Of a DNA stretch of 64,000 nucleotides, positions 1 to 64,000 are shown one piece after another. Each line of letters starts with the position of its first letter. Positions within the stretch are counted from its first letter, which is position 1. The position numbers and the translations under genes are program-made. The stretch spans positions 248,001-312,000 of the forward strand of contig NZ_JAGKTL010000003.1 of NCBI RefSeq assembly GCF_017908595.1, given 5' to 3'. A model generated the notes under the pieces. That model was not told the DNA's origin. It made no database searches and worked only from the letters and a program-made list of their open reading frames with translations. Origin of the DNA: Rhodothermus bifroesti. GTDB taxonomy: Bacteria > Bacteroidota > Rhodothermia > Rhodothermales > Rhodothermaceae.

Positions 1-521
1 AAAACGGTGGCCAGTATACCCACGCTGCCTTGTGGGTTGTGCAGGCACTGGCCCGGATGGGACAGCTGGATCGGGCGACCGAGCTGCTGACGTGGATTAG
101 CCCCGTAACGCGGACAAAAACACCCGACGACCTCGGGTGCTACCAAGTAGAACCCTATGTTTTAGCAGCCGACATTTATGCCGAACCGCCGCACACAGGA
201 CGTGGCGGCTGGACCTGGTATACTGGATCGGCGGGCTGGATGTACCGCGTGCTCCTTGAAGAGATCATCGGCTTTGGCATCGAGGCAGGTCGCTGGCTGA
301 CGTTGCGCCTAAGCTGGCCCAAGGCATGGCCAGGCTATCGGCTCACCTATCGGCACCCCCAAAGTAACACAGAATACCACATCGAGGCCCGTCGCGAAGG
401 CACACAACCCCACGTCTGGCTGGATGGCCAAGCTTTGCGTTTTGCGTCAACCCACGTGCGGATTCCCCTAGTTCAGGATGGCGCTAGCCACCATGTAGTG
501 CTTACCCTTCCTGTGATCTAA
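1..521 (+). CDS. GH94-family glycoside phosphorylase / cyclic beta-glucan synthase, C-terminal part (partial)
   Basis: The reading frame is open from base 3 and the gene begins before the window; 172 residues are visible. The first visible residues, NGGQYTHAA followed by LW, and the later GRGGWTWYTGSAGWMYR block are hallmarks of the GH94 (former GT36) alpha/alpha-barrel domain. The ending resembles the C-terminus of NdvB-type cyclic beta-1,2-glucan synthases, where this domain performs phosphorolysis; cellobiose- or chitobiose-phosphorylase-like enzymes are the alternative. The catalytic Asp lies upstream of the visible part. About 110 bp with no recognisable signal separate it from the convergent tesA-like gene. 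The family call is firm; the substrate cannot be decided from this fragment. Confidence 0.85.
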   Translation, partial: NGGQYTHAALWVVQALARMGQLDRATELLTWISPVTRTKTPDDLGCYQVEPYVLAADIYAEPPHTGRGGWTWYTGSAGWMYRVLLEEIIGFGIEAGRWLTLRLSWPKAWPGYRLTYRHPQSNTEYHIEARREGTQPHVWLDGQALRFASTHVRIPLVQDGASHHVVLTLPVI

Positions 522-635
522 GACACTCGGAGAACAGCACCGCTGCGACTGCAAAAGCTCCACAACACGCGGGCGCTAAGCATTTAGGCTCAAAGCCGAG
601 ATGGACTACCTGCGTCAGCATCAAAAGGCACGGGT

Positions 636-1358
636 TTAAACAATGGTAGCGAGGCGTGCTTCCAGAACCGGGCGCAAAACGCGCCAAACATTTTCGGCTA
701 CAATACGCTGGCCCTGGGCCTTAGGATGGATCCCGTCAGCTTGGTTCAGCTCTGGGACGCCGCCCACGCCCTCAAGCAGGAAAGGAATCAGGTGTGCACG
801 GTTTGCCCGAGCCAAATCGGGATAAATTGCCTGAAATGCCGCAGTGTAGTCTGGGCCCAAGTTTGGGGGCATCTGCATACCGGCTAAGATAATGTCCGCT
901 TCTGGATAGCGATCCCGCACTTTGTCGATGATGCCTTGCAGATTACGTCGCGTGATCTCTGGATCAATGCCGCGCAGGCCGTCGTTGGCCCCTAACTCCA
1001 GGATAAGGATATCGATGCGTTCTCGGAGGAGCCAGTCGATGCGGCGCAGGCCTCCGGCCGATGTTTCGCCACTAACGCCAGCATTGAGGATGCGCACGGG
1101 CCAGCCTAGCGAATCGACCTTGCGTTGGAGCAGTGCCGGAAAGGCTTCGGCTGGTGAAAGGCCATAGCCAGCTGCCAGGCTGTTGCCCAGCACAAGCACC
1201 GTGATCACCTGCCTGGTTTGCAGCGTATCGGTAGGTTGCGTTGCCAGGGTATCGGTCTGTGTTTCGGACTGCACGGCAGGTCCTGAAGCCCGGCGGCAAG
1301 CTGCTATCCCCAGAACTATCAGAAGCCAAAGCGTTATAACAGACACTTTACGGCCCAT
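636..1358 (-). CDS. tesA: TesA-like arylesterase / SGNH-hydrolase lipoprotein
   Basis: A 240-residue SGNH (GDSL) esterase with a lipoprotein signal (lipobox LGIAAC), so probably anchored in the periplasm or outer membrane. Block I reads GNSLAAGYGL, where the usual GDSL Asp is Asn but the nucleophile Ser is kept. Block III is GANDGLRG and the catalytic Asp-His pair is in ADGIHP. TesA-family enzymes hydrolyse acyl esters and thioesters and lysophospholipids. It is divergent from an ABC ATPase/FtsX-permease pair, the same layout as tesA / ybbA-ybbP of Escherichia coli, which supports the assignment. Only 9 bp separate the two start codons. The GNSL variant probably keeps activity because the Ser, Asn and His blocks are intact. 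Confidence 0.88.
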   Translation of the reverse strand: MGRKVSVITLWLLIVLGIAACRRASGPAVQSETQTDTLATQPTDTLQTRQVITVLVLGNSLAAGYGLSPAEAFPALLQRKVDSLGWPVRILNAGVSGETSAGGLRRIDWLLRERIDILILELGANDGLRGIDPEITRRNLQGIIDKVRDRYPEADIILAGMQMPPNLGPDYTAAFQAIYPDLARANRAHLIPFLLEGVGGVPELNQADGIHPKAQGQRIVAENVWRVLRPVLEARLATIV

Positions 1359-1367
1359 GTCGATATC

Positions 1368-2072
1368 ATGATGTTACAGGTTGCGCATCTGACCAAAACC
1401 TTCCAGAGCGGCTCGCGGGTGCTGACCGTTTTAGAGGACGTTTCATTTAGCGTGACTGAAGGCGAAACCTGCGCGATTGTGGGTCCTTCGGGCAGCGGTA
1501 AAACGACCTTGCTGGGCTTGTGTGCCGGACTGGACCTGCCTACGTCGGGAAAGGTGTGGCTGGACGGTCATGATCTAACCGTGCTCAACGAAGATGCGCG
1601 GGCTGCTCTGCGTAATCGGTTGGTGGGATTTGTCTTTCAGACCTTCCAGCTCTTGCCTACGCTGACGGCGCTGGAGAACGTAATGGTGCCGGCTGAGCTA
1701 CAGGGCGACCGTAAGGCGCGCCAACGTGCCATGGCGTTGCTCGAACGGGTAGGGCTTGCCGATCGAATGCACCACTACCCACGGCAGCTTTCTGGAGGAG
1801 AGCAGCAAAGGGTAGCGCTGGCCCGAGCGTTTATGAATCAGCCGCGCATCCTATTTGCTGACGAACCTACAGGCAACCTAGACGCAGAGACCGGCGCTGT
1901 TATCGAAGCTCTGCTGTTTGAGCTCAATGCCACAGCAGGCACGACGCTGGTTATCGTTACCCATAACCTGGAACTGGCGCAACGGACCGGACGCATCCTG
2001 CAGCTACGTGCTGGACGTATGACGGCCGACGTGCTCCACCGCACAACACTTCGGGCTGCACAGCATGGCTGA
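1368..2072 (+). CDS. ybbA: YbbA/LolD-type ABC transporter ATPase
   Basis: A 234-residue ABC ATPase with Walker A GPSGSGKTT, signature LSGGEQQRVALARAF and Walker B ILFADEPTGNLD, the set typical of the LolD/MacB/YbbA subfamily that works with FtsX-type permeases. Starts at 1368 and 1371 (ATGATG) are both possible. The gene overlaps the permease downstream by 8 bp, which suggests translational coupling. By analogy to YbbA-YbbP the complex would act at the cytoplasmic membrane in release of lipids, lipoproteins or enzyme products; the divergent esterase may act on the same substrates (inference). Confidence 0.9.
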   Translation: MMLQVAHLTKTFQSGSRVLTVLEDVSFSVTEGETCAIVGPSGSGKTTLLGLCAGLDLPTSGKVWLDGHDLTVLNEDARAALRNRLVGFVFQTFQLLPTLTALENVMVPAELQGDRKARQRAMALLERVGLADRMHHYPRQLSGGEQQRVALARAFMNQPRILFADEPTGNLDAETGAVIEALLFELNATAGTTLVIVTHNLELAQRTGRILQLRAGRMTADVLHRTTLRAAQHG

Positions 2073-4596
2073 ACAAGCAACCTTTTCGCTTAGCTGGGCG
2101 CTACGCATGGCTTGGCGCGACAGTCGGGGGAGCCGGCATCGCCTGCTGCTTTTTGTATCGGCTATGGTGCTGGGCATTGCCGCACTGGTTGCCCTGCATG
2201 GTGTGGGGGCAAACTTACGTAAAGGGGTAGATGCGCAGGCACGCGCACTCCTTGGAGCTGATTTACGGCTGGAGCGCGATGCACCCTTTGATGACCTGAG
2301 CCTACTGCTTGACACGATTGGAGGGCAGCAGGCCCAGGTAGTTTACTTGACCTCGATGGCCTACTTCCCGCGTACTGGCCATGTACGTCTCGTTTCCGTA
2401 CGGGCGGTTGGGGGCCCTTGGCCGCTTTATGGACAGATGCAGACCGATCCGCCCGAAGCAGCCGACCGTTACCTGCAGGAAGGCGGTGCGCTGGTCGATG
2501 GCTCACTGCTCGACGCTTACGGCGTGCGCGTAGGCGACTCGGTACGCATTGGTCGACGAAGCTATCCTATCCTTGGGCGTCTGGTGCAAACGCCCTCCGA
2601 GTCGGCCATTATGGCTTTGGCCGCCCCACGTGTGTACGTGCCGCTGGCAATGCTCGATACGCTACTGCTTGGCTTTGGCAGCCGGGCAGAATATGCGATC
2701 TACTTTCGATTTGATGACGGCAGAGACGCTGAAGCTTTGGGTAAAGCGTTGCGCGACCGCTTGCGGCCGCTGCGCGTTGGCGTTGATACGGTAGAGGAAA
2801 TCCGAGAAAACTGGGATGAGGTATTGCGCAACCTGTACCGTTTCCTAGGACTCATTGGCTTTATTGCGCTGATTTTGGGGGGTATTGGTATAGGCAGTGC
2901 GGTACATGTGTACGTTCGGCAGCGTCTTGACCAAGTGGCTGTGCTCAGATGCTTAGGGGCAACACCTTGGGCAACCTTTAGCGTCTACCTTTTGCAGGCA
3001 TTGGCTATGGGTGCAGTTGCCGGGTTGCTGGGAACGCTGCTGGGCTTGGGCGTGCAAGCGCTGCTTGCGCGCCTTTTGGTCAATTTTTTGCCCCTCGAAG
3101 TTACCCTAGAAATCGAGCGTTCAGCAGTACTGCTGGGGTTGGTTGGCGGTCCTGTTTTTACCTTGCTTTTTGCCTTGCTGCCGCTGCTTCCGGTGCGACG
3201 GGTGACGCCACTGCGGGCGTTGCAAGCCTCGGTTGATCCAGTGCCGGTCAAGCGCGACTGGCTCTACCGAGGTGCTTGGCTAGTCCTACTAGCAGGACTG
3301 ACAGCTTTTGCCATAGCAGAAGCCCCGGAGCCGTGGATGGGGGTTGCCTATGCATTGGGACTCATACTCGTTTTGGGCGGGCTTGTCCTGCTAGCCCGTG
3401 GCCTGACCAGCCTATTGCGGCGCATCATGCCCACTTACTGGCCCTATGTACTCCGGCAAGGGGTGGCTAACCTGTACCGGCCAAACAACCAAACGTCGGT
3501 ACTGATGCTGGCTCTTGGGCTAGGGACATTCCTGGTGGTGCTCGTGCTGCTGATCGAGCAGACCCTGCTGGTACAAGTGCGACAAGCAGGTGGCCCTGGT
3601 CGGCCCGACCTGGTGTTTTTCGATGTGCAACCCGATCAGCGCGACAGCCTACGCCAGCTCATAGAAGCCTATGGCCTCTCGGTAGTTGAAGAAGTGCCGA
3701 TTGTTACTATGCGTCTGGCCGCAGTCAATGGGCGTCGTATTGCTGACCAACTGGCTGATACAACCGTTCGGCTGGGATGGGCCTTCCGACGCGAATACCG
3801 CTCGTCGTATCGGGATCACCTGACCGATACGGAAACCCTGGTTGCAGGTGCCTTTACCCCGGTTGTAGCCCCAGGTACAGCTATGCCGCCTGTGTCGCTT
3901 GAGGAAGAAATTGCTGCAGCGCTGGGCGTGACGCTGGGGGATACACTGGTCTGGGATGTGCAAGGTGTGGAAATCCCTACGGTGGTGGGAAGCCTTCGAC
4001 GGGTGGACTGGCGGCGTTTTCGGACGAACTTTTTCGTGCTTTTCCCGCGCGGCGTACTTGAAGCGGCACCGCAGATGTATGTCCTGCTCGTGCAGGCCGG
4101 TGAAGCTGCACCCCAGGTGCAGCGTGCAGCCGTTGAGGCCTTTCCAAGCGTCTCGACCATCGACCTGCGCTTGGTGCTGCAGGTAGCCGATGAGATTTTC
4201 CAACAGGTGGCCCGGGTACTCCATTTCATGGCGCTTTTTAGCGTGTTGACCGGTATCATCGTGCTCCTAGGTGCAACAACCGTTAGCCGGGTGGCTCGCG
4301 AAGAAGAGACCATCCTGCTCAAAACGTTGGGAGCTTCGCGGCGTCAAGTGCTTCAGATAACGATGGTGGAATACGGACTGCTGGGCACGCTGGCAGCCCT
4401 AGCGGGTGTCTTGCTAGCCAGTGGATCGGCTACGCTGTTGGCTGCAGGCGTGTTTGATACAGCCCCTGCAGAGCCGCTTTGGGTACTGCCTGTGGCATTA
4501 TTGGGCGCCGCTGGGCTTACGCTGGGCATTGGACTCCTGAGCAACCGACGCGTGTACAACCGTCTAGCACTCGACGTGCTGCGCGCGGCTGGCTAG
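2065..4596 (+). CDS. ybbP: YbbP-like FtsX-family ABC permease
   Basis: An 843-residue permease of the large YbbP type. The first transmembrane helix (around residues 25-45) is followed by a MacB-like periplasmic domain. A three-helix FtsX block lies near residues 255-380, two or more helices near 400-500, a second periplasmic domain near 510-700, and a final FtsX block from about 710 to the end. The length fits YbbP (about 800) rather than MacB or LolC/E (about 400-650). It overlaps the ATPase gene by 8 bp. Its TAG stop is embedded in CTAG at 4593-4596, which is also the stop of the convergent methyltransferase gene. Substrate unknown. Confidence 0.88.
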   Translation: MAEQATFSLSWALRMAWRDSRGSRHRLLLFVSAMVLGIAALVALHGVGANLRKGVDAQARALLGADLRLERDAPFDDLSLLLDTIGGQQAQVVYLTSMAYFPRTGHVRLVSVRAVGGPWPLYGQMQTDPPEAADRYLQEGGALVDGSLLDAYGVRVGDSVRIGRRSYPILGRLVQTPSESAIMALAAPRVYVPLAMLDTLLLGFGSRAEYAIYFRFDDGRDAEALGKALRDRLRPLRVGVDTVEEIRENWDEVLRNLYRFLGLIGFIALILGGIGIGSAVHVYVRQRLDQVAVLRCLGATPWATFSVYLLQALAMGAVAGLLGTLLGLGVQALLARLLVNFLPLEVTLEIERSAVLLGLVGGPVFTLLFALLPLLPVRRVTPLRALQASVDPVPVKRDWLYRGAWLVLLAGLTAFAIAEAPEPWMGVAYALGLILVLGGLVLLARGLTSLLRRIMPTYWPYVLRQGVANLYRPNNQTSVLMLALGLGTFLVVLVLLIEQTLLVQVRQAGGPGRPDLVFFDVQPDQRDSLRQLIEAYGLSVVEEVPIVTMRLAAVNGRRIADQLADTTVRLGWAFRREYRSSYRDHLTDTETLVAGAFTPVVAPGTAMPPVSLEEEIAAALGVTLGDTLVWDVQGVEIPTVVGSLRRVDWRRFRTNFFVLFPRGVLEAAPQMYVLLVQAGEAAPQVQRAAVEAFPSVSTIDLRLVLQVADEIFQQVARVLHFMALFSVLTGIIVLLGATTVSRVAREEETILLKTLGASRRQVLQITMVEYGLLGTLAALAGVLLASGSATLLAAGVFDTAPAEPLWVLPVALLGAAGLTLGIGLLSNRRVYNRLALDVLRAAG

Positions 4597-5384
4597 GCGC
4601 TGCCAGGTTTGCGAGCAGAAAGGATAACATAATGGCCTAGAAACGTGGCTTCTGGTGTGCCCCATGCTTTGGGCTGCATCCAGTCTTGCACACCTGGTGG
4701 GGCTGTTTTCATCCAAGCGATAAGCTTTGCCTTGAGCTCTGCTGAGCAGCCTTGACGATCGGCCCACGCTTCAAAAGGATGCACTTTGGTTAATGTTTCT
4801 AGGTGCTCAACCCAAAGCCCGGCTGCTTCCACCAGGGCTTGCCATTGCGTAGCGCTGTAAGCCCGATGATGGCTAGGATCGCGCAGCCGTTCAAACGCAT
4901 CGATAGCCTCTCCCCAGGCCTCGTTTTCCGGAAGCAGATGATCTTGAAGGAGCAATAGACCGCCAGGCCTAAGCACGCGGGCTGCTTCCTGAAGAAAGCA
5001 GGACACATTGGGAAAATGATGCGGAGCGATGCGGCACGTCACCAAGTCGAAGGAGGCATCTGGAAACGGCAAAGCTTCGGCATCGGCCACAAGAAACGAC
5101 ACGTTCGTCAAGCCTAGACGCTCAAAGTGGGCCTGAGCTGCCTGAAGCATGGCTGGGACTAGATCCGTAGCCCAAACGTGAGTCACGTAAGGGGCAAAAG
5201 CTGCGGCCGTGTGCCCACCTCCTGTGGCGACGTCCAGCACGTGCCAGTGCGACTGGGGCTGAGCGATCGCCAAAAGGCGTGCTAGATCATCCTGTGACGC
5301 CAGTTCCGGGCTGTGCACATAGTGCTCGGCAAATCGCGAAAAGCGCACTTGCGCAAGCTGCTTGAAATCAGGGTTCGCGGTCAT
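4593..5384 (-). CDS. Class I SAM-dependent methyltransferase (UbiE/MenG-like)
   Basis: A 263-residue Rossmann-fold methyltransferase. The SAM-binding motif I is VLDVATGGGHTAAAF (about residue 48). An acidic residue follows in WATDLVPAML, motif II is VADAEALPFPDASFDLV, and the post-motif is RVLRPGGLLLL. This arrangement is typical of Methyltransf_11/UbiE-like small-molecule methyltransferases, but no quinone-pathway genes are nearby and the substrate is not evident. It follows the GNAT gene with a 17-bp overlap, so the two are probably co-transcribed. Its stop shares a CTAG palindrome with the convergent permease gene. Confidence 0.85.
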   Translation of the reverse strand: MTANPDFKQLAQVRFSRFAEHYVHSPELASQDDLARLLAIAQPQSHWHVLDVATGGGHTAAAFAPYVTHVWATDLVPAMLQAAQAHFERLGLTNVSFLVADAEALPFPDASFDLVTCRIAPHHFPNVSCFLQEAARVLRPGGLLLLQDHLLPENEAWGEAIDAFERLRDPSHHRAYSATQWQALVEAAGLWVEHLETLTKVHPFEAWADRQGCSAELKAKLIAWMKTAPPGVQDWMQPKAWGTPEATFLGHYVILSARKPGSA

Positions 5385-5808
5385 CTTTTCTTATGGGCTG
5401 TGCAAAGTGCAAGGCAACAACCTGAAGGCCACAGCGCTCATAGAAACGGTGGGCAGCAGAACGCTCCACGCCAGAGTCGAGGTCCAATCGTTGGCAGCCA
5501 TGCCTACGGGCATATTGCACCAGCCAAGCTAAAAGGGCAGCTCCATAGCCGCGACTCCGCTGCGAGGCCTCTGTCACCAAGTCGTCAACATAGAGAAAAC
5601 GGCCACGCGACCACATTTCTAGGATGCGGAAGCCAGCCACGGCACATACGTGTCCCCGATCTTCTAGATAGGCCAAACGATAGCCCTGCCGGCGCAGGCG
5701 AGGCAAGCGTTGCGCGAAGTCCTCTGGAGAGAGGTGGGGACGCAGTTGGGTCAGTACGGGAAAGCATCGGGCAACCTCGTGCGCATTTCGGGCTAAACGG
5801 ATACGCAT
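5368..5808 (-). CDS. GNAT-family N-acetyltransferase
   Basis: A 146-residue GNAT acetyltransferase. The ATG at 5808 (MRIRLARN) is preferred over an upstream TTG-type extension because the GNAT fold starts there. Motif A with the acetyl-CoA pyrophosphate loop is seen as SQRSRGYGAALLAWL, after the beta4 strand LYVDDLVTEA. Motif B ends in HRFYERCGL. The target (small molecule or protein) cannot be told. It leads a two-gene minus-strand unit with the methyltransferase and is divergent from the LacI-type regulator, with about 157 bp between the starts. Confidence 0.85.
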   Translation of the reverse strand: MRIRLARNAHEVARCFPVLTQLRPHLSPEDFAQRLPRLRRQGYRLAYLEDRGHVCAVAGFRILEMWSRGRFLYVDDLVTEASQRSRGYGAALLAWLVQYARRHGCQRLDLDSGVERSAAHRFYERCGLQVVALHFAQPIRKDDREP

Positions 5809-5904
5809 GGACGACCTTAGCAGCGTGCCTAAATGACAAAACATTTAACGGAGGCCGCGGAAAGCAGGTTACACCAGGATAGGTAAGGAGACAAATTTTT
5901 CCCC

Positions 5905-5940
5905 TTGACAACATAAAAAAAGAGCGTTTACTTTAGTAAA
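5905..5940 (+). promoter_or_regulatory. Promoter with LacI-type palindromic operator upstream of the lacI-like gene
   Basis: TTGACA lies at 5905-5910 and a 17-bp spacer places the -10 region at about 5928-5933. That region is inside the inverted repeat TTTACT-TT-AGTAAA (5927-5940). A palindrome covering the -10 just upstream of a LacI-family gene is the classic arrangement for autorepression. No second copy of the same palindrome was found upstream of the other carbohydrate genes by eye. Seen: the -35 hexamer and the repeat. Inferred: function. Confidence 0.5.
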
Positions 5941-5965
5941 GCGGTTCGATAAACAAAAGAAGTCT

Positions 5966-7012
5966 ATGGGTACATCGCGAAGCACGATTCGGGATGTGGC
6001 GCGTGCGGCCAATGTCTCGATTTCGACTGTTTCGCTGGTGCTAAACAACAAAGGCAATGTGAGTGAGGCTACCCGTCAACGGGTGCTTGAGGTTGCCCAA
6101 GCTTTGGGGTACAAACCCTCACGTGCAGCGCGAGACCTGTCGCTACAGCGCACCGGCAACGTTGGTTTTGTGCTCCGGGAGGATCACTTTACCCGCAGTG
6201 AACCGTTTTACACTTATATTTTCCTAGGTACGGAGTTCGAGGCGCGGTTGCATAACCTGTACGTGTTGTTGACCACTATTCCTCGGGCCTATCGGAAAGG
6301 GGAGGACACGCCGCGTTTTTTGCGGGAGCGTAGCATTGACGGCTTGCTGGTGGCAGGTAAAGTGAGCGAGGATTTTTTAGCAGAGGTGCAGACACTGGAA
6401 GTACCGGTGGTGCTGATCGACTATGAAGCGGTTGGGTTGCCGGCGGTAGTCATTGATAACCAAGGGGGAGCGCGTGTAGCCGTAGAGCATCTGCTGCAGC
6501 AGGGATATCGACGGATAGCATTTGTTGGTGCGGATTTGGGTCACCCCAGCATTGCTCATCGTTTGGAAGGGTATCGGATTGCGCTGGTTCGTGCGGGTTT
6601 GGCCTTTGACCCTGCTTTGGTGGTGGTCGACCCCGAGGCCGAGCCGACGCGGGTCACGGGGCAGCGTCTGGGCGCACGGCTGCTGGACTTACCCGAGCGT
6701 CCAACAGCGGTTTTTTGTGCGAATGACGCCTTAGCGCTAGGTCTAATGGATGCGCTTACCCAAGCTGGACTGCGGGTGCCCGACGATATGGCGCTGGTCG
6801 GATTTGATGACGTGCAGGGTGCAGCGCAAGCGCCAGTGCCGCTGACCAGCGTGCGGGTTTACAAAGAGCAGCTAGGTGAGCTGGCCATGCGTCATCTGGT
6901 GGAGCTGCTTGAACCCGCGCAAGCGCGGCGGCCCTACGCCCGCGGCCAGCACACCATCGTTGTGCCTACGGAACTGGTCGTGCGTGCTTCGTCGATGCGC
7001 CCAAGAACTTAG
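5966..7012 (+). CDS. LacI-family transcriptional regulator
   Basis: A 348-residue repressor. The N-terminal helix-turn-helix (residues 6-30) contains TIRDVARAANVSISTVSLVL. The hinge follows at LGYKPSRAARDL, then a periplasmic-binding-protein-like effector domain with DGLLVAGK, VVIDNQGGARVAVEHLL, ANDALALGLMDAL and LVGFDDV. LacI-family proteins of this type respond to sugars or sugar phosphates. It heads the plus-strand carbohydrate region, so it probably controls the secreted repeat protein, the TonB receptor and/or the sugar importer (inference). Codons are somewhat richer in G and T than in many neighbours. Confidence 0.93.
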   Translation: MGTSRSTIRDVARAANVSISTVSLVLNNKGNVSEATRQRVLEVAQALGYKPSRAARDLSLQRTGNVGFVLREDHFTRSEPFYTYIFLGTEFEARLHNLYVLLTTIPRAYRKGEDTPRFLRERSIDGLLVAGKVSEDFLAEVQTLEVPVVLIDYEAVGLPAVVIDNQGGARVAVEHLLQQGYRRIAFVGADLGHPSIAHRLEGYRIALVRAGLAFDPALVVVDPEAEPTRVTGQRLGARLLDLPERPTAVFCANDALALGLMDALTQAGLRVPDDMALVGFDDVQGAAQAPVPLTSVRVYKEQLGELAMRHLVELLEPAQARRPYARGQHTIVVPTELVVRASSMRPRT

Positions 7013-7106
7013 GCAAGAGCAATAAAGCCTTTCCCGATGCCTTGGTGGAACCGCTTCGCGTTCCGGCAGCGGGTTCGCATAAGCCATTCACCAACCAAGA
7101 ACAGCC

Positions 7107-9752
7107 ATGGGTACACTGCTACGACAAGCAGGCCGAGTGATTGGGCTTAGCCTGCTATGCCTAGGTATAGGAAACTGGTCTGCAAAGGGACAGCAGACGC
7201 TGCTGGATCGGCTGACAGCCGATTCGCCTATGAATTTGCTTTCGGATGGGGGATTTGAGTTGGGTGTTCCGAGTTATTGGCGGGCGGAGGGTTTGGGTGC
7301 GGAGTGGACGCGGGAGCGTTCGCGCACGCCGGAGTGGAGTTTGAAGCTTTCGGGGTCGGGTTCGTCGGCATGGATTCAGGATGAGGCGGTTCGGAACTGG
7401 ACGCCGCGGATTGCGGGGAATTTGGAGTTGTTGGTGGGGGGTTGGGTATGGACCGAGGGGGTGAATGTAAATCCGCAGACGGAGGAGGAGAAGTTTCAGT
7501 TGGTTTTTGAGTTTTACAATGCCCAGGGTCAGGATTTGCTGGGAGGGCCGTTGGTGTTGGATGTGCCGCAGCAGGAGGCGTCGACGAACGGTTGGGTACG
7601 GATAGACAATGCGTCGTTGGGGTCGTTGGTGTTGCCGGAGGATGCGGCGAGTGTGCGGATTGTGTTTCGGAAGGGTTCGCAGGCTACGGGGGTGGTGTAT
7701 TTGGACGATGTGTTTGTGCGGAAGGTGGATGCTGGGGCGCCGGGTTGGGAGGGGGATTTCTTTAATGCGAACATGGATGTCAGTGGGGGTTGGTATTATT
7801 GGTGGCCGGATTTTCCGCGGGGTTTGGAGGTTTGGCCTGAGGGTCAGGAGTTTGCGGTGACGGTGACGGGGGCTTCGGTGCGTAGTGGTCAGCGGGCGTT
7901 GCGGATAGAGGATTTGCAGGGTACGGCGCAGTACGAGGCGGTGGCGATCAGTGAGCGGGTTCCGGTGGTTGCTGGGGAGCCGGTGTTGGTGAGTTTTTGG
8001 GTGCGGTATGAGGGGGTAGGTAATCCGGATTCGATTGGTTTGGGTAATTACAATATTGGGTTGACGGCGTTGTGGTATAATCAGATGGAGAGTGGTGCGG
8101 CGGGTTGGGGAGAGATTGGTGGGGTGGATATTCGTTTGAATGGGGATTATAACGATCAGGTGATTCCGTTGGCGGAGCGGGTGGATTCGTCGGGTTGGCG
8201 TCAGTATGCGTTTGTGTTGTATCCGAAGGCTGGGGCGGTGGGGATGGAGTTGCGTTTGCGCTACTGGCATGCTTTCACCGGCACTACCTACTGGGACGAC
8301 GTCTTCATTGCGCCCGTTTCCCAGGTGCTCGCGGCACTACCTAATTTGCTTTCGGATGGGGGATTTGAGTTGGGTGTTCCGAGTTATTGGCGGGCGGAGG
8401 GTTTGGGTGCGGAGTGGACGCGGGAGCGTTCGCGCACGCCGGAGTGGAGTTTGAAGCTTTCGGGGTCGGGTTCGTCGGCATGGATTCAGGATGAGGCGGT
8501 TCGGAACTGGACGCCGCGGATTGCGGGGAATTTGGAGTTGTTGGTGGGGGGTTGGGTATGGACCGAGGGGGTGAATGTAAATCCGCAGACGGAGGAGGAG
8601 AAGTTTCAGTTGGTTTTTGAGTTTTACAATGCCCAGGGTCAGGATTTGCTGGGAGGGCCGTTGGTGTTGGATGTGCCGCAGCAGGAGGCGTCGACGAACG
8701 GTTGGGTACGGATAGACAATGCGTCGTTGGGGTCGTTGGTGTTGCCGGAGGATGCGGCGAGTGTGCGGATTGTGTTTCGGAAGGGTTCGCAGGCTACGGG
8801 GGTGGTGTATTTGGACGATGTGTTTGTGCGGAAGGTGGATGCTGGGGCGCCGGGTTGGGAGGGGGATTTCTTTAATGCGAACATGGATGTCAGTGGGGGT
8901 TGGTATTATTGGTGGCCGGATTTTCCGCGGGGTTTGGAGGTTTGGCCTGAGGGTCAGGAGTTTGCGGTGACGGTGACGGGGGCTTCGGTGCGTAGTGGTC
9001 AGCGGGCGTTGCGGATAGAGGATTTGCAGGGTACGGCGCAGTACGAGGCGGTGGCGATCAGTGAGCGGGTTCCGGTGGTTGCTGGGGAGCCGGTGTTGGT
9101 GAGTTTTTGGGTGCGGTATGAGGGGGTAGGTAATCCGGATTCGATTGGTTTGGGTAATTACAATATTGGGTTGACGGCGTTGTGGTATAATCAGATGGAG
9201 AGTGGTGCGGCGGGTTGGGGAGAGATTGGTGGGGTGGATATTCGTTTGAATGGGGATTATAACGATCAGGTGATTCCGTTGGCGGAGCGGGTGGATTCGT
9301 CGGGTTGGCGTCAGTATGCGTTTGTGTTGTATCCGAAGGCTGGGGCGGTGGGGATGGAGTTGCGTTTGCGCTACTGGCATGCTTTCACCGGCACTACCTA
9401 CTGGGACGACGTCAGCATCGTACGCATTGGCGGCAATGTCCTGACGCCAACGGGCATCCGTCAGGGCAGCCTGGGCAGTCGGCCCGAGCGTTTTCTGCTC
9501 CATGCCAACTATCCTAACCCCTTCCGCAACAGCACTACGCTTGCCTTTTCGCTGCCGCAGCCTACCCGTGTTACGCTGACGGTCTATAACCTCCTGGGCC
9601 AAGAGGTCGCTACGCTGGTTCAGGACGCGTTGCTCGAAGCAGGCACACACCAGGTGCGCTTTGATGCCCGCGACCTGCCAGCAGGCCTCTATCTATACCA
9701 GCTTCGGGCTGGAGCTTACGTAGAAACCCGTACCATGCTGCTGGTGAAGTGA
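7107..9752 (+). CDS. Secreted T9SS substrate with two identical 357-residue repeats of carbohydrate-binding-like modules
   Basis: An 881-residue protein with an N-terminal signal peptide (hydrophobic core around VIGLSLLCLGIG), residues 43-399 and 413-769 identical to each other, and a C-terminal T9SS type A sorting domain (about 795-881; NYPNPF near its start, LPAGLYLYQLRAG, and the ending TMLLVK). Each repeat appears to hold two jelly-roll, CBM4/9-like modules: the first starts NLLSDGGFE and ends VVYLDDVFVR, the second starts near NANMDVSGGWYYW and ends TTYWDDV. Aromatic residues are plentiful, as expected for glycan-binding faces. No catalytic domain is seen. The DNA of the repeats is strongly depleted in C on the coding strand. 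A strong terminator follows. Confidence 0.82.
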   Translation: MGTLLRQAGRVIGLSLLCLGIGNWSAKGQQTLLDRLTADSPMNLLSDGGFELGVPSYWRAEGLGAEWTRERSRTPEWSLKLSGSGSSAWIQDEAVRNWTPRIAGNLELLVGGWVWTEGVNVNPQTEEEKFQLVFEFYNAQGQDLLGGPLVLDVPQQEASTNGWVRIDNASLGSLVLPEDAASVRIVFRKGSQATGVVYLDDVFVRKVDAGAPGWEGDFFNANMDVSGGWYYWWPDFPRGLEVWPEGQEFAVTVTGASVRSGQRALRIEDLQGTAQYEAVAISERVPVVAGEPVLVSFWVRYEGVGNPDSIGLGNYNIGLTALWYNQMESGAAGWGEIGGVDIRLNGDYNDQVIPLAERVDSSGWRQYAFVLYPKAGAVGMELRLRYWHAFTGTTYWDDVFIAPVSQVLAALPNLLSDGGFELGVPSYWRAEGLGAEWTRERSRTPEWSLKLSGSGSSAWIQDEAVRNWTPRIAGNLELLVGGWVWTEGVNVNPQTEEEKFQLVFEFYNAQGQDLLGGPLVLDVPQQEASTNGWVRIDNASLGSLVLPEDAASVRIVFRKGSQATGVVYLDDVFVRKVDAGAPGWEGDFFNANMDVSGGWYYWWPDFPRGLEVWPEGQEFAVTVTGASVRSGQRALRIEDLQGTAQYEAVAISERVPVVAGEPVLVSFWVRYEGVGNPDSIGLGNYNIGLTALWYNQMESGAAGWGEIGGVDIRLNGDYNDQVIPLAERVDSSGWRQYAFVLYPKAGAVGMELRLRYWHAFTGTTYWDDVSIVRIGGNVLTPTGIRQGSLGSRPERFLLHANYPNPFRNSTTLAFSLPQPTRVTLTVYNLLGQEVATLVQDALLEAGTHQVRFDARDLPAGLYLYQLRAGAYVETRTMLLVK
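7233..8303 (+). repeat. Tandem duplication, copy 1 (1,071 bp)
   Basis: Copy 1 of an in-frame direct repeat whose second copy starts exactly 1,110 bp downstream. Line-by-line comparison by eye showed no base difference. The two copies are separated by a 39-bp non-repeated linker (8304-8342, 13 codons). The G/T-rich composition ends near 8260, about 40 bp before the repeat itself ends, so the duplicated unit and the compositional block do not have the same boundary. Confidence 0.95.
8343..9413 (+). repeat. Tandem duplication, copy 2 (1,071 bp)
   Basis: Second copy of the repeat at 7233-8303. It diverges sharply after the shared TACTGGGACGACGTC, where copy 1 continues TTCATT and copy 2 continues AGCATC into the linker to the sorting domain. 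Confidence 0.95.
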
Positions 9753-9758
9753 GGCGCG

Positions 9759-9797
9759 GGGGCTGGGAGCTGCAAGCCGCAGCTCCCAGCCCCTTTT
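9759..9797 (+). terminator. Rho-independent terminator after the repeat protein
   Basis: A perfect 15-bp stem, GGGGCTGGGAGCTGC (9759-9773) pairing with 9779-9793, with the 5-nt loop AAGCC, followed by TTTT. It separates the repeat-protein gene from the TonB receptor gene. Confidence 0.95.
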
Positions 9798-9822
9798 GTT
9801 AGACTATGCGAATGTACGCGTT

Positions 9823-12480
9823 ATGATGAGGCGTTGCGCTGCTTGGATCGGGCTCTGGGGACTCGTGGGCGTGCTGCCACTCTGGGCACAGACCACCGGT
9901 AAAATCACTGGACGCGTAACCGATGCCCAAACGGGCGAAGGGCTCCCTGGCGTAAATGTGCTGGTGGTCGAAACGCAGCAAGGAGCCTCGACCGACCTCG
10001 AAGGCTACTACGTGATCCTTAACGTGCGCCCTGGCACCTACACGCTGCGCGCGTCGATGGTTGGCTTTGCTACGCAGGTGGTGCAAGACGTGCGCGTGCA
10101 AATTAACCTAACGACGGAGGTCAACTTTACGCTGCAAGAAGAAGCGCTCGTAGGGCAAGAAGTAGTCATTACGGCAACGCGTCCACTGGTCCAGCGCGAC
10201 CTGACGGCTACGGCCGCTGCCGTATCGCGCGAAGAGCTGGCCGTATTGCCTGTCGAAACCTTTACCGACGTGGTTAACCTGCAAGCTGGCGTTGTGGAAG
10301 GACACTTTCGCGGGGGACGCATCGGCGAAGTAGCCTACCTGGTGGATGGTATCCAGATCAACGATGTCTACGACCGCTCGTTTGCCTTCCAGGTAGAAAA
10401 CAACGCCATCCAGGAGATCGAAGTGATTACGGGCACCTTCAATGCCGAGTACGGCAGTGCCCAATCGGGCGTGGTGAACATTGTCACGCGGGAAGGCAGC
10501 GTGCGCTATCAAGGCTCGATAGGAGCCTATATGGGTGACTATCTAAGCCGGGATAGCGACTTGTTTATGGGCTTGGGCAGATTTTCTCCGATGCATGCGC
10601 GGTCGGTGCAGGGTGACCTGAGCGGCCCACTGCTTCCCGGCTTTTCTGGGCTAACGTTTTTTGCTTCCGGACGCTACGTGCGCAACGACGGCTATCTCTA
10701 TGGCCGTCGCATCGTGCTACCAGTCGATCAAAGCGATCCCCGTGCCCAGTACGTGACCGTTAACGGCCGGCAGGTGTTTGTCCCAGCCTTGGGCGACTCA
10801 GCACTGGTTTCGATGAACTGGAGCGAACAGCGCACCTTTCAGGCTAAGCTCACGGCTCGCCTGTTTGGCCAGCAAAAGCTGACGCTTAGTGGGCTTTGGC
10901 AACAAGACCAGGGCCAAAACTACAACCATTTGTTCCGTTACAACCCGAATGGCATCCCCACCGTCTATGGGGATTCTCGTTCTTTTTTGGCTACTTACAC
11001 CCAGGTGTTTACGGCCAGTACGTTTGCGGAGCTCAAAGGGGCCTACTTTACCAACGAGGTGCGCAGCTACGTTTACGAAGACCCCTTGGACCCTCGCTAT
11101 CCCCGCGATGATGCCTTACGCCTGCTAGGGGGTAACTTTGCTTTTTATCGCGGAGGCGCGATAATGCAGCACTTCCAACGCAAAACTGAAACCTTCACAG
11201 CGCGCCTAGACCTAACAAGCCAAATAACGCGGCGGCATCAGGTGAAAACCGGCCTTGAGCTGAAGCAACATACGCTAACCGTACGCGATTTTTCCGTCAA
11301 GCGCAACCCCTCCACCGGCTTTCAACCTGCTATTCCGCCCGTGCACACGCCCGATCATGTCTACTACCACCGCCGACCTGTCGAGCTGAGCGCTTACCTG
11401 CAGGACAAGATGGAGTTCGACTATCTCATTGTAAATATCGGTCTGCGTTTTGACTATTTCGATCCAAAGGGGGAAGTACTTGAAGATTTTAGCCGACCAC
11501 GCACTTCGCCGCGACGGCCGGCACCAGCTCGCTGGCAACTTTCTCCACGTTTAGGTTTGTCGTTCCCGCTAAGCGAAAATGGCGCGGTGCGTTTGGCTTA
11601 CGGCCACTTCTTCCAGATGCCAGCGTTTGACTACCTGTACACAAATGCCGACTACATCTACGATCCAGAACGTGGGCTAAGCCGCGCTTTCGGGTATGCT
11701 GGCCTAGAGCCAGAGCAGACTACGGCTTATGAAATTGGTCTGCAACAGGCCTTTTCGGATGTACTCGGCTTAAATGTGGTCCTCTACTACAAGGACATCC
11801 GCAACCTGCTGGGTACACGTCTCGAAGTTATTGCGCCAGGCTTTGACGAACCGTTTCAGCTTGAAAAGTACGGCCGCTACGTAAACCGCGACTATGGGCA
11901 GGTCAAAGGCTTTTTGGTCTCCTTAGAACGGCGCATGGCGGGCGGCTTTGGCCTTTCGGTGGACTACACGTTCCAAATTGCGCGGGGTAATGCGAGTGAC
12001 CCGCGCGCTGTGCTTATTGATGAGCAGGCCGGGATTGAGCCCGAAAAACAACTGGTGCCGCTCGACTGGGACCGGCGCCACCAACTGAATACCAGCTTGA
12101 GTGTAGGGGATGTGCGGCGCTGGACAGTGACGCTGGTCGGTCGCTTAGGCTCAGGCCTGCCCTATACACCCTCGATTGCCGACGAGCGCATCGGTGTAGA
12201 GAACTCCGCGCGGCGACCTGGTTTTGTGCAGTTTGACCTGTACGCCAGTCGGCTGTGGCAGCTTGGACCCGTTGGGTTGCAGCTCTTTGCCCGCATCTAC
12301 AACGTGTTCGACAACCGCAATGAAATCCAGGTCTACACCGATACCGGACGAGCTTTTCCCAACTTGCGCTACTACTCCGGTGAGCCGCAGGGATTGAACA
12401 CCAAGGAAGAATTTTTACGCCGGCCCGACTTCTACTCGGCGCCCCGGCTGGTCAATCTGGGCATGAACGTAACGTTTTAG
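9823..12480 (+). CDS. TonB-dependent outer-membrane receptor with carboxypeptidase-like N-terminal domain
   Basis: 885 residues from the ATG at 9823. That start gives a normal signal peptide (MMRRCAAWIGLWGLVG, cleaved near PLWAQ); a TTG at 9796 would lie in the preceding terminator. A CarboxypepD_reg-like beta-sandwich follows (GRVTDAQTGEGLPGVNVLV through GTYTLRASMVGF). The plug comes next (VVITATRP, VAYLVDGIQINDVYD, and GTFNAEYGSAQSGVVNIVT), then the 22-strand barrel ending in a C-terminal Phe (LGMNVTF). Such receptors take up glycans, siderophores or peptides with TonB energy. The next gene starts 4 bp after its stop. The carbohydrate context suggests an oligosaccharide ligand (inference). 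Confidence 0.92.
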   Translation: MMRRCAAWIGLWGLVGVLPLWAQTTGKITGRVTDAQTGEGLPGVNVLVVETQQGASTDLEGYYVILNVRPGTYTLRASMVGFATQVVQDVRVQINLTTEVNFTLQEEALVGQEVVITATRPLVQRDLTATAAAVSREELAVLPVETFTDVVNLQAGVVEGHFRGGRIGEVAYLVDGIQINDVYDRSFAFQVENNAIQEIEVITGTFNAEYGSAQSGVVNIVTREGSVRYQGSIGAYMGDYLSRDSDLFMGLGRFSPMHARSVQGDLSGPLLPGFSGLTFFASGRYVRNDGYLYGRRIVLPVDQSDPRAQYVTVNGRQVFVPALGDSALVSMNWSEQRTFQAKLTARLFGQQKLTLSGLWQQDQGQNYNHLFRYNPNGIPTVYGDSRSFLATYTQVFTASTFAELKGAYFTNEVRSYVYEDPLDPRYPRDDALRLLGGNFAFYRGGAIMQHFQRKTETFTARLDLTSQITRRHQVKTGLELKQHTLTVRDFSVKRNPSTGFQPAIPPVHTPDHVYYHRRPVELSAYLQDKMEFDYLIVNIGLRFDYFDPKGEVLEDFSRPRTSPRRPAPARWQLSPRLGLSFPLSENGAVRLAYGHFFQMPAFDYLYTNADYIYDPERGLSRAFGYAGLEPEQTTAYEIGLQQAFSDVLGLNVVLYYKDIRNLLGTRLEVIAPGFDEPFQLEKYGRYVNRDYGQVKGFLVSLERRMAGGFGLSVDYTFQIARGNASDPRAVLIDEQAGIEPEKQLVPLDWDRRHQLNTSLSVGDVRRWTVTLVGRLGSGLPYTPSIADERIGVENSARRPGFVQFDLYASRLWQLGPVGLQLFARIYNVFDNRNEIQVYTDTGRAFPNLRYYSGEPQGLNTKEEFLRRPDFYSAPRLVNLGMNVTF

Positions 12481-12484
12481 CGCA

Positions 12485-15400
12485 ATGCAGGTACGTGCAG
12501 GCAAGCTTGGATGGATTGGATTGTTGCTGGTCGCGTCGGCTTATGGACAGCGCACGCCTGACCCAAACAAAGGCGACCCGAGACTGACGCAATGGGGCAT
12601 TATGGATGGCAACCGCGTGCGCACGCTCTATGCCAACCATGGCGAGGTGGCCCGCTGGCCCGACCAACCCTCCGGCGAGTGGCCTAAAGGCACAGGTCGA
12701 TCTTACGTCGACGGCGTGGCCCTGATCGTATCGGCCCGCACGCAGGATAGCCAAGGGCGCACGATTTATCCTATGAGCACAAACTACCGGGAATTCATCG
12801 ACCGCGACCCGGTAACTAAGGTCCCCTGGGGATGGGCACCGCTGCCAGGCTACGCCAATCCACGCCAAGCCTCCCCTGCCCGCAGCGACGATCCGAGCAC
12901 CTGGCCTGCATCTTGGCCTGATCGACCTATCGAATGGGCCGGCTACTGGAATGGCTACTTCGGCCGAGGTATCCAAAATGCCGACCTGGAAACGTATTTC
13001 GTCTTTGATGATGCGTACGACTTCGAGTGGACACAGCCGCCCCATCGCTTCTTTCCCTGTCGCGGAGACACCACCCGCGGCGGGCTCGGCTTGGAAGTGG
13101 CTACACGCGGCTTTCAGTGGACGCACGTGCTGGCCCAGGATGTCATCTTTTGGCACTACGAAATCACCAATGAGTGCGATGTTTTTTATCCAGACATCTT
13201 CTATGCCCAATATATCGACTGGGGCGTAGGCGGCACAGACGACTCTGGCGATGACGAAGGGGCCTATAACACACGCTTAGACCTGGCTTTTGCCTGGGAT
13301 TTTGATGGGATTGGTACTCCAGGTCGCTGGGGACCCGTCGGCGTGGCCGGCTATGCTTTCTTGGAGTCACCTGGCAACCATACCGACGGCATTGACAACG
13401 ATGAAGACGGCATTACCGACGAGCGCCGTGACAGCGGTCCAGGACAACTCATCGAAGGCCAAGAAGCTATCCGGGCCTATGTAGCGCAGCACTACGACTT
13501 GCAGCGTTTTGAACGTTTTTATGGACCCCTAGAGCTGCGCCCGGCTTACCGCGCTGGCCGCTGGTGGACGGGCGATGAGAACCTCAACTGGGTTGGCTTT
13601 ACCGATCTAAACGGCAATGGCATTTGGGATCCGGGTGAACCAGTGAATGACGATTGTGGCGAAGACGGCGTCTGCCCGGGCGATCCAGGCTATACGGGCC
13701 CCGACCGTGGAGAAGCTGATGGGCGCCCCACCCCCGGCGAACGCAACTTTGATGCTACGGATAAAGACGAGTCAGATCAGATCGGCTTGACGGGCTTTGC
13801 CATCTTCGACGTGCACCGCTACGAGCTGATCGACGACGAAGAAAACTACCGCGTCTTTTCGCAGGCACTGCCTCCGCTGGAAGACATCCTGCTTGAAGGG
13901 GGGCGCAACCTAGGCATGTTTTTCTCTTCCGGACCTTTCCCCCTACAGCCAGGCCAGACCGAACGCTTCTCCATGGCGCTGCTTTTTGCAGAGCGGGATT
14001 TTGCCAGTCCGCGCAATATTGATAATTCCTCGCTGGCCCGAAAAAAGGAGACTGTACAGCAAATCTACAATGCCAACTACCAGTTTGCCCGTCCGCCAGA
14101 CAAGCCGCGCCTAACTGCTATCCCCGGTGATGGACAGGTAACACTCATTTGGGATGACGTGGCAGAGCGGTCGTTTGATCCTTTCCTGCGAGAAAACGAC
14201 TTCGAAGGATACCTGATCTACCGCTCTAGTGAGCCTAACTTCAATGAAAACTTCCTGATCACGGATGCTTATGGCACCCCAACTTTTCGCAAGCCAATCG
14301 CGCAGTTTGATTTAAAAAATGGTATCCGCGGGTTGCATCCAGTAGCAGTCAATGGGGTGCACTTCGACCTAGGTAACGATACCGGCCTGCGCCACGTGTA
14401 CATCGATCGTGACGTGCAAAATGGCCAAACGTACTACTACGCCGTAGTTGCTTACGATCGAGGCTACGTAGCCCGTGATGAAAACGGTAACGTGGTGCTC
14501 GATCCGGAAGGTTTTGTGCGCGGCATTGCTCCTAGCCTGACGACAGCCACCATCAAAACCGACCTCGCTGGGCAGGTTGTTGCCCTGGATCTGAATACAG
14601 CTGTGGTTACGCCTCGTGCGCCTGCCGCTGGCTACGTGCCGCCTGAAATAGCGTCATTCGAACGACAGACCGTGGGTACCGGAGCGGTTGAACTTCAGCT
14701 GGTAGCACCGGAAGCCATTCAAAGCCCAGCTACCTATGAAATAACGTTCGAAAACCCAGCCCTGTGGCAAAACCAGCCAGAGGCTGTCTACCACGTGCAG
14801 CGCCTTGAGGATGGTGCTGTGTTGCAGGAAGGAACGCTGCATGTGGGACTCAACGAACTGGCGGTGCTCGAAGGTGGCTGGGTGCTAACGCTTACGGTTC
14901 CTGAAGGCGTCAGCATCGATGGCAGTTCAATTGTGTTTACCGATGAGCAGACCACTTATGCGGGAATCGTGCAGCCAGCTTCGACCAGCTCTGTCGTAGG
15001 CACAGCGCGCTACGTGCCGCTTCCCGCAGATTTTGAAGTGCACTTTACCGAAAGCTTCGCCGATACCTCGCTGCGCCTTGCACTAGGCATGCGCCAAATT
15101 CCTACGCCCTTTTACATTAAAAACCTAACGACGGGCAAGCGACAGCCCTTTATCATCGTCGAAGACCGGCCAGCATTGCAAAACGGCCGATACGATCATG
15201 GCGATCTGATCATTTTGGTCATGGGCGAGACGCCCGACAGCGAGCCGCAGCTGCAAGGTAGCCGCTGGCGGGCCTCTTGGGCTATTCGCTTTTTGCCTCC
15301 TGATCCCGTAGCTGATCCCGATAAGCCCGATCGCCCACCCCGTTCTGGGACCAGCTTCCGTTTTCGCACGCACAAGCCGTTCCAGACAGGCGACCACATT

Positions 15401-15766
15401 CGGTTTGCGATTCAGCCACCGGCTTTTGATGCCGCTAAGGCCCGGCAGGGGTTGCGCGACATTTACGTGGTTCCTAACCCCTATGTCGCTACAAGCACGT
15501 TTGAGCCCGCCAGTGTTTACCGCATTGGGCGTGGCGAGCGGCGCATTTACTTCATGAACCTGCCGCCAGTATGCACTATCCGCATCTATACGCTTTCTGG
15601 GCAGCATGTGCAGACGCTGGAGCACTATGGCGGTATCGAAAACGGCCAACTTGCCTGGGATTTGACCACCAAAGACGGCATGCAGCTCGCCTATGGCGTC
15701 TACATTTTCCACGTTGAAGCGCCAGGTGTAGGCGAGTACGTAGGACGCTTTGCCGTCATCAAGTAG
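12485..15766 (+). CDS. Large secreted protein with fibronectin-like and T9SS-type C-terminal domain
   Basis: A 1093-residue protein with signal peptide (LGWIGLLLVASAYGQ). I do not recognise a catalytic family. Asp-rich loops such as DGIDNDEDGITDE and DLNGNGIWDPGEPVNDD look like calcium-binding thrombospondin-3/dockerin-type motifs. A fibronectin III-like stretch lies near residues 530-660 (GDGQVTLIWDD, GYLIYRSSE, YYYAVVAYDRG). The C-terminus (IRIYTLSGQHVQTLEHYGG, GVYIFHVEAPG, ending RFAVIK) resembles a T9SS/FlgD-like sorting domain. It lies 4 bp after the TonB receptor and 8 bp before the PorV-like gene, so the three are probably one operon and may form one cell-surface system (inference). 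Confidence 0.75.
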   Translation: MQVRAGKLGWIGLLLVASAYGQRTPDPNKGDPRLTQWGIMDGNRVRTLYANHGEVARWPDQPSGEWPKGTGRSYVDGVALIVSARTQDSQGRTIYPMSTNYREFIDRDPVTKVPWGWAPLPGYANPRQASPARSDDPSTWPASWPDRPIEWAGYWNGYFGRGIQNADLETYFVFDDAYDFEWTQPPHRFFPCRGDTTRGGLGLEVATRGFQWTHVLAQDVIFWHYEITNECDVFYPDIFYAQYIDWGVGGTDDSGDDEGAYNTRLDLAFAWDFDGIGTPGRWGPVGVAGYAFLESPGNHTDGIDNDEDGITDERRDSGPGQLIEGQEAIRAYVAQHYDLQRFERFYGPLELRPAYRAGRWWTGDENLNWVGFTDLNGNGIWDPGEPVNDDCGEDGVCPGDPGYTGPDRGEADGRPTPGERNFDATDKDESDQIGLTGFAIFDVHRYELIDDEENYRVFSQALPPLEDILLEGGRNLGMFFSSGPFPLQPGQTERFSMALLFAERDFASPRNIDNSSLARKKETVQQIYNANYQFARPPDKPRLTAIPGDGQVTLIWDDVAERSFDPFLRENDFEGYLIYRSSEPNFNENFLITDAYGTPTFRKPIAQFDLKNGIRGLHPVAVNGVHFDLGNDTGLRHVYIDRDVQNGQTYYYAVVAYDRGYVARDENGNVVLDPEGFVRGIAPSLTTATIKTDLAGQVVALDLNTAVVTPRAPAAGYVPPEIASFERQTVGTGAVELQLVAPEAIQSPATYEITFENPALWQNQPEAVYHVQRLEDGAVLQEGTLHVGLNELAVLEGGWVLTLTVPEGVSIDGSSIVFTDEQTTYAGIVQPASTSSVVGTARYVPLPADFEVHFTESFADTSLRLALGMRQIPTPFYIKNLTTGKRQPFIIVEDRPALQNGRYDHGDLIILVMGETPDSEPQLQGSRWRASWAIRFLPPDPVADPDKPDRPPRSGTSFRFRTHKPFQTGDHIRFAIQPPAFDAAKARQGLRDIYVVPNPYVATSTFEPASVYRIGRGERRIYFMNLPPVCTIRIYTLSGQHVQTLEHYGGIENGQLAWDLTTKDGMQLAYGVYIFHVEAPGVGEYVGRFAVIK

Positions 15767-15774
15767 CTAAAGCT

Positions 15775-16812
15775 ATGCGACGCGGACACCTGATGCGATG
15801 GATGGCACTGGCCGGAACAGTCATGGTGCTGAGCCTGCCGGTCAGGGCACAGACGGTCTCGAAGGCGGGCACCGTAGCTGCCGACTTTCTCCAGATTGGC
15901 GTAGGCGCTCGGGCTATGGCTTTAGGCGGGTCCTTTGTAGCTGCTGCAGACGACGCCTCGGCACTTTACTGGAATCCAGCGGGCCTGGCCCACATCGAAG
16001 GTGGCGAGGCAATGGCTGTGCACAGCCGCTGGCTCGCCGACGTGAGCTTCGACTACCTGGGCGCAGCGCTGCAGCTAGGCCCCTTGGGCACGCTAGGTGT
16101 TTCGGTCACCATGCTCTCGGTGCCCGAGATGCTCGTGCGGACAGAAGATCGACCTGAAGGCACTGGAGAGCGGTTCGACGCCGCCGATCTGGCTATAGGG
16201 CTTTCCTACGGTCGCGCCATTACCGATCGCTTTGCCATCGGGGCTACGGGGAAATTCATCCAACAGCGCATCTGGCACAGCTCAGCCGTTGGCTTTGCCG
16301 TAGACTTAGGCGTGCAGTTCCGAACCGACTTTTTCGGCGGGCTGACGTTGGGTGCAGCGATTTACAACTTTGGCACCGACATGCGCCTTAGCGGCCGCAA
16401 CCTGCGCACGTTTGTGGACCCCGATCCTACCCGCGAGGGCAATAACAACCGTATTCCAGCAAATTATGAAACGGACAGCTGGAGCCTGCCGCTCAACTTT
16501 CAGTTTGGCATAGCGCTGCGGCCGCTTCAAACGCGCATGCACCAGGTGCTCTTTACGGCCGATGCGTTGCACCCCGCAGCAAACTACGAAAGCATAAATC
16601 TAGGCATGGAATACAGCTTTCAACAGCGCGTCTTTCTGCGCGGAGGCTACCACGCGCTATTTCTCCCCGATGCCGAGGGCGGACTGTCGGCCGGCTTGGC
16701 CGTGCACCAGGTGCTGCCCTACGCAGGCGGTCTAGCAAAGCTGGAATACGCGTATCGAGACGGTGGGCGGCTGGGCAGCATACACATTGTAGGTCTGGGC
16801 ATTACGTTCTAA
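15775..16812 (+). CDS. PorV/PorQ-family outer-membrane beta-barrel protein
   Basis: 345 residues with a signal peptide ending near PVRAQ. The conserved PorV opening is present (FLQIGVGARAMALGGSFVAA, then ASALYWNPAGLA), followed by alternating barrel strands and a C-terminal Phe (IVGLGITF). PorV is a T9SS outer-membrane shuttle protein that hands substrates to the attachment complex; many Bacteroidota have several paralogues next to substrate genes. Its place directly after a gene encoding a T9SS-type protein fits such a role. A FadL-like barrel is a remote alternative. The next gene starts 5 bp after it. Confidence 0.85.
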   Translation: MRRGHLMRWMALAGTVMVLSLPVRAQTVSKAGTVAADFLQIGVGARAMALGGSFVAAADDASALYWNPAGLAHIEGGEAMAVHSRWLADVSFDYLGAALQLGPLGTLGVSVTMLSVPEMLVRTEDRPEGTGERFDAADLAIGLSYGRAITDRFAIGATGKFIQQRIWHSSAVGFAVDLGVQFRTDFFGGLTLGAAIYNFGTDMRLSGRNLRTFVDPDPTREGNNNRIPANYETDSWSLPLNFQFGIALRPLQTRMHQVLFTADALHPAANYESINLGMEYSFQQRVFLRGGYHALFLPDAEGGLSAGLAVHQVLPYAGGLAKLEYAYRDGGRLGSIHIVGLGITF

Positions 16813-16817
16813 CCCCC

Positions 16818-18149
16818 ATGCGTGGTAACACCAGTGCACATCACCCAAAATGGCACGTGCTGCTGTTGAGTGCCCTGATGCTGCTGGGCTGTCACCGCAC
16901 GCTTCCCTTGCCGACGCCAGAGGCCGGGACGGTACGGCTGGTTTACTGGACTGCCCCAAACCCTGACGAAGTCGCTCTGGCCCGAACGTTGGTGTCCGAG
17001 TGGAACGCACTGCACCCCGAGGTGCAGGTTGTCGTGCAGCCTATTCCAGCCGGACAGTCGAGCGAAGAGGTGCTGCTGGCCGCCGTAGTTGCCGGCACGA
17101 CACCTGATGTGTGTTCCAACATTTGGCCTGGCATTGTGCGCGATTTTGTCAAAGCCGGGGCTTTGCTACCGCTGGATCGCTTTGCCGGGTTTGATTCTCT
17201 CTGGAACAGCCGCATTCCTCCCACGCTCCACGAGGTGTTTCGGGCGCCTGATGGCCACGTCTACCAGCTTCCTTGGAAAACCAACCCGATCATGATGCTC
17301 TACAACGCAGGGTTATTCGAGGAGGTAGGACTGCAGCGACCTCCGCGCACCTACAGCGAGTACCTCGAAGCAGCCCGGCGGATTGCAGCCGATACCAACG
17401 GCGACGGCTTAATAGACCGCTGGATGGGCTACCGCGATATCCGGCCCATCTGGTGGCAACGCTACTTCGATTACTATGCGTTCTACATCGCTGCCTCAGG
17501 CGGGCGCACGCTGTTTGATCGCCAAGGTCAGTTGGCCCTAGACACGGTCGCTTCCAATCAAGTGTTTGCGTTTTTTGCCCAGCTTTATGCCATGGGCGCT
17601 TTTCCCAAAACGTCGCTTCAAGGGGGAGGCGGGCCTTTCATCCGCGGGCAACTGGCTACCGACTTTACTGGCCCTTGGCACCTTGTCTGGCTGGAAAAAA
17701 ATGCTCCCCCAGCGTTGCGCTATGAGGTAGCCCCTATCCCCGTGCCTGATGACCACGAAGGCCCGGTCTACACCTACGGAGACTACAAGAACATCGCGAT
17801 TTTTGCGACCACACGGCATCCCGAAGCCGCTTGGCGTTTTGTACGCTTTCTGGTCTCTCGGGAGGCTGACCGCCGCTTGCTCGAAGCAACCCGCCAGATT
17901 CCCGTACGCCAGGGACTGCTGGAAGACCCCTACTTTGCTCCCGTATTTGCGAAATACCCGCTGCTGGCGCACTTTGCTGCACAGGCCGCCTACACACGCA
18001 GCGTCGATAGCGTGCCGGACCTGAAGGAGCTGCTGGATGCCATTGCGCAAGAATTTGAGGCCGCTGCTGTCTACCGCGTGCGCACCCCTTCCGAAGCAAC
18101 CCGCCGAGCTCTACGCCGCATGCAAATGATTCTGGACTGGAATGCGTAA
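16818..18149 (+). CDS. Sugar ABC transporter substrate-binding lipoprotein
   Basis: A 443-residue family 1 extracellular solute-binding protein. The lipoprotein signal has lipobox LLGC, so it is tethered rather than free. Domain I starts RLVYWTAPNPDEVALARTLV; the ligand cleft includes GTTPDVCSNIWPGIV and LPWKTNPIMMLYNAGLF, and the hinge region follows PPRTYSEYLEAARRIA. Such proteins bind malto-, manno-, cello- or other oligosaccharides. It overlaps the first permease gene by 8 bp. The two GH130 genes downstream make beta-mannosides or mannosyl-glucose candidate ligands (inference). Confidence 0.9.
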   Translation: MRGNTSAHHPKWHVLLLSALMLLGCHRTLPLPTPEAGTVRLVYWTAPNPDEVALARTLVSEWNALHPEVQVVVQPIPAGQSSEEVLLAAVVAGTTPDVCSNIWPGIVRDFVKAGALLPLDRFAGFDSLWNSRIPPTLHEVFRAPDGHVYQLPWKTNPIMMLYNAGLFEEVGLQRPPRTYSEYLEAARRIAADTNGDGLIDRWMGYRDIRPIWWQRYFDYYAFYIAASGGRTLFDRQGQLALDTVASNQVFAFFAQLYAMGAFPKTSLQGGGGPFIRGQLATDFTGPWHLVWLEKNAPPALRYEVAPIPVPDDHEGPVYTYGDYKNIAIFATTRHPEAAWRFVRFLVSREADRRLLEATRQIPVRQGLLEDPYFAPVFAKYPLLAHFAAQAAYTRSVDSVPDLKELLDAIAQEFEAAAVYRVRTPSEATRRALRRMQMILDWNA

Positions 18150-19056
18150 ACCGAAGGACATAGCTGCTTTTTTTCCTGAACGCTTGCGCCTACGCAAACG
18201 CAGCAGCTTGGGGGGCTATTTGCTTGTGGCACCGTACCTGCTGCATTTGGTCGTGTTTTTTGGCTATCCCCTCTTGTTTTCCTTTGTGCTCATTTTCCAC
18301 CGCTGGGATATCATTACCCCAATGGAATTCGTAGGACTGAAGAACTTTGCGCGCTTGCTCCGCGACGAGTTGTTTTTTCGAGCGCTGCTCAATACGGGAC
18401 TGTTTTTGACACTACACATTCCGTTGCAGATCGTTGTAGCCTTGTTTTTTGCCGAGTTGCTCAACCGTCCGCTTAAAGGCCGGGGCTTTTTCCGTGCCGC
18501 CTATTTTATGCCGGTGGTGGTCTCGGGCGTGGTGATCACGATTCTGTTTCAGCAATTGTTTGCTTTTGATACAGGGCTAATCAACCGCATGCTGCGGGCT
18601 CTGGGCGGCGAGCCTGTGCCTTGGCTAGTATCGCCGGCTTTGGCTATGCCTTCGATTGCCCTGATGGCTACATGGAAAAACGTAGGGCTCTACATCGTGC
18701 TGTTTTTGGTGGGGTTGCAGCACATTCCAAAACACCTCTACGAAGCAGCCGAGCTCGACGGGGCTAACGCCTGGCAACGATGGTGGCATGTCACGCTGCC
18801 GATGCTCAATCCAGCCATAGTGACGGTGGTAGTGCTTTCGACCATTGGTGGTTTTTCGCTCTTTATTGAACCCTACCTCTTGACCGGGGGCGGACCGCTA
18901 AACGCGACGTTATCGGCCGTGCTGTACATCTACAACCAGGCCTTTTACTTCAACCATATGGGTTATGCCGCAGCGCTGGGTTTTTGTTTTGCCCTGATCA
19001 TTCTGGTCGTGGTGCTGCTGCAGCGGCGTTTGGTAGAAGCCGACACTTGGAGCTGA
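18142..19056 (+). CDS. Sugar ABC transporter permease, MalF/UgpA type
   Basis: 304 residues with six predicted transmembrane helices, the first around YLLVAPYLLHLVVFFGYPLL. The EAA loop that docks the ATPase is EAAELDGANAWQRWWHV, the canonical form in carbohydrate importers. It overlaps the binding-protein gene upstream (8 bp) and is followed 3 bp later by the second permease. There is no ATPase gene in this operon; the MsmK/UgpC-type ATPase at 26431-27525 is the likely partner. Confidence 0.93.
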   Translation: MRKPKDIAAFFPERLRLRKRSSLGGYLLVAPYLLHLVVFFGYPLLFSFVLIFHRWDIITPMEFVGLKNFARLLRDELFFRALLNTGLFLTLHIPLQIVVALFFAELLNRPLKGRGFFRAAYFMPVVVSGVVITILFQQLFAFDTGLINRMLRALGGEPVPWLVSPALAMPSIALMATWKNVGLYIVLFLVGLQHIPKHLYEAAELDGANAWQRWWHVTLPMLNPAIVTVVVLSTIGGFSLFIEPYLLTGGGPLNATLSAVLYIYNQAFYFNHMGYAAALGFCFALIILVVVLLQRRLVEADTWS

Positions 19057-19059
19057 GCC

Positions 19060-19869
19060 ATGCGTCAACTGGGCCTCTACATACTGCTTCTGGCTGGCCT
19101 GCTCGTGTTTGCCTATCCGTTCGTCTGGATGGCAATCGCCACGTTTACGCCGGAGCCTGAGATTCCCGAGCTGACGCTGTGGCCCTCCCGGTGGACGCTA
19201 GACCACTACCGCCTGGTTTTTGAACGCATTCCAATTGGCAGAGCCTTGCTGAATAGCGTGGTCGTGGCTGTTACCGTGACAGCCTCAGCCTTGGTGCTCA
19301 ACTCAATGGCTGCTTATGCACTAGCTAAACTGCACTGGCGTGGACGCGAAGCCGTTTTTACCCTCTTGCTTTTTACACTGATGGTGCCGTTTCTGCTGCT
19401 GCTCATTCCCCTCTATACGCTTGTAGTTCGGCTGGGGTGGACCGACTCCTTGTTGGGCCTGATCGTGCCGTTTATGGCGAACGCGACGGGGGTGTTGATC
19501 TTACGGCAGAGCTTCCTCACCATTCCACAAGACCTGCTTGATGCTGCACGGATAGACGGTTGTGGCGAGCTACGCATCCTGTTTACCATCATCTGGCCGC
19601 TGTCCATACCGGCATTGGTTACGGTAGGGCTCCTGACGTTTATGGCTAGCTGGAATGAGGTGCTCTGGCCGATTTTGGTCGTGCGTGAGCTGCAGTGGAT
19701 GACGATGCCCCAGATGGTGGCGCTATTTGCTGTAGGTGGCGGTGCCGAAGGGCAGCTCGGACCCCAACTGGCAGCAGCTTTCCTGCTAGCGCTGCCTATT
19801 GTGTTGGCCTACCTGTTTTTCCAACGCTACTTCATCCAAAGCTTTGCCACAGGAGGGCTCAAAGGCTAA
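19060..19869 (+). CDS. Sugar ABC transporter permease, MalG/UgpE type
   Basis: 269 residues and about six transmembrane helices. The EAA motif is DAARIDGCGELRILFTI. The N-terminal region YPFVWMAIATFTPEPEI is typical of the MalG/UgpE side of sugar importers. It pairs with the upstream permease. Its TAA stop overlaps the ATG of the next lipoprotein gene by one base (TAATG), a sign of translational coupling, so the lipoprotein is very likely part of the same sugar-use pathway. Confidence 0.93.
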   Translation: MRQLGLYILLLAGLLVFAYPFVWMAIATFTPEPEIPELTLWPSRWTLDHYRLVFERIPIGRALLNSVVVAVTVTASALVLNSMAAYALAKLHWRGREAVFTLLLFTLMVPFLLLLIPLYTLVVRLGWTDSLLGLIVPFMANATGVLILRQSFLTIPQDLLDAARIDGCGELRILFTIIWPLSIPALVTVGLLTFMASWNEVLWPILVVRELQWMTMPQMVALFAVGGGAEGQLGPQLAAAFLLALPIVLAYLFFQRYFIQSFATGGLKG

Positions 19870-21296
19870 TGCACCGTACCCTACATAGCGCTCTGGTGCT
19901 GGTGCTGCTAACGGGCTGCTTAACCGAGCTGCGCAACCGCCCAGAGCCAACAACCTTTTCGATCAATCTGGCCCACCTGGAGCATTTGAGCGAGGATGTG
20001 GTCCGGGGCGACTCGGTGCTGCGCATCGTGCACATCTATGCTGAAGCCCCCGACTATGATTGGGTGGATGACCCCGATGAAGGAGCGGCTTGCGTGGACG
20101 ATGCCGCGCGTGCAGCCGTGCTCTACCTGCGCTTGTATGAGCTGACCGGCGACGAAGCTGCGCGAAGCACAGCCGAAAAGCTCCTGCGCTTTGTGCTCTA
20201 CATGCAACGACCTGATGGGTTGTTCTACAACTTTGTCTACTCCAACCGGCTTGATATCAACGCCACACACCCCAATAGTCGGGCTGAGCCGTTTGGTTGG
20301 TGGGCCGCGCGGGCAGTATGGGCGCTGGGCATGGCGGCCGACGTGCTGCGACAGGGCAATCCAAAGTTGGCTGCGCAAGCTGCGCGTGCTGCGCGCCAGG
20401 CCCTGGTGCCGCTAGAGCGTACTTGGTTGGTGCACTACCCGCGCACGCGGCGCGTAAGCGGCCGCAGCGTGCCTGAATGGCTGGTTTACCACTACGGCGC
20501 CGATGCCTCGAGTGAACTCTTACTCGGACTGGTACGACTCCAGAAGGCTAATCCCGATACAACGCTAGGCCGCATCATCCGCCAGCTTGCCGAAGGCATA
20601 GCCCTGATGCAGTACGGCTCCATGCGTCGCCATCCTTATGCAGCGCATGCCTCCTGGATCGACCTGTGGCACGGCTGGGGGAATGCGCAAACGCAGGCGC
20701 TGGCCGAGGCCGGATACCTCGATTCGGCCATCCGTGAGGCCGAACACTTTTATCCACGACTGCTCGTCTACGGCTGGCTGAAAGAAATGTCCCTCGACGA
20801 CTCAACCCGCCTTGGGCGCTACGAGCAAATTGCTTATGCCGTGCGCACAGTAAGCGTTGGTCTCATCCGGCTCTACGAACGAACAGGCGAGGTGCGCTAT
20901 GCGACGATGGCTGGGCTGGCTGCAAGCTGGCTTACAGGCAACAACGATGCGGGCCTGCCCATGTATGATCCCGCTACCGGTCGCGGATACGACGGCATTC
21001 AAGGCCCAGAAACCATCAACTACAATGCCGGCGCAGAGTCGACCATTGAAGCGCTCTACACCTTACTTGAAGTGCAGCAGCACGCTGCAGCCCGCCGTTG
21101 GCTTAAGGCGCGCGCTGCACCCCCTGTTGAAACTCTGCATAATGGGATCCGTTACGCCTACCGCGTTTTTACTGCCGACTCGGCCCATACCGTGGCCGTG
21201 GTGCTCAACTTGACCGAAGAGCGGCTCCAGATTCTAGAAGGGAAAGAGCTGGAGCGTTTTCTCCAAACAGTAACCCCAAAAGTTGCAAACCCCTAG
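19869..21296 (+). CDS. Lipoprotein of likely alpha/alpha-barrel fold, putative glycan-active enzyme
   Basis: 475 residues from the ATG at 19869. A much longer frame is open upstream, but this ATG overlaps the permease stop and gives a proper lipoprotein signal (LLTGC, Cys17). The protein is helical with motifs typical of six-hairpin/alpha-alpha barrels: DDPDEGAACVDDAARAAVLY, YMQRPDGLFYNFVY, ARAVWALGMA, and GPETINYNAGAESTIEAL. I cannot assign a GH or epimerase family with confidence. Conserved-looking acidic pairs in the first motif could be catalytic. Translational coupling to a sugar permease and a GH130 gene downstream support action on the imported glycan, outside the cytoplasm. Confidence 0.65.
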   Translation: MHRTLHSALVLVLLTGCLTELRNRPEPTTFSINLAHLEHLSEDVVRGDSVLRIVHIYAEAPDYDWVDDPDEGAACVDDAARAAVLYLRLYELTGDEAARSTAEKLLRFVLYMQRPDGLFYNFVYSNRLDINATHPNSRAEPFGWWAARAVWALGMAADVLRQGNPKLAAQAARAARQALVPLERTWLVHYPRTRRVSGRSVPEWLVYHYGADASSELLLGLVRLQKANPDTTLGRIIRQLAEGIALMQYGSMRRHPYAAHASWIDLWHGWGNAQTQALAEAGYLDSAIREAEHFYPRLLVYGWLKEMSLDDSTRLGRYEQIAYAVRTVSVGLIRLYERTGEVRYATMAGLAASWLTGNNDAGLPMYDPATGRGYDGIQGPETINYNAGAESTIEALYTLLEVQQHAAARRWLKARAAPPVETLHNGIRYAYRVFTADSAHTVAVVLNLTEERLQILEGKELERFLQTVTPKVANP

Positions 21297-21316
21297 TGCC
21301 TAAAACCCAGAAACGT

Positions 21317-22348
21317 ATGTCGTACACTAGTTCCGTAGTAGCCTTGTTTCAACGCCATCCCGAACCGATTCTCAGCCCGATGCCAGAGGTGTCCTGGGCT
21401 TCGGGCGCGGTCTTTAATCCAGGCGCTTGGTACGACGGCGCGCAAGTACACCTGCTCTTTCGGGGCGTGCCGGCAGGCTACCGGCGTGTGCCTTTGGAGC
21501 AAACCCGGCCTGGCGAGCCAGCCTGGGGATTTGAGCCGTATGTGTCGTACATCGGCTATGCCCATAGTAGCGATGGGGTGCACTTTACCGTACGACCGGA
21601 GCCGTTTATCCATCCAGACGCGCCCTACGACCGCTTTGGCGTCGAAGACCCCCGCATTAGCCGCATCGACGATCTCTACCTGATCACGTACACCGCCTTG
21701 GGTGCTCCAGCTTTTGCTACGCCGGGGTGCGTACGCATTGGGCTAGCCTCGAGTCCGGATTTTCGTACCGTAACCAAACATGGCATCGTCGGCCCTGAAA
21801 TGACCGATAAGGATGCCGTGATTTTTCCCAAACGCATTCGCGGACGCATTGCGATGTTGCACCGCATCGCGCCTTCCATCCAGCTGATCTACTTCGAGGA
21901 CCTAGAGCAGCTTTTTCATCCCCCAGCCGCGCTTTGGGAACGCCACCTGCGCACGCTCGACGAGCACGTGATCCTTCGGCCTGAGTTTCCTTGGGAAGCC
22001 AAAAAAATCGGAGCTGGCCCAACACCGATCGAAACCCCTGAGGGCTGGTTGCTGCTCTACCACGGCGTCGATATGCAGTACGTATACCGCATGGGTATGG
22101 CATTGCTAGACCTAGAGGATCCCAAGCGCGTCATTGCCCGCACGCCAGAACCTGTGTTGGCCCCTGAACTCCCTTTTGAACGGGAAGGCGATGTGCCGAA
22201 CGTGGTTTTTCCGGAAGGCGCTGTCGTGATCAACGATATGCTGTATGTGTACTATGGGGCAGCAGATCGGACAGTCGGCCTGGCGCGGGCCTCGCTCTCA
22301 GACGTGCTTACCTACCTGCGCACCTGTCCCGCAGAGGTTTCTTCGTAG
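21317..22348 (+). CDS. GH130-family glycoside phosphorylase (A-type of the pair)
   Basis: 343 residues from the ATG at 21317. A GTG at 21296 is possible, but the chosen start gives the same length before the active-site motif as the paralogous fusion at 45566 (D111 versus E111). The five-bladed propeller family is recognised by WASGAVFNPGAWYDG, GVEDPRIS (catalytic Asp111), KDAVIFPKRI and MLHR (phosphate-contacting Lys and Arg in GH130 phosphorylases), and TPEGWLLLYHGVD. GH130 enzymes phosphorolyse beta-mannosides to mannose 1-phosphate; a few are hydrolases. No signal peptide, so cytoplasmic. The next GH130 gene starts 23 bp downstream. Confidence 0.88.
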   Translation: MSYTSSVVALFQRHPEPILSPMPEVSWASGAVFNPGAWYDGAQVHLLFRGVPAGYRRVPLEQTRPGEPAWGFEPYVSYIGYAHSSDGVHFTVRPEPFIHPDAPYDRFGVEDPRISRIDDLYLITYTALGAPAFATPGCVRIGLASSPDFRTVTKHGIVGPEMTDKDAVIFPKRIRGRIAMLHRIAPSIQLIYFEDLEQLFHPPAALWERHLRTLDEHVILRPEFPWEAKKIGAGPTPIETPEGWLLLYHGVDMQYVYRMGMALLDLEDPKRVIARTPEPVLAPELPFEREGDVPNVVFPEGAVVINDMLYVYYGAADRTVGLARASLSDVLTYLRTCPAEVSS

Positions 22349-22371
22349 CCCAAGCGCTCATCGCAAAGACT

Positions 22372-23466
22372 ATGCGTACGATTACTACACCTCCTCCCGT
22401 AGTGCCCGTGCGGTTGCACGGTGGGCGACCGGTGCTTGAGCCCATTGCGCAGCATGCCTGGGAGTCGCGTGTCGTGTTTAATCCGGCTGCGGCCTTGATC
22501 ACAGAAGCTGACGAGTGGCATCGGCTCGCAGAGCGCTGGAAGCTTCCAAGGGCGGCGCGTCGGCAGATTGCGCAGGCCGGAGGCGTTGTGGCCTTAGTGT
22601 ACCGGGCTCAAGGAGCGTATGACCCCATGCGCCATCATGCTCCATCGCGCCTAGGACTGGCCCTGCTTACGCCCACCCTGGAGCTCGTGTATCGCTTTCC
22701 GTTTCCTGTAGTCGATGCCACGGCTGACTTCCATAACCTGGGGGTCGAAGATCCCCGATGCACCCGCGTGGGCGATACCTATTACATATTCTACACGGGC
22801 TATGCCACAGAAGTCCTCGGAGACCCTAAGGCGCCGCGTCGGATTCAAATCTGCCTGGCCTCGACCCAGGATTTTCTGGACTGGAAGCTACATGGCCCAA
22901 TTCCAGGTGAGCTAAACCAAGTAGACAATAAAAATGCAGCGCTCTTCCCAGAACCCGTCGACGGTCGCTGGCTGCTGTTACACCGGCCTATGGCCGGGCC
23001 AGACGCCATGACGATCCATTGGGCTGAGGCGCAAGAGGTCACTGGCCCTTGGAAAAGCCGAGGCATGCTTCTTCCTAGCTATACTTATAGAGAATTTGCC
23101 CAATCCTGGATTGGCGCCGGTGGCCCTCCAATTGCGCTAGATCATCGGCGATTCTTGATGATCTACCATCAAGGCCACTACACCCATGAGGGTGCCCGAG
23201 AGTACAACCTGGCAGCCGCACTGCTGGACTTCGCGCAAACAGCCTCGCCAGTGGTGGGACGCATCGAGCCGCTCATGCGTCCAGCCGCTGAAGGCGAGCG
23301 GCAAGGCGACCCCGAATTGGGCGTAGACAACGTGCTTTTTACCTGTGCTGCCTACTTATGGAACGGCCAAGTAGTGATTCCCTATGCCGGTGCCGATAGC
23401 CGAATTTTTGGAGCTTCGGTACCTCTGGAACCCTTGGTGCGTGCACTAGAACAGGCATCCAGATGA
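22372..23466 (+). CDS. GH130-family glycoside phosphorylase (B-type of the pair)
   Basis: 364 residues, cytoplasmic. GH130 signs are WESRVVFNPAA, LGVEDPRCTRVGDTYYIFYTGY (catalytic Asp127), NKNAALFPEPVDGRWLLLHRP and the closing VIPYAGADSRIF. Compared with the preceding enzyme it has a longer insert after the first motif (about residues 43-90), so the two are distinct subtypes rather than a recent duplication. It aligns without gaps over its first 130 or so residues with the C-terminal half of the fusion at 45566-47740, starting at its own initiator Met. Its TGA overlaps the ATG of the next gene (ATGA). Exact substrate unknown. Confidence 0.88.
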   Translation: MRTITTPPPVVPVRLHGGRPVLEPIAQHAWESRVVFNPAAALITEADEWHRLAERWKLPRAARRQIAQAGGVVALVYRAQGAYDPMRHHAPSRLGLALLTPTLELVYRFPFPVVDATADFHNLGVEDPRCTRVGDTYYIFYTGYATEVLGDPKAPRRIQICLASTQDFLDWKLHGPIPGELNQVDNKNAALFPEPVDGRWLLLHRPMAGPDAMTIHWAEAQEVTGPWKSRGMLLPSYTYREFAQSWIGAGGPPIALDHRRFLMIYHQGHYTHEGAREYNLAAALLDFAQTASPVVGRIEPLMRPAAEGERQGDPELGVDNVLFTCAAYLWNGQVVIPYAGADSRIFGASVPLEPLVRALEQASR

Positions 23467-25202
23467 ACGCGCTGCTGCTTGCCCTAGGCTTATTGGCTAC
23501 GCTGCCCGCCGCAACTGCGCAAGCGCAGTCCCAACAGGATTTGCGCACCCCGCTAGCTCGTGTGGGTAAAACCGTCATCGATCGGGCGCGCTTCCTGGAG
23601 CGTTATGAGCATGCCGTGTGGATCGGCAAAGAGCGTAGCGGCACGAGCATCGTGCCCAAGCATGCCTTTCTGCTGGCCCTCATTGCCGAGGAACTCCTGG
23701 CGCAAGAGGGGGCTCGGCGTGGACTTGACCAGGAGCGACCGCTCAAGCCGATCCTGCAAGAAATCGAGCGCATGCTGCTGCTCGACGCGCTCTATCGCCA
23801 AGAGGTACAAGCACCAGTCCAGCTTACAGAGGCCGAAATCGACTCGGTAGCGCGGTGCCGCTTGCGTCCGGTGACTTTCGCCTACCTGACGCTGCCTGAT
23901 TCGCTGCAAGCGGTCCACCTCTATCAGATCGTGCAGCGGTCCCACGACCCAGTGGGCACTTGGGATTCGCTTGCGCAGCTGCAAGGCCAAGCTGGACAGT
24001 ACAAAACAGCCCGATGGGGCGAGCTGGCCGAAGCCTTTGAAAACCTCCTCTACGTTGCACTTAAAGCCCCAGGCGAAACCGGTCCGCCTGTACGTATCGA
24101 CAGCCTCTATTACGTAGTGCAGCTTCGAGACCAAAATACGCCCGTGCTGGTCACTCCCGACACCTGGGAGCAAGTCCGCTACGAAGCCGGACGCATACTG
24201 CGCCAGCGGCGCGAGCGGGCACGTTTCCAAACGTTTATGGCGCGCTTTGGTCAGGGCAAAGCCGCGCGTGTGCGCGACAGCCTGTTTTACCAGCTCGCTG
24301 AGGCCATCCAGACGCAGCTCGCCCTTCAGCAAAGACAACAGCCATCAGGTGTGCCGCTTAGATTGGCTTCAGCGGACTGGGAAGGGGTGCGCTTCACGCT
24401 ATCCGATGCGCTGGAGCAGCCTTTGATTGAGGCAGCCACGTTTCAGCGATCCCTCGACTACGTGCTTGACCGCTTAGCTTCTCAAGACTTTGCCGTGCAG
24501 GCAGTGGAAGCAGTGCCTTATCGCCTGCGTCAAAAGCTCTGGGAGCTGATTACCGAAGAGTTTTTGCTTGAGGAAGCTCGGGCGCGGGGGCTTGAATACC
24601 GGTTTGAGTTGCAACAGGACCTGCAGCTTTGGCGCACGGCTTATCTGGCCCGTGGCATGCAACGTGTGCTGGCCGATTCGCTGCGCCAGGCTTGGCAAGG
24701 TCGCTTGTGGCTCGTCAAATTATGTCGCGCAACGTTAGCCTCAGAAGCAGAGGCTAGCGTGCTGCGTCGGCAGTGGGAGCAAACGCCGGGAAGCTGCACA
24801 GGCGCTTCTGTCGACACGCTGGACTACCGCTTGGCCCCTACGCTAGGATTGGCCGGTGAGCTGGCTGCTGTAGCTGCGCCCGGATCTGTGCTAGGCCCGT
24901 TTGCTGAGGAGCAACAGTGGCGCCTTTACCGGCTGCTCGATCGGAAACAACCCAAAGATCCAGAAGCTGCTTTTCAGGAGGCAGCACGCGAAGCCGTGAA
25001 CGCTTACGTAGCACGCCTTGCTGAAACTTACAGGGTGACGATCGACCTGGAGGCCCTCGAGGCAACGCGCGTCATTCCGATGAATATGGTACTGGTACGG
25101 CTCTTGGGCTTTGGCTATCGTCTGCTGGCTGCGCCCACCGTTTATCCACTCGTGGAGTGGTTTGATCGGATCGATAAGCGGCAACTTTATGCTCCATTAT
25201 AG
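23463..25202 (+). CDS. SurA/PpiC-like periplasmic folding factor (putative peptidyl-prolyl isomerase)
   Basis: 579 residues with a signal peptide (LLLALGLLATLPAATAQAQ). The N-terminal region (GKTVIDRARFLERYEHAV, FLLALIAEELLAQEGARRGL) resembles the SurA N-domain. A degenerate parvulin-like segment may lie near residues 130-225. A second SurA-N-like helical pair comes later (residues about 340-400: LWELITEEFLLEEARARGL). Proteins of this class assist outer-membrane protein folding. Being coupled by ATGA overlap to a GH130 gene is unusual; it may simply share the transcript. It converges with the next gene, overlapping 16 bp at the 3' ends. Family call moderate; isomerase activity uncertain. Confidence 0.6.
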   Translation: MNALLLALGLLATLPAATAQAQSQQDLRTPLARVGKTVIDRARFLERYEHAVWIGKERSGTSIVPKHAFLLALIAEELLAQEGARRGLDQERPLKPILQEIERMLLLDALYRQEVQAPVQLTEAEIDSVARCRLRPVTFAYLTLPDSLQAVHLYQIVQRSHDPVGTWDSLAQLQGQAGQYKTARWGELAEAFENLLYVALKAPGETGPPVRIDSLYYVVQLRDQNTPVLVTPDTWEQVRYEAGRILRQRRERARFQTFMARFGQGKAARVRDSLFYQLAEAIQTQLALQQRQQPSGVPLRLASADWEGVRFTLSDALEQPLIEAATFQRSLDYVLDRLASQDFAVQAVEAVPYRLRQKLWELITEEFLLEEARARGLEYRFELQQDLQLWRTAYLARGMQRVLADSLRQAWQGRLWLVKLCRATLASEAEASVLRRQWEQTPGSCTGASVDTLDYRLAPTLGLAGELAAVAAPGSVLGPFAEEQQWRLYRLLDRKQPKDPEAAFQEAAREAVNAYVARLAETYRVTIDLEALEATRVIPMNMVLVRLLGFGYRLLAAPTVYPLVEWFDRIDKRQLYAPL

Positions 25203-26341
25203 CCTACGGGCAGTCCGGCTTGCCTTGAGGCCTCAAGCGCTACCTGCAAACTGACCAGCCCTTCGCGCAGCATAACGCGCGGCTGGTGGTCTGGGTGACG
25301 TATGGCCTGCACAAAGTCCTGCAAAACAGCCCGAAGGGCCTCTTGATAGATTTCGGCTTTGGAAGCCGAAAGCGCAAGCGTGCCTTCGAGGAGCAGGTCT
25401 ACGCTGTAGGCGTGCTCCCCGAAGCGGCAAACATGCGGGTCGGTAGAGGTGCTGGTTAGACCCCAGCCTTCAGGGCGGGACTCGTCTGGCACGGCTTCTA
25501 CCGGCAGTTGCCGTAGGGTCCTAAAAAAGGGTAGGGTCTGGAGCTGCTGGGCAACGGATTCGGTAGCCAAGGCAACCAGATGTCCGCTGCGCGGGATCCA
25601 ACCCGTAAGCTCTAGGCGCGCCAGGTCAAAGACAAAGCGAAGCGAAGTGTGCTCGAAAAACCCAGGCCCGGCAAACGCATGATAGTGCGTGGCCACCAAA
25701 CCATCGGCATAGACAACCGTAGCCAGCATGCGGTCCATTTGCCTAGGTGTGCGCCATACCCCAGCCCCTTGTACCTTAACCAGTGCGGCCGATGTGCAGC
25801 CCTGTACCAAGTCGATGAAATGGATACCATGCTCAACCAGAATGCCACCCGATTGGCTGGGATCCCAGAACCAGTGCGTTGGCGGCAAGGTAGCATCCTG
25901 AGCGTAGTTTTCGACCACTACGCGACGGAGCCGGCCAAACGTACCTTCGCGGCACCAGGTGTGCACCAGCGCTACCAGCGGCGTATAGCGAAGCACAAAA
26001 TCCACCATGGCCACCCGACCGGTGCGCGCTTGGGTTTCTTGAAGCCAGCGAACCTCTTCGAGGGTAAGCGCTGGAGGTTTTTCGATCAATACGTGCTTGC
26101 CAGCCTCCATAGCTGCACAAGCAATAGCAGCATGCAGATGAGGTGGGGCAGCGATGGCAACCCCTTCTACGTCTGCATGGGTCAGCAAAGCCTGCCAGTC
26201 CGTGTAGCCCTGAATGCCCGCTGGCAACTTGGGCAGCGCTGGGTCCGCAATCGCTACCAGCGCCACGTCGGTCATCTGCTGCCAAGCATGATGGAGAAAG
26301 CGGCCAAAACCGCCATAGCCGATGAGTCCTAGCCGAAACAT
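25187..26341 (-). CDS. Gfo/Idh/MocA-family NAD(P)-dependent oxidoreductase
   Basis: 384 residues. The N-terminal Rossmann fold has GLIGYGGFGRFLHHAW, then PPHLHAAIACAAMEAGKHVL and the EKPPALTLEEV motif with the conserved Lys of this family. The C-terminal alpha/beta domain includes GGILVEHGIHFIDLV. Members oxidise or epimerise sugars, inositols and sugar nucleotides. It is divergent from the sugar ATPase gene (89 bp between starts) and convergent with the SurA-like gene, so it is its own transcription unit. A role in processing the imported sugar is plausible but not shown. Confidence 0.9.
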   Translation of the reverse strand: MFRLGLIGYGGFGRFLHHAWQQMTDVALVAIADPALPKLPAGIQGYTDWQALLTHADVEGVAIAAPPHLHAAIACAAMEAGKHVLIEKPPALTLEEVRWLQETQARTGRVAMVDFVLRYTPLVALVHTWCREGTFGRLRRVVVENYAQDATLPPTHWFWDPSQSGGILVEHGIHFIDLVQGCTSAALVKVQGAGVWRTPRQMDRMLATVVYADGLVATHYHAFAGPGFFEHTSLRFVFDLARLELTGWIPRSGHLVALATESVAQQLQTLPFFRTLRQLPVEAVPDESRPEGWGLTSTSTDPHVCRFGEHAYSVDLLLEGTLALSASKAEIYQEALRAVLQDFVQAIRHPDHQPRVMLREGLVSLQVALEASRQAGLPVGYNGA

Positions 26342-26430
26342 ACGTCGCTGAGCCTAATGCACCCAAAAGTAGCGCTGTATGATTTCAAGATTGTCAACGT
26401 AATTTACAAGCGAGCAAATTTCACAGAGCT
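26342..26430. promoter_or_regulatory. Divergent promoter region between the oxidoreductase and ATPase genes
   Basis: An 89-bp, relatively A/T-rich spacer between two start codons. It must hold promoters in both directions. A short symmetrical element GTAA-T-TTAC lies at 26399-26407, just upstream of the ATPase start; its function is unknown. Confidence 0.35.
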
Positions 26431-27525
26431 ATGTCTGGAGTTCAGCTAGAGCATGTCTGGAAAATGTACGACAATGGCCACGTGGCTGTGGCAGATGTCA
26501 CGCTGGAGGTAGCCGATGGCGAGTTTCTGGTACTTTTGGGGCCTTCAGGCTGCGGCAAAACGACGCTGTTGCGTCTGGTGGCAGGATTAGAGACCGTTTC
26601 ACGCGGTACGATTCGCATTGGCGATCGGGTGGTGAACGACGTGCCCCCACGCGACCGAGACATTGCGATGGTGTTTCAAAACTATGCCCTCTATCCACAC
26701 ATGACCGTCTACGAAAACATGGCCTTTGGGCTAAAGCTAAGGCGCATGCCCAAAGCCGAAATTGAGCGCCGGGTGCGGGCAGCTGCTCGGGTGTTGGAGC
26801 TAGAGCAAGTGCTCAACCGTCGACCACACCAGCTTTCGGGTGGGCAGCGTCAGCGCGTAGCGGTTGGACGGGCTATTGTGCGCGAGCCCCAGGTGTTTTT
26901 GTTTGATGAGCCGCTGTCGAATCTGGATGCACGTTTGCGTGTAGAGATGCGCGCCGAGTTGGCCCGGCTGCACCGTGAGCTGGGTCGCACGATGCTCTAC
27001 GTGACGCATGACCAAGTGGAAGCCATGACTCTAGGCCAGCGTATCGTGGTCCTTAATCAAGGACGCGTGCAACAGATCGGCACACCAATGGAAGTATATC
27101 ACCGGCCTGCCAACCGCTTTGTGGCCAGCTTTATCGGCAGCCCACCCATGAACTTTTTGGAAGGACGTGTTGAACAGCACTGGTTTATTGCTGAAGATGG
27201 GCGGGTGCGCATTCCGCTCCCTCAGGCAGTTTGGTCAGGGCTGCCTATGGGGCGGGCTGTAACCCTCGGGATTCGACCTGAAGCTGTACGTCTTGCTTTA
27301 CCCGAAGAGGCCATGATGCACGGCCGAGTGGAGACGGTTGAGGTTTTGGGAGCCATAGCGCATCTTTACGCCCGTGTGGGCCAAACGCCGATCGTGGCTC
27401 AGGTAGAGGCTAGCCGACGGTTTGATCCTGGCTGCGAAGTACCGCTTAGCGTGGACTGCGCTCAGCTGCACCTGTTCGACGCTGAAAGCGGCCAAGCTAT
27501 TCCGAGAGGTGATACGCCAGCGTAA
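26431..27525 (+). CDS. Carbohydrate-importer ABC ATPase (MsmK/UgpC/MalK type)
   Basis: 364 residues. Walker A GPSGCGKTT, Q-loop FQNYALYPHMTVYENMAFGL, signature LSGGQRQRVAVGRAIV and Walker B VFLFDEPLSNLD are present. A C-terminal regulatory OB/TOBE domain starts near residue 240 (IGSPPMNFLEG) and includes LGIRPEAVRL. This subfamily energises CUT1 sugar importers and one ATPase often serves several. It stands alone, about 6.6 kb downstream of the binding-protein/permease operon that lacks an ATPase, which makes it the likely partner. Confidence 0.95.
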   Translation: MSGVQLEHVWKMYDNGHVAVADVTLEVADGEFLVLLGPSGCGKTTLLRLVAGLETVSRGTIRIGDRVVNDVPPRDRDIAMVFQNYALYPHMTVYENMAFGLKLRRMPKAEIERRVRAAARVLELEQVLNRRPHQLSGGQRQRVAVGRAIVREPQVFLFDEPLSNLDARLRVEMRAELARLHRELGRTMLYVTHDQVEAMTLGQRIVVLNQGRVQQIGTPMEVYHRPANRFVASFIGSPPMNFLEGRVEQHWFIAEDGRVRIPLPQAVWSGLPMGRAVTLGIRPEAVRLALPEEAMMHGRVETVEVLGAIAHLYARVGQTPIVAQVEASRRFDPGCEVPLSVDCAQLHLFDAESGQAIPRGDTPA

Positions 27526-27952
27526 TTAAAAGCCAGGCCACAACATCTCTCTGGGTTACCATCCTTTGGATAAGGAATACCTCTGCGCAAGCGCAAAACC
27601 ACGACGGTTTCCTGAAGGGTTAGGGAACGCTTGCGGTAGGCATCCAACACAAGTGTGGTGAAGAAACGCACTTTTGGCCAGCGCATGACGCAATTTGAAA
27701 AACATGCTCCCCGGCTGCAAAGACGGGCGCGGAGCACAGGTGTTCTACTCCTGGTTTTTTGAAGGCCCGGGTGCCCCCGCCTAATGGATGCCGATTGACG
27801 CACCAAATCCGTTGGTTTGTTTGCGCCCTAACCTGCTAATGCACTGCTGAGCAGCTGCTCAAGAAAAATGCCCCTTGGCAGGTGGGGTAGGGACCTATTT
27901 GGGCGTAACTTCATACAAGACTTTAGCTTCCTAAAACACTTTGGGAATACCC
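27526..27952. other. 427-bp intergenic region with a palindrome
   Basis: No confident gene. A perfect 14-bp palindrome TGAGCAGCTGCTCA lies at 27848-27861, about 90 bp upstream of the small lipoprotein gene. On the minus strand a frame (27806-27462) contains a helical stretch FFTTLVLDAYRKRSLTLQET that faintly recalls the end of ImmA/IrrE-like proteins. It runs into the ATPase gene and lacks the rest of such a protein, so at most it is a remnant. No tRNA or known riboswitch was recognised. Confidence 0.4.
27848..27861. repeat. Perfect 14-bp palindrome
   Basis: TGAGCAGCTGCTCA, identical to its reverse complement, in the long intergenic region ahead of the small lipoprotein gene. It could be a dimeric regulator site. 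No second copy was noticed in the window. Confidence 0.6.
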
Positions 27953-28330
27953 ATGCGCTGGATTTTGGGTTGCGGACTCGTCTTGCTCCTAAGCGGGTGT
28001 CGGGGCATGGGCGCATTGCAGGAGCCCGAAGCTGGTATGAAGGTTTGGCAAAGCGATACGCCATGGGGCCAGGTCACGGTGCGTCAGGTGCGCAGCACGC
28101 AAGGGTTGTGCACGTTTCGGGAAGTAACTTTGCATCGGCAGGTGGGGCTGTACGTGGATGGGCGGCCGACGTTTGTGCGGGCTACGGACTATTTGTGTGA
28201 CGATACGTTTGACGACTGGCGGTTTCGCTCGGTTGTCGAAGAGCAGCGGGCAAGCCGGTGGGATCTTTCGGGCCTACTGCTGCACCTCATGTACAGTACC
28301 TTGCCCATCGAGGAGCACACGCGTTGGTAA
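27953..28330 (+). CDS. Small hypothetical lipoprotein
   Basis: 125 residues from the ATG at 27953 (MRWILGCGLVLLLSGC). A TTG four codons upstream is in frame, but the ATG gives a compact lipoprotein signal with lipobox LLSGC. The mature part is about 109 residues, rich in beta-type segments (WGQVTVRQVRS, CTFREVTLHRQVGLYVDG) with two further Cys that could form a disulfide. No family recognised. It sits between a 427-bp spacer and secA and seems to be a single-gene unit. Codon use is normal for the window, and the signal supports a real gene. Confidence 0.65.
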   Translation: MRWILGCGLVLLLSGCRGMGALQEPEAGMKVWQSDTPWGQVTVRQVRSTQGLCTFREVTLHRQVGLYVDGRPTFVRATDYLCDDTFDDWRFRSVVEEQRASRWDLSGLLLHLMYSTLPIEEHTRW

Positions 28331-28480
28331 GCAAGGAGCAGGCTTTCGGTCCAAAGTGCATGTAAGCCGCACGCCTAGTCGGCGGCAAGGGAACGGACTG
28401 CACCGCAGGGCGTGAGAGTGCCGGTACCTAAATGCGTCCAATCGCCCTTGAGCCTATAGTTGTAGCGAGCAAAGCTTACC

Positions 28481-31400
28481 ATGTTTGATTTTTTTAAGCG
28501 GTTTTTAGGAGACCGCAACGAGCGTGAGCTGAGGAAACTGTGGCCGATTGTTCATCAGGTCAACGCCTACGCTGAGCAGTTTAAGGCCTTAACTGACGAG
28601 GAGCTGCGCGCCAAAACCGATGAGTTTAAGCGGCGCATCCGGGAAGCTGTTGCCGACATTGAGGCACGCAAGGCAGAGATTGAGGCCCAACTGCGGGGCG
28701 AGATGCCCGATATGAGCGGTGACGGCCACGTTGAAGCGCTTTTGCCAGAGGAGCGGGAGCGCCTCTACGACGAACTCGACGAGCTAGAAAAGGAATGGCT
28801 GGAGCGCGTTGAGCACACGCTAGATGAGCTGCTTCCCGAAGCCTTTGCTGTCGTCAAAGAAGCTTGCCGCCGTTTACTGGGCAAGGAGTGGATGGCTGGC
28901 GGGCAAAAGATCGTCTGGGATATGGTGCCCTTCGACGTGCAAATCCTGGGCGGCATTGTGCTCCATCAAGGCAAAATTGCTGAAATGAAGACGGGCGAGG
29001 GCAAAACGCTGGTAGCTGTTATGCCCGTCTATCTCAACGCGCTGGCCGGTCGAGGGGTGCATGTGGTGACGGTCAACCCCTATTTGGCGCAACGCGATGC
29101 AGAGTGGATGGGGCCAATTTATGAGTTCTTGGGATTGACGGTCGATGTTATCGACAAATACGAACCCCACTCCGAAGGCCGCCGCCGTGCCTACCAAGCG
29201 GATATCACCTATGGCACCAACAGCGAGTTTGGCTTCGACTACCTGCGCGACCACTCGTTTGTGATTGATCCCGACCAGCTCGTGCAGCGCGGGCATCATT
29301 ATGCCATTGTCGACGAAGTCGACTCGGTGCTTATCGATGAAGCCCGCACCCCCCTGATTATCTCCGGCCCTGTGCCCCAATCGGGGGACGAACGTTTCAC
29401 TGAACTTAAGCCCGTCATCGAGAAGCTTGTCTATTTGCAGCAGCGGCTCGTGGCGCAGCTTGTGGCTGAAGCTGAACAAAAGCTTAAAGAGCGGGACGAG
29501 GCCGAAGCTGCTGGCGACCGCAAACGGGCTGCAGCCCTTGAGGAAGAGGCAGGACTGGCCTTGCTGCGGGTAGCGCGAGGCTTCCCACGCAATAAGCGCT
29601 TTATGAAGCTCAAAGCCGAGCCGGGCGTGGGAACGCTCTTGCAACGTACCGAGGCCTTCTATTTGCAAGAAAATGCCAAAAACATGCCGTTCGTGGACGA
29701 AGTGCTCTACTTCGCCCTCGACGAGAAAAACCATACCATTGAACTCACCGAAAAAGGCCTCGACGAGATTGCCCGTATTGCCGGTCAGGACCGCGACATG
29801 TTTGTGCTGCCCGACTTGGGTGAGGAGACGGCCCGCATCGAACAAGAATACCAGCAAAAACTGCAGCAGCTTGAAACGGAACTAGCACAGCGCTCTGACC
29901 TTTCCGAAGAAAAGCGCTTAAACAAACTGGAAAACGATCGTCGCCTGCTGCGCAAAGAGCTGGAAGAGAAAAAACGTGAACTCTACAATCGCTATGCCGA
30001 GCGGGCCGAGCGCTTGCATGCAGTTGAGCAACTTTTGCGTGCCTACACCCTCTACGAAAAAGACGTCGAGTACATTGTTCAGGACGGTAAGGTCCTCATT
30101 GTCGACGAACATACAGGCCGCGTGCTGCCAGGTCGTCGCTACTCTGATGGATTGCATCAGGCCATTGAAGCAAAAGAGGGCGTCAAAGTCCAGGCAGCTA
30201 CGCAGACCTACGCCACCATTACGCTCCAGAACTACTTCCGCATGTACCACAAGCTGGCCGGCATGACGGGTACAGCCATTACCGAAGCGGAGGAGTTTTA
30301 CAAAATTTATAAGCTCGACGTCATCGTCATTCCTACGCACAAGCCGGTCATTCGCGTTGACCACGAAGACCTCGTCTTCCGCACCAAGCGGGAGAAATAC
30401 AACGCGGTGATCGAAAAAATTAAAGCATACCACAAAAAAGGCCAGCCCGTGCTGGTAGGCACGACCTCGGTTGAAGTGTCGGAGATGCTCAGCCGCATGC
30501 TTAAGCGTGAGGGCATCCCGCACAACGTGCTTAATGCCCGCCGTGACCGCGCCAAACAGGAGGCGCTTATCGTAGCGCAGGCTGGCCAGCGGGGTGCAGT
30601 GACGATCGCGACAAACATGGCCGGCCGCGGGACCGACATTAAGCTGGGTCCGGGCGTTAAGGAACTGGGCGGCTTGGCCATTATCGGTACCGAACGGCAC
30701 GAAAGCCGGCGAATCGATCTGCAGCTGCGCGGTCGTGCCGGTCGCCAGGGCGACCCCGGAGAAAGCCAGTTTTACGTCTCGCTCGAAGATGACCTGATGC
30801 GGCTTTTCGGCTCAGAGCGCATTGCCCGCATCATGGATCGGCTCAAAATGGAAGAAGGAGAGGTCATTACGCACCCCTGGGTGACCAAGAGCATCGAGCG
30901 AGCTCAGAAAAAGGTCGAGCAAAACAACTTTGCCATTCGCAAGCGACAGCTAGAGTTCGACGACGTGCTCGACGCGCAGCGTCGCGTAATCTACGGCCGC
31001 CGCCGCCATGCCCTTACGGGAGAACGAACCAGCCACGACGTGCTCGAAATGCTGCGCGACGTGGTTACACAAATTGTTGAGCGTCACTACAAAGAGGCCG
31101 ACCTTGAGGCGATGCGCGAGGAGGTGCTGCGCACACTAGCTTTTGATTACGAAATTGACCGCGAAACGTTCGCACGCCTAGGCGAAGATGGCGTGACGGA
31201 TCACCTCTACCAAGCAGCACTGGACTTTTACCGTCGCAAGCGAGAGATGCTGGCGCAGCCTTTTTATGAGCGGCTGCAGGCGTTTCTCAACCAAGATGGA
31301 CTGGAACACACCCCCGAGCGCGTGGTGGTCGACTTTACCGATGGCCGCCGCATTCTGCGCGCAGTGGCCCGCGTCGACGAAGCGCTGCGCACACGTGGTC

Positions 31401-31882
31401 AGGAGATCAACAATGCGCTAGAGCGGGTAGCCCTGTTGCATTTTATCGACGAGCACTGGACCGAGCACTTGCGCGAGCTCGATGAACTCAAAGAAGGCAT
31501 CAACCTTCGGGCCTTTGGCCAGCGCGACCCCCTGGTCGAATACAAGGTTGAAGGTTTTCGCCTTTTCCAACAGACGCTCGACAAGATCAACCGCGATACG
31601 ATCTCGTTCATCTTTCGGGCCGGACCGCTGGTTGAAACGCGGCCCGCAGTGCCTGCCGCTCGTACGCGACGACTGGATCCTTCCCGGGCTCACGTTCAGC
31701 ACGCAAGCGTTGACTCCTACGGGGTAAAGATCGGTAGCCCTCAGGCAGTGCCTGCACCAGCGCGGCAGGACCCTACGGCCAAAGAGCAACCTGTCGTAGT
31801 GGGCGAAAAAATCGGACGCAACGACCCTTGCCCCTGTGGTAGCGGTAAAAAATACAAGCATTGCCACGGGCGCAATCGCTAA
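28481..31882 (+). CDS. secA: Preprotein translocase ATPase SecA
   Basis: 1133 residues. NBD1 has GEMKTGEGKT-like Walker A (EMKTGEGKTLVAVMP), GTNSEFGFDYLRD, and DEVDSVLIDEARTPLIISG. NBD2 has TNMAGRGTDIKLG and LRGRAGRQGDPGESQFYVS. The helical scaffold and the C-terminal zinc-binding SEC-C tail CPCGSGKKYKHCHG follow. It is about 230 residues longer than the Escherichia coli protein. The extra length is mainly charged coiled-coil inserts near residues 320-370 and 445-510 in and around the preprotein cross-linking region, as in other Bacteroidota SecA proteins. SecA drives Sec-dependent export, upstream of the T9SS. A 150-bp leader precedes it. Confidence 0.98.
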   Translation: MFDFFKRFLGDRNERELRKLWPIVHQVNAYAEQFKALTDEELRAKTDEFKRRIREAVADIEARKAEIEAQLRGEMPDMSGDGHVEALLPEERERLYDELDELEKEWLERVEHTLDELLPEAFAVVKEACRRLLGKEWMAGGQKIVWDMVPFDVQILGGIVLHQGKIAEMKTGEGKTLVAVMPVYLNALAGRGVHVVTVNPYLAQRDAEWMGPIYEFLGLTVDVIDKYEPHSEGRRRAYQADITYGTNSEFGFDYLRDHSFVIDPDQLVQRGHHYAIVDEVDSVLIDEARTPLIISGPVPQSGDERFTELKPVIEKLVYLQQRLVAQLVAEAEQKLKERDEAEAAGDRKRAAALEEEAGLALLRVARGFPRNKRFMKLKAEPGVGTLLQRTEAFYLQENAKNMPFVDEVLYFALDEKNHTIELTEKGLDEIARIAGQDRDMFVLPDLGEETARIEQEYQQKLQQLETELAQRSDLSEEKRLNKLENDRRLLRKELEEKKRELYNRYAERAERLHAVEQLLRAYTLYEKDVEYIVQDGKVLIVDEHTGRVLPGRRYSDGLHQAIEAKEGVKVQAATQTYATITLQNYFRMYHKLAGMTGTAITEAEEFYKIYKLDVIVIPTHKPVIRVDHEDLVFRTKREKYNAVIEKIKAYHKKGQPVLVGTTSVEVSEMLSRMLKREGIPHNVLNARRDRAKQEALIVAQAGQRGAVTIATNMAGRGTDIKLGPGVKELGGLAIIGTERHESRRIDLQLRGRAGRQGDPGESQFYVSLEDDLMRLFGSERIARIMDRLKMEEGEVITHPWVTKSIERAQKKVEQNNFAIRKRQLEFDDVLDAQRRVIYGRRRHALTGERTSHDVLEMLRDVVTQIVERHYKEADLEAMREEVLRTLAFDYEIDRETFARLGEDGVTDHLYQAALDFYRRKREMLAQPFYERLQAFLNQDGLEHTPERVVVDFTDGRRILRAVARVDEALRTRGQEINNALERVALLHFIDEHWTEHLRELDELKEGINLRAFGQRDPLVEYKVEGFRLFQQTLDKINRDTISFIFRAGPLVETRPAVPAARTRRLDPSRAHVQHASVDSYGVKIGSPQAVPAPARQDPTAKEQPVVVGEKIGRNDPCPCGSGKKYKHCHGRNR

Positions 31883-31908
31883 GCCTTAGGCTGAACGCTT
31901 CGCCAGCC

Positions 31909-33645
31909 ATGCTGCGCACGCTCTACATCCGCGACTACGCCCTTATTGAAGAACTGGAGGTGGAGTTCGGCAGCGGGCTAAACATTCTGACCGGTGAGAC
32001 CGGTGCAGGCAAATCGATTCTGATCGGCGCGTTGAAGATGATTCTTGGCGAGCGCGCCGATACCGACATGATCCGCAGTGGCGCCCGAAAAGCGATTGTC
32101 GAAGGGATTTTTGACGAAGCCGATACGCCTCGTCTAAAGGCGCTGCTTGAGGCCAATGCCATTGAGCCTCTGCCGCAGCTTATCGTGCGGCGTGAAATCA
32201 TGGCAGGCCAGAGCCGAGCCTTTATCAACGATACGCCGGCTTCTGTACAGCTCCTGCGCGATGTGGCCGCCTTGCTGATCGACCTGCACGGCCAGCACGA
32301 ACACCAAAGCCTGCTGCGCACGGAAACGCACCTAGAACTGCTCGACAACTTTGGCAGCCTGGGCGGCTTGCGCGAAACCTACCAGCGGCACTACGAAACA
32401 GTTGCGCGCCTAATGCGCGAGCGTGAAGCCCTCATGGCCCGCCGGCGGGAGCTGCAGGAGCAAAAAGAGCGCTACGCCTTCGAAATCGAAGAAATCGATC
32501 GCGTGCGACCCCAAGAAGGCGAAGAGGAAGCCTTGGAAGCCGAGCTGCGCATCTTGGAAAACGCGGAGCACCTCTACGAAGCCACAGCCCGGCTTTATGA
32601 AATGCTCTATGAGTCAGAAAATGCCGTCCACGACCAGCTGGTGCTAGCCCGCAATGAGCTGCAAGATTTGGTGCGCATCGACCGCAGCTTTGAGGAGGCC
32701 TTGGAGGAGATCCGCTCGGCGCAGATCAGCGTGGCCGAGATTGCTAAGTTTCTGCAGGATTACAACGCCCGCATCGAGTTTAATCCCGAGCGGCTTGAAG
32801 CCATTCGGTCGCGGCTGGTCGAGCTGGAGCTGCTGAAGCGCAAGTATGGTGGAACGCTCGAGGCGGTGTTGGCCCATCGCGCTGAAATCGGCCGTCAATA
32901 TGCACTGGCAGTGGATTTCGAAGGAGCACTGGAACGGTTAGACCAGCAGCTCGGGGAAGCACTGCAGAACCTCGCTGCAGCTGCCCAGCGACTTTCGGTT
33001 AAGCGGCATGAAGTGGCTGAGCGTATCGAGCGTGCTATCGAAGCTGAACTGGCCGTGCTGGGCATGCCAGCTGCACAGTTTGAAGTGCGGTTTACGCGTC
33101 GCGCAGATCCTGAAGGCTGGATCATGTTGCCTGTGCCTGGCCGCGAGCCCGAACGTTATGCGGCCTTTGCGACCGGCATGGATCAGGTCGAGTTTTACCT
33201 CACGACCAACCCTGGCGAGCCGCTTCGACCTCTTGTACGGGTGGCTTCAGGCGGCGAGGTCAGTCGCATCATGCTGGCCCTGAAAACGATTCTGGCTAAA
33301 AGCGACCGCCTGCCCATTCTGGTGTTCGACGAAATCGATACCGGCATCTCGGGCGCCATTGCGCATCGGGTTGGTGAGCGGTTGCACGAGCTGGCCAATT
33401 ATCATCAGATTATTGCCATTACCCACCTACCCCAGATTGCTGCCTTTGGCGACGTGCACTTTTTGGTCGAGAAAATCCTCGAGGCAGGTCGGGCCAAGAC
33501 GCGCATTCGGCGGCTGTCAGACGAAGAGCGAGCGCATCAGGTTGCGGCGCTTATGAGCGGGGCAGCAGTGACCGAAGCTGCCTTAGAAAGCGCACGTGAG
33601 CTCATCCGCCAGGTGGCTCCCCGAGAACCGCAGCGAACCGTTTAA
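31909..33645 (+). CDS. recN: DNA repair protein RecN
   Basis: 578 residues from the ATG at 31909 (MLRTLYIRDYALIEELEVEF). It has an SMC-like ATPase head with Walker A GETGAGKSILIGAL, a long central coiled coil (about residues 165-385), the signature RVASGGEVSRIMLAL, Walker B ILVFDEIDTGIS, and the closing THLPQIAAFGD. RecN acts in double-strand-break repair. It starts 26 bp after secA and is followed 13 bp later by the fRMsr gene, so the three may be co-transcribed. Confidence 0.97.
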   Translation: MLRTLYIRDYALIEELEVEFGSGLNILTGETGAGKSILIGALKMILGERADTDMIRSGARKAIVEGIFDEADTPRLKALLEANAIEPLPQLIVRREIMAGQSRAFINDTPASVQLLRDVAALLIDLHGQHEHQSLLRTETHLELLDNFGSLGGLRETYQRHYETVARLMREREALMARRRELQEQKERYAFEIEEIDRVRPQEGEEEALEAELRILENAEHLYEATARLYEMLYESENAVHDQLVLARNELQDLVRIDRSFEEALEEIRSAQISVAEIAKFLQDYNARIEFNPERLEAIRSRLVELELLKRKYGGTLEAVLAHRAEIGRQYALAVDFEGALERLDQQLGEALQNLAAAAQRLSVKRHEVAERIERAIEAELAVLGMPAAQFEVRFTRRADPEGWIMLPVPGREPERYAAFATGMDQVEFYLTTNPGEPLRPLVRVASGGEVSRIMLALKTILAKSDRLPILVFDEIDTGISGAIAHRVGERLHELANYHQIIAITHLPQIAAFGDVHFLVEKILEAGRAKTRIRRLSDEERAHQVAALMSGAAVTEAALESARELIRQVAPREPQRTV

Positions 33646-33658
33646 ATCCATAGCGCTT

Positions 33659-34189
33659 ATGGCTGAAGTACAGTTTATACACCCTCCGTTAACGCTGGGC
33701 GCACCTGAAATCGAACGCACCCAACATTACGAGGCGGTGCTGGCCTATATCGATGCGTTGCTTGAAGGGGAAACGGACTGGATAGCAGCCATGGCTACCG
33801 TAGCCTGTGCGCTCCATCACGCTTTCGATTACTATCACTGGACGGGTTTTTACCGGGCTGTTTCGGACGATCTGCTTATTTTGGGACCCTATCAGGGCCC
33901 GCAGGGCTGCCTGCGCATTCCGTTCAGCCGAGGTGTATGCGGTGCTGCAGCGCGTACGCGGCGTACCCAGCTGGTGCCCGACGTGCGCCGCTTTCCCGAT
34001 CACATTGCTTGTTCGGCAACGACGCAGTCGGAGATTGTTGTCCCTGTACTTACACCCGAAGGTCGCCTCCTAGCTGTGCTGGATGTGGACTCCAATTACC
34101 TGAGCGCTTTCGACGAAGTTGACCAGCACTATTTGGAGCGGCTTTGCGCTGACTTGGGCCGGCGTTTTGCCGCTTCTCCACAGCGATGA
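33659..34189 (+). CDS. msrC: Free methionine-(R)-sulfoxide reductase (GAF-domain fRMsr)
   Basis: 176 residues from the ATG at 33659. It is a single GAF domain with the family's three cysteines at positions 84, 94 and 118 (QGCLRIPFSRGVCG and HIAC), the same numbers as in the Escherichia coli enzyme. NSEIVLP-like TQSEIVVPV and LLAVLDVDSNYLSAFDEVD complete the signature. It reduces free Met-R-sulfoxide in the cytoplasm using thioredoxin. The fit is close enough that catalytic activity is expected. Confidence 0.93.
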   Translation: MAEVQFIHPPLTLGAPEIERTQHYEAVLAYIDALLEGETDWIAAMATVACALHHAFDYYHWTGFYRAVSDDLLILGPYQGPQGCLRIPFSRGVCGAAARTRRTQLVPDVRRFPDHIACSATTQSEIVVPVLTPEGRLLAVLDVDSNYLSAFDEVDQHYLERLCADLGRRFAASPQR

Positions 34190-34191
34190 TG

Positions 34192-35391
34192 CTAAGGGGA
34201 TGACTGTGACTGACGGGTTGGCATCGTAAGGACATAGTGGTCAAACAGTGGGCGTTGCGCTTGCCACCAGGCGCGCGCCAAGAGCACAAGCACACTCAGC
34301 GCAAAGGCAGCCAGCGTGATTCCAATAACCAAAAGCGTGCGTGGAGGCCAGGCCTTTCGAACAGGGGGAACGGCAGGATCAATCACCTGCACTGCTTCGA
34401 CGCGGCGTTCTTCCTCAAAGCGTGCTTGCTCATACAGCGGAGCAAGCACTTCAAGAATGCGGGTTTGCAAGACCCGTTCGCGTTCCAACTCAAGGTACTG
34501 CCGCAGTGCAGCAGGGATTTCGCGCTGCGGCACAGGCAGCAACCGTTCTTGGCCTGCTAATGCCTGGCGATAGCGCGCTTCGGCCGCACGCCGCATTTCG
34601 GCCAGCAGCTGTACCTGGGGATTTTCATCGCCCAGCTGGCTGCGGAGCGCTTCATACCGCATCTCGGTCTCCAAAGCCTGCGCGCGCAGCGCCGCCATGT
34701 ATTCTAAAAGTCCCCGCGTTTGCGCCTCTACATTGAAAAGGCCGTACTTTTCCTGAAAGCGCTGCTGGGCATCGAGCACCGAGTCGAGCCGGGCCAAAGC
34801 TTCATAGTAACGGCGCTCAACGTACTGGCGGTAGCGGGTGGCGTTTTCGGTCAGCAGCTGGGCATTGATACGGTTGAGCTCAGCTACCATAAAGTTGGCC
34901 ATGTCGGCTGCTCGCTTAGGATCGCGATCCATGACCGAGATTTCCAGATACTCAAAGTCGCGATCGACATCAAAGGACGTGTTGTCACGCAGCTCGCGAA
35001 GGGCTGCTTCACGAGGATGTTTTTCCCGCTCTAGCTTGTAGACCGCAATCAGGTTGAACTGATCCACGACCCGCTCGTGCAGGCTACGACTGGTCAGGAT
35101 GCTGAGATAGCGGTTATAATCCCGCGTACTGCTTCCCAAGAAACTGCCCAGAGCGCCCGGAAGGTCGCGCAAAAGTTGTGAAGCCAAAGGAGAAAACGCG
35201 GTGCCTGCAGGGGGAAGCACGCGGGCGCTAGCCCGGTACCAGTTGGGGAGCAAAAGGGCCAAGATGACGGCACCAATGGCTGCCGTGAGGGTTACGCCCA
35301 ACAGCAGCTTACGGGCTGCATAGAGCGTACGCAGCGCTTCCCAGGTGCGCAAATTCGACGTAGCAGCACCGTCAGCGGGTGATGGCGGCAT
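34192..35391 (-). CDS. Wzz/GumC-type polysaccharide co-polymerase (chain-length determinant)
   Basis: 399 residues from the ATG at 35391; a TTG at 35421 would add ten residues. The N-terminal transmembrane helix (LLLGVTLTAAIGAVILALLL) is followed by a Wzz domain with ASARVLPP, a long periplasmic coiled coil (about 150-320), and a second helix near the C-terminus (LLVIGITLAAFALSVLVLL). No tyrosine-kinase domain is attached. It controls chain length or export of a surface polysaccharide. It overlaps the Wza-like gene upstream by 20 bp, so the two are one unit. Only 2 bp separate it from the convergent fRMsr stop. Confidence 0.88.
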   Translation of the reverse strand: MPPSPADGAATSNLRTWEALRTLYAARKLLLGVTLTAAIGAVILALLLPNWYRASARVLPPAGTAFSPLASQLLRDLPGALGSFLGSSTRDYNRYLSILTSRSLHERVVDQFNLIAVYKLEREKHPREAALRELRDNTSFDVDRDFEYLEISVMDRDPKRAADMANFMVAELNRINAQLLTENATRYRQYVERRYYEALARLDSVLDAQQRFQEKYGLFNVEAQTRGLLEYMAALRAQALETEMRYEALRSQLGDENPQVQLLAEMRRAAEARYRQALAGQERLLPVPQREIPAALRQYLELERERVLQTRILEVLAPLYEQARFEEERRVEAVQVIDPAVPPVRKAWPPRTLLVIGITLAAFALSVLVLLARAWWQAQRPLFDHYVLTMPTRQSQSSP

Positions 35392-37096
35392 AGGCAGTGA
35401 TGATTCCAGCAATGGTGGCAAAGGTGGAAAGAATCACCTGGGCCGTTTGCATGCGACTTTGGCGACGTGAAGCCTGCTCTTCCAAGACCAGACGCGCCAT
35501 TTCTGGCGTATCAGGAGCAGGCTGGGCATCCACAAAGATCACATCGCCCGAAGCCACCGGGGTCTGCAGCCCCTCGCGTACACGCCCGGTGGCTGTATTA
35601 AACACATAAATACCGCGTGGACGCGGACCAGGTCCTCCTGCTTCCGAAACATAGTAACGGGCAGACTGGCCAGGTACGTACGGAACGTAACCCGGCCGAG
35701 GCACATGCCCTACAACCAGCACACTGTTGCGGTCTTCTGGAAAATAAACGCGATCCCCATCAAAGAGCCGCGTATTCGGTCCACGTCCCGCCCAAGCATT
35801 TTCCAAATCCACAAGCAGCCATCGTTGTTGCAAATTTTGGGCTAAAGATATCTTAGCAAAAACATCCAAATTGCTCGCTTGGCTGGGAAGCCAGCTTACC
35901 GCATTGGTGTCTCCTGCTGAGACCATGGGCGGATACGCGGGGCCGCGTTCGATATAAGCAAAGCGTTGGGTTGCCTTTGGGGCTAGTCCACCTGCCATCG
36001 CAATGAGCTCAGCTAGCGTGGTTTGGCCATGGACAATCGGATAGGAGCCAGGATAGCGTACAGCACCTGTAACCAAGACATAAGGCTGGCGATGTACCAA
36101 AAACTGAACGTGATCTCCAGGCCTGAGCTGTGGTGCACGAGCGGGATCTGCCAGCAAATCAGCAATCGCAAACTCCTGAACCATAACCTGCACGCTATCT
36201 GAGCCAGCCACAGGCCGGCTTAGCCGAACGCGGTCGAATCGGGTTAGTCCTTCCTGGCCTGCAGCCAATAGCAACACGTCTAGGAGCGTGTCGCCTGCAC
36301 GATAGTCATACAGACCAGGATAGGGGACTTCGCCAAAAACAAACACCACATCCCGGTTCGTGTGAAACGCAGGGACCTCCACTACGTCGCCATCGGTCAA
36401 GTAAGGGTTCTGCGAAAGGTCTCCTATCGCATAGTAGCGCACCAAGTCTAGGTGTTCGGTTTCCCCGTTGCGGTGATGCAGGCGTACGTTTCGTAAAGAA
36501 GGTTGATAGAAGGCATGCAGCGCTGTACGTGCCGAACCAATGGCTGCAGCGTTTTCTCCTTTTTCTTCCTCTTCAGGCAAACGAGGTGAAGTAAAGGCTT
36601 GCTGCAGAATATCACTAACGCGGGCAGTAGCAGAAGCGAGAAAGCGCCCTGGCACCGGTACGGCACCAGTCACATGCACATAAAACGTGCGAGGGCGGCT
36701 CAGCGTCACCTCGACCGGCACATTGCGATAGTACGCCTTAAGCAAGCTTTGCGCAGCTTCTTGCACCTCGGCCAGTATGCGCTCGCTTGCGTTTAGCGCC
36801 CCAGCTTCTGGGATGACCAGACTGCCGGTAGCCGATACTTCTACGGTGAAGGTTTGGGGTGGCGTGCTCCCGATGGTCACCATAAACTGATCGCCAGGGC
36901 CTACCCGATAACGATGCGGATCGATGGGGCCTTCGAGCGCGAGTGCCGAAGGGGTCCCAGGCGGCTCAAGACGACGTAATAGTTCAACGGAAACCGGCTC
37001 CGCTTGCCTGGCAGGCATGCCTAAGTTTTGAGCGGCTGCCGTCCCTAAAAACCCTCCTAGCAATGCAAAGACTACCCAAGTGCCGTAACGATGCAT
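35372..37096 (-). CDS. Wza-type outer-membrane polysaccharide export protein with SLBB domains
   Basis: 574 residues from the ATG at 37096 (MHRYGTWVVF) with a signal peptide ending near GTAAAQ. The poly-export (Wza N-terminal) domain begins near residue 55 (YRVGPGDQFMVTIG) and includes FYVHVTGAVPVPGRF. At least three SLBB-like repeats follow (VFVFGEVPYPGLYDYRAGD, VLVTGAVRYPGSYPI, VLVVGHVPRPGYVPYVPGQ). A C-terminal transmembrane helix (VILSTFATIAGIITAYAAI) anchors it. Together with the Wzz protein it forms the export channel of a capsule or exopolysaccharide. No polymerase or flippase is in the window. Confidence 0.88.
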   Translation of the reverse strand: MHRYGTWVVFALLGGFLGTAAAQNLGMPARQAEPVSVELLRRLEPPGTPSALALEGPIDPHRYRVGPGDQFMVTIGSTPPQTFTVEVSATGSLVIPEAGALNASERILAEVQEAAQSLLKAYYRNVPVEVTLSRPRTFYVHVTGAVPVPGRFLASATARVSDILQQAFTSPRLPEEEEKGENAAAIGSARTALHAFYQPSLRNVRLHHRNGETEHLDLVRYYAIGDLSQNPYLTDGDVVEVPAFHTNRDVVFVFGEVPYPGLYDYRAGDTLLDVLLLAAGQEGLTRFDRVRLSRPVAGSDSVQVMVQEFAIADLLADPARAPQLRPGDHVQFLVHRQPYVLVTGAVRYPGSYPIVHGQTTLAELIAMAGGLAPKATQRFAYIERGPAYPPMVSAGDTNAVSWLPSQASNLDVFAKISLAQNLQQRWLLVDLENAWAGRGPNTRLFDGDRVYFPEDRNSVLVVGHVPRPGYVPYVPGQSARYYVSEAGGPGPRPRGIYVFNTATGRVREGLQTPVASGDVIFVDAQPAPDTPEMARLVLEEQASRRQSRMQTAQVILSTFATIAGIITAYAAITR

Positions 37097-37225
37097 CGTC
37101 CGTACCCTCAAACTGGTGTGGAAGGCGAGAAAACAAAATTGTAGCAAACTTGGCCGATAGGCGTCAGATCAAAGGCAAGGCATTAGTACTTTAACCCTTA
37201 ATCAGAACAAAGCTACGATAAAGTT

Positions 37226-38128
37226 GTGTCGTTTTGCAACGTGCAGGAGCCAACCTCAAAGGCAGTACTGACGGAAGTAGCTCAGGCAAAAATCAACCTG
37301 GGCTTGCGTGTGCTCCGGCGGCGTTCGGATGGCTACCATGACATTGAGACGGTCTTATTGCGTATTCCTTGGGGCGACCAGGTCCACGCAGCCCCCGATA
37401 CGTCTTTTGCGTTTACGTGTTCGGATCCTTTGCTTCCAACCGATGCCCGAAACCTGTGCGTGCGCGCTGCCTACGGCTTGGCTGAATGGTTGCAACGCCG
37501 GCCTTGGGGACGGTTGCACCTGGAAAAGTATGTGCCTTATGGCGCTGGGCTAGGCAGCGGCTCTAGCGATGCTGCTGCTACGCTACGGGTTCTTAGTCGT
37601 CTCTGGGGGGTGCGTCTCGGGTCGGAAGCCTTGCAGCGTCTTGCTGCCTCTTTGGGCTCAGATGTACCATTTTTTTTGTGGCCTCAGCCAGTTGCTTTGG
37701 CTACAGGGCGTGGCGAAGTGCTGCATCCACTCCCGGATTTCCACTTTCCTTACTACTTGGTGGTGGTAGTCCCTTCCCTGCAAGTGGCTACAGCCGAAGC
37801 CTACCGGCTAGTGCAGCCTCGAGAACGCCCCAGCCCTCCACTGGTCGAAGTGGTGCGGTCAAATGATCCTGAACGCTGGCAGCGCGAGCTGATCAATGAT
37901 TTTGAGCTGCCTGTGTTCAGCCGTTATCCTGAACTGCAAGCTCTGAAATGTTGGCTCCTGGAGGCAGGTGCCGTTTATGGCGCACTTTCAGGCTCTGGAG
38001 CAGCCCTGTTTGGCGTCTTTACCGATCTAAAACGTGCGGAAGCCGCGGCTTGCGAAGCCGCGCAGCGTGGACTGCGGAGCTGGTATGGCCAACCCGAAAC
38101 TTCCACCCAATCCTGCACCGCAATATGA
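37226..38128 (+). CDS. ispE: 4-diphosphocytidyl-2-C-methyl-D-erythritol kinase IspE
   Basis: 300 residues of the GHMP kinase superfamily. Motif 1 is AKINLGLRVLRRRSDGYHDI, the ATP-binding motif is GAGLGSGSSDAAATL, and motif 3 is YGALSGSGAALFGVF. It phosphorylates CDP-ME in the MEP isoprenoid pathway. No ATG is available; GTG at 37226 (or GTG at 37241) is the start. Its TGA overlaps the ATG of xthA (ATGA). The divergent 129-bp spacer to the Wza-like gene holds its promoter. Confidence 0.95.
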   Translation: MSFCNVQEPTSKAVLTEVAQAKINLGLRVLRRRSDGYHDIETVLLRIPWGDQVHAAPDTSFAFTCSDPLLPTDARNLCVRAAYGLAEWLQRRPWGRLHLEKYVPYGAGLGSGSSDAAATLRVLSRLWGVRLGSEALQRLAASLGSDVPFFLWPQPVALATGRGEVLHPLPDFHFPYYLVVVVPSLQVATAEAYRLVQPRERPSPPLVEVVRSNDPERWQRELINDFELPVFSRYPELQALKCWLLEAGAVYGALSGSGAALFGVFTDLKRAEAAACEAAQRGLRSWYGQPETSTQSCTAI

Positions 38129-38892
38129 GGGTCGCTACCTGGAACGTGAATTCCATACGGGCCCGATTGGAACGGGTGCTGTCCTGGATAGACCGCACGC
38201 AGCCTGATGTGGTCTGCTTGCAAGAGACCAAAGTGATCGATGACGACTTCCCCGAAGATCCATTCCGCGAGCGAGGCTACGAGCTGGCCCTCTTCGGCCA
38301 AAAAACCTATAACGGTGTGGCTATTTTGAGTCGGCTGCCGCTGAGCGAGGTGCGCCGCGGGCTTAATGGTGAAAGCGAAGCCCGTTTTCTTCAGGCCCGT
38401 TGTGGGAAGCAGCTTGTGGTGTGCAGCGTCTACGTCCCCAATGGCGGTAGCGTAGGCTCCGAAGCTTGGCATTACAAACTGGCCTGGCTTGATCGGCTTT
38501 GCGCTTACCTGGCCATGCAGGCGAGCTCAGAGGCGCTATGGCTCCTGGCTGGCGACTTCAACGTAGCGCCCGAAGCCCGTGATGTTGCTTTTCCCGAGGC
38601 CTGGGCCGACTCGGTGCTCTTCCATGAGGACGTTCGAAAAGCTTTTCGTCGTTTGCTGGACTGGGGGCTAGTCGATCTCATTCGCCAACACTACGAAGGC
38701 CCAGGACCTTATACCTGGTGGGACTATCGTGGCCTGGCTTTTCCTAAAGGTGACGGTTTGCGCATCGACCACCTGCTGGCTACGCCTCCGCTAGCTGCGC
38801 TTTGCACGGCTGCCGGTGTGCATCGAGAAGAGCGTAAAGGCCCTAAACCCTCGGACCACGCTCCCGTATGGGCTGAATTCCAGGGCCTGTAA
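38125..38892 (+). CDS. xthA: Exodeoxyribonuclease III / AP endonuclease
   Basis: 255 residues from the ATG at 38125, which overlaps the ispE stop. The endonuclease/exonuclease/phosphatase fold shows ATWNVNSIRARLERVL, the metal Glu in CLQETKV, WLLAGDFNVAPEARDV, YTWWDYRG and the catalytic SDHAPVW end. It works in base-excision repair at abasic sites. A longer upstream frame exists but lies inside ispE. Confidence 0.96.
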   Translation: MRVATWNVNSIRARLERVLSWIDRTQPDVVCLQETKVIDDDFPEDPFRERGYELALFGQKTYNGVAILSRLPLSEVRRGLNGESEARFLQARCGKQLVVCSVYVPNGGSVGSEAWHYKLAWLDRLCAYLAMQASSEALWLLAGDFNVAPEARDVAFPEAWADSVLFHEDVRKAFRRLLDWGLVDLIRQHYEGPGPYTWWDYRGLAFPKGDGLRIDHLLATPPLAALCTAAGVHREERKGPKPSDHAPVWAEFQGL

Positions 38893-38983
38893 TCTTTCCA
38901 GGACTGTCACAGCCCGACTGCAAACCTTACACGCCCACAGGCATACCATAAAGCAGGTGGTACCTAAACCAGAAAGCAAACTT

Positions 38984-39433
38984 ATGGAAACGAAAGTCAA
39001 AGAAGTTACCCGCGAGCAGCTTATTCGGGGGCTCAACGAAGACCTGGCTCATGAATACCAGGCAGTGCTGATGTATGCGACCTATGCGGCCATGACAAGC
39101 GGCATCCACCGGCCGCTGCTCAAGCAGTTCTTCGAAGCCGAAATTCCTGAAGAGCTACGCCATGCCCAGTTTTTGGCCAATAAAATCACGGCCCTAGGAG
39201 GGATCCCCACCACTAAGCCGGCCCAGGTGACGCTGCAAGAAACCAACCGAGCTATGCTAGAGGAAGTGCTACGGGCTGAGACCGAGACCATCGCACGCTA
39301 TGTGCAGCGTCGCCAGCAGGCTGAGGCTTTTGGCGACTACGGATTGGCCAACGATCTGGATGAGATTATCAGCGATGAAACCCGTCATAAGGAAGAGGTC
39401 GAAAAACTCTTGCGGGGCATGAACGAGCACTAA
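38984..39433 (+). CDS. Ferritin-like di-iron protein (bacterioferritin-type)
   Basis: 149 residues from the ATG at 38984. A four-helix bundle with the di-iron pattern is visible: Glu in LAHEYQAVLMY, ExxH in EIPEELRHAQFL, Glu in AETETIARYV and ExxxH in ISDETRHKEEVE. This resembles short bacterioferritin or rubrerythrin-like iron-storage and peroxide-protection proteins. No rubredoxin cysteines and no encapsulin-targeting tail are seen. It is probably transcribed alone or with the amine oxidase gene 9 bp downstream. Confidence 0.85.
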   Translation: METKVKEVTREQLIRGLNEDLAHEYQAVLMYATYAAMTSGIHRPLLKQFFEAEIPEELRHAQFLANKITALGGIPTTKPAQVTLQETNRAMLEEVLRAETETIARYVQRRQQAEAFGDYGLANDLDEIISDETRHKEEVEKLLRGMNEH

Positions 39434-39442
39434 CAGGGCGTT

Positions 39443-40777
39443 ATGCGTCGCAAACCAGCCTGGGATGTAATTGTGGTGGGCGCAGGGATGGCTGGCCTTG
39501 CGGCTGCCGAGGCCTTAGGAAGGACAGGACTGCGCCTATTGCTCCTGGAGGCCCGTGAGCGCATCGGGGGTCGGGTGTATACCTATGCGGACGCGACGCT
39601 GCCCGTCCCCATTGAACTGGGGGCAGAGTTCGTTCATGGCCGTCCTGAGGTAACGCTGCGCTTGATGCAGCAGGCAGGTATTCCCTTGCTGCGCGTTCCA
39701 GAAGCGCACGCTGTGTGGCTTGAAGGCCAGCTATCGGTTGTTCATTTTCTGGAAACGCTGCAGCCATTTCTTCGCCAACTACCTCCTGCAGAGGCTTCTG
39801 ATGAAGCCGTAGCTGCTTTTTGGCAGCGCGTGCTGACAGACGCGCTGCCCCCTTCCACACGCGCGCTGGCACGTATTATCGCCGAAGGCTTTGAAGCTGC
39901 CGATCCAGGGCAACTCAGCCTCCAGGCACTGGCTGCTATGTGGCGCTTGCGGGACGGCGAAGCCTTCGATTATCCCCAGTTTCGTCCATTAGGCGGCTAT
40001 GGTCGCCTAGCACGTTGGCTTTACCGTAGGGTGGCAGCCTCAGCAGCCTGCATGCTCCAAACCCGTGTGACTGAGGTGCACTGGGAGCCAGGTCACGTGA
40101 TTGTTCATGCCCTCCAGCTGGGTAAGCTGCGGCGCTTTGAGGCCCGGGCACTAGTGCTTACTGTCCCACTCCCTCTCCTACAGGGCGAAGGGCCGGCAGC
40201 GCTGCACTTGGAACCAGCGCTGCCTTCGGCCTGGAGGACGGCTTTGCAGCAGCTGGGCATGGGTGCTGCCGTGCGCGTGACGCTTTGTTTCCGTGAGTTG
40301 TTTTGGGAGCAAAAGCCTTTATTTCGAGAGCTAAGCTTTGTACACGCGCCAGACGAACCATTTACCACCATCTGGCAACCAGCCCCCTTGCGACTGCCCA
40401 TCTTGATGGCCTGGGCCGGAGGGCCCGCAGCACAGCGATTGGCTGAGCTGTCTATGGAAGAAATCATTGCAGAAGCCTTGCATACCATCGGCCGTCTGTA
40501 TGGCCTACGGGATCCCTGGCGCTATCTGGTTACTGCACGAGGGTACAATTGGCAACGTGACCCGTTTGCCGGAGGAGCCTATAGCTTTGTGCGTCCAGGA
40601 GGATTAGGGGCCCGTGCGATGCTGAGCCGTCCAGTGCATCACACCCTCTTTCTTGCAGGGGAGGCGACCGACGAGGATGAAGCTGCTACAGTGGCCGGCG
40701 CGTTGCAGAGCGGCTACCGAGCCGCAACCCAGGTCCAGCAAGCCCTGCAGGGTCGTGCCCTTACAACCGCAGCTTAA
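39443..40777 (+). CDS. FAD-dependent amine oxidase (flavin monoamine oxidase family)
   Basis: 444 residues. The FAD-binding Rossmann motif is VVGAGMAGLAAAEALG, followed by LEARERIGGRVYTY. The substrate domain begins IELGAEFVHGRPE. The C-terminal FAD motif is FLAGEATDEDEAATVAGALQSG. Substrates in this family include polyamines, aromatic amines and amino acids; none can be singled out. No twin-arginine or Sec signal. It ends in a 17-bp convergent overlap with the PUA-like gene. Confidence 0.9.
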   Translation: MRRKPAWDVIVVGAGMAGLAAAEALGRTGLRLLLLEARERIGGRVYTYADATLPVPIELGAEFVHGRPEVTLRLMQQAGIPLLRVPEAHAVWLEGQLSVVHFLETLQPFLRQLPPAEASDEAVAAFWQRVLTDALPPSTRALARIIAEGFEAADPGQLSLQALAAMWRLRDGEAFDYPQFRPLGGYGRLARWLYRRVAASAACMLQTRVTEVHWEPGHVIVHALQLGKLRRFEARALVLTVPLPLLQGEGPAALHLEPALPSAWRTALQQLGMGAAVRVTLCFRELFWEQKPLFRELSFVHAPDEPFTTIWQPAPLRLPILMAWAGGPAAQRLAELSMEEIIAEALHTIGRLYGLRDPWRYLVTARGYNWQRDPFAGGAYSFVRPGGLGARAMLSRPVHHTLFLAGEATDEDEAATVAGALQSGYRAATQVQQALQGRALTTAA

Positions 40778-41282
40778 ACGTACCAGGGTCCCGGGCCCAG
40801 GCTTTAGGCACCAGGCTTTCTACGCGCCCGCCCTCAGCTTCCGGAAAAAGAAACCCTACACCCAGCGTCTGACCACGATAGCGCACAAGGACATAGCCCC
40901 GCCCAGTACACCGATCGAGCTGCTCTGGGCGGGCCCAAAAGTCGCGACGGGTCAAAAAGGCTTCCGCCTGTGCCACTTCAGCCTCAATGATATTGCGCGT
41001 AGCCGCATGTCCAAATTGGAGAGCTGCAGCCATAGATAGCTTGGGGATTTGTCCATAAATGCGCAAAAATGGTAGCCCAATCGTGCGCGGACGCGGATGG
41101 CTCGGTGGCTGATGGTCGGGGGTAACTAAATACAGTTTTTTCCGTCCTGGGCGCACTACCACATAACCGGCAAACGTATCCGGCGGGATGCCAAAGCGCG
41201 CTTCTAGATATTCAAGCTGCGGCTTTGGATCGACGATCGCAACAGCGCGGGCCAATGCAGGAGAAACAATGGGTTTTGACAT
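40761..41282 (-). CDS. Stand-alone RsmF C-terminal (PUA-like) RNA-binding domain protein
   Basis: 173 residues. The end, GRGYVLVRYRGQTLGVGFLF then VESLVPKAWAR, matches the PUA-like domain that closes RsmF/YebU-type rRNA m5C methyltransferases; the earlier part (LPFLRIYGQIPKLSMAAALQFG) fits the linker domain. It lies immediately after the methyltransferase gene, in the same reading frame, separated only by a TGA and two codons (AGG CTT). It may work in trans with that enzyme to bind 16S rRNA. The AGG just before the ATG could serve as its ribosome-binding site. Confidence 0.75.
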   Translation of the reverse strand: MSKPIVSPALARAVAIVDPKPQLEYLEARFGIPPDTFAGYVVVRPGRKKLYLVTPDHQPPSHPRPRTIGLPFLRIYGQIPKLSMAAALQFGHAATRNIIEAEVAQAEAFLTRRDFWARPEQLDRCTGRGYVLVRYRGQTLGVGFLFPEAEGGRVESLVPKAWARDPGTFKLRL

Positions 41283-41288
41283 AAGCCT

Positions 41289-42206
41289 TCAGGCGATACG
41301 CTCCAGCACCACCACAAAAAATCCTCCAGTATCGTTTAAGTGCGGCCAGACGCGCAGCGCGTGTTGAAGCGATGGATGGTAGCGTCTGCCGTTCCATTCT
41401 GTTATCCCTTCCGCAACGCGAAAACCTTCCACACGGACTGGCACTACCCGAAGCCGATCTCCCCAGTCGCGCAGCACGGCATCAACCACCTGTTCGTTTT
41501 CTTCAGGTGCAAAAGTGCACGTGGCATACACAATGCGACCGCCAGGACGACATAACGCCACGGCCCGATGCAGCAGTGCCTGTTGCTGAACGCAGAGCTC
41601 TGGACTGCCGGCAAAGCCGTCCGCTACCGTTGGATCCTTACGATAATTCCCTTCGCAGGAGCAAGGCACGTCGACCAGGACTCGGTCAAACGGACCACTT
41701 TCTAAAGGAAAAGTAGCCCCATCGTGCAGCGTCGTGCTAACGTTGAGTAAACCCAGCCGCTCGATGGTTCCGGAAAGCTGCCGCAGCCGCAACGGATGGC
41801 GGTCGTTAGCGACCACCGTGCCTCGGTTTTCCATGCGCACCGCAATCTGGGCTGTTTTTCCCCCAGGTGCAGCGCATAAGTCCAGTACACGCTCTCCAGG
41901 CTGGGGATCCAGCAACAGAACAGGCAAAAGCGATACTTCTTCCTGGACATGAAAGTGTCCCAAGACGTACGCTAGGCAGTTGCCCGGCGCTGCTTCAGGC
42001 GCCAGACGGAAGGCATCAGAGCGCCAGCGAAGCGGTACCGGCCGCAGGCCTTCTGCCTCAAGCTCAACCGCAAGCTGTGCAGGCGTTAGGCGCAACGTGT
42101 TCGTCCACGCACACACCGGAAGCGGTCGGTGCAAGGCATCCACAAATGCTTCCCAATCATCCACGATCGGCTGGTAGCGGCGTAACACCTCAGGCACGTA
42201 GAACAT
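41289..42206 (-). CDS. RsmF/NOP2-type RNA m5C methyltransferase, catalytic part
   Basis: 305 residues from the ATG at 42206; an in-frame GTG at 42215 is too close to AGGGA at 42223-42227 to be preferred. The N1 domain (WTNTLRLTPAQLAVELEAEG) is followed by the SAM site VLDLCAAPGGKTAQIAV, motif IV PCSCEGNYRKDP and motif VI TCTFAPEENEQVV. Both catalytic Cys of the m5C family are present. It is shorter than full RsmF because the PUA-like domain is the next gene. The rRNA target is inferred from the family. Confidence 0.88.
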   Translation of the reverse strand: MFYVPEVLRRYQPIVDDWEAFVDALHRPLPVCAWTNTLRLTPAQLAVELEAEGLRPVPLRWRSDAFRLAPEAAPGNCLAYVLGHFHVQEEVSLLPVLLLDPQPGERVLDLCAAPGGKTAQIAVRMENRGTVVANDRHPLRLRQLSGTIERLGLLNVSTTLHDGATFPLESGPFDRVLVDVPCSCEGNYRKDPTVADGFAGSPELCVQQQALLHRAVALCRPGGRIVYATCTFAPEENEQVVDAVLRDWGDRLRVVPVRVEGFRVAEGITEWNGRRYHPSLQHALRVWPHLNDTGGFFVVVLERIA

Positions 42207-42215
42207 ATCGCACAC

Positions 42216-42229
42216 TTCCCTATAGGGAA
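42216..42229. repeat. Perfect 14-bp palindrome at the rsmF-like 5' end
   Basis: TTCCCTATAGGGAA, self-complementary, 9 bp upstream of the chosen ATG of the methyltransferase gene. Its minus-strand AGGGA serves as a plausible Shine-Dalgarno sequence, so a folded or bound palindrome could affect translation. Confidence 0.5.
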
Positions 42230-42289
42230 AAAACCAGTCGCGATAAACAGGCTGACAATCGCTTTGTTCACTACACGACGTTTAGAACG

Positions 42290-42489
42290 CTAAAATGAAC
42301 GGTTTCCACATTGTGCAATTTTTTAGATAATTGAACTGATTCAGTTGATGCATCTCTACATTGAGCCAAGGAGACAAGAAAAGGGATTGCTTATTGTTGT
42401 AGAACATAATACATTTGAACCCCACATGAAGCGAGAAGGACGTTGAATTTATTGATATGAAATAAAGCGATTCAAAATTTTTAAAATCC
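42290..42489. promoter_or_regulatory. A/T-rich 200-bp region upstream of the ECF sigma factor gene
   Basis: Much richer in A and T than the rest of the window. It includes the inverted repeat AACTGA-T-TCAGTT (42334-42346) and CAATT...AATTG (42316-42333). It must hold the promoters for both the sigma gene and the divergent methyltransferase gene. No recognisable autoregulatory ECF promoter pair was identified by eye. Horizontal origin of the spacer is possible. Confidence 0.4.
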
Positions 42490-43092
42490 ATGTCTGTCGA
42501 AGCTTTGTCAATAAAATCTTCCCTATCGCTGTTAAGTGCGCGTGAGCGGGAATGGATTCGGCGCATTCGGCAGGGAGATGGTGAAGCCTATGCCTGCATG
42601 TTTCGCTGCTACTACAGTGCGCTTTGCCGCTTTGCGCTTAGTATGTTGGACGAAGAAGAGGCCGCGCATGAGGTCGTACAGGAAGTTTTCTTGCGCATTT
42701 GGGAACGCCGCCATCTCTGGCAGCCAACCTATTCGCTGCGGCTGTATCTTTACCAAGCCGTTCGTAACGAAGCCTTAAACTACCGGCGGCGTCGAGCGCT
42801 GATCCAGCGCTATCAAGTTTCATGGGAAGCGGTTCCTTTGGCAACTGAACCTACAGCCCCTACGGTACCTGACGAGGCGCTTCAGGCGCAGGAGTTCTAC
42901 CAGGCCCTTCAACAGGCCATTGCTAGTTTGCCTGAGCGGCGACGTTTGACCTTTCTCTTACATCGGGAGCATGGGTTTACGTATGCCGAGATCGCAAAAA
43001 TCATGGGAGTTTCGCCTAAAACCGTCAGCAACCAGCTGGCCGAAGCCGTAAAATTTCTGCGCATACAGCTGGCCCGCTTTCAGGTCCAGTAG
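42490..43092 (+). CDS. ECF-type RNA polymerase sigma factor (sigma-70 family, FecI-like)
   Basis: 200 residues. Region 2 is seen in MFRCYYSALCRFALSML and EAAHEVVQEVFLRIWERR; region 4 in LPERRRLTFLLHREHGFTYA followed by EIAKIMGVSPKTVSNQLAEA. This matches the Bacteroidota FecI-like sigma factors that normally work with FecR anti-sigma factors and control glycan receptors. It is followed 55 bp later by a very short FecR-like gene and then by the GH3/GH130/GT4 genes, its likely targets (inference). Confidence 0.93.
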   Translation: MSVEALSIKSSLSLLSAREREWIRRIRQGDGEAYACMFRCYYSALCRFALSMLDEEEAAHEVVQEVFLRIWERRHLWQPTYSLRLYLYQAVRNEALNYRRRRALIQRYQVSWEAVPLATEPTAPTVPDEALQAQEFYQALQQAIASLPERRRLTFLLHREHGFTYAEIAKIMGVSPKTVSNQLAEAVKFLRIQLARFQVQ

Positions 43093-43147
43093 GGCAGGGT
43101 AGCAGCTGTTGTGTCTCTTTAGGTGTAAGGCTAACCGATAAGCTGTA

Positions 43148-43447
43148 GTGGAAAGGCCGCTTAGCTGGCAAAACCTGGTGGACTGTTTGGCAGGCGAGGC
43201 CCCTGACAAGCTGCAACAGCGGGTGCAGCAGTGGCGATTGGCTGATCCTCGGCACGAGGCTGTGTGGCAAGCTTTGCAGCAACTTTGGGAGGCCACGGCT
43301 GTTGCGACCTCACCCAATCCAGCGATGCTGGAGCAACGCTGGCAGGAATTGCTACGCAAAATGCGACAGCGTGGCCTGCCACTGCCAGGTAGTGAACCGT
43401 CGCCCACTAAAAAACCTTGCAAAGGCTGCGATGCGCAAGGCAGTTGA
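43148..43447 (+). CDS. Short FecR-like anti-sigma domain protein without a membrane segment
   Basis: 99 residues starting at a GTG. The segment QQRVQQWRLADPRHEAVWQALQQLW resembles the cytoplasmic anti-sigma (DUF4880-like) domain at the N-terminus of FecR proteins. A normal FecR then has one transmembrane helix and a 200-residue periplasmic domain; here the frame ends after a Pro/Lys-rich tail with CKGC. No downstream frame supplies the missing part. It could be a soluble anti-sigma factor, perhaps with a thiol or metal switch at the CxxC, or a decayed FecR. Similarity is judged by eye. Confidence 0.5.
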   Translation: MERPLSWQNLVDCLAGEAPDKLQQRVQQWRLADPRHEAVWQALQQLWEATAVATSPNPAMLEQRWQELLRKMRQRGLPLPGSEPSPTKKPCKGCDAQGS

Positions 43448-43578
43448 TCTTGCACCGAAAGCATGTATTTAATAAAATCATTTGAGGAGCTTATCCTTGC
43501 CAGCCAGATGGTTTGTGTAGGGAGGCCAGCTGGATGGATACCCCTCGGGCGTCCCTGCTCACCTAACCCTAAACGGCA

Positions 43579-45426
43579 ATGATGCGTCTACACTTCCTAA
43601 GCTATCTTATGCTTATACTTTTGGCGGCCGCCTGTCGGCAAGCAACGCCGCCTGCATCCGACACGACGTTTGCGCCGCTTTCTCATTACGATACGCAAGC
43701 GCGAGCGCTCCTGGCTCAAATGACCTTAGAAGAAAAAATCGGCCAGATGATTCAGGCCGAGCAGGCATTTTTGCAGGAGCCGGCAGACATTCAGACCTAT
43801 TACCTGGGTTCTATTCTCAGCGGAGGAAACTCTGATCCTGCTGCAGGGAACAGTCTCCAAGCTTGGACAGAAGTTTACGACAGCCTGCAAGCTATTGCCC
43901 TGCGCACGCGCTTAGGCATTCCGTTGCTTTACGGCATCGATGCTGTGCATGGCCACAGCAACGTCGAAGGTGCGGTGATTTTCCCACACAATATTGGCCT
44001 GGGTTGCACGCGCGATCCGAAGCTTGTCGAAGAAGTGCATCGCATCACGGCTATCGAAATGCGTGCTACAGGCATTCATTGGAATTTTGCACCCTGCATT
44101 GCGGTGGCCCGTGACGAGCGCTGGGGACGCACCTACGAAAGCTTTTCGGAAAATCCAGAACTTGTCGCCGAGCTGGGTGCTGCTGCTGTACGTGGGTTGC
44201 AACATGGGGGTCTGCGTAACCCCTTGGCGGTGCTGGCAACCGCTAAGCATTTTGCAGGCGATGGCGGCACTACCTTCGGTACCGGTGGCCCTCAAGGGGC
44301 ACTATTGGACCAAGGCGACACGCGGCTGGACGAAGCAACGTTTCGGCAGCTCCACGTACGTCCTTACCTTGACGCCATTCGCGCGGGCGTAGGCGCTATT
44401 ATGGTGTCCTATAATAGCTGGAATGGCGTTAAAATGACGGGCCACCGGTACATGCTCACCGAGGTGCTGAAAAATGAACTAGGCTTCGAAGGCATTGTCA
44501 TTTCCGACTACAATGCGATCGATCAGGTCCACCCAGACTACAAAACCGCTATTGAGCTTTCGATCAATGCCGGTATCGATATGGCCATGGTGCCCACCCG
44601 CTACCGGGAGTTCTTTCGCTTGTTGAAAGAACTCGTCGAAGAGGGACGGGTGCCTATGGAACGCATTGACGATGCCGTGCTGCGCATTTTGCGGGTTAAG
44701 TATGCTATGGGACTGATGGACGGCGAGCGGGCTGTTTTTGCTGATCGTAGCCTTTGGGCTCAGTTTGGCTCGGCCGAGCATCGGGCGCTAGCCCGGGAGG
44801 CCGTGCGTAAATCGCTCGTTTTGTTGAAAAACGAAAACCGCACCCTGCCCCTGGCCAAAAACTTGCCTCGTATTCATGTGGCTGGACTCCACGCCGACAA
44901 CTTGGGCTACCAGTGTGGCGGCTGGACAATCGACTGGCAGGGTGGCAGCGGGCGCATCACCGAAGGCACAACCATTCTGGAAGCAATCCGAAAAGCCGTC
45001 GCCCCAGGCACCCAGGTCACATATACTGAAGACGGCAGTGGGGCACAAGGGGCTAGTGTAGCGATTGCGGTCATTGGAGAGCGCCCGTATGCCGAATTTC
45101 TCGGCGACCGCTCCGACCTGTCGCTGGATCCGGACGACGTAGCTGTCGTGCGTCGGCTTAAAGCAGCTGGTGTGCCTGTCGTGGTTGTGCTGATCTCTGG
45201 TCGGCCCATGATTATTAACGACGTGCTTGAGTTGGCCGATGCGTTTGTGGCAGCTTGGCTACCTGGCACCGAAGGCGACGGCGTGGCCGACGTGCTTTTT
45301 GGCGATTATGCGCCTACGGGCAAGTTGTCGTTTAGCTGGCCACGCAGCATGCATCAAATCCCAATCAATGTGGGTGACGAGCCCTATGAACCGCTCTTCC
45401 CCTACGGCTATGGCTTGACCTACTAA
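43579..45426 (+). CDS. GH3-family beta-glucosidase-like lipoprotein
   Basis: 615 residues with a lipoprotein signal (LLAAACRQ), thus exported and anchored. The GH3 (beta/alpha)8 domain contains [59 protein letters not shown] and the nucleophile Asp310 in [10 protein letters not shown]. The C-terminal alpha/beta sandwich ([15 protein letters not shown] onward) ends with YGYGLTY. There is no fibronectin III-like tail, as in the shorter plant ExoI-like beta-glucan exohydrolases. It probably removes glucose from beta-glucans outside the cytoplasm. Start 43579 or 43582. A strong terminator follows. Confidence 0.93.
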
Positions 45427-45455
45427 GACCCCAAGCCAGGGTTGGTTGGCACCAT

Positions 45456-45486
45456 GGGGCTAGGCCAAAAGACCTAGCCCCTTTTT
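45456..45486 (+). terminator. Rho-independent terminator after the GH3 gene
   Basis: Stem GGGGCTAGG (45456-45464) with CCTAGCCCC (45473-45481), an 8-nt loop, then TTTTT. It separates the GH3 gene from the double-GH130 gene. Confidence 0.92.
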
Positions 45487-45565
45487 AGTGCAACCACCTT
45501 GTAAAAACGCACCAGATGCGGCTTGTGGGCGGAACCTGCAAAGGGCTTAAGGCGATGGCTGGCCG

Positions 45566-47740
45566 GTGTCTGTATCTATTCAGACTGCACTCATGGCGCT
45601 TTTGCAACGCACAGCTCATCCTATCCTGAGCCCCCGTCCGGAGCTACCCTGGGCTTCAGGAGCTGTCTTTAACCCCAGCGCTTGGTACGACGGTACCCGC
45701 GTGCATCTGGTCTTCCAAGCGGTTACCGCAGGCTACCGGCATTCCCCACTGCCGAACGCCCAAAACAACCTGCTGGCTTATGACTTTACCCCATCGGTGC
45801 TGGGCTATGCCACCAGCACCGACGGACTGCATTTTACCTGGCGCGAAGTGCCTCTTTTGGAGCCTAGCGAAGCATCTGACCGTTACGGTCTGGAAGAGCC
45901 ACGCGTTACCTTTCTAGAAGGGCGCTACTGGATTACGTACACCGTACGCAGCACCCTAGGCCCTGGAGCTGAAGACGGCGTGCACATCGGCATGGCCTCG
46001 ACCATAGACTTTGAACGTTTAGAAAAACACGGCATCATAGGACCTCCAGGGCACAGCAAAGGCGCTGTGCTGTTCCCACGCCGCCTTGGCGGAAAGATTG
46101 CCTTGCTACATCATATCGAACCCGATATTCAAATCGTTTACTTTCAGGACTGGGAGCAGCTGCTGCAATATGCGGTGTATGTTTGGACTGAACACCTGGC
46201 CGATATCGACGAGCATGTGGTTTTGCGCCCTGCACGCCTATGGGAACGTCAAAAAATCGTTGCCGGTGCACCGCCCCTGGAAACACCTGAAGGCTGGTTG
46301 CTTCTCTACTGCGGTGTAGACGAAACGTACACCTATCGGGCAGGGGCTGCCTTGCTCGACCTTGACGATCCGCAGCGCACAATTGCACGTACGCGCGTGC
46401 CTCTACTTGAACCCGAATTGCCGTTTGAGCGTGAAGGAGTTTCCCCCGGAGGTGCTGTAGTGATCGAAGACCGCTTGCACGTCTACTATAGTGCCGCCAA
46501 TAAAATGGTAGGACATGCCGCAGCGCCGCTGCGAGACGTGGTCGACTTTGTGCTGGAAGAGCAGCGGCGCAGCTGGTCTATGCCACGGGTGTACATGCTG
46601 TCTACCCAAGGGGGGCAAGCAGCAATGCGTACCCTGGCCCAACCTGTACCGGTGACTGTTGAGCGGTTGCATGGGGGACAACCCGTGCTGGAGCCTTTAC
46701 CGCAGCATCCTTGGGAATCGCGCGTAGTGCTCAATCCAGCAGCTGTGCTCGTTGAAGCTGGCCCAGAGCTTGAACAGCTGATGCACGCCTGGGAGCTGAG
46801 TGCGGCGCAGCGCGAGCGATTGCGCCAAGCAGGGGGGGCCTGCGTTATGATTTACCGGGCACAGGGGGCCGAAGGGCTGCCTCGAGGCCATGCCCCATCG
46901 TCACTCGGATTGGCTGTACTGACGCCCACCCTGGAGCTTGTGCAGCGTTGGCCCGAGCCTATCATCCGCCCCGATGCCGTCTTCCAAGACCTCGGTGCCG
47001 AAGATGCCCGATGCACCCGCGTAGGCGACACCTACTACCTTTTTTACACAGGCTATACCACCGAAAACCCGCGCTTCCCGTCGTTTTTGGGGCGTGTGCA
47101 TATTTGTTTGGCCACGACAAAAGATTTTATCCACTGGGAGCTTCACGGGCCCATCCCAGGTGATGTCAACGCAGTAGACAATAAAAATGCTGCTTTGCTG
47201 CCTGAACCGGTCGATGGCCAGTGGCTACTCCTGCACCGACCGCTTTACGGGCCACATCCTATGGCCATTCACCTGGCCGAAGCCGACCGGCCCGAAGGCC
47301 CCTTCCGCAGTCGCGGCCTGTTTATGGCGAGCTACCGCTATCGCGAGTTCGCACTTTCCTGGATCGGTGCTGGTGGTCCCCCCATCGCTTTGGACAAGCG
47401 GCGCTTCTTAATGATTTACCACCAAGGGCATCTCGACTGGGAGGGGCATCGCGAGTACGACTTAGCCGCAGCGCTGCTGGATTTCAACCGGCCTGATCCT
47501 GTTGTAGCCCGCCTAGAGCCGCTCATGCGGCCTACAGGAGATCAGGAAAAAGTAGGTGACCCACTCCTGGGCGTCGACAATGTGCTGTTTGCTTGTGCTA
47601 ACTACCGATGGGGTCCGGACCTGATCATTCCTTATGCTGCTGCCGACAGCCGAATCTTCGGAGCACGCGTTTCTTTTGACGCCTTGCTTGAGGCCCTCAT
47701 GCGCATGACCACGACAGAAGCAACAACGCCTAAATCATAG
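45566..47740 (+). CDS. Tandem double-GH130 fusion protein
   Basis: 724 residues, no signal peptide. Residues 1-330 correspond to the A-type GH130 at 21317-22348 and 354-724 to the B-type at 22372-23466, with a 23-residue linker. The GTG start at 45566 is favoured because it keeps register with the A-type protein; an ATG at 45593 is the alternative. In the N-half the GH130 motif EDPR is EEPR (Glu111 in place of the catalytic Asp) and LHR is LHH (His183). In the C-half Asp480 is kept but EDPR is EDAR, and NKNA and LLLHRP are intact. So the C-half is probably the active one. The GT4 gene follows 8 bp later. Confidence 0.88.
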   Translation: MSVSIQTALMALLQRTAHPILSPRPELPWASGAVFNPSAWYDGTRVHLVFQAVTAGYRHSPLPNAQNNLLAYDFTPSVLGYATSTDGLHFTWREVPLLEPSEASDRYGLEEPRVTFLEGRYWITYTVRSTLGPGAEDGVHIGMASTIDFERLEKHGIIGPPGHSKGAVLFPRRLGGKIALLHHIEPDIQIVYFQDWEQLLQYAVYVWTEHLADIDEHVVLRPARLWERQKIVAGAPPLETPEGWLLLYCGVDETYTYRAGAALLDLDDPQRTIARTRVPLLEPELPFEREGVSPGGAVVIEDRLHVYYSAANKMVGHAAAPLRDVVDFVLEEQRRSWSMPRVYMLSTQGGQAAMRTLAQPVPVTVERLHGGQPVLEPLPQHPWESRVVLNPAAVLVEAGPELEQLMHAWELSAAQRERLRQAGGACVMIYRAQGAEGLPRGHAPSSLGLAVLTPTLELVQRWPEPIIRPDAVFQDLGAEDARCTRVGDTYYLFYTGYTTENPRFPSFLGRVHICLATTKDFIHWELHGPIPGDVNAVDNKNAALLPEPVDGQWLLLHRPLYGPHPMAIHLAEADRPEGPFRSRGLFMASYRYREFALSWIGAGGPPIALDKRRFLMIYHQGHLDWEGHREYDLAAALLDFNRPDPVVARLEPLMRPTGDQEKVGDPLLGVDNVLFACANYRWGPDLIIPYAAADSRIFGARVSFDALLEALMRMTTTEATTPKS

Positions 47741-47748
47741 GAAGCACG

Positions 47749-48780
47749 ATGCGGATTGCGATGCTGGCACCGATTGCCTGGCGCGTACCGCCTCGGCATT
47801 ACGGACCCTGGGAGCAAGTGGTATGGCTGCTTACTGAAGGACTAGTCGAACGCGGGCTCGATGTGACGCTTTTTGCAACGGCCGATGCGCAAACGCGCGC
47901 CCGTTTGATTGCTGTTTGCCCCCGCCCCTATGAAGAGGATCCCACCCTAGATGTCAAAGTTTGGGAATGCCTCCATATCAGTGAAGTCTTTGAACGCGCT
48001 GAGGCATTTGATCTCATCCATAACCACTTCGACTTTCTGCCGCTCACCTATAGCGGTCTGGTACGTACACCTGTGCTTACCACAATTCATGGATTTTCTT
48101 CGGAGCGCATTCTGCCCGTTTATCGCAAATACAACGGCCAGACCTATTACGTTGCGATCAGCCATGCCGATCGACATCCCGATTTGGACTATGTAGCAAC
48201 CGTCTATCATGGTATCGACCTGGAGGCTTTTACGTTGCGTACTGAACCAGGTACCTATCTGTTATTTTTGGGACGGATTCATCCCGACAAAGGCACGCGT
48301 GAGGCCATCGAGGTGGCACTCCAAAGCGGAATGCCGCTCAAAATCGCCGGCATTATTCAAGATCGGGCCTATTTTGCGCAGGAAGTAGCTCCTTTTATCG
48401 ATGGCCAACAAATCCAATATCTGGGCCCTGTAGGGCCTCAAGAGCGGGATGTGCTTTTAGGCGGGGCCTATGCATTGGTGCACCTTATTAACTTCAACGA
48501 GCCGTTTGGCCTTAGCGTGGTCGAAGCGATGGCTTGCGGCACCCCCGTGCTGGCACGGCCGCGTGGTGCCATGCCTGAAATTGTGCGCGATGGTCAAACG
48601 GGCGTGCTGGTGCAGACCGTAGCGGAGGCTGTAGAAGCCCTGCCGCGCCTAGGACAGCTTGACCGGGCACAGATTCGGGCCTACGTGGCATCTCGCTTTA
48701 GCCGCGAGCGCATGGTAGAGGATTACCTGCGTGTTTACCAGGAAGTGCTGGATCGGCACCGCGCCCGCCAGGCCGCTTGA
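47749..48780 (+). CDS. GT4-family glycosyltransferase
   Basis: 343 residues, GT-B fold. The N-domain begins MRIAMLAPIAWRVPPRHYGPWE, with IHNHFDFLPL and TIHGFSSE. The C-domain has LLFLGRIHPDKGTREAI and the donor-binding EPFGLSVVEAMACGTPVLA. AGGAAG lies 5 bp upstream of the ATG and the gene is 8 bp after the double-GH130 gene, so they are co-transcribed. GT4 enzymes use nucleotide sugars or sugar phosphates with retention. A GH130/GT4 pair could make and recycle a manno- or mannosyl-gluco-oligosaccharide, for example a storage or compatible solute (inference). Confidence 0.9.
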   Translation: MRIAMLAPIAWRVPPRHYGPWEQVVWLLTEGLVERGLDVTLFATADAQTRARLIAVCPRPYEEDPTLDVKVWECLHISEVFERAEAFDLIHNHFDFLPLTYSGLVRTPVLTTIHGFSSERILPVYRKYNGQTYYVAISHADRHPDLDYVATVYHGIDLEAFTLRTEPGTYLLFLGRIHPDKGTREAIEVALQSGMPLKIAGIIQDRAYFAQEVAPFIDGQQIQYLGPVGPQERDVLLGGAYALVHLINFNEPFGLSVVEAMACGTPVLARPRGAMPEIVRDGQTGVLVQTVAEAVEALPRLGQLDRAQIRAYVASRFSRERMVEDYLRVYQEVLDRHRARQAA

Positions 48781-48923
48781 ACTTTTAGCTGCCAGAGCTT
48801 TTGCCTAGTTGGACACGTTTGCTCCCTGCGATGCAGGCGCGCTTTTAGTGTATATTTTCTAATCTGTACGTTGATTGCATTTGACCTTGCAAGGAAGCTG
48901 CTGCTTGAATCCAACCTCAAGTT

Positions 48924-49610
48924 ATGAACGAGCACATAGCGGGTAAGGTGGTTGTGGTGACCGGTGCAGCGGGGCGTCTGGGACAACGCGTGCTGCACCG
49001 TTTTGCCCGGGAAGGCGCACGATTGGCCGCCGTAGTGCATTCTGCCGAACAAGCCCGTCGGTTTCAGCTACCAGAGCAAGCTGAAGGGGCGGTCTTCTAT
49101 GCCGACCTGACCCACGAGGCCCAAGTTGTCGCTTGCTTTGACCAAATTCAGGATCGGTTTGGCCAAGTCAATGTGCTCATCCATGCCGTAGGCGCCTGGG
49201 CCGAGCGGCCGCTACGAGAGCTTACGCTAAATGAATGGCATGCGCTGCTAGGGGCGAATCTGACCTCAACGTTTTTATGCTTTCGGGAGGCTGCGCGCCT
49301 CATGCAAGGGCAAGGGGGACGCCTAATTGCTTTTGCGGCCATGCAAGGCGTTGACCGCGGACGGGCACGCCAGGCAGCTTACTCGGCAGCCAAAGGCGGA
49401 TTGGTGCGCTTGGTTGAGGCGCTTGGCGCTGAGCTGGGATCTCAGGGCATTACCGTGCATGCCATTGCCCCCTCGGTCATTCATTACGGCGAAGAAAAAC
49501 CCACCACCGGCATTGCAGCCGATCAGCTTGTAGAGCTGTGCCTTTGGCTGTGTTCACCACATGCGGCTGCACTCAACGGCACAACCCTGCGCGCCTACGG
49601 CAGTCTTTAA
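48924..49610 (+). CDS. Short-chain dehydrogenase/reductase
   Basis: 228 residues of the classical SDR family. The nucleotide site is TGAAGRLGQRV (a TGxxxxxG variant). IHAVGAWAERPL follows, and the catalytic YxxxK is YSAAKGG. The Ser that usually precedes the Tyr by about 13 residues is not obvious at AAMQGVDRGRARQAAY. Substrate unknown. It stands alone between the GT4 gene (143 bp upstream) and a convergent gene. Confidence 0.88.
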   Translation: MNEHIAGKVVVVTGAAGRLGQRVLHRFAREGARLAAVVHSAEQARRFQLPEQAEGAVFYADLTHEAQVVACFDQIQDRFGQVNVLIHAVGAWAERPLRELTLNEWHALLGANLTSTFLCFREAARLMQGQGGRLIAFAAMQGVDRGRARQAAYSAAKGGLVRLVEALGAELGSQGITVHAIAPSVIHYGEEKPTTGIAADQLVELCLWLCSPHAAALNGTTLRAYGSL

Positions 49611-49625
49611 CAAAGCGTATGTATT

Positions 49626-50867
49626 CTATTGGGAAGAGGCCGATGGTGTCTTGGTACGGGTTGCTGCAGTTTTATTGGTTACAGATGCGGCTTGGGTAGG
49701 CTCGGGGTGGGTAACGTCCACGTAACCCTCGAACCAACGGTGCGTGAGGGGTAAGCCTTGCTCGATCAAAAGCTGATAAAAACGCTGGCGAGGCACGACC
49801 TGCTCTGGAGGTAGGGCACCACCTCCTCGGACCTCTCCCGAAGCGATCATCAGCGCTACTAAAGCCGTGGGCAGGCTGGTACAACGCTTCATGGCACTGA
49901 CCTGCTGCGTCTGGTCGTAGCGATCGACCATCTCATAAAGCAGCGTATGCGGCTTGCCCTGCCGTTTGCCGTGGATGGCCACGCGAAGCAGCACCGCGTC
50001 TTCATAATGGCCCCCTAGCCGCTGTCGCATGCGCCGAACAAGCACGTCGCGATAGGTTAAGTGTGTGCGTACGTCAATATTGCGCGGCTCGCCAAACCCT
50101 AACTCTAGCACAAACCGCATCTGACTGGCATGGCAAGGCCAGCGAATGCTTTTGTAATCAAGCACGCGTACTTTCCCAGCCAGTTGCTCAGCCAATGTAG
50201 AGAGTCCGCCCGCGGTGTAAAAAGCTTCCATTTCCCCAAACGGCTCCTCGAAACGAATGCGTTCTAGGCCGGTAAGCGGTGCCTCGACGTGCAGCTGCCC
50301 GTCACGAATCAGCTGAACCGGGTTGGTATAATCCTCGATCACCTTTTCGGCTGACCAAGAGATGCGAAAGTTAAACGGCTGAGGGTTGAGCGGCACATCG
50401 CCTACGCGTAGGTAGGCCGCTTCTACTTCGTCGAACTGCTCTAAGCCATGCAGGCACAAGATGTTGACTAGGCCAGGCGCCAGTCCACAGCTGGGAACAA
50501 TCCAGACAGCACGTTTGACAGCCTGATCGTGCAGGGCCAACTCCTGGCGTACGATCTGATCGTTACCGCCCATATCACAAAAATGAACCCCTAGCCTTAG
50601 ACAAAGCTGGGCCAGTGACGGGTTCAGCTGGGGAGGCGCTGCGCTAATGACCACTTGGCTCCCCTGCAGGATCGGCTCCAGCACACCGTAGTCACGGGCA
50701 TCAATCTGGAACGAGCGCAACTTGCTGGTTTGCAAACGGTCGTGCAGCAGCTGCAGGTTGCGTGCGCGCGCGTCGCACACCTGCACTTGGGTTACTTGAG
50801 GATGATTTACCAAAAAGGAAGCAATCGACGAGCCGATCGCTCCGGCTCCAATAATGGTCAGACGCAT
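49626..50867 (-). CDS. Saccharopine dehydrogenase-like NAD(P)-dependent enzyme
   Basis: 413 residues from the ATG at 50867 (MRLTIIGAGAIGSSIASFL). A Rossmann domain is followed by VISAAPPQLNPSLAQLCL, GVHFCDMGG and VPSCGLAPGLVNILCLHGL, which is the Lys9/saccharopine-dehydrogenase family pattern. Family members act in lysine metabolism or polyamine synthesis (carboxynorspermidine dehydrogenase-like). Thermophiles make unusual polyamines, so the latter is possible but unproven. The last 25 residues are a low-complexity Thr/Ser/Ala tail. Confidence 0.85.
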   Translation of the reverse strand: MRLTIIGAGAIGSSIASFLVNHPQVTQVQVCDARARNLQLLHDRLQTSKLRSFQIDARDYGVLEPILQGSQVVISAAPPQLNPSLAQLCLRLGVHFCDMGGNDQIVRQELALHDQAVKRAVWIVPSCGLAPGLVNILCLHGLEQFDEVEAAYLRVGDVPLNPQPFNFRISWSAEKVIEDYTNPVQLIRDGQLHVEAPLTGLERIRFEEPFGEMEAFYTAGGLSTLAEQLAGKVRVLDYKSIRWPCHASQMRFVLELGFGEPRNIDVRTHLTYRDVLVRRMRQRLGGHYEDAVLLRVAIHGKRQGKPHTLLYEMVDRYDQTQQVSAMKRCTSLPTALVALMIASGEVRGGGALPPEQVVPRQRFYQLLIEQGLPLTHRWFEGYVDVTHPEPTQAASVTNKTAATRTKTPSASSQ

Positions 50868-51001
50868 AGCAGGTCGGGCAAAATGGCGTGCAGTAGCAAC
50901 AGCCTCACTTGGCATCCCGAATCGGCCCAAAGATACGGCAAGATAACCGCATTGTGGAAAGCTTCTGCGCAGTTCGATAAGGCTTTACATAAAGGCAGTG
51001 G

Positions 51002-51649
51002 CTACAGGACCAGCCGCCCTTCCAATGCCCGGGAAAGCGTTGCCTCGTCGGCATATTCTAAATCACCGCCGATGGGTAAGCCTCGGGCAATGCGGGTTAC
51101 ACGCACGCCCAACGGTTTGAGGAGCTGCGATAAGTAGTAAGCTGTCGTATCGCCTTCAACATTGGGATTCAGGGCTAGGATAACCTCTTGCACCTGGGGA
51201 AGGCGACCTTCAGGATACAGGGCTGCACGAGCCGCATCGTCAGCGCTGGGGGCAACGCGGGCCACCAACTCACGCACGCGCAGATCATCTGGGCCAATAC
51301 CGTCTAAGGGCGAAATGACCCCTCCCAGCACGTGATATACGCCACGGTACTCGCCAGTGCGTTCAAGCGCCATCACGTCGCTGGGTTCTTCGACCACGCA
51401 GATGGTGGTGTGGTCACGGCGTGCTGAACGGCAGATGCTGCAGACTTCTTCGTCGGTCACGTTGTAACAAATGGCGCACGTGCGCACGCGGTCTTTGACC
51501 GCCAGCAACGCTTGCGCTAGGGCCTCCACTTCTTCACGCGACATTTTGAGGATATAGGCCGCCAGCCGTTGGGCCGTTTTGCGCCCGATGGTAGGCAGCC
51601 GGGTGAGCTGCTCCACCAGGGCTTCAACCGATGCCGACGTAAAACTCAT
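51002..51649 (-). CDS. recR: Recombination mediator protein RecR
   Basis: 215 residues: helix-hairpin-helix ([20 protein letters not shown]), four-Cys zinc finger ([16 protein letters not shown]), Toprim domain ([36 protein letters not shown]) and C-terminal Walker-B-like segment. It acts in RecF-pathway gap repair. It overlaps ybaB by 4 bp (ATGA) and ends the dnaX-ybaB-recR operon. Confidence 0.97.
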
Positions 51650-51990
51650 CGCCCTAGTAAACTCAGGTCCAAAGGCAATCCGGGTGGTAGTAAAGCTCCG
51701 ATGGTTTTTTGCATTTCTTCCTGGGCCATGCGGGCGGCCTCTTCTAGGGCTTTATTGACGCCCGCTGCAATCAGGTCCTCCAGCACTTCCTGGTCTTCGG
51801 TACGGAAGGCTTCAGGATCGACCTGGATGCGCGTGATGCGCTGCAGCCCATTCGCTGTTACCCGCACCATACCACCACCCGCTTCGACCGCAACGGTCTT
51901 GGTGCTTAGCGCTTGCTGCACTTCGCTTAAGCGACGCTGCACTTCCAGGAATTTGCTAAAAACTTCCCCAAGGTTGAATGCTTCAGCCAT
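51646..51990 (-). CDS. ybaB: YbaB/EbfC nucleoid-associated protein
   Basis: 114 residues from the ATG at 51990 ([10 protein letters not shown]). Coiled N-terminal helix, beta strands around [20 protein letters not shown] and C-terminal helix [20 protein letters not shown]. It binds DNA as a dimer. The position between dnaX and recR is the conserved bacterial order. Confidence 0.95.
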
Positions 51991-52045
51991 AAAACGCCTC
52001 GCTTGTCCTGTACGCAAAAAGTGAACGCTTAGCTTGCTGCAGGGT

Positions 52046-53860
52046 TCAGTTTCCTTGCCAAAGCGGCTCACAGCCAAAACGATCGATGAGTTGCTGAAGC
52101 GCCGGTACTTGTTGCTGCAAACGCCTTAGAAGCTCCAAAGGATCTTCAGGCTCCTCCGGCAGGGCCGCTGAGGTTGCGGCTACCGAGCGATCTTGGACGA
52201 CAAAACGAATGCGGCGGATGGAGATGGCCTCTGAAAGATGAGCATGGAGCTGTGTAATCAAAAAGGTTTCCTGGTTGCGCAGCAGCCGTTCGGCATGTTC
52301 ACCAGGCACAGCAAGCTCGAGCGTGTCGTGCATCAGCCGAAGCGGACGCGATTCTTCCAACAACAACCCCACATGAATACGTACCTGCTTTATTTGCTGC
52401 ACAACATCGGCCCATCTAGAAACAAGGGTTTCAAAGGACGCCTCTGGCGCTTCGGCAACCATGAGCGCTGCTGCACTCTGGGTTGCCTGTGCCAAACTGT
52501 CGCCAGGCTTTTCCGAAGGGCGAACTTGGAGTGCAGGCGGCCCAAACGGTCCGCTGCCTAAGTTGCTGCCTGGGGCAGCAGGCTGTGGGGTAGTGGAGCC
52601 CGTAGGCGTAGATAGGCGGGAAAGCCCAGCAGTGCGCCCTCTAGAAGGATCAGCCGCAGCAGAAGACGAGGCAGCAGCCGGTGCTTCTGGCGCACTTTGG
52701 GCCAGCCGGTCCAGCTGCTCCAGAACGCGCCGCAGGTCAACTGCATGCGGCAAGCTGGCTAAGCGCAGTAGCGTAAGCTCCAGGCGCAACCGAGGATGCG
52801 CACTTTGCTTTAGGGCTGTTTCAGCTTCAGCTAACAGTCCCAGCATCCGCAACAGATCGGCTTCGGTGAATGCCTCAGCAACCTGCGCATAACGCCGGCG
52901 TGTGGCCTCCCCAGCCTCAATGAGCGAAAGGTCGGGCAAGGTGCGGGCCACAAGCAGGTTGCGCACATGCTCGGCCAGGCCAATAACAAACTCTTGTAGG
53001 TCGTAACCTGCCCCTACCACGCGCTCGACGAGCTGCAACATGCCAGCCCCATTTCCCGTGCGCACGTGCTCAGTCACCTGAAAATACAAATCGATGTCCA
53101 CTACGCCCAGCGCTTGGGCCAGTTCGGCATAGCGTAGCCTAGTACCACACAGCGAAACAGCCTGGTCAAAGGCCGAAAGCGCATCGCGCAGCGCCCCGTC
53201 GCCTTTGCGGGCCAGCAGCATAAGGGACTCGTCGTCGGCCTCAACTCCTTCGGCAGCGCAGACTTCGCGCAAACGCGCCACAATGTTTTCTACCGGGATG
53301 CGCCGAAAGTCAAAACGCTGACAGCGCGAAAGAATGGTGGGCAGCACCTTGTGCGGCTCTGTCGTGGCAAAAATAAACAGCACATGCGGTGGCGGCTCTT
53401 CAAGCGTTTTGAGCAGGGCGTTGAAGGCTGCGTTGGAAAGCATGTGCACTTCGTCGATGATGTAAACCTTCTTGCGCGCCCCCTGGGGGGGAATGCGAAC
53501 CGTCTCGCGCAGCTCGCGTACGTCTTCGACGCGGTTGTTGGAAGCCGCATCAATCTCGAGCACATTCAGGCTCCGCCCTTCCTCAAACGCCAAGCAGGCC
53601 TCGCACCGACGACAAGGTTCAGCGCCATCCTCTCGCTGATCTAGTGGCGTTTGGCAGTTGATAGCCTTGGCCAGCAAGCGAGCAGCTGTCGTTTTGCCTA
53701 CACCCCGTGGACCGCTGAACAGGTAGGCATGTCCAATCCGATCCAACCGAAGCGCATTTTTCAACGTTTCGGTAACATGCTCCTGCGCCACCAGCTCGCG
53801 AAAAAGCTGAGGCCGGTATTTACGAGCGGCCACCAAGTAGCGCTGCTCCGACATAGGCAT
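52046..53860 (-). CDS. dnaX: DNA polymerase III subunit gamma/tau
   Basis: 604 residues from the ATG at 53860, or 602 from 53854. AAA+ motifs: Walker A GPRGVGKTTAARLLAKAINC, zinc-finger Cys in PCRRCEAC, Walker B VYIIDEVHML, sensor FIFATTEPHKVLPTILSRC, sensor 2 GDGALRDALSAFDQA. Domain III and a Pro/Ala/Ser-rich linker lead to a tau-like C-terminal domain. It is the clamp-loader core. No obvious poly-A slippery site for frameshifting was noticed. It starts the operon with ybaB (55 bp gap) and recR. Confidence 0.96.
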   Translation of the reverse strand: MPMSEQRYLVAARKYRPQLFRELVAQEHVTETLKNALRLDRIGHAYLFSGPRGVGKTTAARLLAKAINCQTPLDQREDGAEPCRRCEACLAFEEGRSLNVLEIDAASNNRVEDVRELRETVRIPPQGARKKVYIIDEVHMLSNAAFNALLKTLEEPPPHVLFIFATTEPHKVLPTILSRCQRFDFRRIPVENIVARLREVCAAEGVEADDESLMLLARKGDGALRDALSAFDQAVSLCGTRLRYAELAQALGVVDIDLYFQVTEHVRTGNGAGMLQLVERVVGAGYDLQEFVIGLAEHVRNLLVARTLPDLSLIEAGEATRRRYAQVAEAFTEADLLRMLGLLAEAETALKQSAHPRLRLELTLLRLASLPHAVDLRRVLEQLDRLAQSAPEAPAAASSSAAADPSRGRTAGLSRLSTPTGSTTPQPAAPGSNLGSGPFGPPALQVRPSEKPGDSLAQATQSAAALMVAEAPEASFETLVSRWADVVQQIKQVRIHVGLLLEESRPLRLMHDTLELAVPGEHAERLLRNQETFLITQLHAHLSEAISIRRIRFVVQDRSVAATSAALPEEPEDPLELLRRLQQQVPALQQLIDRFGCEPLWQGN

Positions 53861-54016
53861 GGGTTTCAACGTTGAACCGTAAGGTACACACTTTCCCCAA
53901 ACGACACATCCCAAAAAAGGATCACCCCAACCTAAACGTTTGGGCCCTACGGCCGATACTTTCCCAAAGCCATCTATGCATAACGCTCGTGGCAACGCGC
54001 GCGACTCCATCAGGGC

Positions 54017-54967
54017 ATGACCATGAAATGGCATTTTACCCTTCAGCTGGCAGGACTGCTGCTTTTAGCTTATGGGGAAGCTGCAGGACAAACACCATCA
54101 CTGGATTGGCTAGACTTGGAAGCCACATCGGTACACCAAATTACCGGCGTTTCGGTAGATGGCCGTACCATTGTAGGCATAGCGCGAGATGAAGCTGGAC
54201 GCTCACGTGCGTTTCGCTGGACGGCTCAAGAAGGAGTGCAGAACTTGGGTACCTTGGGTGGTTTGCGTAGCAAAGCGCTAGGGCTTTCGGCCGATGGTGC
54301 GGTGGTGGTGGGGGTAGCGGAGGACCGCTATGGTCGGCCAAGGGCGTTTCGCTGGACAGCTGAGCAAGGCATGCAAGACCTAGGCACGCTTGGGGGATTG
54401 GAGAGTGAAGCGCTTGGGGTTTCGGCCGATGGTGCGGTGGTGGTTGGGGTAGCGGAGGACCGTTATGGTCGGCTAAGGGCGTTTCGCTGGACAGCTGAGC
54501 AAGGCATGCAAGACCTAGGCACGCTTGGGGGCAACTGGAGCAAAGCGATGGCTGTCTCGCCCAAAGGAACCGTTGTGGTCGGTGTAGCACAAGACAGCCG
54601 CGGACGTAAGCGGGCGTTTCGTTGGACGGCCGAACAAGGCATGCAGGACCTAGGCACGCTTGGAGGGTGGGAAAGCGAAGCCATGCGTGTCAGTGCCGAG
54701 GAAACGATCGTAGGTCTTGCCCAAGATCAGAAAGGCGTCTGGCAGACGTTCTACTGGACACCCGAAAGCGGTCTCCATAAGCTCAGCCATGGCCATAGCG
54801 CTTTCGCCCGTCCCGGCGTTGCACTCTGGGGTGTGCCCGCCATTTCTCTAAACGGACAGTATCTCGTGGGCACGATCTACCACCGCGCTCATCATCGGGT
54901 AGCTGTCTTCCTACTCGATGCCCCTAAGCTCAATTTGGCGCTTCGCGAAGACCGAGATCGACCCTAG
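54017..54967 (+). CDS. Secreted HAF-repeat protein
   Basis: 316 residues with a signal peptide ([15 protein letters not shown]). Four tandem units of about 45 residues (64-243) start RAFRWTA and contain DLGTLGG, typical of the HAF repeat family of extracellular proteins; a lead-in repeat ([14 protein letters not shown]) precedes them. The function of the family is unknown; a beta-propeller-like or solenoid fold is likely. It is divergent from dnaX, and its last 38 bp overlap the end of the convergent LLM gene. Confidence 0.85.
54206..54745 (+). repeat. Four tandem 135-bp HAF units
   Basis: Units start near 54206, 54341, 54476 and 54611. The second and third share an almost unbroken stretch of identical DNA across [19 protein letters not shown], and the first and second share the [10 protein letters not shown] region, with a spacing of 135 bp. 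The strand is rich in G and T within the units. Confidence 0.85.
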
Positions 54968-56009
54968 CGTGTGCCGTCCTACGAGCGATTTCACGACGCA
55001 CGACAGGTGCTACCTGCGTTCCCAAAAGCTCGATAGCCTGCAGCACCTTGCGATGGGGTAGGGTTCCGACTGTAAGCTGAATGAGCAGCCGGTCGTGCCC
55101 AAAAAGCTCATGCTGATACAAGATTTTTTCGATCACTTGCTGCGGACTGCCCACAAAATAGGCCCCTTGTAGACGGCAAGCAAATTCAAACTGTGCTCGC
55201 GTCATCGGCGGCCAGCCGCGCTCGCGTCCAATACGATCCATCTGAAGTTTGTGGGCAGGAAAGGCCGTTTCTATGGCTTCTTGTGAGGTTGGAGCCAAAA
55301 AGCCATGGGCATTGATGCTCAAACGTGGCGGTGCATGCCCAGCTTGCCGTGCAGCTTCCCGGTGCAATGCTACCAAAGGGGCAAAGCGCTCAGGAGTGCC
55401 GCCAATGATGGCTAGTGCCATAGGTAAGCCTAACCTACCGGCCCGAACTGCCGAGGCAGGAGTACCGCCTACAGCAATCCAAACCGGAAGCGGATGTTGC
55501 ACCGGACGCGGGTACACACCTAAGCCAGGAATCGGTTGGGTAAAGCGCCCACCCGGCCAAAAGACGTGCTCTGCTTCACGTAGCTTGAGCAGCAACAGGA
55601 GTTTTTCTTCAAAAAGTGCCTCGTAGTCGCTCAAATCGTAGCCAAATAAAGGAAACGACTCAATGAACGATCCGCGACCCACCATGATTTCAGCCCGTCC
55701 ACTGGAGAGCAGATCCAGGGTAGCAAACTGCTGAAAGACCCGAATGGGATCGTCGGAGCTCAACACATTGACCGCACTGGTCAAACGAATGCGTTGCGTG
55801 CGGCTAGCAGCTGCAGCCAACACAACAGCCGGTGCTGAAACGATATAATCCGGACGGTGATGTTCCCCAACGCCAAACACGTCCAGTCCTACTTGATCGG
55901 CCAGTTCGATCTCTTCCAAGAGGCGACGCATGCGTTCCGCCGCTGAGAGGGGTTGACCGGTTTCCGGATCAACCGTCCGCTCTCCAAAGCTATAAATGCC
56001 AATCTCCAT
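54930..56009 (-). CDS. LLM-class (luciferase-like) flavin-dependent oxidoreductase
   Basis: 359 residues from the ATG at 56009 ([12 protein letters not shown]). The bacterial-luciferase TIM-barrel is recognised by [57 protein letters not shown] and the late [18 protein letters not shown]. Such enzymes use FMNH2 or F420. It is the last gene of the DoxX / NmrA / LLM unit, but a terminator-like hairpin lies before it, so its expression may be partly uncoupled. Confidence 0.88.
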
Positions 56010-56020
56010 AGCCTCGTGGA

Positions 56021-56050
56021 TAAAAAGCCCGACGGGGCACACCGTCGGGC
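56021..56050 (-). terminator. Rho-independent terminator after the NmrA/QOR2-like gene
   Basis: On the minus strand GCCCGACGG (56050-56042) pairs with CCGTCGGGC (56035-56027), a 6-nt loop lies between them, and the stem is followed by TTTTTA. It lies between the NmrA-like gene and the LLM gene, where it could end or attenuate the transcript. Confidence 0.85.
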
Positions 56051-56077
56051 CTGATGCACGTTTCTTGTGGCAAAAGC

Positions 56078-56962
56078 TTAAACAGAAGCCTGAAGCGCGG
56101 CCCGATGGGCCTCAAGCGCTTGCTCCAGGGTAAGCGGCGGCTGTCCCGTCACTTCTTGCACAACCGACGTGACCAGGTTAAACACCCCCTGCGCTACGCC
56201 CTGGTACATTGACGTCATAGCTTCAATCACTATTTCGGGTAGACCGGCAGCAGCCATTGCCCGACGATAGGCTTCTGGTGTGACAGCCTCATAGCGCAGC
56301 GGCTTACCACTTAGCCTCGAAAGCACAGCAACGGCTTCGGCATAGCTAAGCGCCTCAGGCCCCGTTACGTCGTAGATGCGGCCTTCGTGGCCTGGGCTTA
56401 CCAAGACGGTTGCAGCTACGCGTGCGCAGTCTTCACGGGCAACGAACGCTACCCGACCTTCGCCTGCTGGAAGCTGCAGCACGCCTGTCTGAAGCGCTTG
56501 AGGCGCGACCATGAGCAGCGTCTCGGCATAGAGATTATTGCGCAAAAACGTCCAGGCTAACCCACTTTCACGCAAAAGCGCTTCGGTCTCACCATGATCC
56601 CGCATAAAGCCTACCGGCGTCTGATCGGCCCGCACAGCCGAGGTGTAGGCGATGTAACGCACACCTGCCCTTTGGGCTGCCTCAATAGCCTGCCGGTGCA
56701 AAGCTACACGCGCACCTGGACGCAAATCGTCGGTGCTAATCAGCAACAGACGTTCAACACCCGCTAGTGCGCGAGAGAGCGCTTCAGGCTTTGCAAAATC
56801 AGCTTCTACAACCGACACGCCGCGCGCAGCCAAGTCGGCAAGCTTTTCTGGCCGGCGCGTCAACGCCCGGATGCGCTGGGCCGGCACCAATGCTAGCAAC
56901 ACTTCCACTACCCGACGACCCAGATGGCCGCCAGCCCCCGTAATCCCCAAAAGCATTTCCAT
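56078..56962 (-). CDS. NmrA/QOR2-like NAD(P)H-dependent quinone reductase
   Basis: 294 residues of the atypical SDR (NmrA) family: [70 protein letters not shown] and FLRNNLYAE. This is the pattern of QorB/YtfG NAD(P)H:quinone oxidoreductase 2. It is preceded by DoxX (17 bp) and lies in the unit divergent from an HxlR regulator, as in known QorR/qor2 pairs, so a role in quinone or electrophile detoxification is likely. Confidence 0.87.
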
Positions 56963-56979
56963 AAAGCTTTACGTTTCGA

Positions 56980-57345
56980 TTAATGCCATAGCGCAAGAAG
57001 CAGCAACACAGCCCCCAGAAGGCCAACGTTTTTGAAAAAGTTCACCTGCTCACCCATGCGTTGCATGGGATCTTGCACCGCCCAAAAGTTGTGCATCCAG
57101 GGCGTGACTACCACCAGAAAGATCACAAGCAGCCAGAGCCCCACCTGAACATAAAGGCCGGTAAGCACCGCTAGCCCACCCAAGAGCAACATCAGCCCGG
57201 TAACAACGACAGCTAGCTTAGGTGCAGGCACCTTTTTCGAGGCTGCATACGGGGCCATCTGGCTTAGCTTCATAAAGTGGTTAAGGCCCATGAGGATAAA
57301 GTACCCTCCAAAAAGCACGCGACCCAGCCAAAACAGCGTATCCAT
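56980..57345 (-). CDS. DoxX-family integral membrane protein
   Basis: 121 residues and four predicted transmembrane helices. The DoxX start GRVLFGGYFILMGLNHF is followed by LMLLLGGLAVLTGLYVQVGL. DoxX-like proteins are often induced by thiol or quinone stress with neighbouring oxidoreductases. First gene of the minus-strand unit facing the HxlR regulator. Confidence 0.88.
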   Translation of the reverse strand: MDTLFWLGRVLFGGYFILMGLNHFMKLSQMAPYAASKKVPAPKLAVVVTGLMLLLGGLAVLTGLYVQVGLWLLVIFLVVVTPWMHNFWAVQDPMQRMGEQVNFFKNVGLLGAVLLLLALWH

Positions 57346-57366
57346 GGCGACTTACGGGTTTGTTTA

Positions 57367-57435
57367 TTGTTTGAACAAATAAAAGCTTAATTGCTTTAAA
57401 AAGTCAAGTGCTTTAGTTTGTAAATTGTGTAACAA
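57367..57435. promoter_or_regulatory. Two TTGT/ACAA inverted repeats in the HxlR-DoxX divergent promoter
   Basis: TTGTT-TG-AACAA at 57367-57378 and TTGT-GTA-ACAA at 57425-57435, both in the 107-bp A/T-rich spacer between the divergent starts. HxlR/DUF24 regulators bind such short inverted repeats as dimers. One element is near each gene, fitting control of both directions. Binding is inferred. Confidence 0.45.
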
Positions 57436-57452
57436 AATCTTAACCTGAGGTT

Positions 57453-57770
57453 ATGACGGGAGAGGGTTTTTGTCCGGTGTATGCGGCCATTGAGTTGCTG
57501 CAGGAAAAGTGGACGTTGCATATCATTCGCGCGTTGCTTGAGGGGCCCTTAGGGTTTAACGAGCTAGGACGGGCGGTGGGCGGATGTAATTCAGCCACGT
57601 TAGCGCAGCGGCTAGAGCGGCTAGTGGAGGTGGGCGTACTTGCCAAAGAGGTGACTTCGCATATGCCGCCGCGCACGCGCTACAGCCTGACCGAAGCAGG
57701 TCGAGCGCTGGAGGATGTAGTGCAGGCCATTGAAGCTTGGGGGCGCCGCTATCTACAGCCGATAGCGTAA
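57453..57770 (+). CDS. HxlR (DUF24)-family transcriptional regulator, probably redox-sensing
   Basis: 105 residues. The winged helix shows YAAIELLQEKWTLHIIRALL, GPLGFNELGRAVGGCNSATL, RLERLVEVGVLAKEV and the wing PPRTRYSLTEAGRAL. Cys7 (MTGEGFC) sits just before the helix, at the place of the redox Cys of YodB, HypR and QorR. It is divergent from DoxX and the QOR2-like gene. This arrangement suggests derepression by quinones or other electrophiles. Confidence 0.92.
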   Translation: MTGEGFCPVYAAIELLQEKWTLHIIRALLEGPLGFNELGRAVGGCNSATLAQRLERLVEVGVLAKEVTSHMPPRTRYSLTEAGRALEDVVQAIEAWGRRYLQPIA

Positions 57771-57879
57771 GATGGTGTGGCGTTGTTTTTGCCACTTGTC
57801 GTATAGCCTGTAGCCCTTGTTTGCAAGGTGGTAGAACAGCTTGCTACTGTCCACAGGGGTGGTCATTAGTATCTCAGGA

Positions 57880-59148
57880 ATGAGACGAGCACTTTTTTTT
57901 AGTCTACTGTTTGTCTTAGGGCAAGTGGGGCAGGCGCAACCGGCGCAGGAGGGGGTGTTGCGCGTGGTAAACTGGCCAGCTTCAGAAGCCGAGCTAGCGC
58001 GGATTTTTGCGCGTGATCCTGGCGTGTGGGGTCAGGTAGAAGTTTTACCGTTTTTAGATACGCTCCTGCTCGGCTATCGTTATCTGGTACGGGGCGACTC
58101 GGTTTACGCTGCGTTTTCGTTGGCTTGGCACCCGGGTCTATGGGGGCTTTACAAAGGGCGTCGGGTGCTGCGTGCCCAACTGCCAGAAGAAATTTGGCTG
58201 GAAAGGCTAGAGGTGTGCTTAGGGTTTTCGGTACAGGGTCGATCGGTTGCGTGTTGGCCAGTGCGGTTCGATAGTCTAGCGCTTGGTCCTTGGCCGGAGG
58301 TGTTTACCTCGGCCACGCATGCTTTTTCTGTAGAAGAGGTGTTGGGGGCTCAAGGGCGGGATTCGCTGCAGGCATGGCTGCAAGCAGGCCTCCAGCTCGA
58401 CACGCTGCTGCTTGAAGGGCTGTCTTTTTCGGCTAGCGGAAAGGGTCAAGCGACCTGGACAACGGTGCGTACCTATCCGGAACCCCCGTTTGTGGAAGTG
58501 GGGGAGGGTGATATCGTAGTTGTTGTGCTGGAAGGTGCAGGGAAAAGATCGGTTGTGCGGGGTAGGTCGCAGCGCACTGGGCGAAGCCGTGCAGTGCGCG
58601 GAGAAAAAGTACGTGGGCAGCAGCCGGGCCGTGAAACAGACAGCCGTCGTGGCCAGGGGCTAATCCCGAAGGGCAAGAGCCAAAAAGATGACGAAAAAGA
58701 CCAAAAAGAAGCCACCTTGCTTCCGGCCGCTTTGGCTGGCATAGCCGCTGTTGGGCTAGTGGCTGTTGCGGGAGGAGGTATTGGCTACGCAGGCAACCTA
58801 AAGCAGGCGCCCATTGGTCTGACCAGTGGTGTGGTGCGTTCAACTTGGGGAATGCTGCTCGAGGTGAGTTGCAATGCAGCGGTGCTTAAGCGTTCGCGCA
58901 CCGAGCCCGAGAGGCTTAGCGTACGTTTGTTGGTCTTTAAGGGACGCAGGAGCGATCGGTGGCAACTGGGGGGCGCTTTAGGCGTGCGTTGGGAGGAACG
59001 CGGTGGTCGCTATGCGGCTTACCCTGTCCTCGTGCCAGCACTGGTCTGGCGGGCTGATCCCTTACTGCTGATTGGAGGAGTTGACGTAGTAGGTGGGGGC
59101 GTGGAGCTAAGTTTTGTGTTGAACCTGCGACGTCTAAAGCCACAATAA
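57880..59148 (+). CDS. Secreted protein of unknown function with a basic linker and hydrophobic segment
   Basis: 422 residues from the ATG at 57880, which has AGGA two bases upstream. Signal peptide to about residue 20 (LLFVLGQVGQAQ). Residues 20-215 form a region of beta and mixed structure. Residues 221-280 are very basic and low in complexity (GRSQRTGRSRAVRG, KGKSQKDDEKDQKE). Residues 280-306 are Ala/Gly-rich and hydrophobic and could span a membrane. The C-terminal 120 residues look like beta strands ending VELSFVLNL. No family recognised. It ends at a strong bidirectional terminator. Codons are G/T-rich. Confidence 0.65.
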   Translation: MRRALFFSLLFVLGQVGQAQPAQEGVLRVVNWPASEAELARIFARDPGVWGQVEVLPFLDTLLLGYRYLVRGDSVYAAFSLAWHPGLWGLYKGRRVLRAQLPEEIWLERLEVCLGFSVQGRSVACWPVRFDSLALGPWPEVFTSATHAFSVEEVLGAQGRDSLQAWLQAGLQLDTLLLEGLSFSASGKGQATWTTVRTYPEPPFVEVGEGDIVVVVLEGAGKRSVVRGRSQRTGRSRAVRGEKVRGQQPGRETDSRRGQGLIPKGKSQKDDEKDQKEATLLPAALAGIAAVGLVAVAGGGIGYAGNLKQAPIGLTSGVVRSTWGMLLEVSCNAAVLKRSRTEPERLSVRLLVFKGRRSDRWQLGGALGVRWEERGGRYAAYPVLVPALVWRADPLLLIGGVDVVGGGVELSFVLNLRRLKPQ

Positions 59149-59150
59149 CA

Positions 59151-59181
59151 AAGCCCTCTCTACGCGGTGTAGAGAGGGCTT
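59151..59181. terminator. Bidirectional terminator between the unknown secreted gene and the phosphohexomutase gene
   Basis: Perfect 13-bp stem AAGCCCTCTCTAC (59151-59163) with GTAGAGAGGGCTT (59169-59181), loop GCGGT. It lies between two convergent stops. T-tracts are short, so termination may be moderate on either strand. Confidence 0.85.
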
Positions 59182-59202
59182 GCGTGCGCTTGTAGAGCTG
59201 CT

Positions 59203-60627
59203 TTAGGGTGCCGCTACTTCAGCAAAACCCAGTTGCTCGACAACGCTGTGCACGTACGCCTCGGCGAGTTCCGGCGAAGGTGCTTCGGAGTAGACGCGCA
59301 GTAGAGGCTCTGTGCCCGAAGGCCGCACCAGCACCCAGCCGCGGTCGGTGAGGTGCTTGAAGCCATCGAGCGTTTGCACCTCGCGTACAGCGTCGCCAGC
59401 CACTTCTTGCAGACCGCCACTTTCCCGAAGTCGCTGCAGCGCTGCTTGCTTTTTCGCTTCGGTGGTATGCAGGTCGATGCGATAGGTAAAATGCGGCCCA
59501 AACTCCTCGTAGAGCTCCTGCACAAGCTCTGAAAGCTTTTTGCCGCGACGCACCAGCAGTTCGGCAATCAGCAGGCCAATGTAGATGCCGTCGCGCTCGG
59601 GGATGTGGCCTTTAACGGCAATACCCCCCGACTCTTCGCCGCCTACGAGCACGTCGCGCCGCACCATTTCTTTGGCAATGTGCTTAAAGCCAATAGGAGT
59701 GGTCTCGACGCGCAGCCCGTAGGCCTGACCCATTTTATCGAGCAAGTGGGTGGTAGAAAACGTCTTGATCACATCTCCCTTTAGCCCCTGTTCTTTGTGC
59801 AGGTACTTGACCAGCAGGGCGAGGATTTCGTGAGAGGTAACAAAGCGGCCGTTTTCGTCAAACAGACCAATGCGGTCGGCATCGCCGTCATTAGCCAGAC
59901 CCAAGTCGCACCCTTGGCGGACGACCACTTCGGCGAGTTCCTCTAGATTGCGTTCGATCGGCTCAGGCGGTTGGCCATGGAAGCCTGGGTTGAAGTCACA
60001 GTGCAATTCCACCACCCGGTTGTGGCCCAGCAAACGGCTGACCAGCCCCTGGGCGGCACCAAACATGGCGTCATGGGCAATTTTGAGATTCCGGGCAATG
60101 CCTTCGATATCCAGCTTCTCCCGAAGCAAGTTCAGGTAGGCGGTGTTCAGGTCAAGGAGTTCGATGCGCCCGTCGCTCACCAGATCCTCGAACGTGGGCA
60201 GCGTTGCTGGAGGTTCGGCTGAGGGCAGCTCCTGCTCCACTTCAGCGATGAGCTCTGGCGGTGCTGGTCCACCAAAGTCGGCCTTAATCTTAAATCCGTT
60301 GTACTTAGGGGGATTGTGGCTGGCCGTGATGACAATACCCGCGTTGCACCCAAAATGCCTCGTGGCCCAACTGATGGCCGGTGTTGTGGTGAAGGTATCT
60401 GCAAAGCGGACGCTAATCCCCTGAGCCCCAAAGATGCGTGCGACATGTTCGGCAAATTCCCGCCCCATAAAGCGCGTGTCGTGCCCAAGCACCACGCGAG
60501 GCGTTTCGCCGTAACGCTTTTTGAGCCAACGGACCGTTGCTTGAGCCACACGGCCCAGGTTTGCAAACGTAAAGTCATCCGCGATAACGGCCCGCCATCC
60601 GTCGGTGCCAAACTTGATCGTGGTCAT
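59203..60627 (-). CDS. Phosphoglucomutase/phosphomannomutase family protein
   Basis: 474 residues of the alpha-D-phosphohexomutase superfamily. KFGTDGWRAVI opens the fold, the phosphoserine loop is TASHNPPKYNG, the metal loop is DGDADRIG, the sugar loop is GGEESGG, and the phosphate loop is RPSGTEP. It interconverts hexose 1- and 6-phosphates. With GH130 and GH94 enzymes making mannose or glucose 1-phosphate in the same window, it is a natural next step. Which sugar is preferred cannot be read from the motifs alone. Confidence 0.93.
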   Translation of the reverse strand: MTTIKFGTDGWRAVIADDFTFANLGRVAQATVRWLKKRYGETPRVVLGHDTRFMGREFAEHVARIFGAQGISVRFADTFTTTPAISWATRHFGCNAGIVITASHNPPKYNGFKIKADFGGPAPPELIAEVEQELPSAEPPATLPTFEDLVSDGRIELLDLNTAYLNLLREKLDIEGIARNLKIAHDAMFGAAQGLVSRLLGHNRVVELHCDFNPGFHGQPPEPIERNLEELAEVVVRQGCDLGLANDGDADRIGLFDENGRFVTSHEILALLVKYLHKEQGLKGDVIKTFSTTHLLDKMGQAYGLRVETTPIGFKHIAKEMVRRDVLVGGEESGGIAVKGHIPERDGIYIGLLIAELLVRRGKKLSELVQELYEEFGPHFTYRIDLHTTEAKKQAALQRLRESGGLQEVAGDAVREVQTLDGFKHLTDRGWVLVRPSGTEPLLRVYSEAPSPELAEAYVHSVVEQLGFAEVAAP

Positions 60628-60729
60628 GGATATTCTGGATGGTTTCTGGAAATAGATAGCTTTGTAAAAATAGGTGTACTGGCAAGCAGCATGTTCCTTT
60701 TGGGATAAAAGTTACGGTGTGGTAAAGAC

Positions 60730-61293
60730 CTAACGGGCAGTCGCTATGGGAATGCGTACCTCGGTGCGATCCCATCGCAGGTAGAGGAACGTGCTGTCGC
60801 CTTCTTGCTCGAAGGTAATGGTAAAGCCTTCGTAAAGCTTGTCGGTTTGGCGGACGGGTACATCAAAGCGGAAGAGGTCCAGGTCGGCGTTGTATTCGTA
60901 AGCCCCCCATTGGCCCAGGGCCCGATTGACAATGATGGTCCAGCGATCCGGGTAAGGGATCGTAAAAAGGCTGTAGGTTCCGGCCGGCAGCCGATGCTCG
61001 CCAAAGTTGAGGTCGCCTGTGGTCGTGATTTCAGTGGCTTCGTTGGCACCGGTGCGCCAGACCTCGCCGTAGGGCACCAACGCACCAAAAATTTCCCGCC
61101 CGCGCTTACGTGGCGAACCGTAGACGATCTTGACATATGTGTCGTCGATCCACGTAGCGGCCAGGGCTAACGGACTGCGCTCTAGGCTGCCAGAACGGGG
61201 TGGGGGCACCACTTCAACCGTATCTTGGGCTTGGGCCACAGGTAGCAAAAACAATGCTGCAAGTGCACTAAAAATCAGGCGATGGGGATGCAT
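60730..61293 (-). CDS. Secreted DUF2911 protein
   Basis: 187 residues with a signal peptide ending at VAQAQ. The DUF2911 core is visible as VKIVYGSPRKRGREIFG, VPYGEVWRTGANEATEI, and LPAGTYSLFTIPYPDRWTII. The family is common in Bacteroidota and its function is unknown; the conserved Trp-Arg-Thr-Gly-Ala-Asn-Glu stretch may be a ligand site. It is 14 bp upstream of no further gene on its strand and appears as the second gene after the small protein at 61308-61607. Confidence 0.88.
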   Translation of the reverse strand: MHPHRLIFSALAALFLLPVAQAQDTVEVVPPPRSGSLERSPLALAATWIDDTYVKIVYGSPRKRGREIFGALVPYGEVWRTGANEATEITTTGDLNFGEHRLPAGTYSLFTIPYPDRWTIIVNRALGQWGAYEYNADLDLFRFDVPVRQTDKLYEGFTITFEQEGDSTFLYLRWDRTEVRIPIATAR

Positions 61294-61307
61294 GGCAGCT
61301 TGATGGT

Positions 61308-61607
61308 TTAAGCAGCAGGAAGAATCTCTAGCGTAATGTGCGTGCGCGATCGCTTATGGAGCTTAAGCACAGGCTCCAGCGCTTGGTTGATGCAGGCTGC
61401 AATGGTGCGATCGTACTGCTCTTTGGGTGTGCGCCAGGCTTCGGTGACAATCTTGGTGATGAAGGCCTCAGCATCTTGCAACGTGGCTGAGTTCCAGCCC
61501 ATTTGGCGAAAACGCTTTAGCAGGGCAGGCGCAATCTGCTGCGACAACTCCTGGCAAAGCTGCTCCAACGTCATGGTTACGGCCTGAGATTGTTGATTGG
61601 GCGTCAT
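61308..61607 (-). CDS. Small hypothetical helical protein
   Basis: 99 residues from the ATG at 61607 (MTPNQQSQAV); an ATG at 61574 is also possible. Predominantly helical and polar (LEQLCQELSQQIAPALLKRF, DAEAFITKIVTEAW), with a last beta-like segment THITLEILPAA. No signal or membrane segment. Family not recognised. It lies 14 bp before the DUF2911 gene and may share its transcript. Confidence 0.6.
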   Translation of the reverse strand: MTPNQQSQAVTMTLEQLCQELSQQIAPALLKRFRQMGWNSATLQDAEAFITKIVTEAWRTPKEQYDRTIAACINQALEPVLKLHKRSRTHITLEILPAA

Positions 61608-61783
61608 TGTTGGAAAGAAGGTTAGGTCCAGCGTGGAGCAAAGATACAACACTGCAGACTTTGTTCCGAGCTAGGTATGAAAAAATGCCACCGCGCAGCT
61701 GCAGCGTTATCTTTCCGTTATCTGTGAACCTTAATCGCGCTGATGAGGGTTTAGTCTTAACCTGAGTGCTTACCTGCTGCAGG

Positions 61784-62194
61784 ATGGAAAAGCTGCGTGT
61801 TTTGTTTGTGTGCACGCACAACGCTGCCCGGTCGCAAATGGCCGAAGGGCTACTTCGGGCCTTGGCAGGCGATCGCTACGAGGTCTACAGTGCTGGGACC
61901 GATCCTCGAGGTGTGCATCCGCTGGCTGTACGGGTGATGCAGGAACTCGGCATTGATCTAAGCACGCATTGTTCAAAGTCTGTCGAGACGTATCGCACGA
62001 TCCCGATGGATTATGTAGTAACCGTGTGCGATCATGCTCGGGAGCATTGCCCGTATGTGCCGGCACGCCGAAAAAACTTGCACCAGAGCTTCCCTGACCC
62101 TTCAGCCGTCGGGGGAGACGAAGAAGTGCGTTTGGAGGCTTTTCGCCGCGTGCGCGACCAAATTCGAAGTTGGCTTGAGAAGACTTTTCTGTAA
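61784..62194 (+). CDS. arsC: Arsenate reductase, thioredoxin-coupled ArsC (LMW phosphatase fold)
   Basis: 136 residues from the ATG at 61784, with AGG directly before it. The low-molecular-weight phosphatase P-loop is VCTHNAARSQ with nucleophile Cys10. The redox pair is Cys82 and Cys89 in VCDHAREHCP, giving the same 10/82/89 set as the Staphylococcus aureus pI258 enzyme. The catalytic acid is Asp in FPDPS. It reduces arsenate with thioredoxin. No arsenite pump or ArsR is adjacent. It shares a bidirectional terminator with tmRNA. Confidence 0.93.
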   Translation: MEKLRVLFVCTHNAARSQMAEGLLRALAGDRYEVYSAGTDPRGVHPLAVRVMQELGIDLSTHCSKSVETYRTIPMDYVVTVCDHAREHCPYVPARRKNLHQSFPDPSAVGGDEEVRLEAFRRVRDQIRSWLEKTFL

Positions 62195-62233
62195 AAAAGT
62201 TATGGCCTCCCGGGTAAGAGGCCATAACTTTTT
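62194..62233. terminator. Bidirectional terminator shared by arsC and tmRNA
   Basis: Perfect 16-bp stem, AAAAAGTTATGGCCTC (62194-62209) with 62218-62233, loop CCGGGTAA. It has A-tracts and T-tracts on both sides, so it can end transcription from either strand. The arsC stop codon overlaps its first base. Confidence 0.95.
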
Positions 62234-62238
62234 CGTAG

Positions 62239-62606
62239 TGGAGATGGCGGGAGTCGAACCCGCGTCCGGATGGCCGCCCAGTCAGGCGTCTACGTGCGTA
62301 GCCGGCCTATTGGGTGTCGTTCATGCCGTATGCCGGCCGGCGAGGCCAGGCATGAACCCAGGCCGATTGTGATCTCACTGCGCCAGTTCAGCCGGCACTG
62401 GCCGCAGCCAGTCCGTCTTCGTCGATGCCTCACCACGCACGGACGGACGCGCAGCGTGGGAGACAGATGGCGGGCTTAATTAGGCCGCCATCGCGTACGA
62501 GTAGTCGTTCGCACTTACCTTTTCCTGGCGAGATTAGCGAGCATGCCAGGCAGCTCGGCACGCAACCTGCCGTGCGTCTACCACCCGTCGAGACCGTTTC
62601 ATCCCC
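62239..62606 (-). ncRNA. ssrA: tmRNA (trans-translation RNA)
   Basis: 368 nt on the minus strand. The 5' acceptor strand GGGGATG (62606-62600) pairs with CATCTCC at the 3' end, discriminator A at 62239. The T-loop GGTTCGACTCCCGCC is present; CCA is not encoded (ACTAC follows). The tag frame runs 62512-62480: resume codon GCG, then ANDYSYAMAA and TAA. Pseudoknot-forming GC-rich arms follow. It rescues stalled ribosomes with SmpB (not in the window). The tag resembles those of the Rhodothermus/Salinibacter group. Confidence 0.98.
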
Positions 62607-62653
62607 TCAAAAAACGCGCTTTTATGTACAGCCGGAGTTGCAAAAAGTTTCAC

Positions 62654-63091
62654 CTAACGTTCTTGAGGCACGCGTTGCAAAGCCGTGCCTGCAGGTGAAA
62701 ATCCCTGTGCACCCAAGGCTGCGTGCAACTGAGGGAGTAAGTTAGCTTCTAGGCCTGCGGGAAGGTAGGGGATTTTACTCCGCCGTCCACCGAGGTACAG
62801 GCGATAAGGGTGGATGAACAGGCGCACGTAGGTGCGGTCAATCGGTACGGCCTCTAGGCGGACAACCACCCGATACAGCCCCCAGTGTCGTAGCGTTCGG
62901 GGTTGGGTTTGCAAAAAACTAGTGTCCGCTGCGATCAGCTCCCATCCAGAAGCCTGAAGTGCCTCAGCGACGTGCAACAGGGGCTGCCAGGTCGTGTCGG
63001 CTGCGCGGTAGTCGTAGTAAAGCGGCACCAAGCGTGGACTGCATCCCGCAACGAACCAAGCAAGCCCCCAAAACCAACTCCCGTAGCGCAT
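62654..63091 (-). CDS. Hypothetical lipoprotein
   Basis: 145 residues from the ATG at 63091 (MRYGSWFWGLAWFVAGC), giving a clean lipobox FVAGC. A longer frame upstream would run through the terminator hairpin and lacks a signal. The mature part has alternating beta strands (LYRVVVRLEAVPIDRTYVRL) and an Arg/Lys-rich patch near GGRRSKIPYLP. Family not recognised. Its stop is 47 bp from the tmRNA 5' end on the same strand. Confidence 0.65.
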   Translation of the reverse strand: MRYGSWFWGLAWFVAGCSPRLVPLYYDYRAADTTWQPLLHVAEALQASGWELIAADTSFLQTQPRTLRHWGLYRVVVRLEAVPIDRTYVRLFIHPYRLYLGGRRSKIPYLPAGLEANLLPQLHAALGAQGFSPAGTALQRVPQER

Positions 63092-63142
63092 AGGTTCTCG
63101 ATGGTCTTTAGCAGGCCTACGGGAATGAAAAACAGAAGATCC

Positions 63143-63184
63143 AAAAAACCGGGCAGGTACGCTCACCCGTTCGTACCTGCCCGG
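63143..63184 (-). terminator. Rho-independent terminator upstream of the lipoprotein gene
   Basis: On the minus strand CCGGGCAGGTACG (63184-63172) pairs with CGTACCTGCCCGG (63161-63149), 10-nt loop, followed by TTTTTT. It ends transcripts from the alpha/beta-hydrolase gene, about 100 nt after that stop codon. Confidence 0.92.
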
Positions 63185-63281
63185 TCGGCGGAGGCTCACC
63201 GCGGTTGGCATGCAGCACCCAGGAGGCAGAGCGTGCAGCCATATCCTTCATAAAACAAAAGCAAGCAGCGTGCCAGTTCGG

Positions 63282-64000
63282 TTAGGTAGTGGAAGCGGTT
63301 CGGAAAAACAGGAGATTGGGGGATGTGGTGTCTGTTTCTGCAGACCGCGAGCGTCCGTTGAATGAGACGGTGGCCAGGCGCTGTAGAAAGGCAAGCAAAA
63401 CCGCATTAAATGCCTCGGGCTGCTCCATCATCGGCGCATGACCGCAGCGATCGATAAAATGCAGCGTAGCCTGGGGGAGCATTTGGGCAAAGCGTTGTGC
63501 CACCTCAGGTGGTGTGATGCGGTCGTTTTTTCCCCAAACCAACAGCACTGGCTGCTTCAACTGGTCGAGCCGATCGGCGACCGTTTCGGACTGAGCCGAG
63601 CGGGCCAGGCGAATCAGCCGTAGTGCTTTTTGCCGGTCATGGATAATCGCTAAAATGCGATCAATCAGGGCATCGGTAACCAGTCCAGGATCGTAGAACG
63701 TCAGCGCTGCGCGTTCACGAATATAGGCGCGGTCGTAGCGGCGAAAGGTACTGGTGCCTAGTTCAACTTCCTCGATACCGCTTGAGCCTGTAAGCACTAA
63801 GGCGACAACCTGGTCGGGATAAGTTAGGGTGTACAGCAGGGCCAGTTGACCCCCCAACGAGTTGCCTACAAAAATTACGGGCGATAGGTGAAGCGCACTT
63901 ACAAAGCGATGCATAAAGGCTACGAGGCTGGGTACATTAGCCGCTTTGAGCGGCATATCATACATCGGAAGTAGTGGCGCCAGTGCGTGGTAGCCGGCTT
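63282..64000 (-). CDS. Alpha/beta-fold hydrolase, C-terminal part (partial)
   Basis: The frame is open to the window edge; 238 residues are visible and the start lies beyond 64000. The nucleophile elbow is VGNSLGGQLAL (Ser). The acid is Asp in VWGKNDRITPP and the His is in DRCGHAPMMEQPEAF. This is the alpha/beta-hydrolase_1 family (esterase, C-C hydrolase or haloperoxidase-like); substrate unknown. The cap region lies between the Ser and Asp motifs. The last 25 residues are a polar tail. A terminator follows at 63143-63184. Confidence 0.88.
   Translation of the reverse strand, partial: AGYHALAPLLPMYDMPLKAANVPSLVAFMHRFVSALHLSPVIFVGNSLGGQLALLYTLTYPDQVVALVLTGSSGIEEVELGTSTFRRYDRAYIRERAALTFYDPGLVTDALIDRILAIIHDRQKALRLIRLARSAQSETVADRLDQLKQPVLLVWGKNDRITPPEVAQRFAQMLPQATLHFIDRCGHAPMMEQPEAFNAVLLAFLQRLATVSFNGRSRSAETDTTSPNLLFFRTASTT

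Follow-up and report, generated by a model that had tools for sequence, protein, structure and literature searches.

Two adjacent GH130 genes, Teth514_1788 and Teth514_1789, have been characterised in Thermoanaerobacter sp. X-514, and their products differ in chain-length preference (PMC4264767; PDB 9fj8, 9gph, 7fip). In Rhodothermus marinus, a two-domain GH130 protein encoded next to RmBgl3C was also mentioned, as an annotation only (PMC6987092). Both GH130 pairs within one operon and the two-domain protein of R. marinus are hence on record, and the remark of an earlier sequence-only reading of this DNA, that it knew of no described GH130 A-B pair system, has to be withdrawn. The family further includes BT3780 and BACOVA_03624, GH130 β-1,2-mannosidases of a subgroup with an altered phosphate site (PMC4599007), and members of mannan pathways that combine GH130 with a sugar 2-epimerase.

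Here, a stretch of 64,000 nucleotides from Rhodothermus bifroesti (hereafter, the window) was analysed, which carries a separate GH130 gene A (21317–22348), a separate GH130 gene B (22372–23466), and an ORF in which both types are joined (45566–47740; hereafter, the fusion). Our main reading, to which we assign a probability of roughly 0.6, is that A and B form one β-mannoside module of a conserved uptake operon, that they were fused once, and that the fused A half later died in the window's species. The features concerned are as follows.

9796–12480, forward strand: TonB-dependent receptor
12485–15766, forward strand: conserved 1093-aa protein
15775–16812, forward strand: PorV/UPF0164-like protein
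16818–18149, forward strand: solute-binding protein of an ABC importer
18142–19056 and 19060–19869, forward strand: two permeases of the ABC importer
19920–21296, forward strand: x500, an (alpha/alpha)6 protein directly upstream of A, homologue of YPO2471 (PDB 7tem); start codon not settled
21317–22348, forward strand: separate A gene, GH130 with canonical residues intact
22372–23466, forward strand: separate B gene, a divergent GH130 that carries Trp at one putative phosphate-site position
26431–27525, forward strand: MalK/UgpC-type ABC ATPase
43579–45426, forward strand: GH3 enzyme upstream of the fusion, counterpart of the GH3 at the R. marinus locus (PMC6987092)
45566–46570, forward strand: A half of the fusion (aa 1–335), GH130 propeller with active-site residues lost
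46571–46624, forward strand: linker of the fusion (aa 336–353), of low confidence in the AF2 model and resembling the linker of Rubrivirga-like fusions
46625–47740, forward strand: B half of the fusion (aa 354–724, ending at the stop), all catalytic positions of the B family kept, including the SWIGAG Trp
47741–47748, no strand: 8-bp junction between the fusion stop and the GT4 start, where the C-type GH130 of six sister species is missing
47749–48780, forward strand: GT4 glycosyltransferase downstream of the fusion

The fusion starts with GTG and encodes 724 residues as a tandem of two GH130 domains without an internal stop. Its A half is 53% identical to the A gene over 334 aa (E = 3e-115), and its B half is 63% identical to the B gene over 359 aa with one gap (E = 9e-159). 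A and B themselves are only about 27–29% identical, so that the A-B order in the fusion is unambiguous. The same order and the alignment of fusion M354 with the initiator Met of B, both pointed out in the sequence-only reading, were thereby reproduced. The Pfam family PF04041 matched the A gene (195 bits), the B gene (86 bits) and both halves of the fusion (200 bits over two stretches) against a cut-off of 26, while the equivalog cut-off of NF052550 (β-1,2-mannobiose phosphorylase, 450 bits) was reached by none of them (A, 265; B, 139; fusion, 325). The window genome contains five GH130 stretches in all; besides A, B and both halves of the fusion, there is a fifth on a different contig.

The separate pair lies in an uptake operon (9796–27525 in the window), whose conserved order is TonB receptor, 1093-aa protein, PorV-like protein, solute-binding protein, two permeases, x500, A, B and MalK. 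The Teth514 genes are likewise adjacent and are clustered with an ABC transporter and a GT4 gene, but their neighbours are a GH5 and a guanylyltransferase instead of the TonB receptor and x500 found here. The x500 protein matches the solved Yersinia protein YPO2471, its model is of (alpha/alpha)6 type, and its next-best matches are sugar 2-epimerases, including cellobiose 2-epimerases. This resembles the mannan pathways mentioned above, although x500 belongs to the YPO2471 family and any epimerase role is putative. Its gene is a neighbour of GH130 genes both in this class and in several genomes of Bacteroidota, and two related Bacteroidota loci each hold two different GH130s near x500. In Ignavibacteriales, a tandem of two B-like genes is followed by a GH2 gene with a mannosidase-type Ig domain (β-mannosidase-like). 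The imported substrate is hence most likely a β-mannoside. The 1093-aa protein has no Pfam family; wherever the operon is complete, it adjoins the TonB receptor and is 44–90% conserved. A 579-aa protein (23463–25202), which overlaps the stop of B by 4 bp, has weak PPIC/SurA-type matches, and related proteins are encoded in the operon of further Rhodothermus species and, in Ignavibacteriales, close to the B-B pair.

The distribution of these genes was surveyed in 245 genomes of the class, with B counted at E ≤ 1e-60. The sequence-only reading had named co-occurrence of A and B across genomes as a check on the pair, and this was borne out, as B was present in 22 genomes and A in the same 22. The two are adjacent as A-B or fused in all of them except Roseithermus, where they lie 3.4 kb apart; the measured gaps of the other split pairs range from −8 to +146 bp. 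One further genome (G098) has an orthologous A with an interrupted B, and another (G470) has no A beyond a distant A-like protein (237 bits). Remote homologues of B (about 43%) without an A neighbour were found in Kryptonia, Ignavibacteriales and two other genomes. The window genome (G000) represents one of seven species (G000–G006) of the genus, including MAGs named Rhodothermus. All seven carry the fusion, which also occurs in Rubrivirga-like genomes. The separate A and B pair is found in G000, G001 and G002; G003 and G004 have A without B in the uptake operon, and separate A and B are absent from G005 and G006, the latter retaining the transporter and x500. Loss of B from the uptake operon (G003, L073; G004, L074) and loss of both A and B (G006, L117) were confined to species whose fusion, located elsewhere, is intact. 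A Rubrivirga-like GH130 fusion was also found on a contig filed as a Pimelobacter MAG (L093, NZZG01000012.1), which is probably mislabelled or mis-binned.

The location of the fusion differs between the two groups. In the Rubrivirga-like genomes G047 and G049, it stands where A and B would be in the uptake operon. The Rhodothermus fusion lies in a second gene group consisting of GH3, the fusion, a third GH130 gene (C), GT4 and SDR. This is the locus reported for R. marinus as GH3, two-domain GH130, second GH130 and GT4 (PMC6987092). All six sister species have C downstream of the fusion and keep both active sites in it, whereas the window's species has neither C nor the A site. The GH3 gene is missing in G004 (L068, 9332–9878) and in pieces in G005 (L069, 3848–5640), both with the fusion intact; an assembly error is possible in each case.

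For the residue comparison, A, B, C and the fusion halves were aligned with Teth514_1788/1789 and Lin0857. The Arg of an LHR motif and the His of a YHG motif belong to an Arg/Lys/His trio that we take to be the phosphate-site residues, as is backed here by their conservation among the aligned phosphorylases. A search of the open-access literature found no text naming the phosphate-binding residues of GH130. The residue set of an active phosphorylase (acid Asp, −1-subsite Asp and Asn, and three basic residues) is complete in the separate A and in the A halves of the sister fusions. The Teth514 pair is the closest to A by sequence, and the catalytic residues of A are the same. A Lys equivalent to BT3780 Lys199, which marks β-1,2-mannoside specificity (PMC4599007), is present in A, B, C and the fusion halves. 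The separate B and the B half of the fusion keep the whole phosphorylase set except for one Lys/Arg, which is replaced by Trp. All B proteins examined retain the equivalents of Asn28, Asp98, Asp287, the β-1,2 Lys, Arg and His, and all contain the Trp in a SWIGAG motif except one second copy in Ignavibacteriales. The same position is Lys or Arg in A, C and both Teth514 enzymes, and Gln in the large GH130 of two Bacteroidota loci. B shares the acid Asp, the Asn and the β-1,2 Lys with BT3780 and BACOVA_03624; however, those mannosidases are devoid of all three basic phosphate residues and use Glu, while B exchanges one position for Trp and keeps Arg and His. The Ignavibacteriales B-B tandem (L103, 4749–7107) has Trp in one gene and Arg in the other at this position, which is again one canonical and one substituted partner.

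The origin of the fusion was examined by phylogeny. When each half was given its own tree, the A halves of the fusions formed one group (81/94), and so did the B halves (96/89). A concatenated tree, which was built without the degenerate window protein, placed all fused forms on one side of a single branch (99/97). A tree constrained to unite the Rhodothermus fusions with the separate pair of that genus is worse by 41.5 log units and is rejected (AU p = 5.1e-5). The linkers look alike, reading EEQRxSWxMPRVYM in Rhodothermus and EERGxGHVARVHL in the Rubrivirga-like fusions, and the linker of the window's fusion does not resemble the local A-B spacer. Four of the seven Rhodothermus-type species, the window's among them, have ATG as the internal Met codon and the other three have CTG, and the position holds no start codon in the Rubrivirga-like fusions. 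A single clade, the rejection of local grouping, the similar linkers and the non-conserved Met position thus point most likely to one old fusion event, the product of which may have reached its place in Rhodothermus by relocation or by lateral transfer. A recent local duplication of the window genome's A-B pair with read-through, as suggested by the sequence-only reading on account of the same gene order and the M354 alignment, is hardly credible against these data and the presence of the fusion in all seven species and beyond the genus. What stands of that proposal is the descent from an adjacent A-B pair, with which the replacement of A and B by the Rubrivirga-like fusion in the same operon and the strict co-occurrence agree; loss of the stop in the local pair does not stand. 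Two independent fusions are not favoured, owing to the single branch and the apparently homologous linkers. That a separate B product is started from a conserved internal ATG is ruled out, since the Met is not conserved.

The A half of the window's fusion differs from all others. It carries R51Q, D111E, D166G, R183H, H249C and D312N, together with a five-residue deletion near aa 291. Both −1-subsite Asp are changed, the equivalent of Asp98 to Glu and that of Asp287 to Asn (roles from PMC4264767), and the +1-subsite Arg, equivalent to BT3780 Arg89 (PMC4599007), became Gln. The LHR Arg became His, and the YHG His became Cys, at two putative phosphate-site positions. The equivalents of Asn28, the β-1,2 Lys and one basic-site residue are kept. 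The residue set of an active phosphorylase is incomplete in this half. Among 78 columns that are invariant across all the remaining A proteins, 17 are changed here and 0–1 in the other fusions, whereas none of 81 invariant columns is changed in the B half. Loss of the A site was seen in the window genome alone; with one genome examined per species, the degenerate A half was seen just once. The protein branch of the window genome measures 0.52 for the A half and 0.28 for the B half; in the rest of the genus, it is B that changes more overall. The reading frame is nevertheless open and codon usage is normal, which rules out an ordinary pseudogene. This A half is probably a lineage-specific pseudoenzyme domain, although the D-to-E and R-to-H changes could in principle leave a weak or new activity.

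How the A half persists can be read in several ways. The loss of the active site in an open frame suggests that the dead A half is probably either a structural partner or a passenger. In a neutral simulation with an equal number of replacements, 12.5 ± 2.9 hydrophobic-core columns were lost, compared with 3 observed, and none of 300 runs was as low. The replacements are conservative in kind, and dN is far below dS, which is saturated. These data suggest that the fold is retained by selection and speak against a mere passenger that drifts freely except for selection against stops and frameshifts abolishing translation of the B half. Such selection upstream of B would nonetheless suffice to explain frame retention without any function of A. 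In addition, core retention loses significance when the simulation is matched on the number of active-site losses (p = 0.07), the A-half branch is fast, and the genome also carries A and B intact as separate genes. We hold the passenger reading to be somewhat less likely than not. The retained frame, fold residues and codon usage, along with the Asn28, β-1,2-Lys and basic-site equivalents, might alternatively reflect a new function, in which the changed residues would form a different binding or catalytic site. We regard this as improbable, considering the loss of both −1-subsite Asp and two putative phosphate residues, the deletion, and a single sequence that shows no new conserved pattern.

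The relationship between A and B was considered along the same lines. The AF2 model of the fusion (mean pLDDT 80, pTM 0.56) exhibited the five-bladed propeller fold, and GH130 phosphorylases came out as its closest structures in the PDB (TM 0.87 on target), led by Teth514_1788. It gives no firm inter-domain arrangement and hence neither supports nor excludes an A-B complex. A physical complex is plausible from the fusion and the strict neighbourhood. Nearly even odds are given to A and B being two independent phosphorylases with different chain-length preferences, as in Thermoanaerobacter, whose fusion would serve co-expression or stoichiometry without a complex. The unfused Teth514_1788 and Teth514_1789 are a homodimer and a monomer, respectively (PMC4264767), and the 3.4-kb separation of A and B in Roseithermus and the loose AF2 arrangement are consistent with independence; the fixed order, the near-strict adjacency and the substituted site of B leave room for dependence of B on A. 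Pushed further, this dependence would make A and B subunits of an obligately heteromeric GH130 enzyme, with the A propeller as a support or regulator of B. The fused A half of the window's species would then be a true pseudoenzyme subunit, and the Trp-modified site of B would perform a chemistry not yet described in GH130. We consider this combination unlikely.

In the main reading, A and B would be two different β-mannoside-active GH130 enzymes constituting one functional module of a class-wide oligosaccharide-uptake operon. A would be an inverting mannoside phosphorylase of the canonical kind known from Teth514_1788/1789, with the β-1,2-marking Lys. B would be its divergent partner, which shares the mannose-binding and acid residues but has Trp for one putative phosphate-site Lys/Arg. 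They would most likely act successively on one imported β-mannoside to yield mannose 1-phosphate. The pair was most likely fused once, and the product now lies in the uptake operon of Rubrivirga-like genomes and in a second operon of Rhodothermus. In the window's species, the fused A half then lost its active-site residues and the C gene disappeared, which would leave a fusion with only the B half potentially active beside a dead A propeller. The gene anatomy, the co-occurrence, the single origin and the residue losses are observed here, whereas the substrate, the successive action, the catalytic death and any scaffold role are deduced. In the open-access literature, which lacks most subscription journals, no report was found of the near-strict A-B pairing in the class, the single fusion origin, the Trp-site B family or the lineage-specific loss of the A-half site, and no paper on GH130 pseudoenzymes.

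Why two different GH130 enzymes share one operon can be studied at this locus as a natural experiment. Six sister species hold fusions with two intact sites and one species holds a fusion with the B site only, which makes it possible to examine whether B receives structural support from A. The Trp-site B family constitutes an uncharacterised GH130 group, the chemistry of which, whether phosphorolysis, hydrolysis or transfer, is directly testable with proteins that are probably heat-stable.
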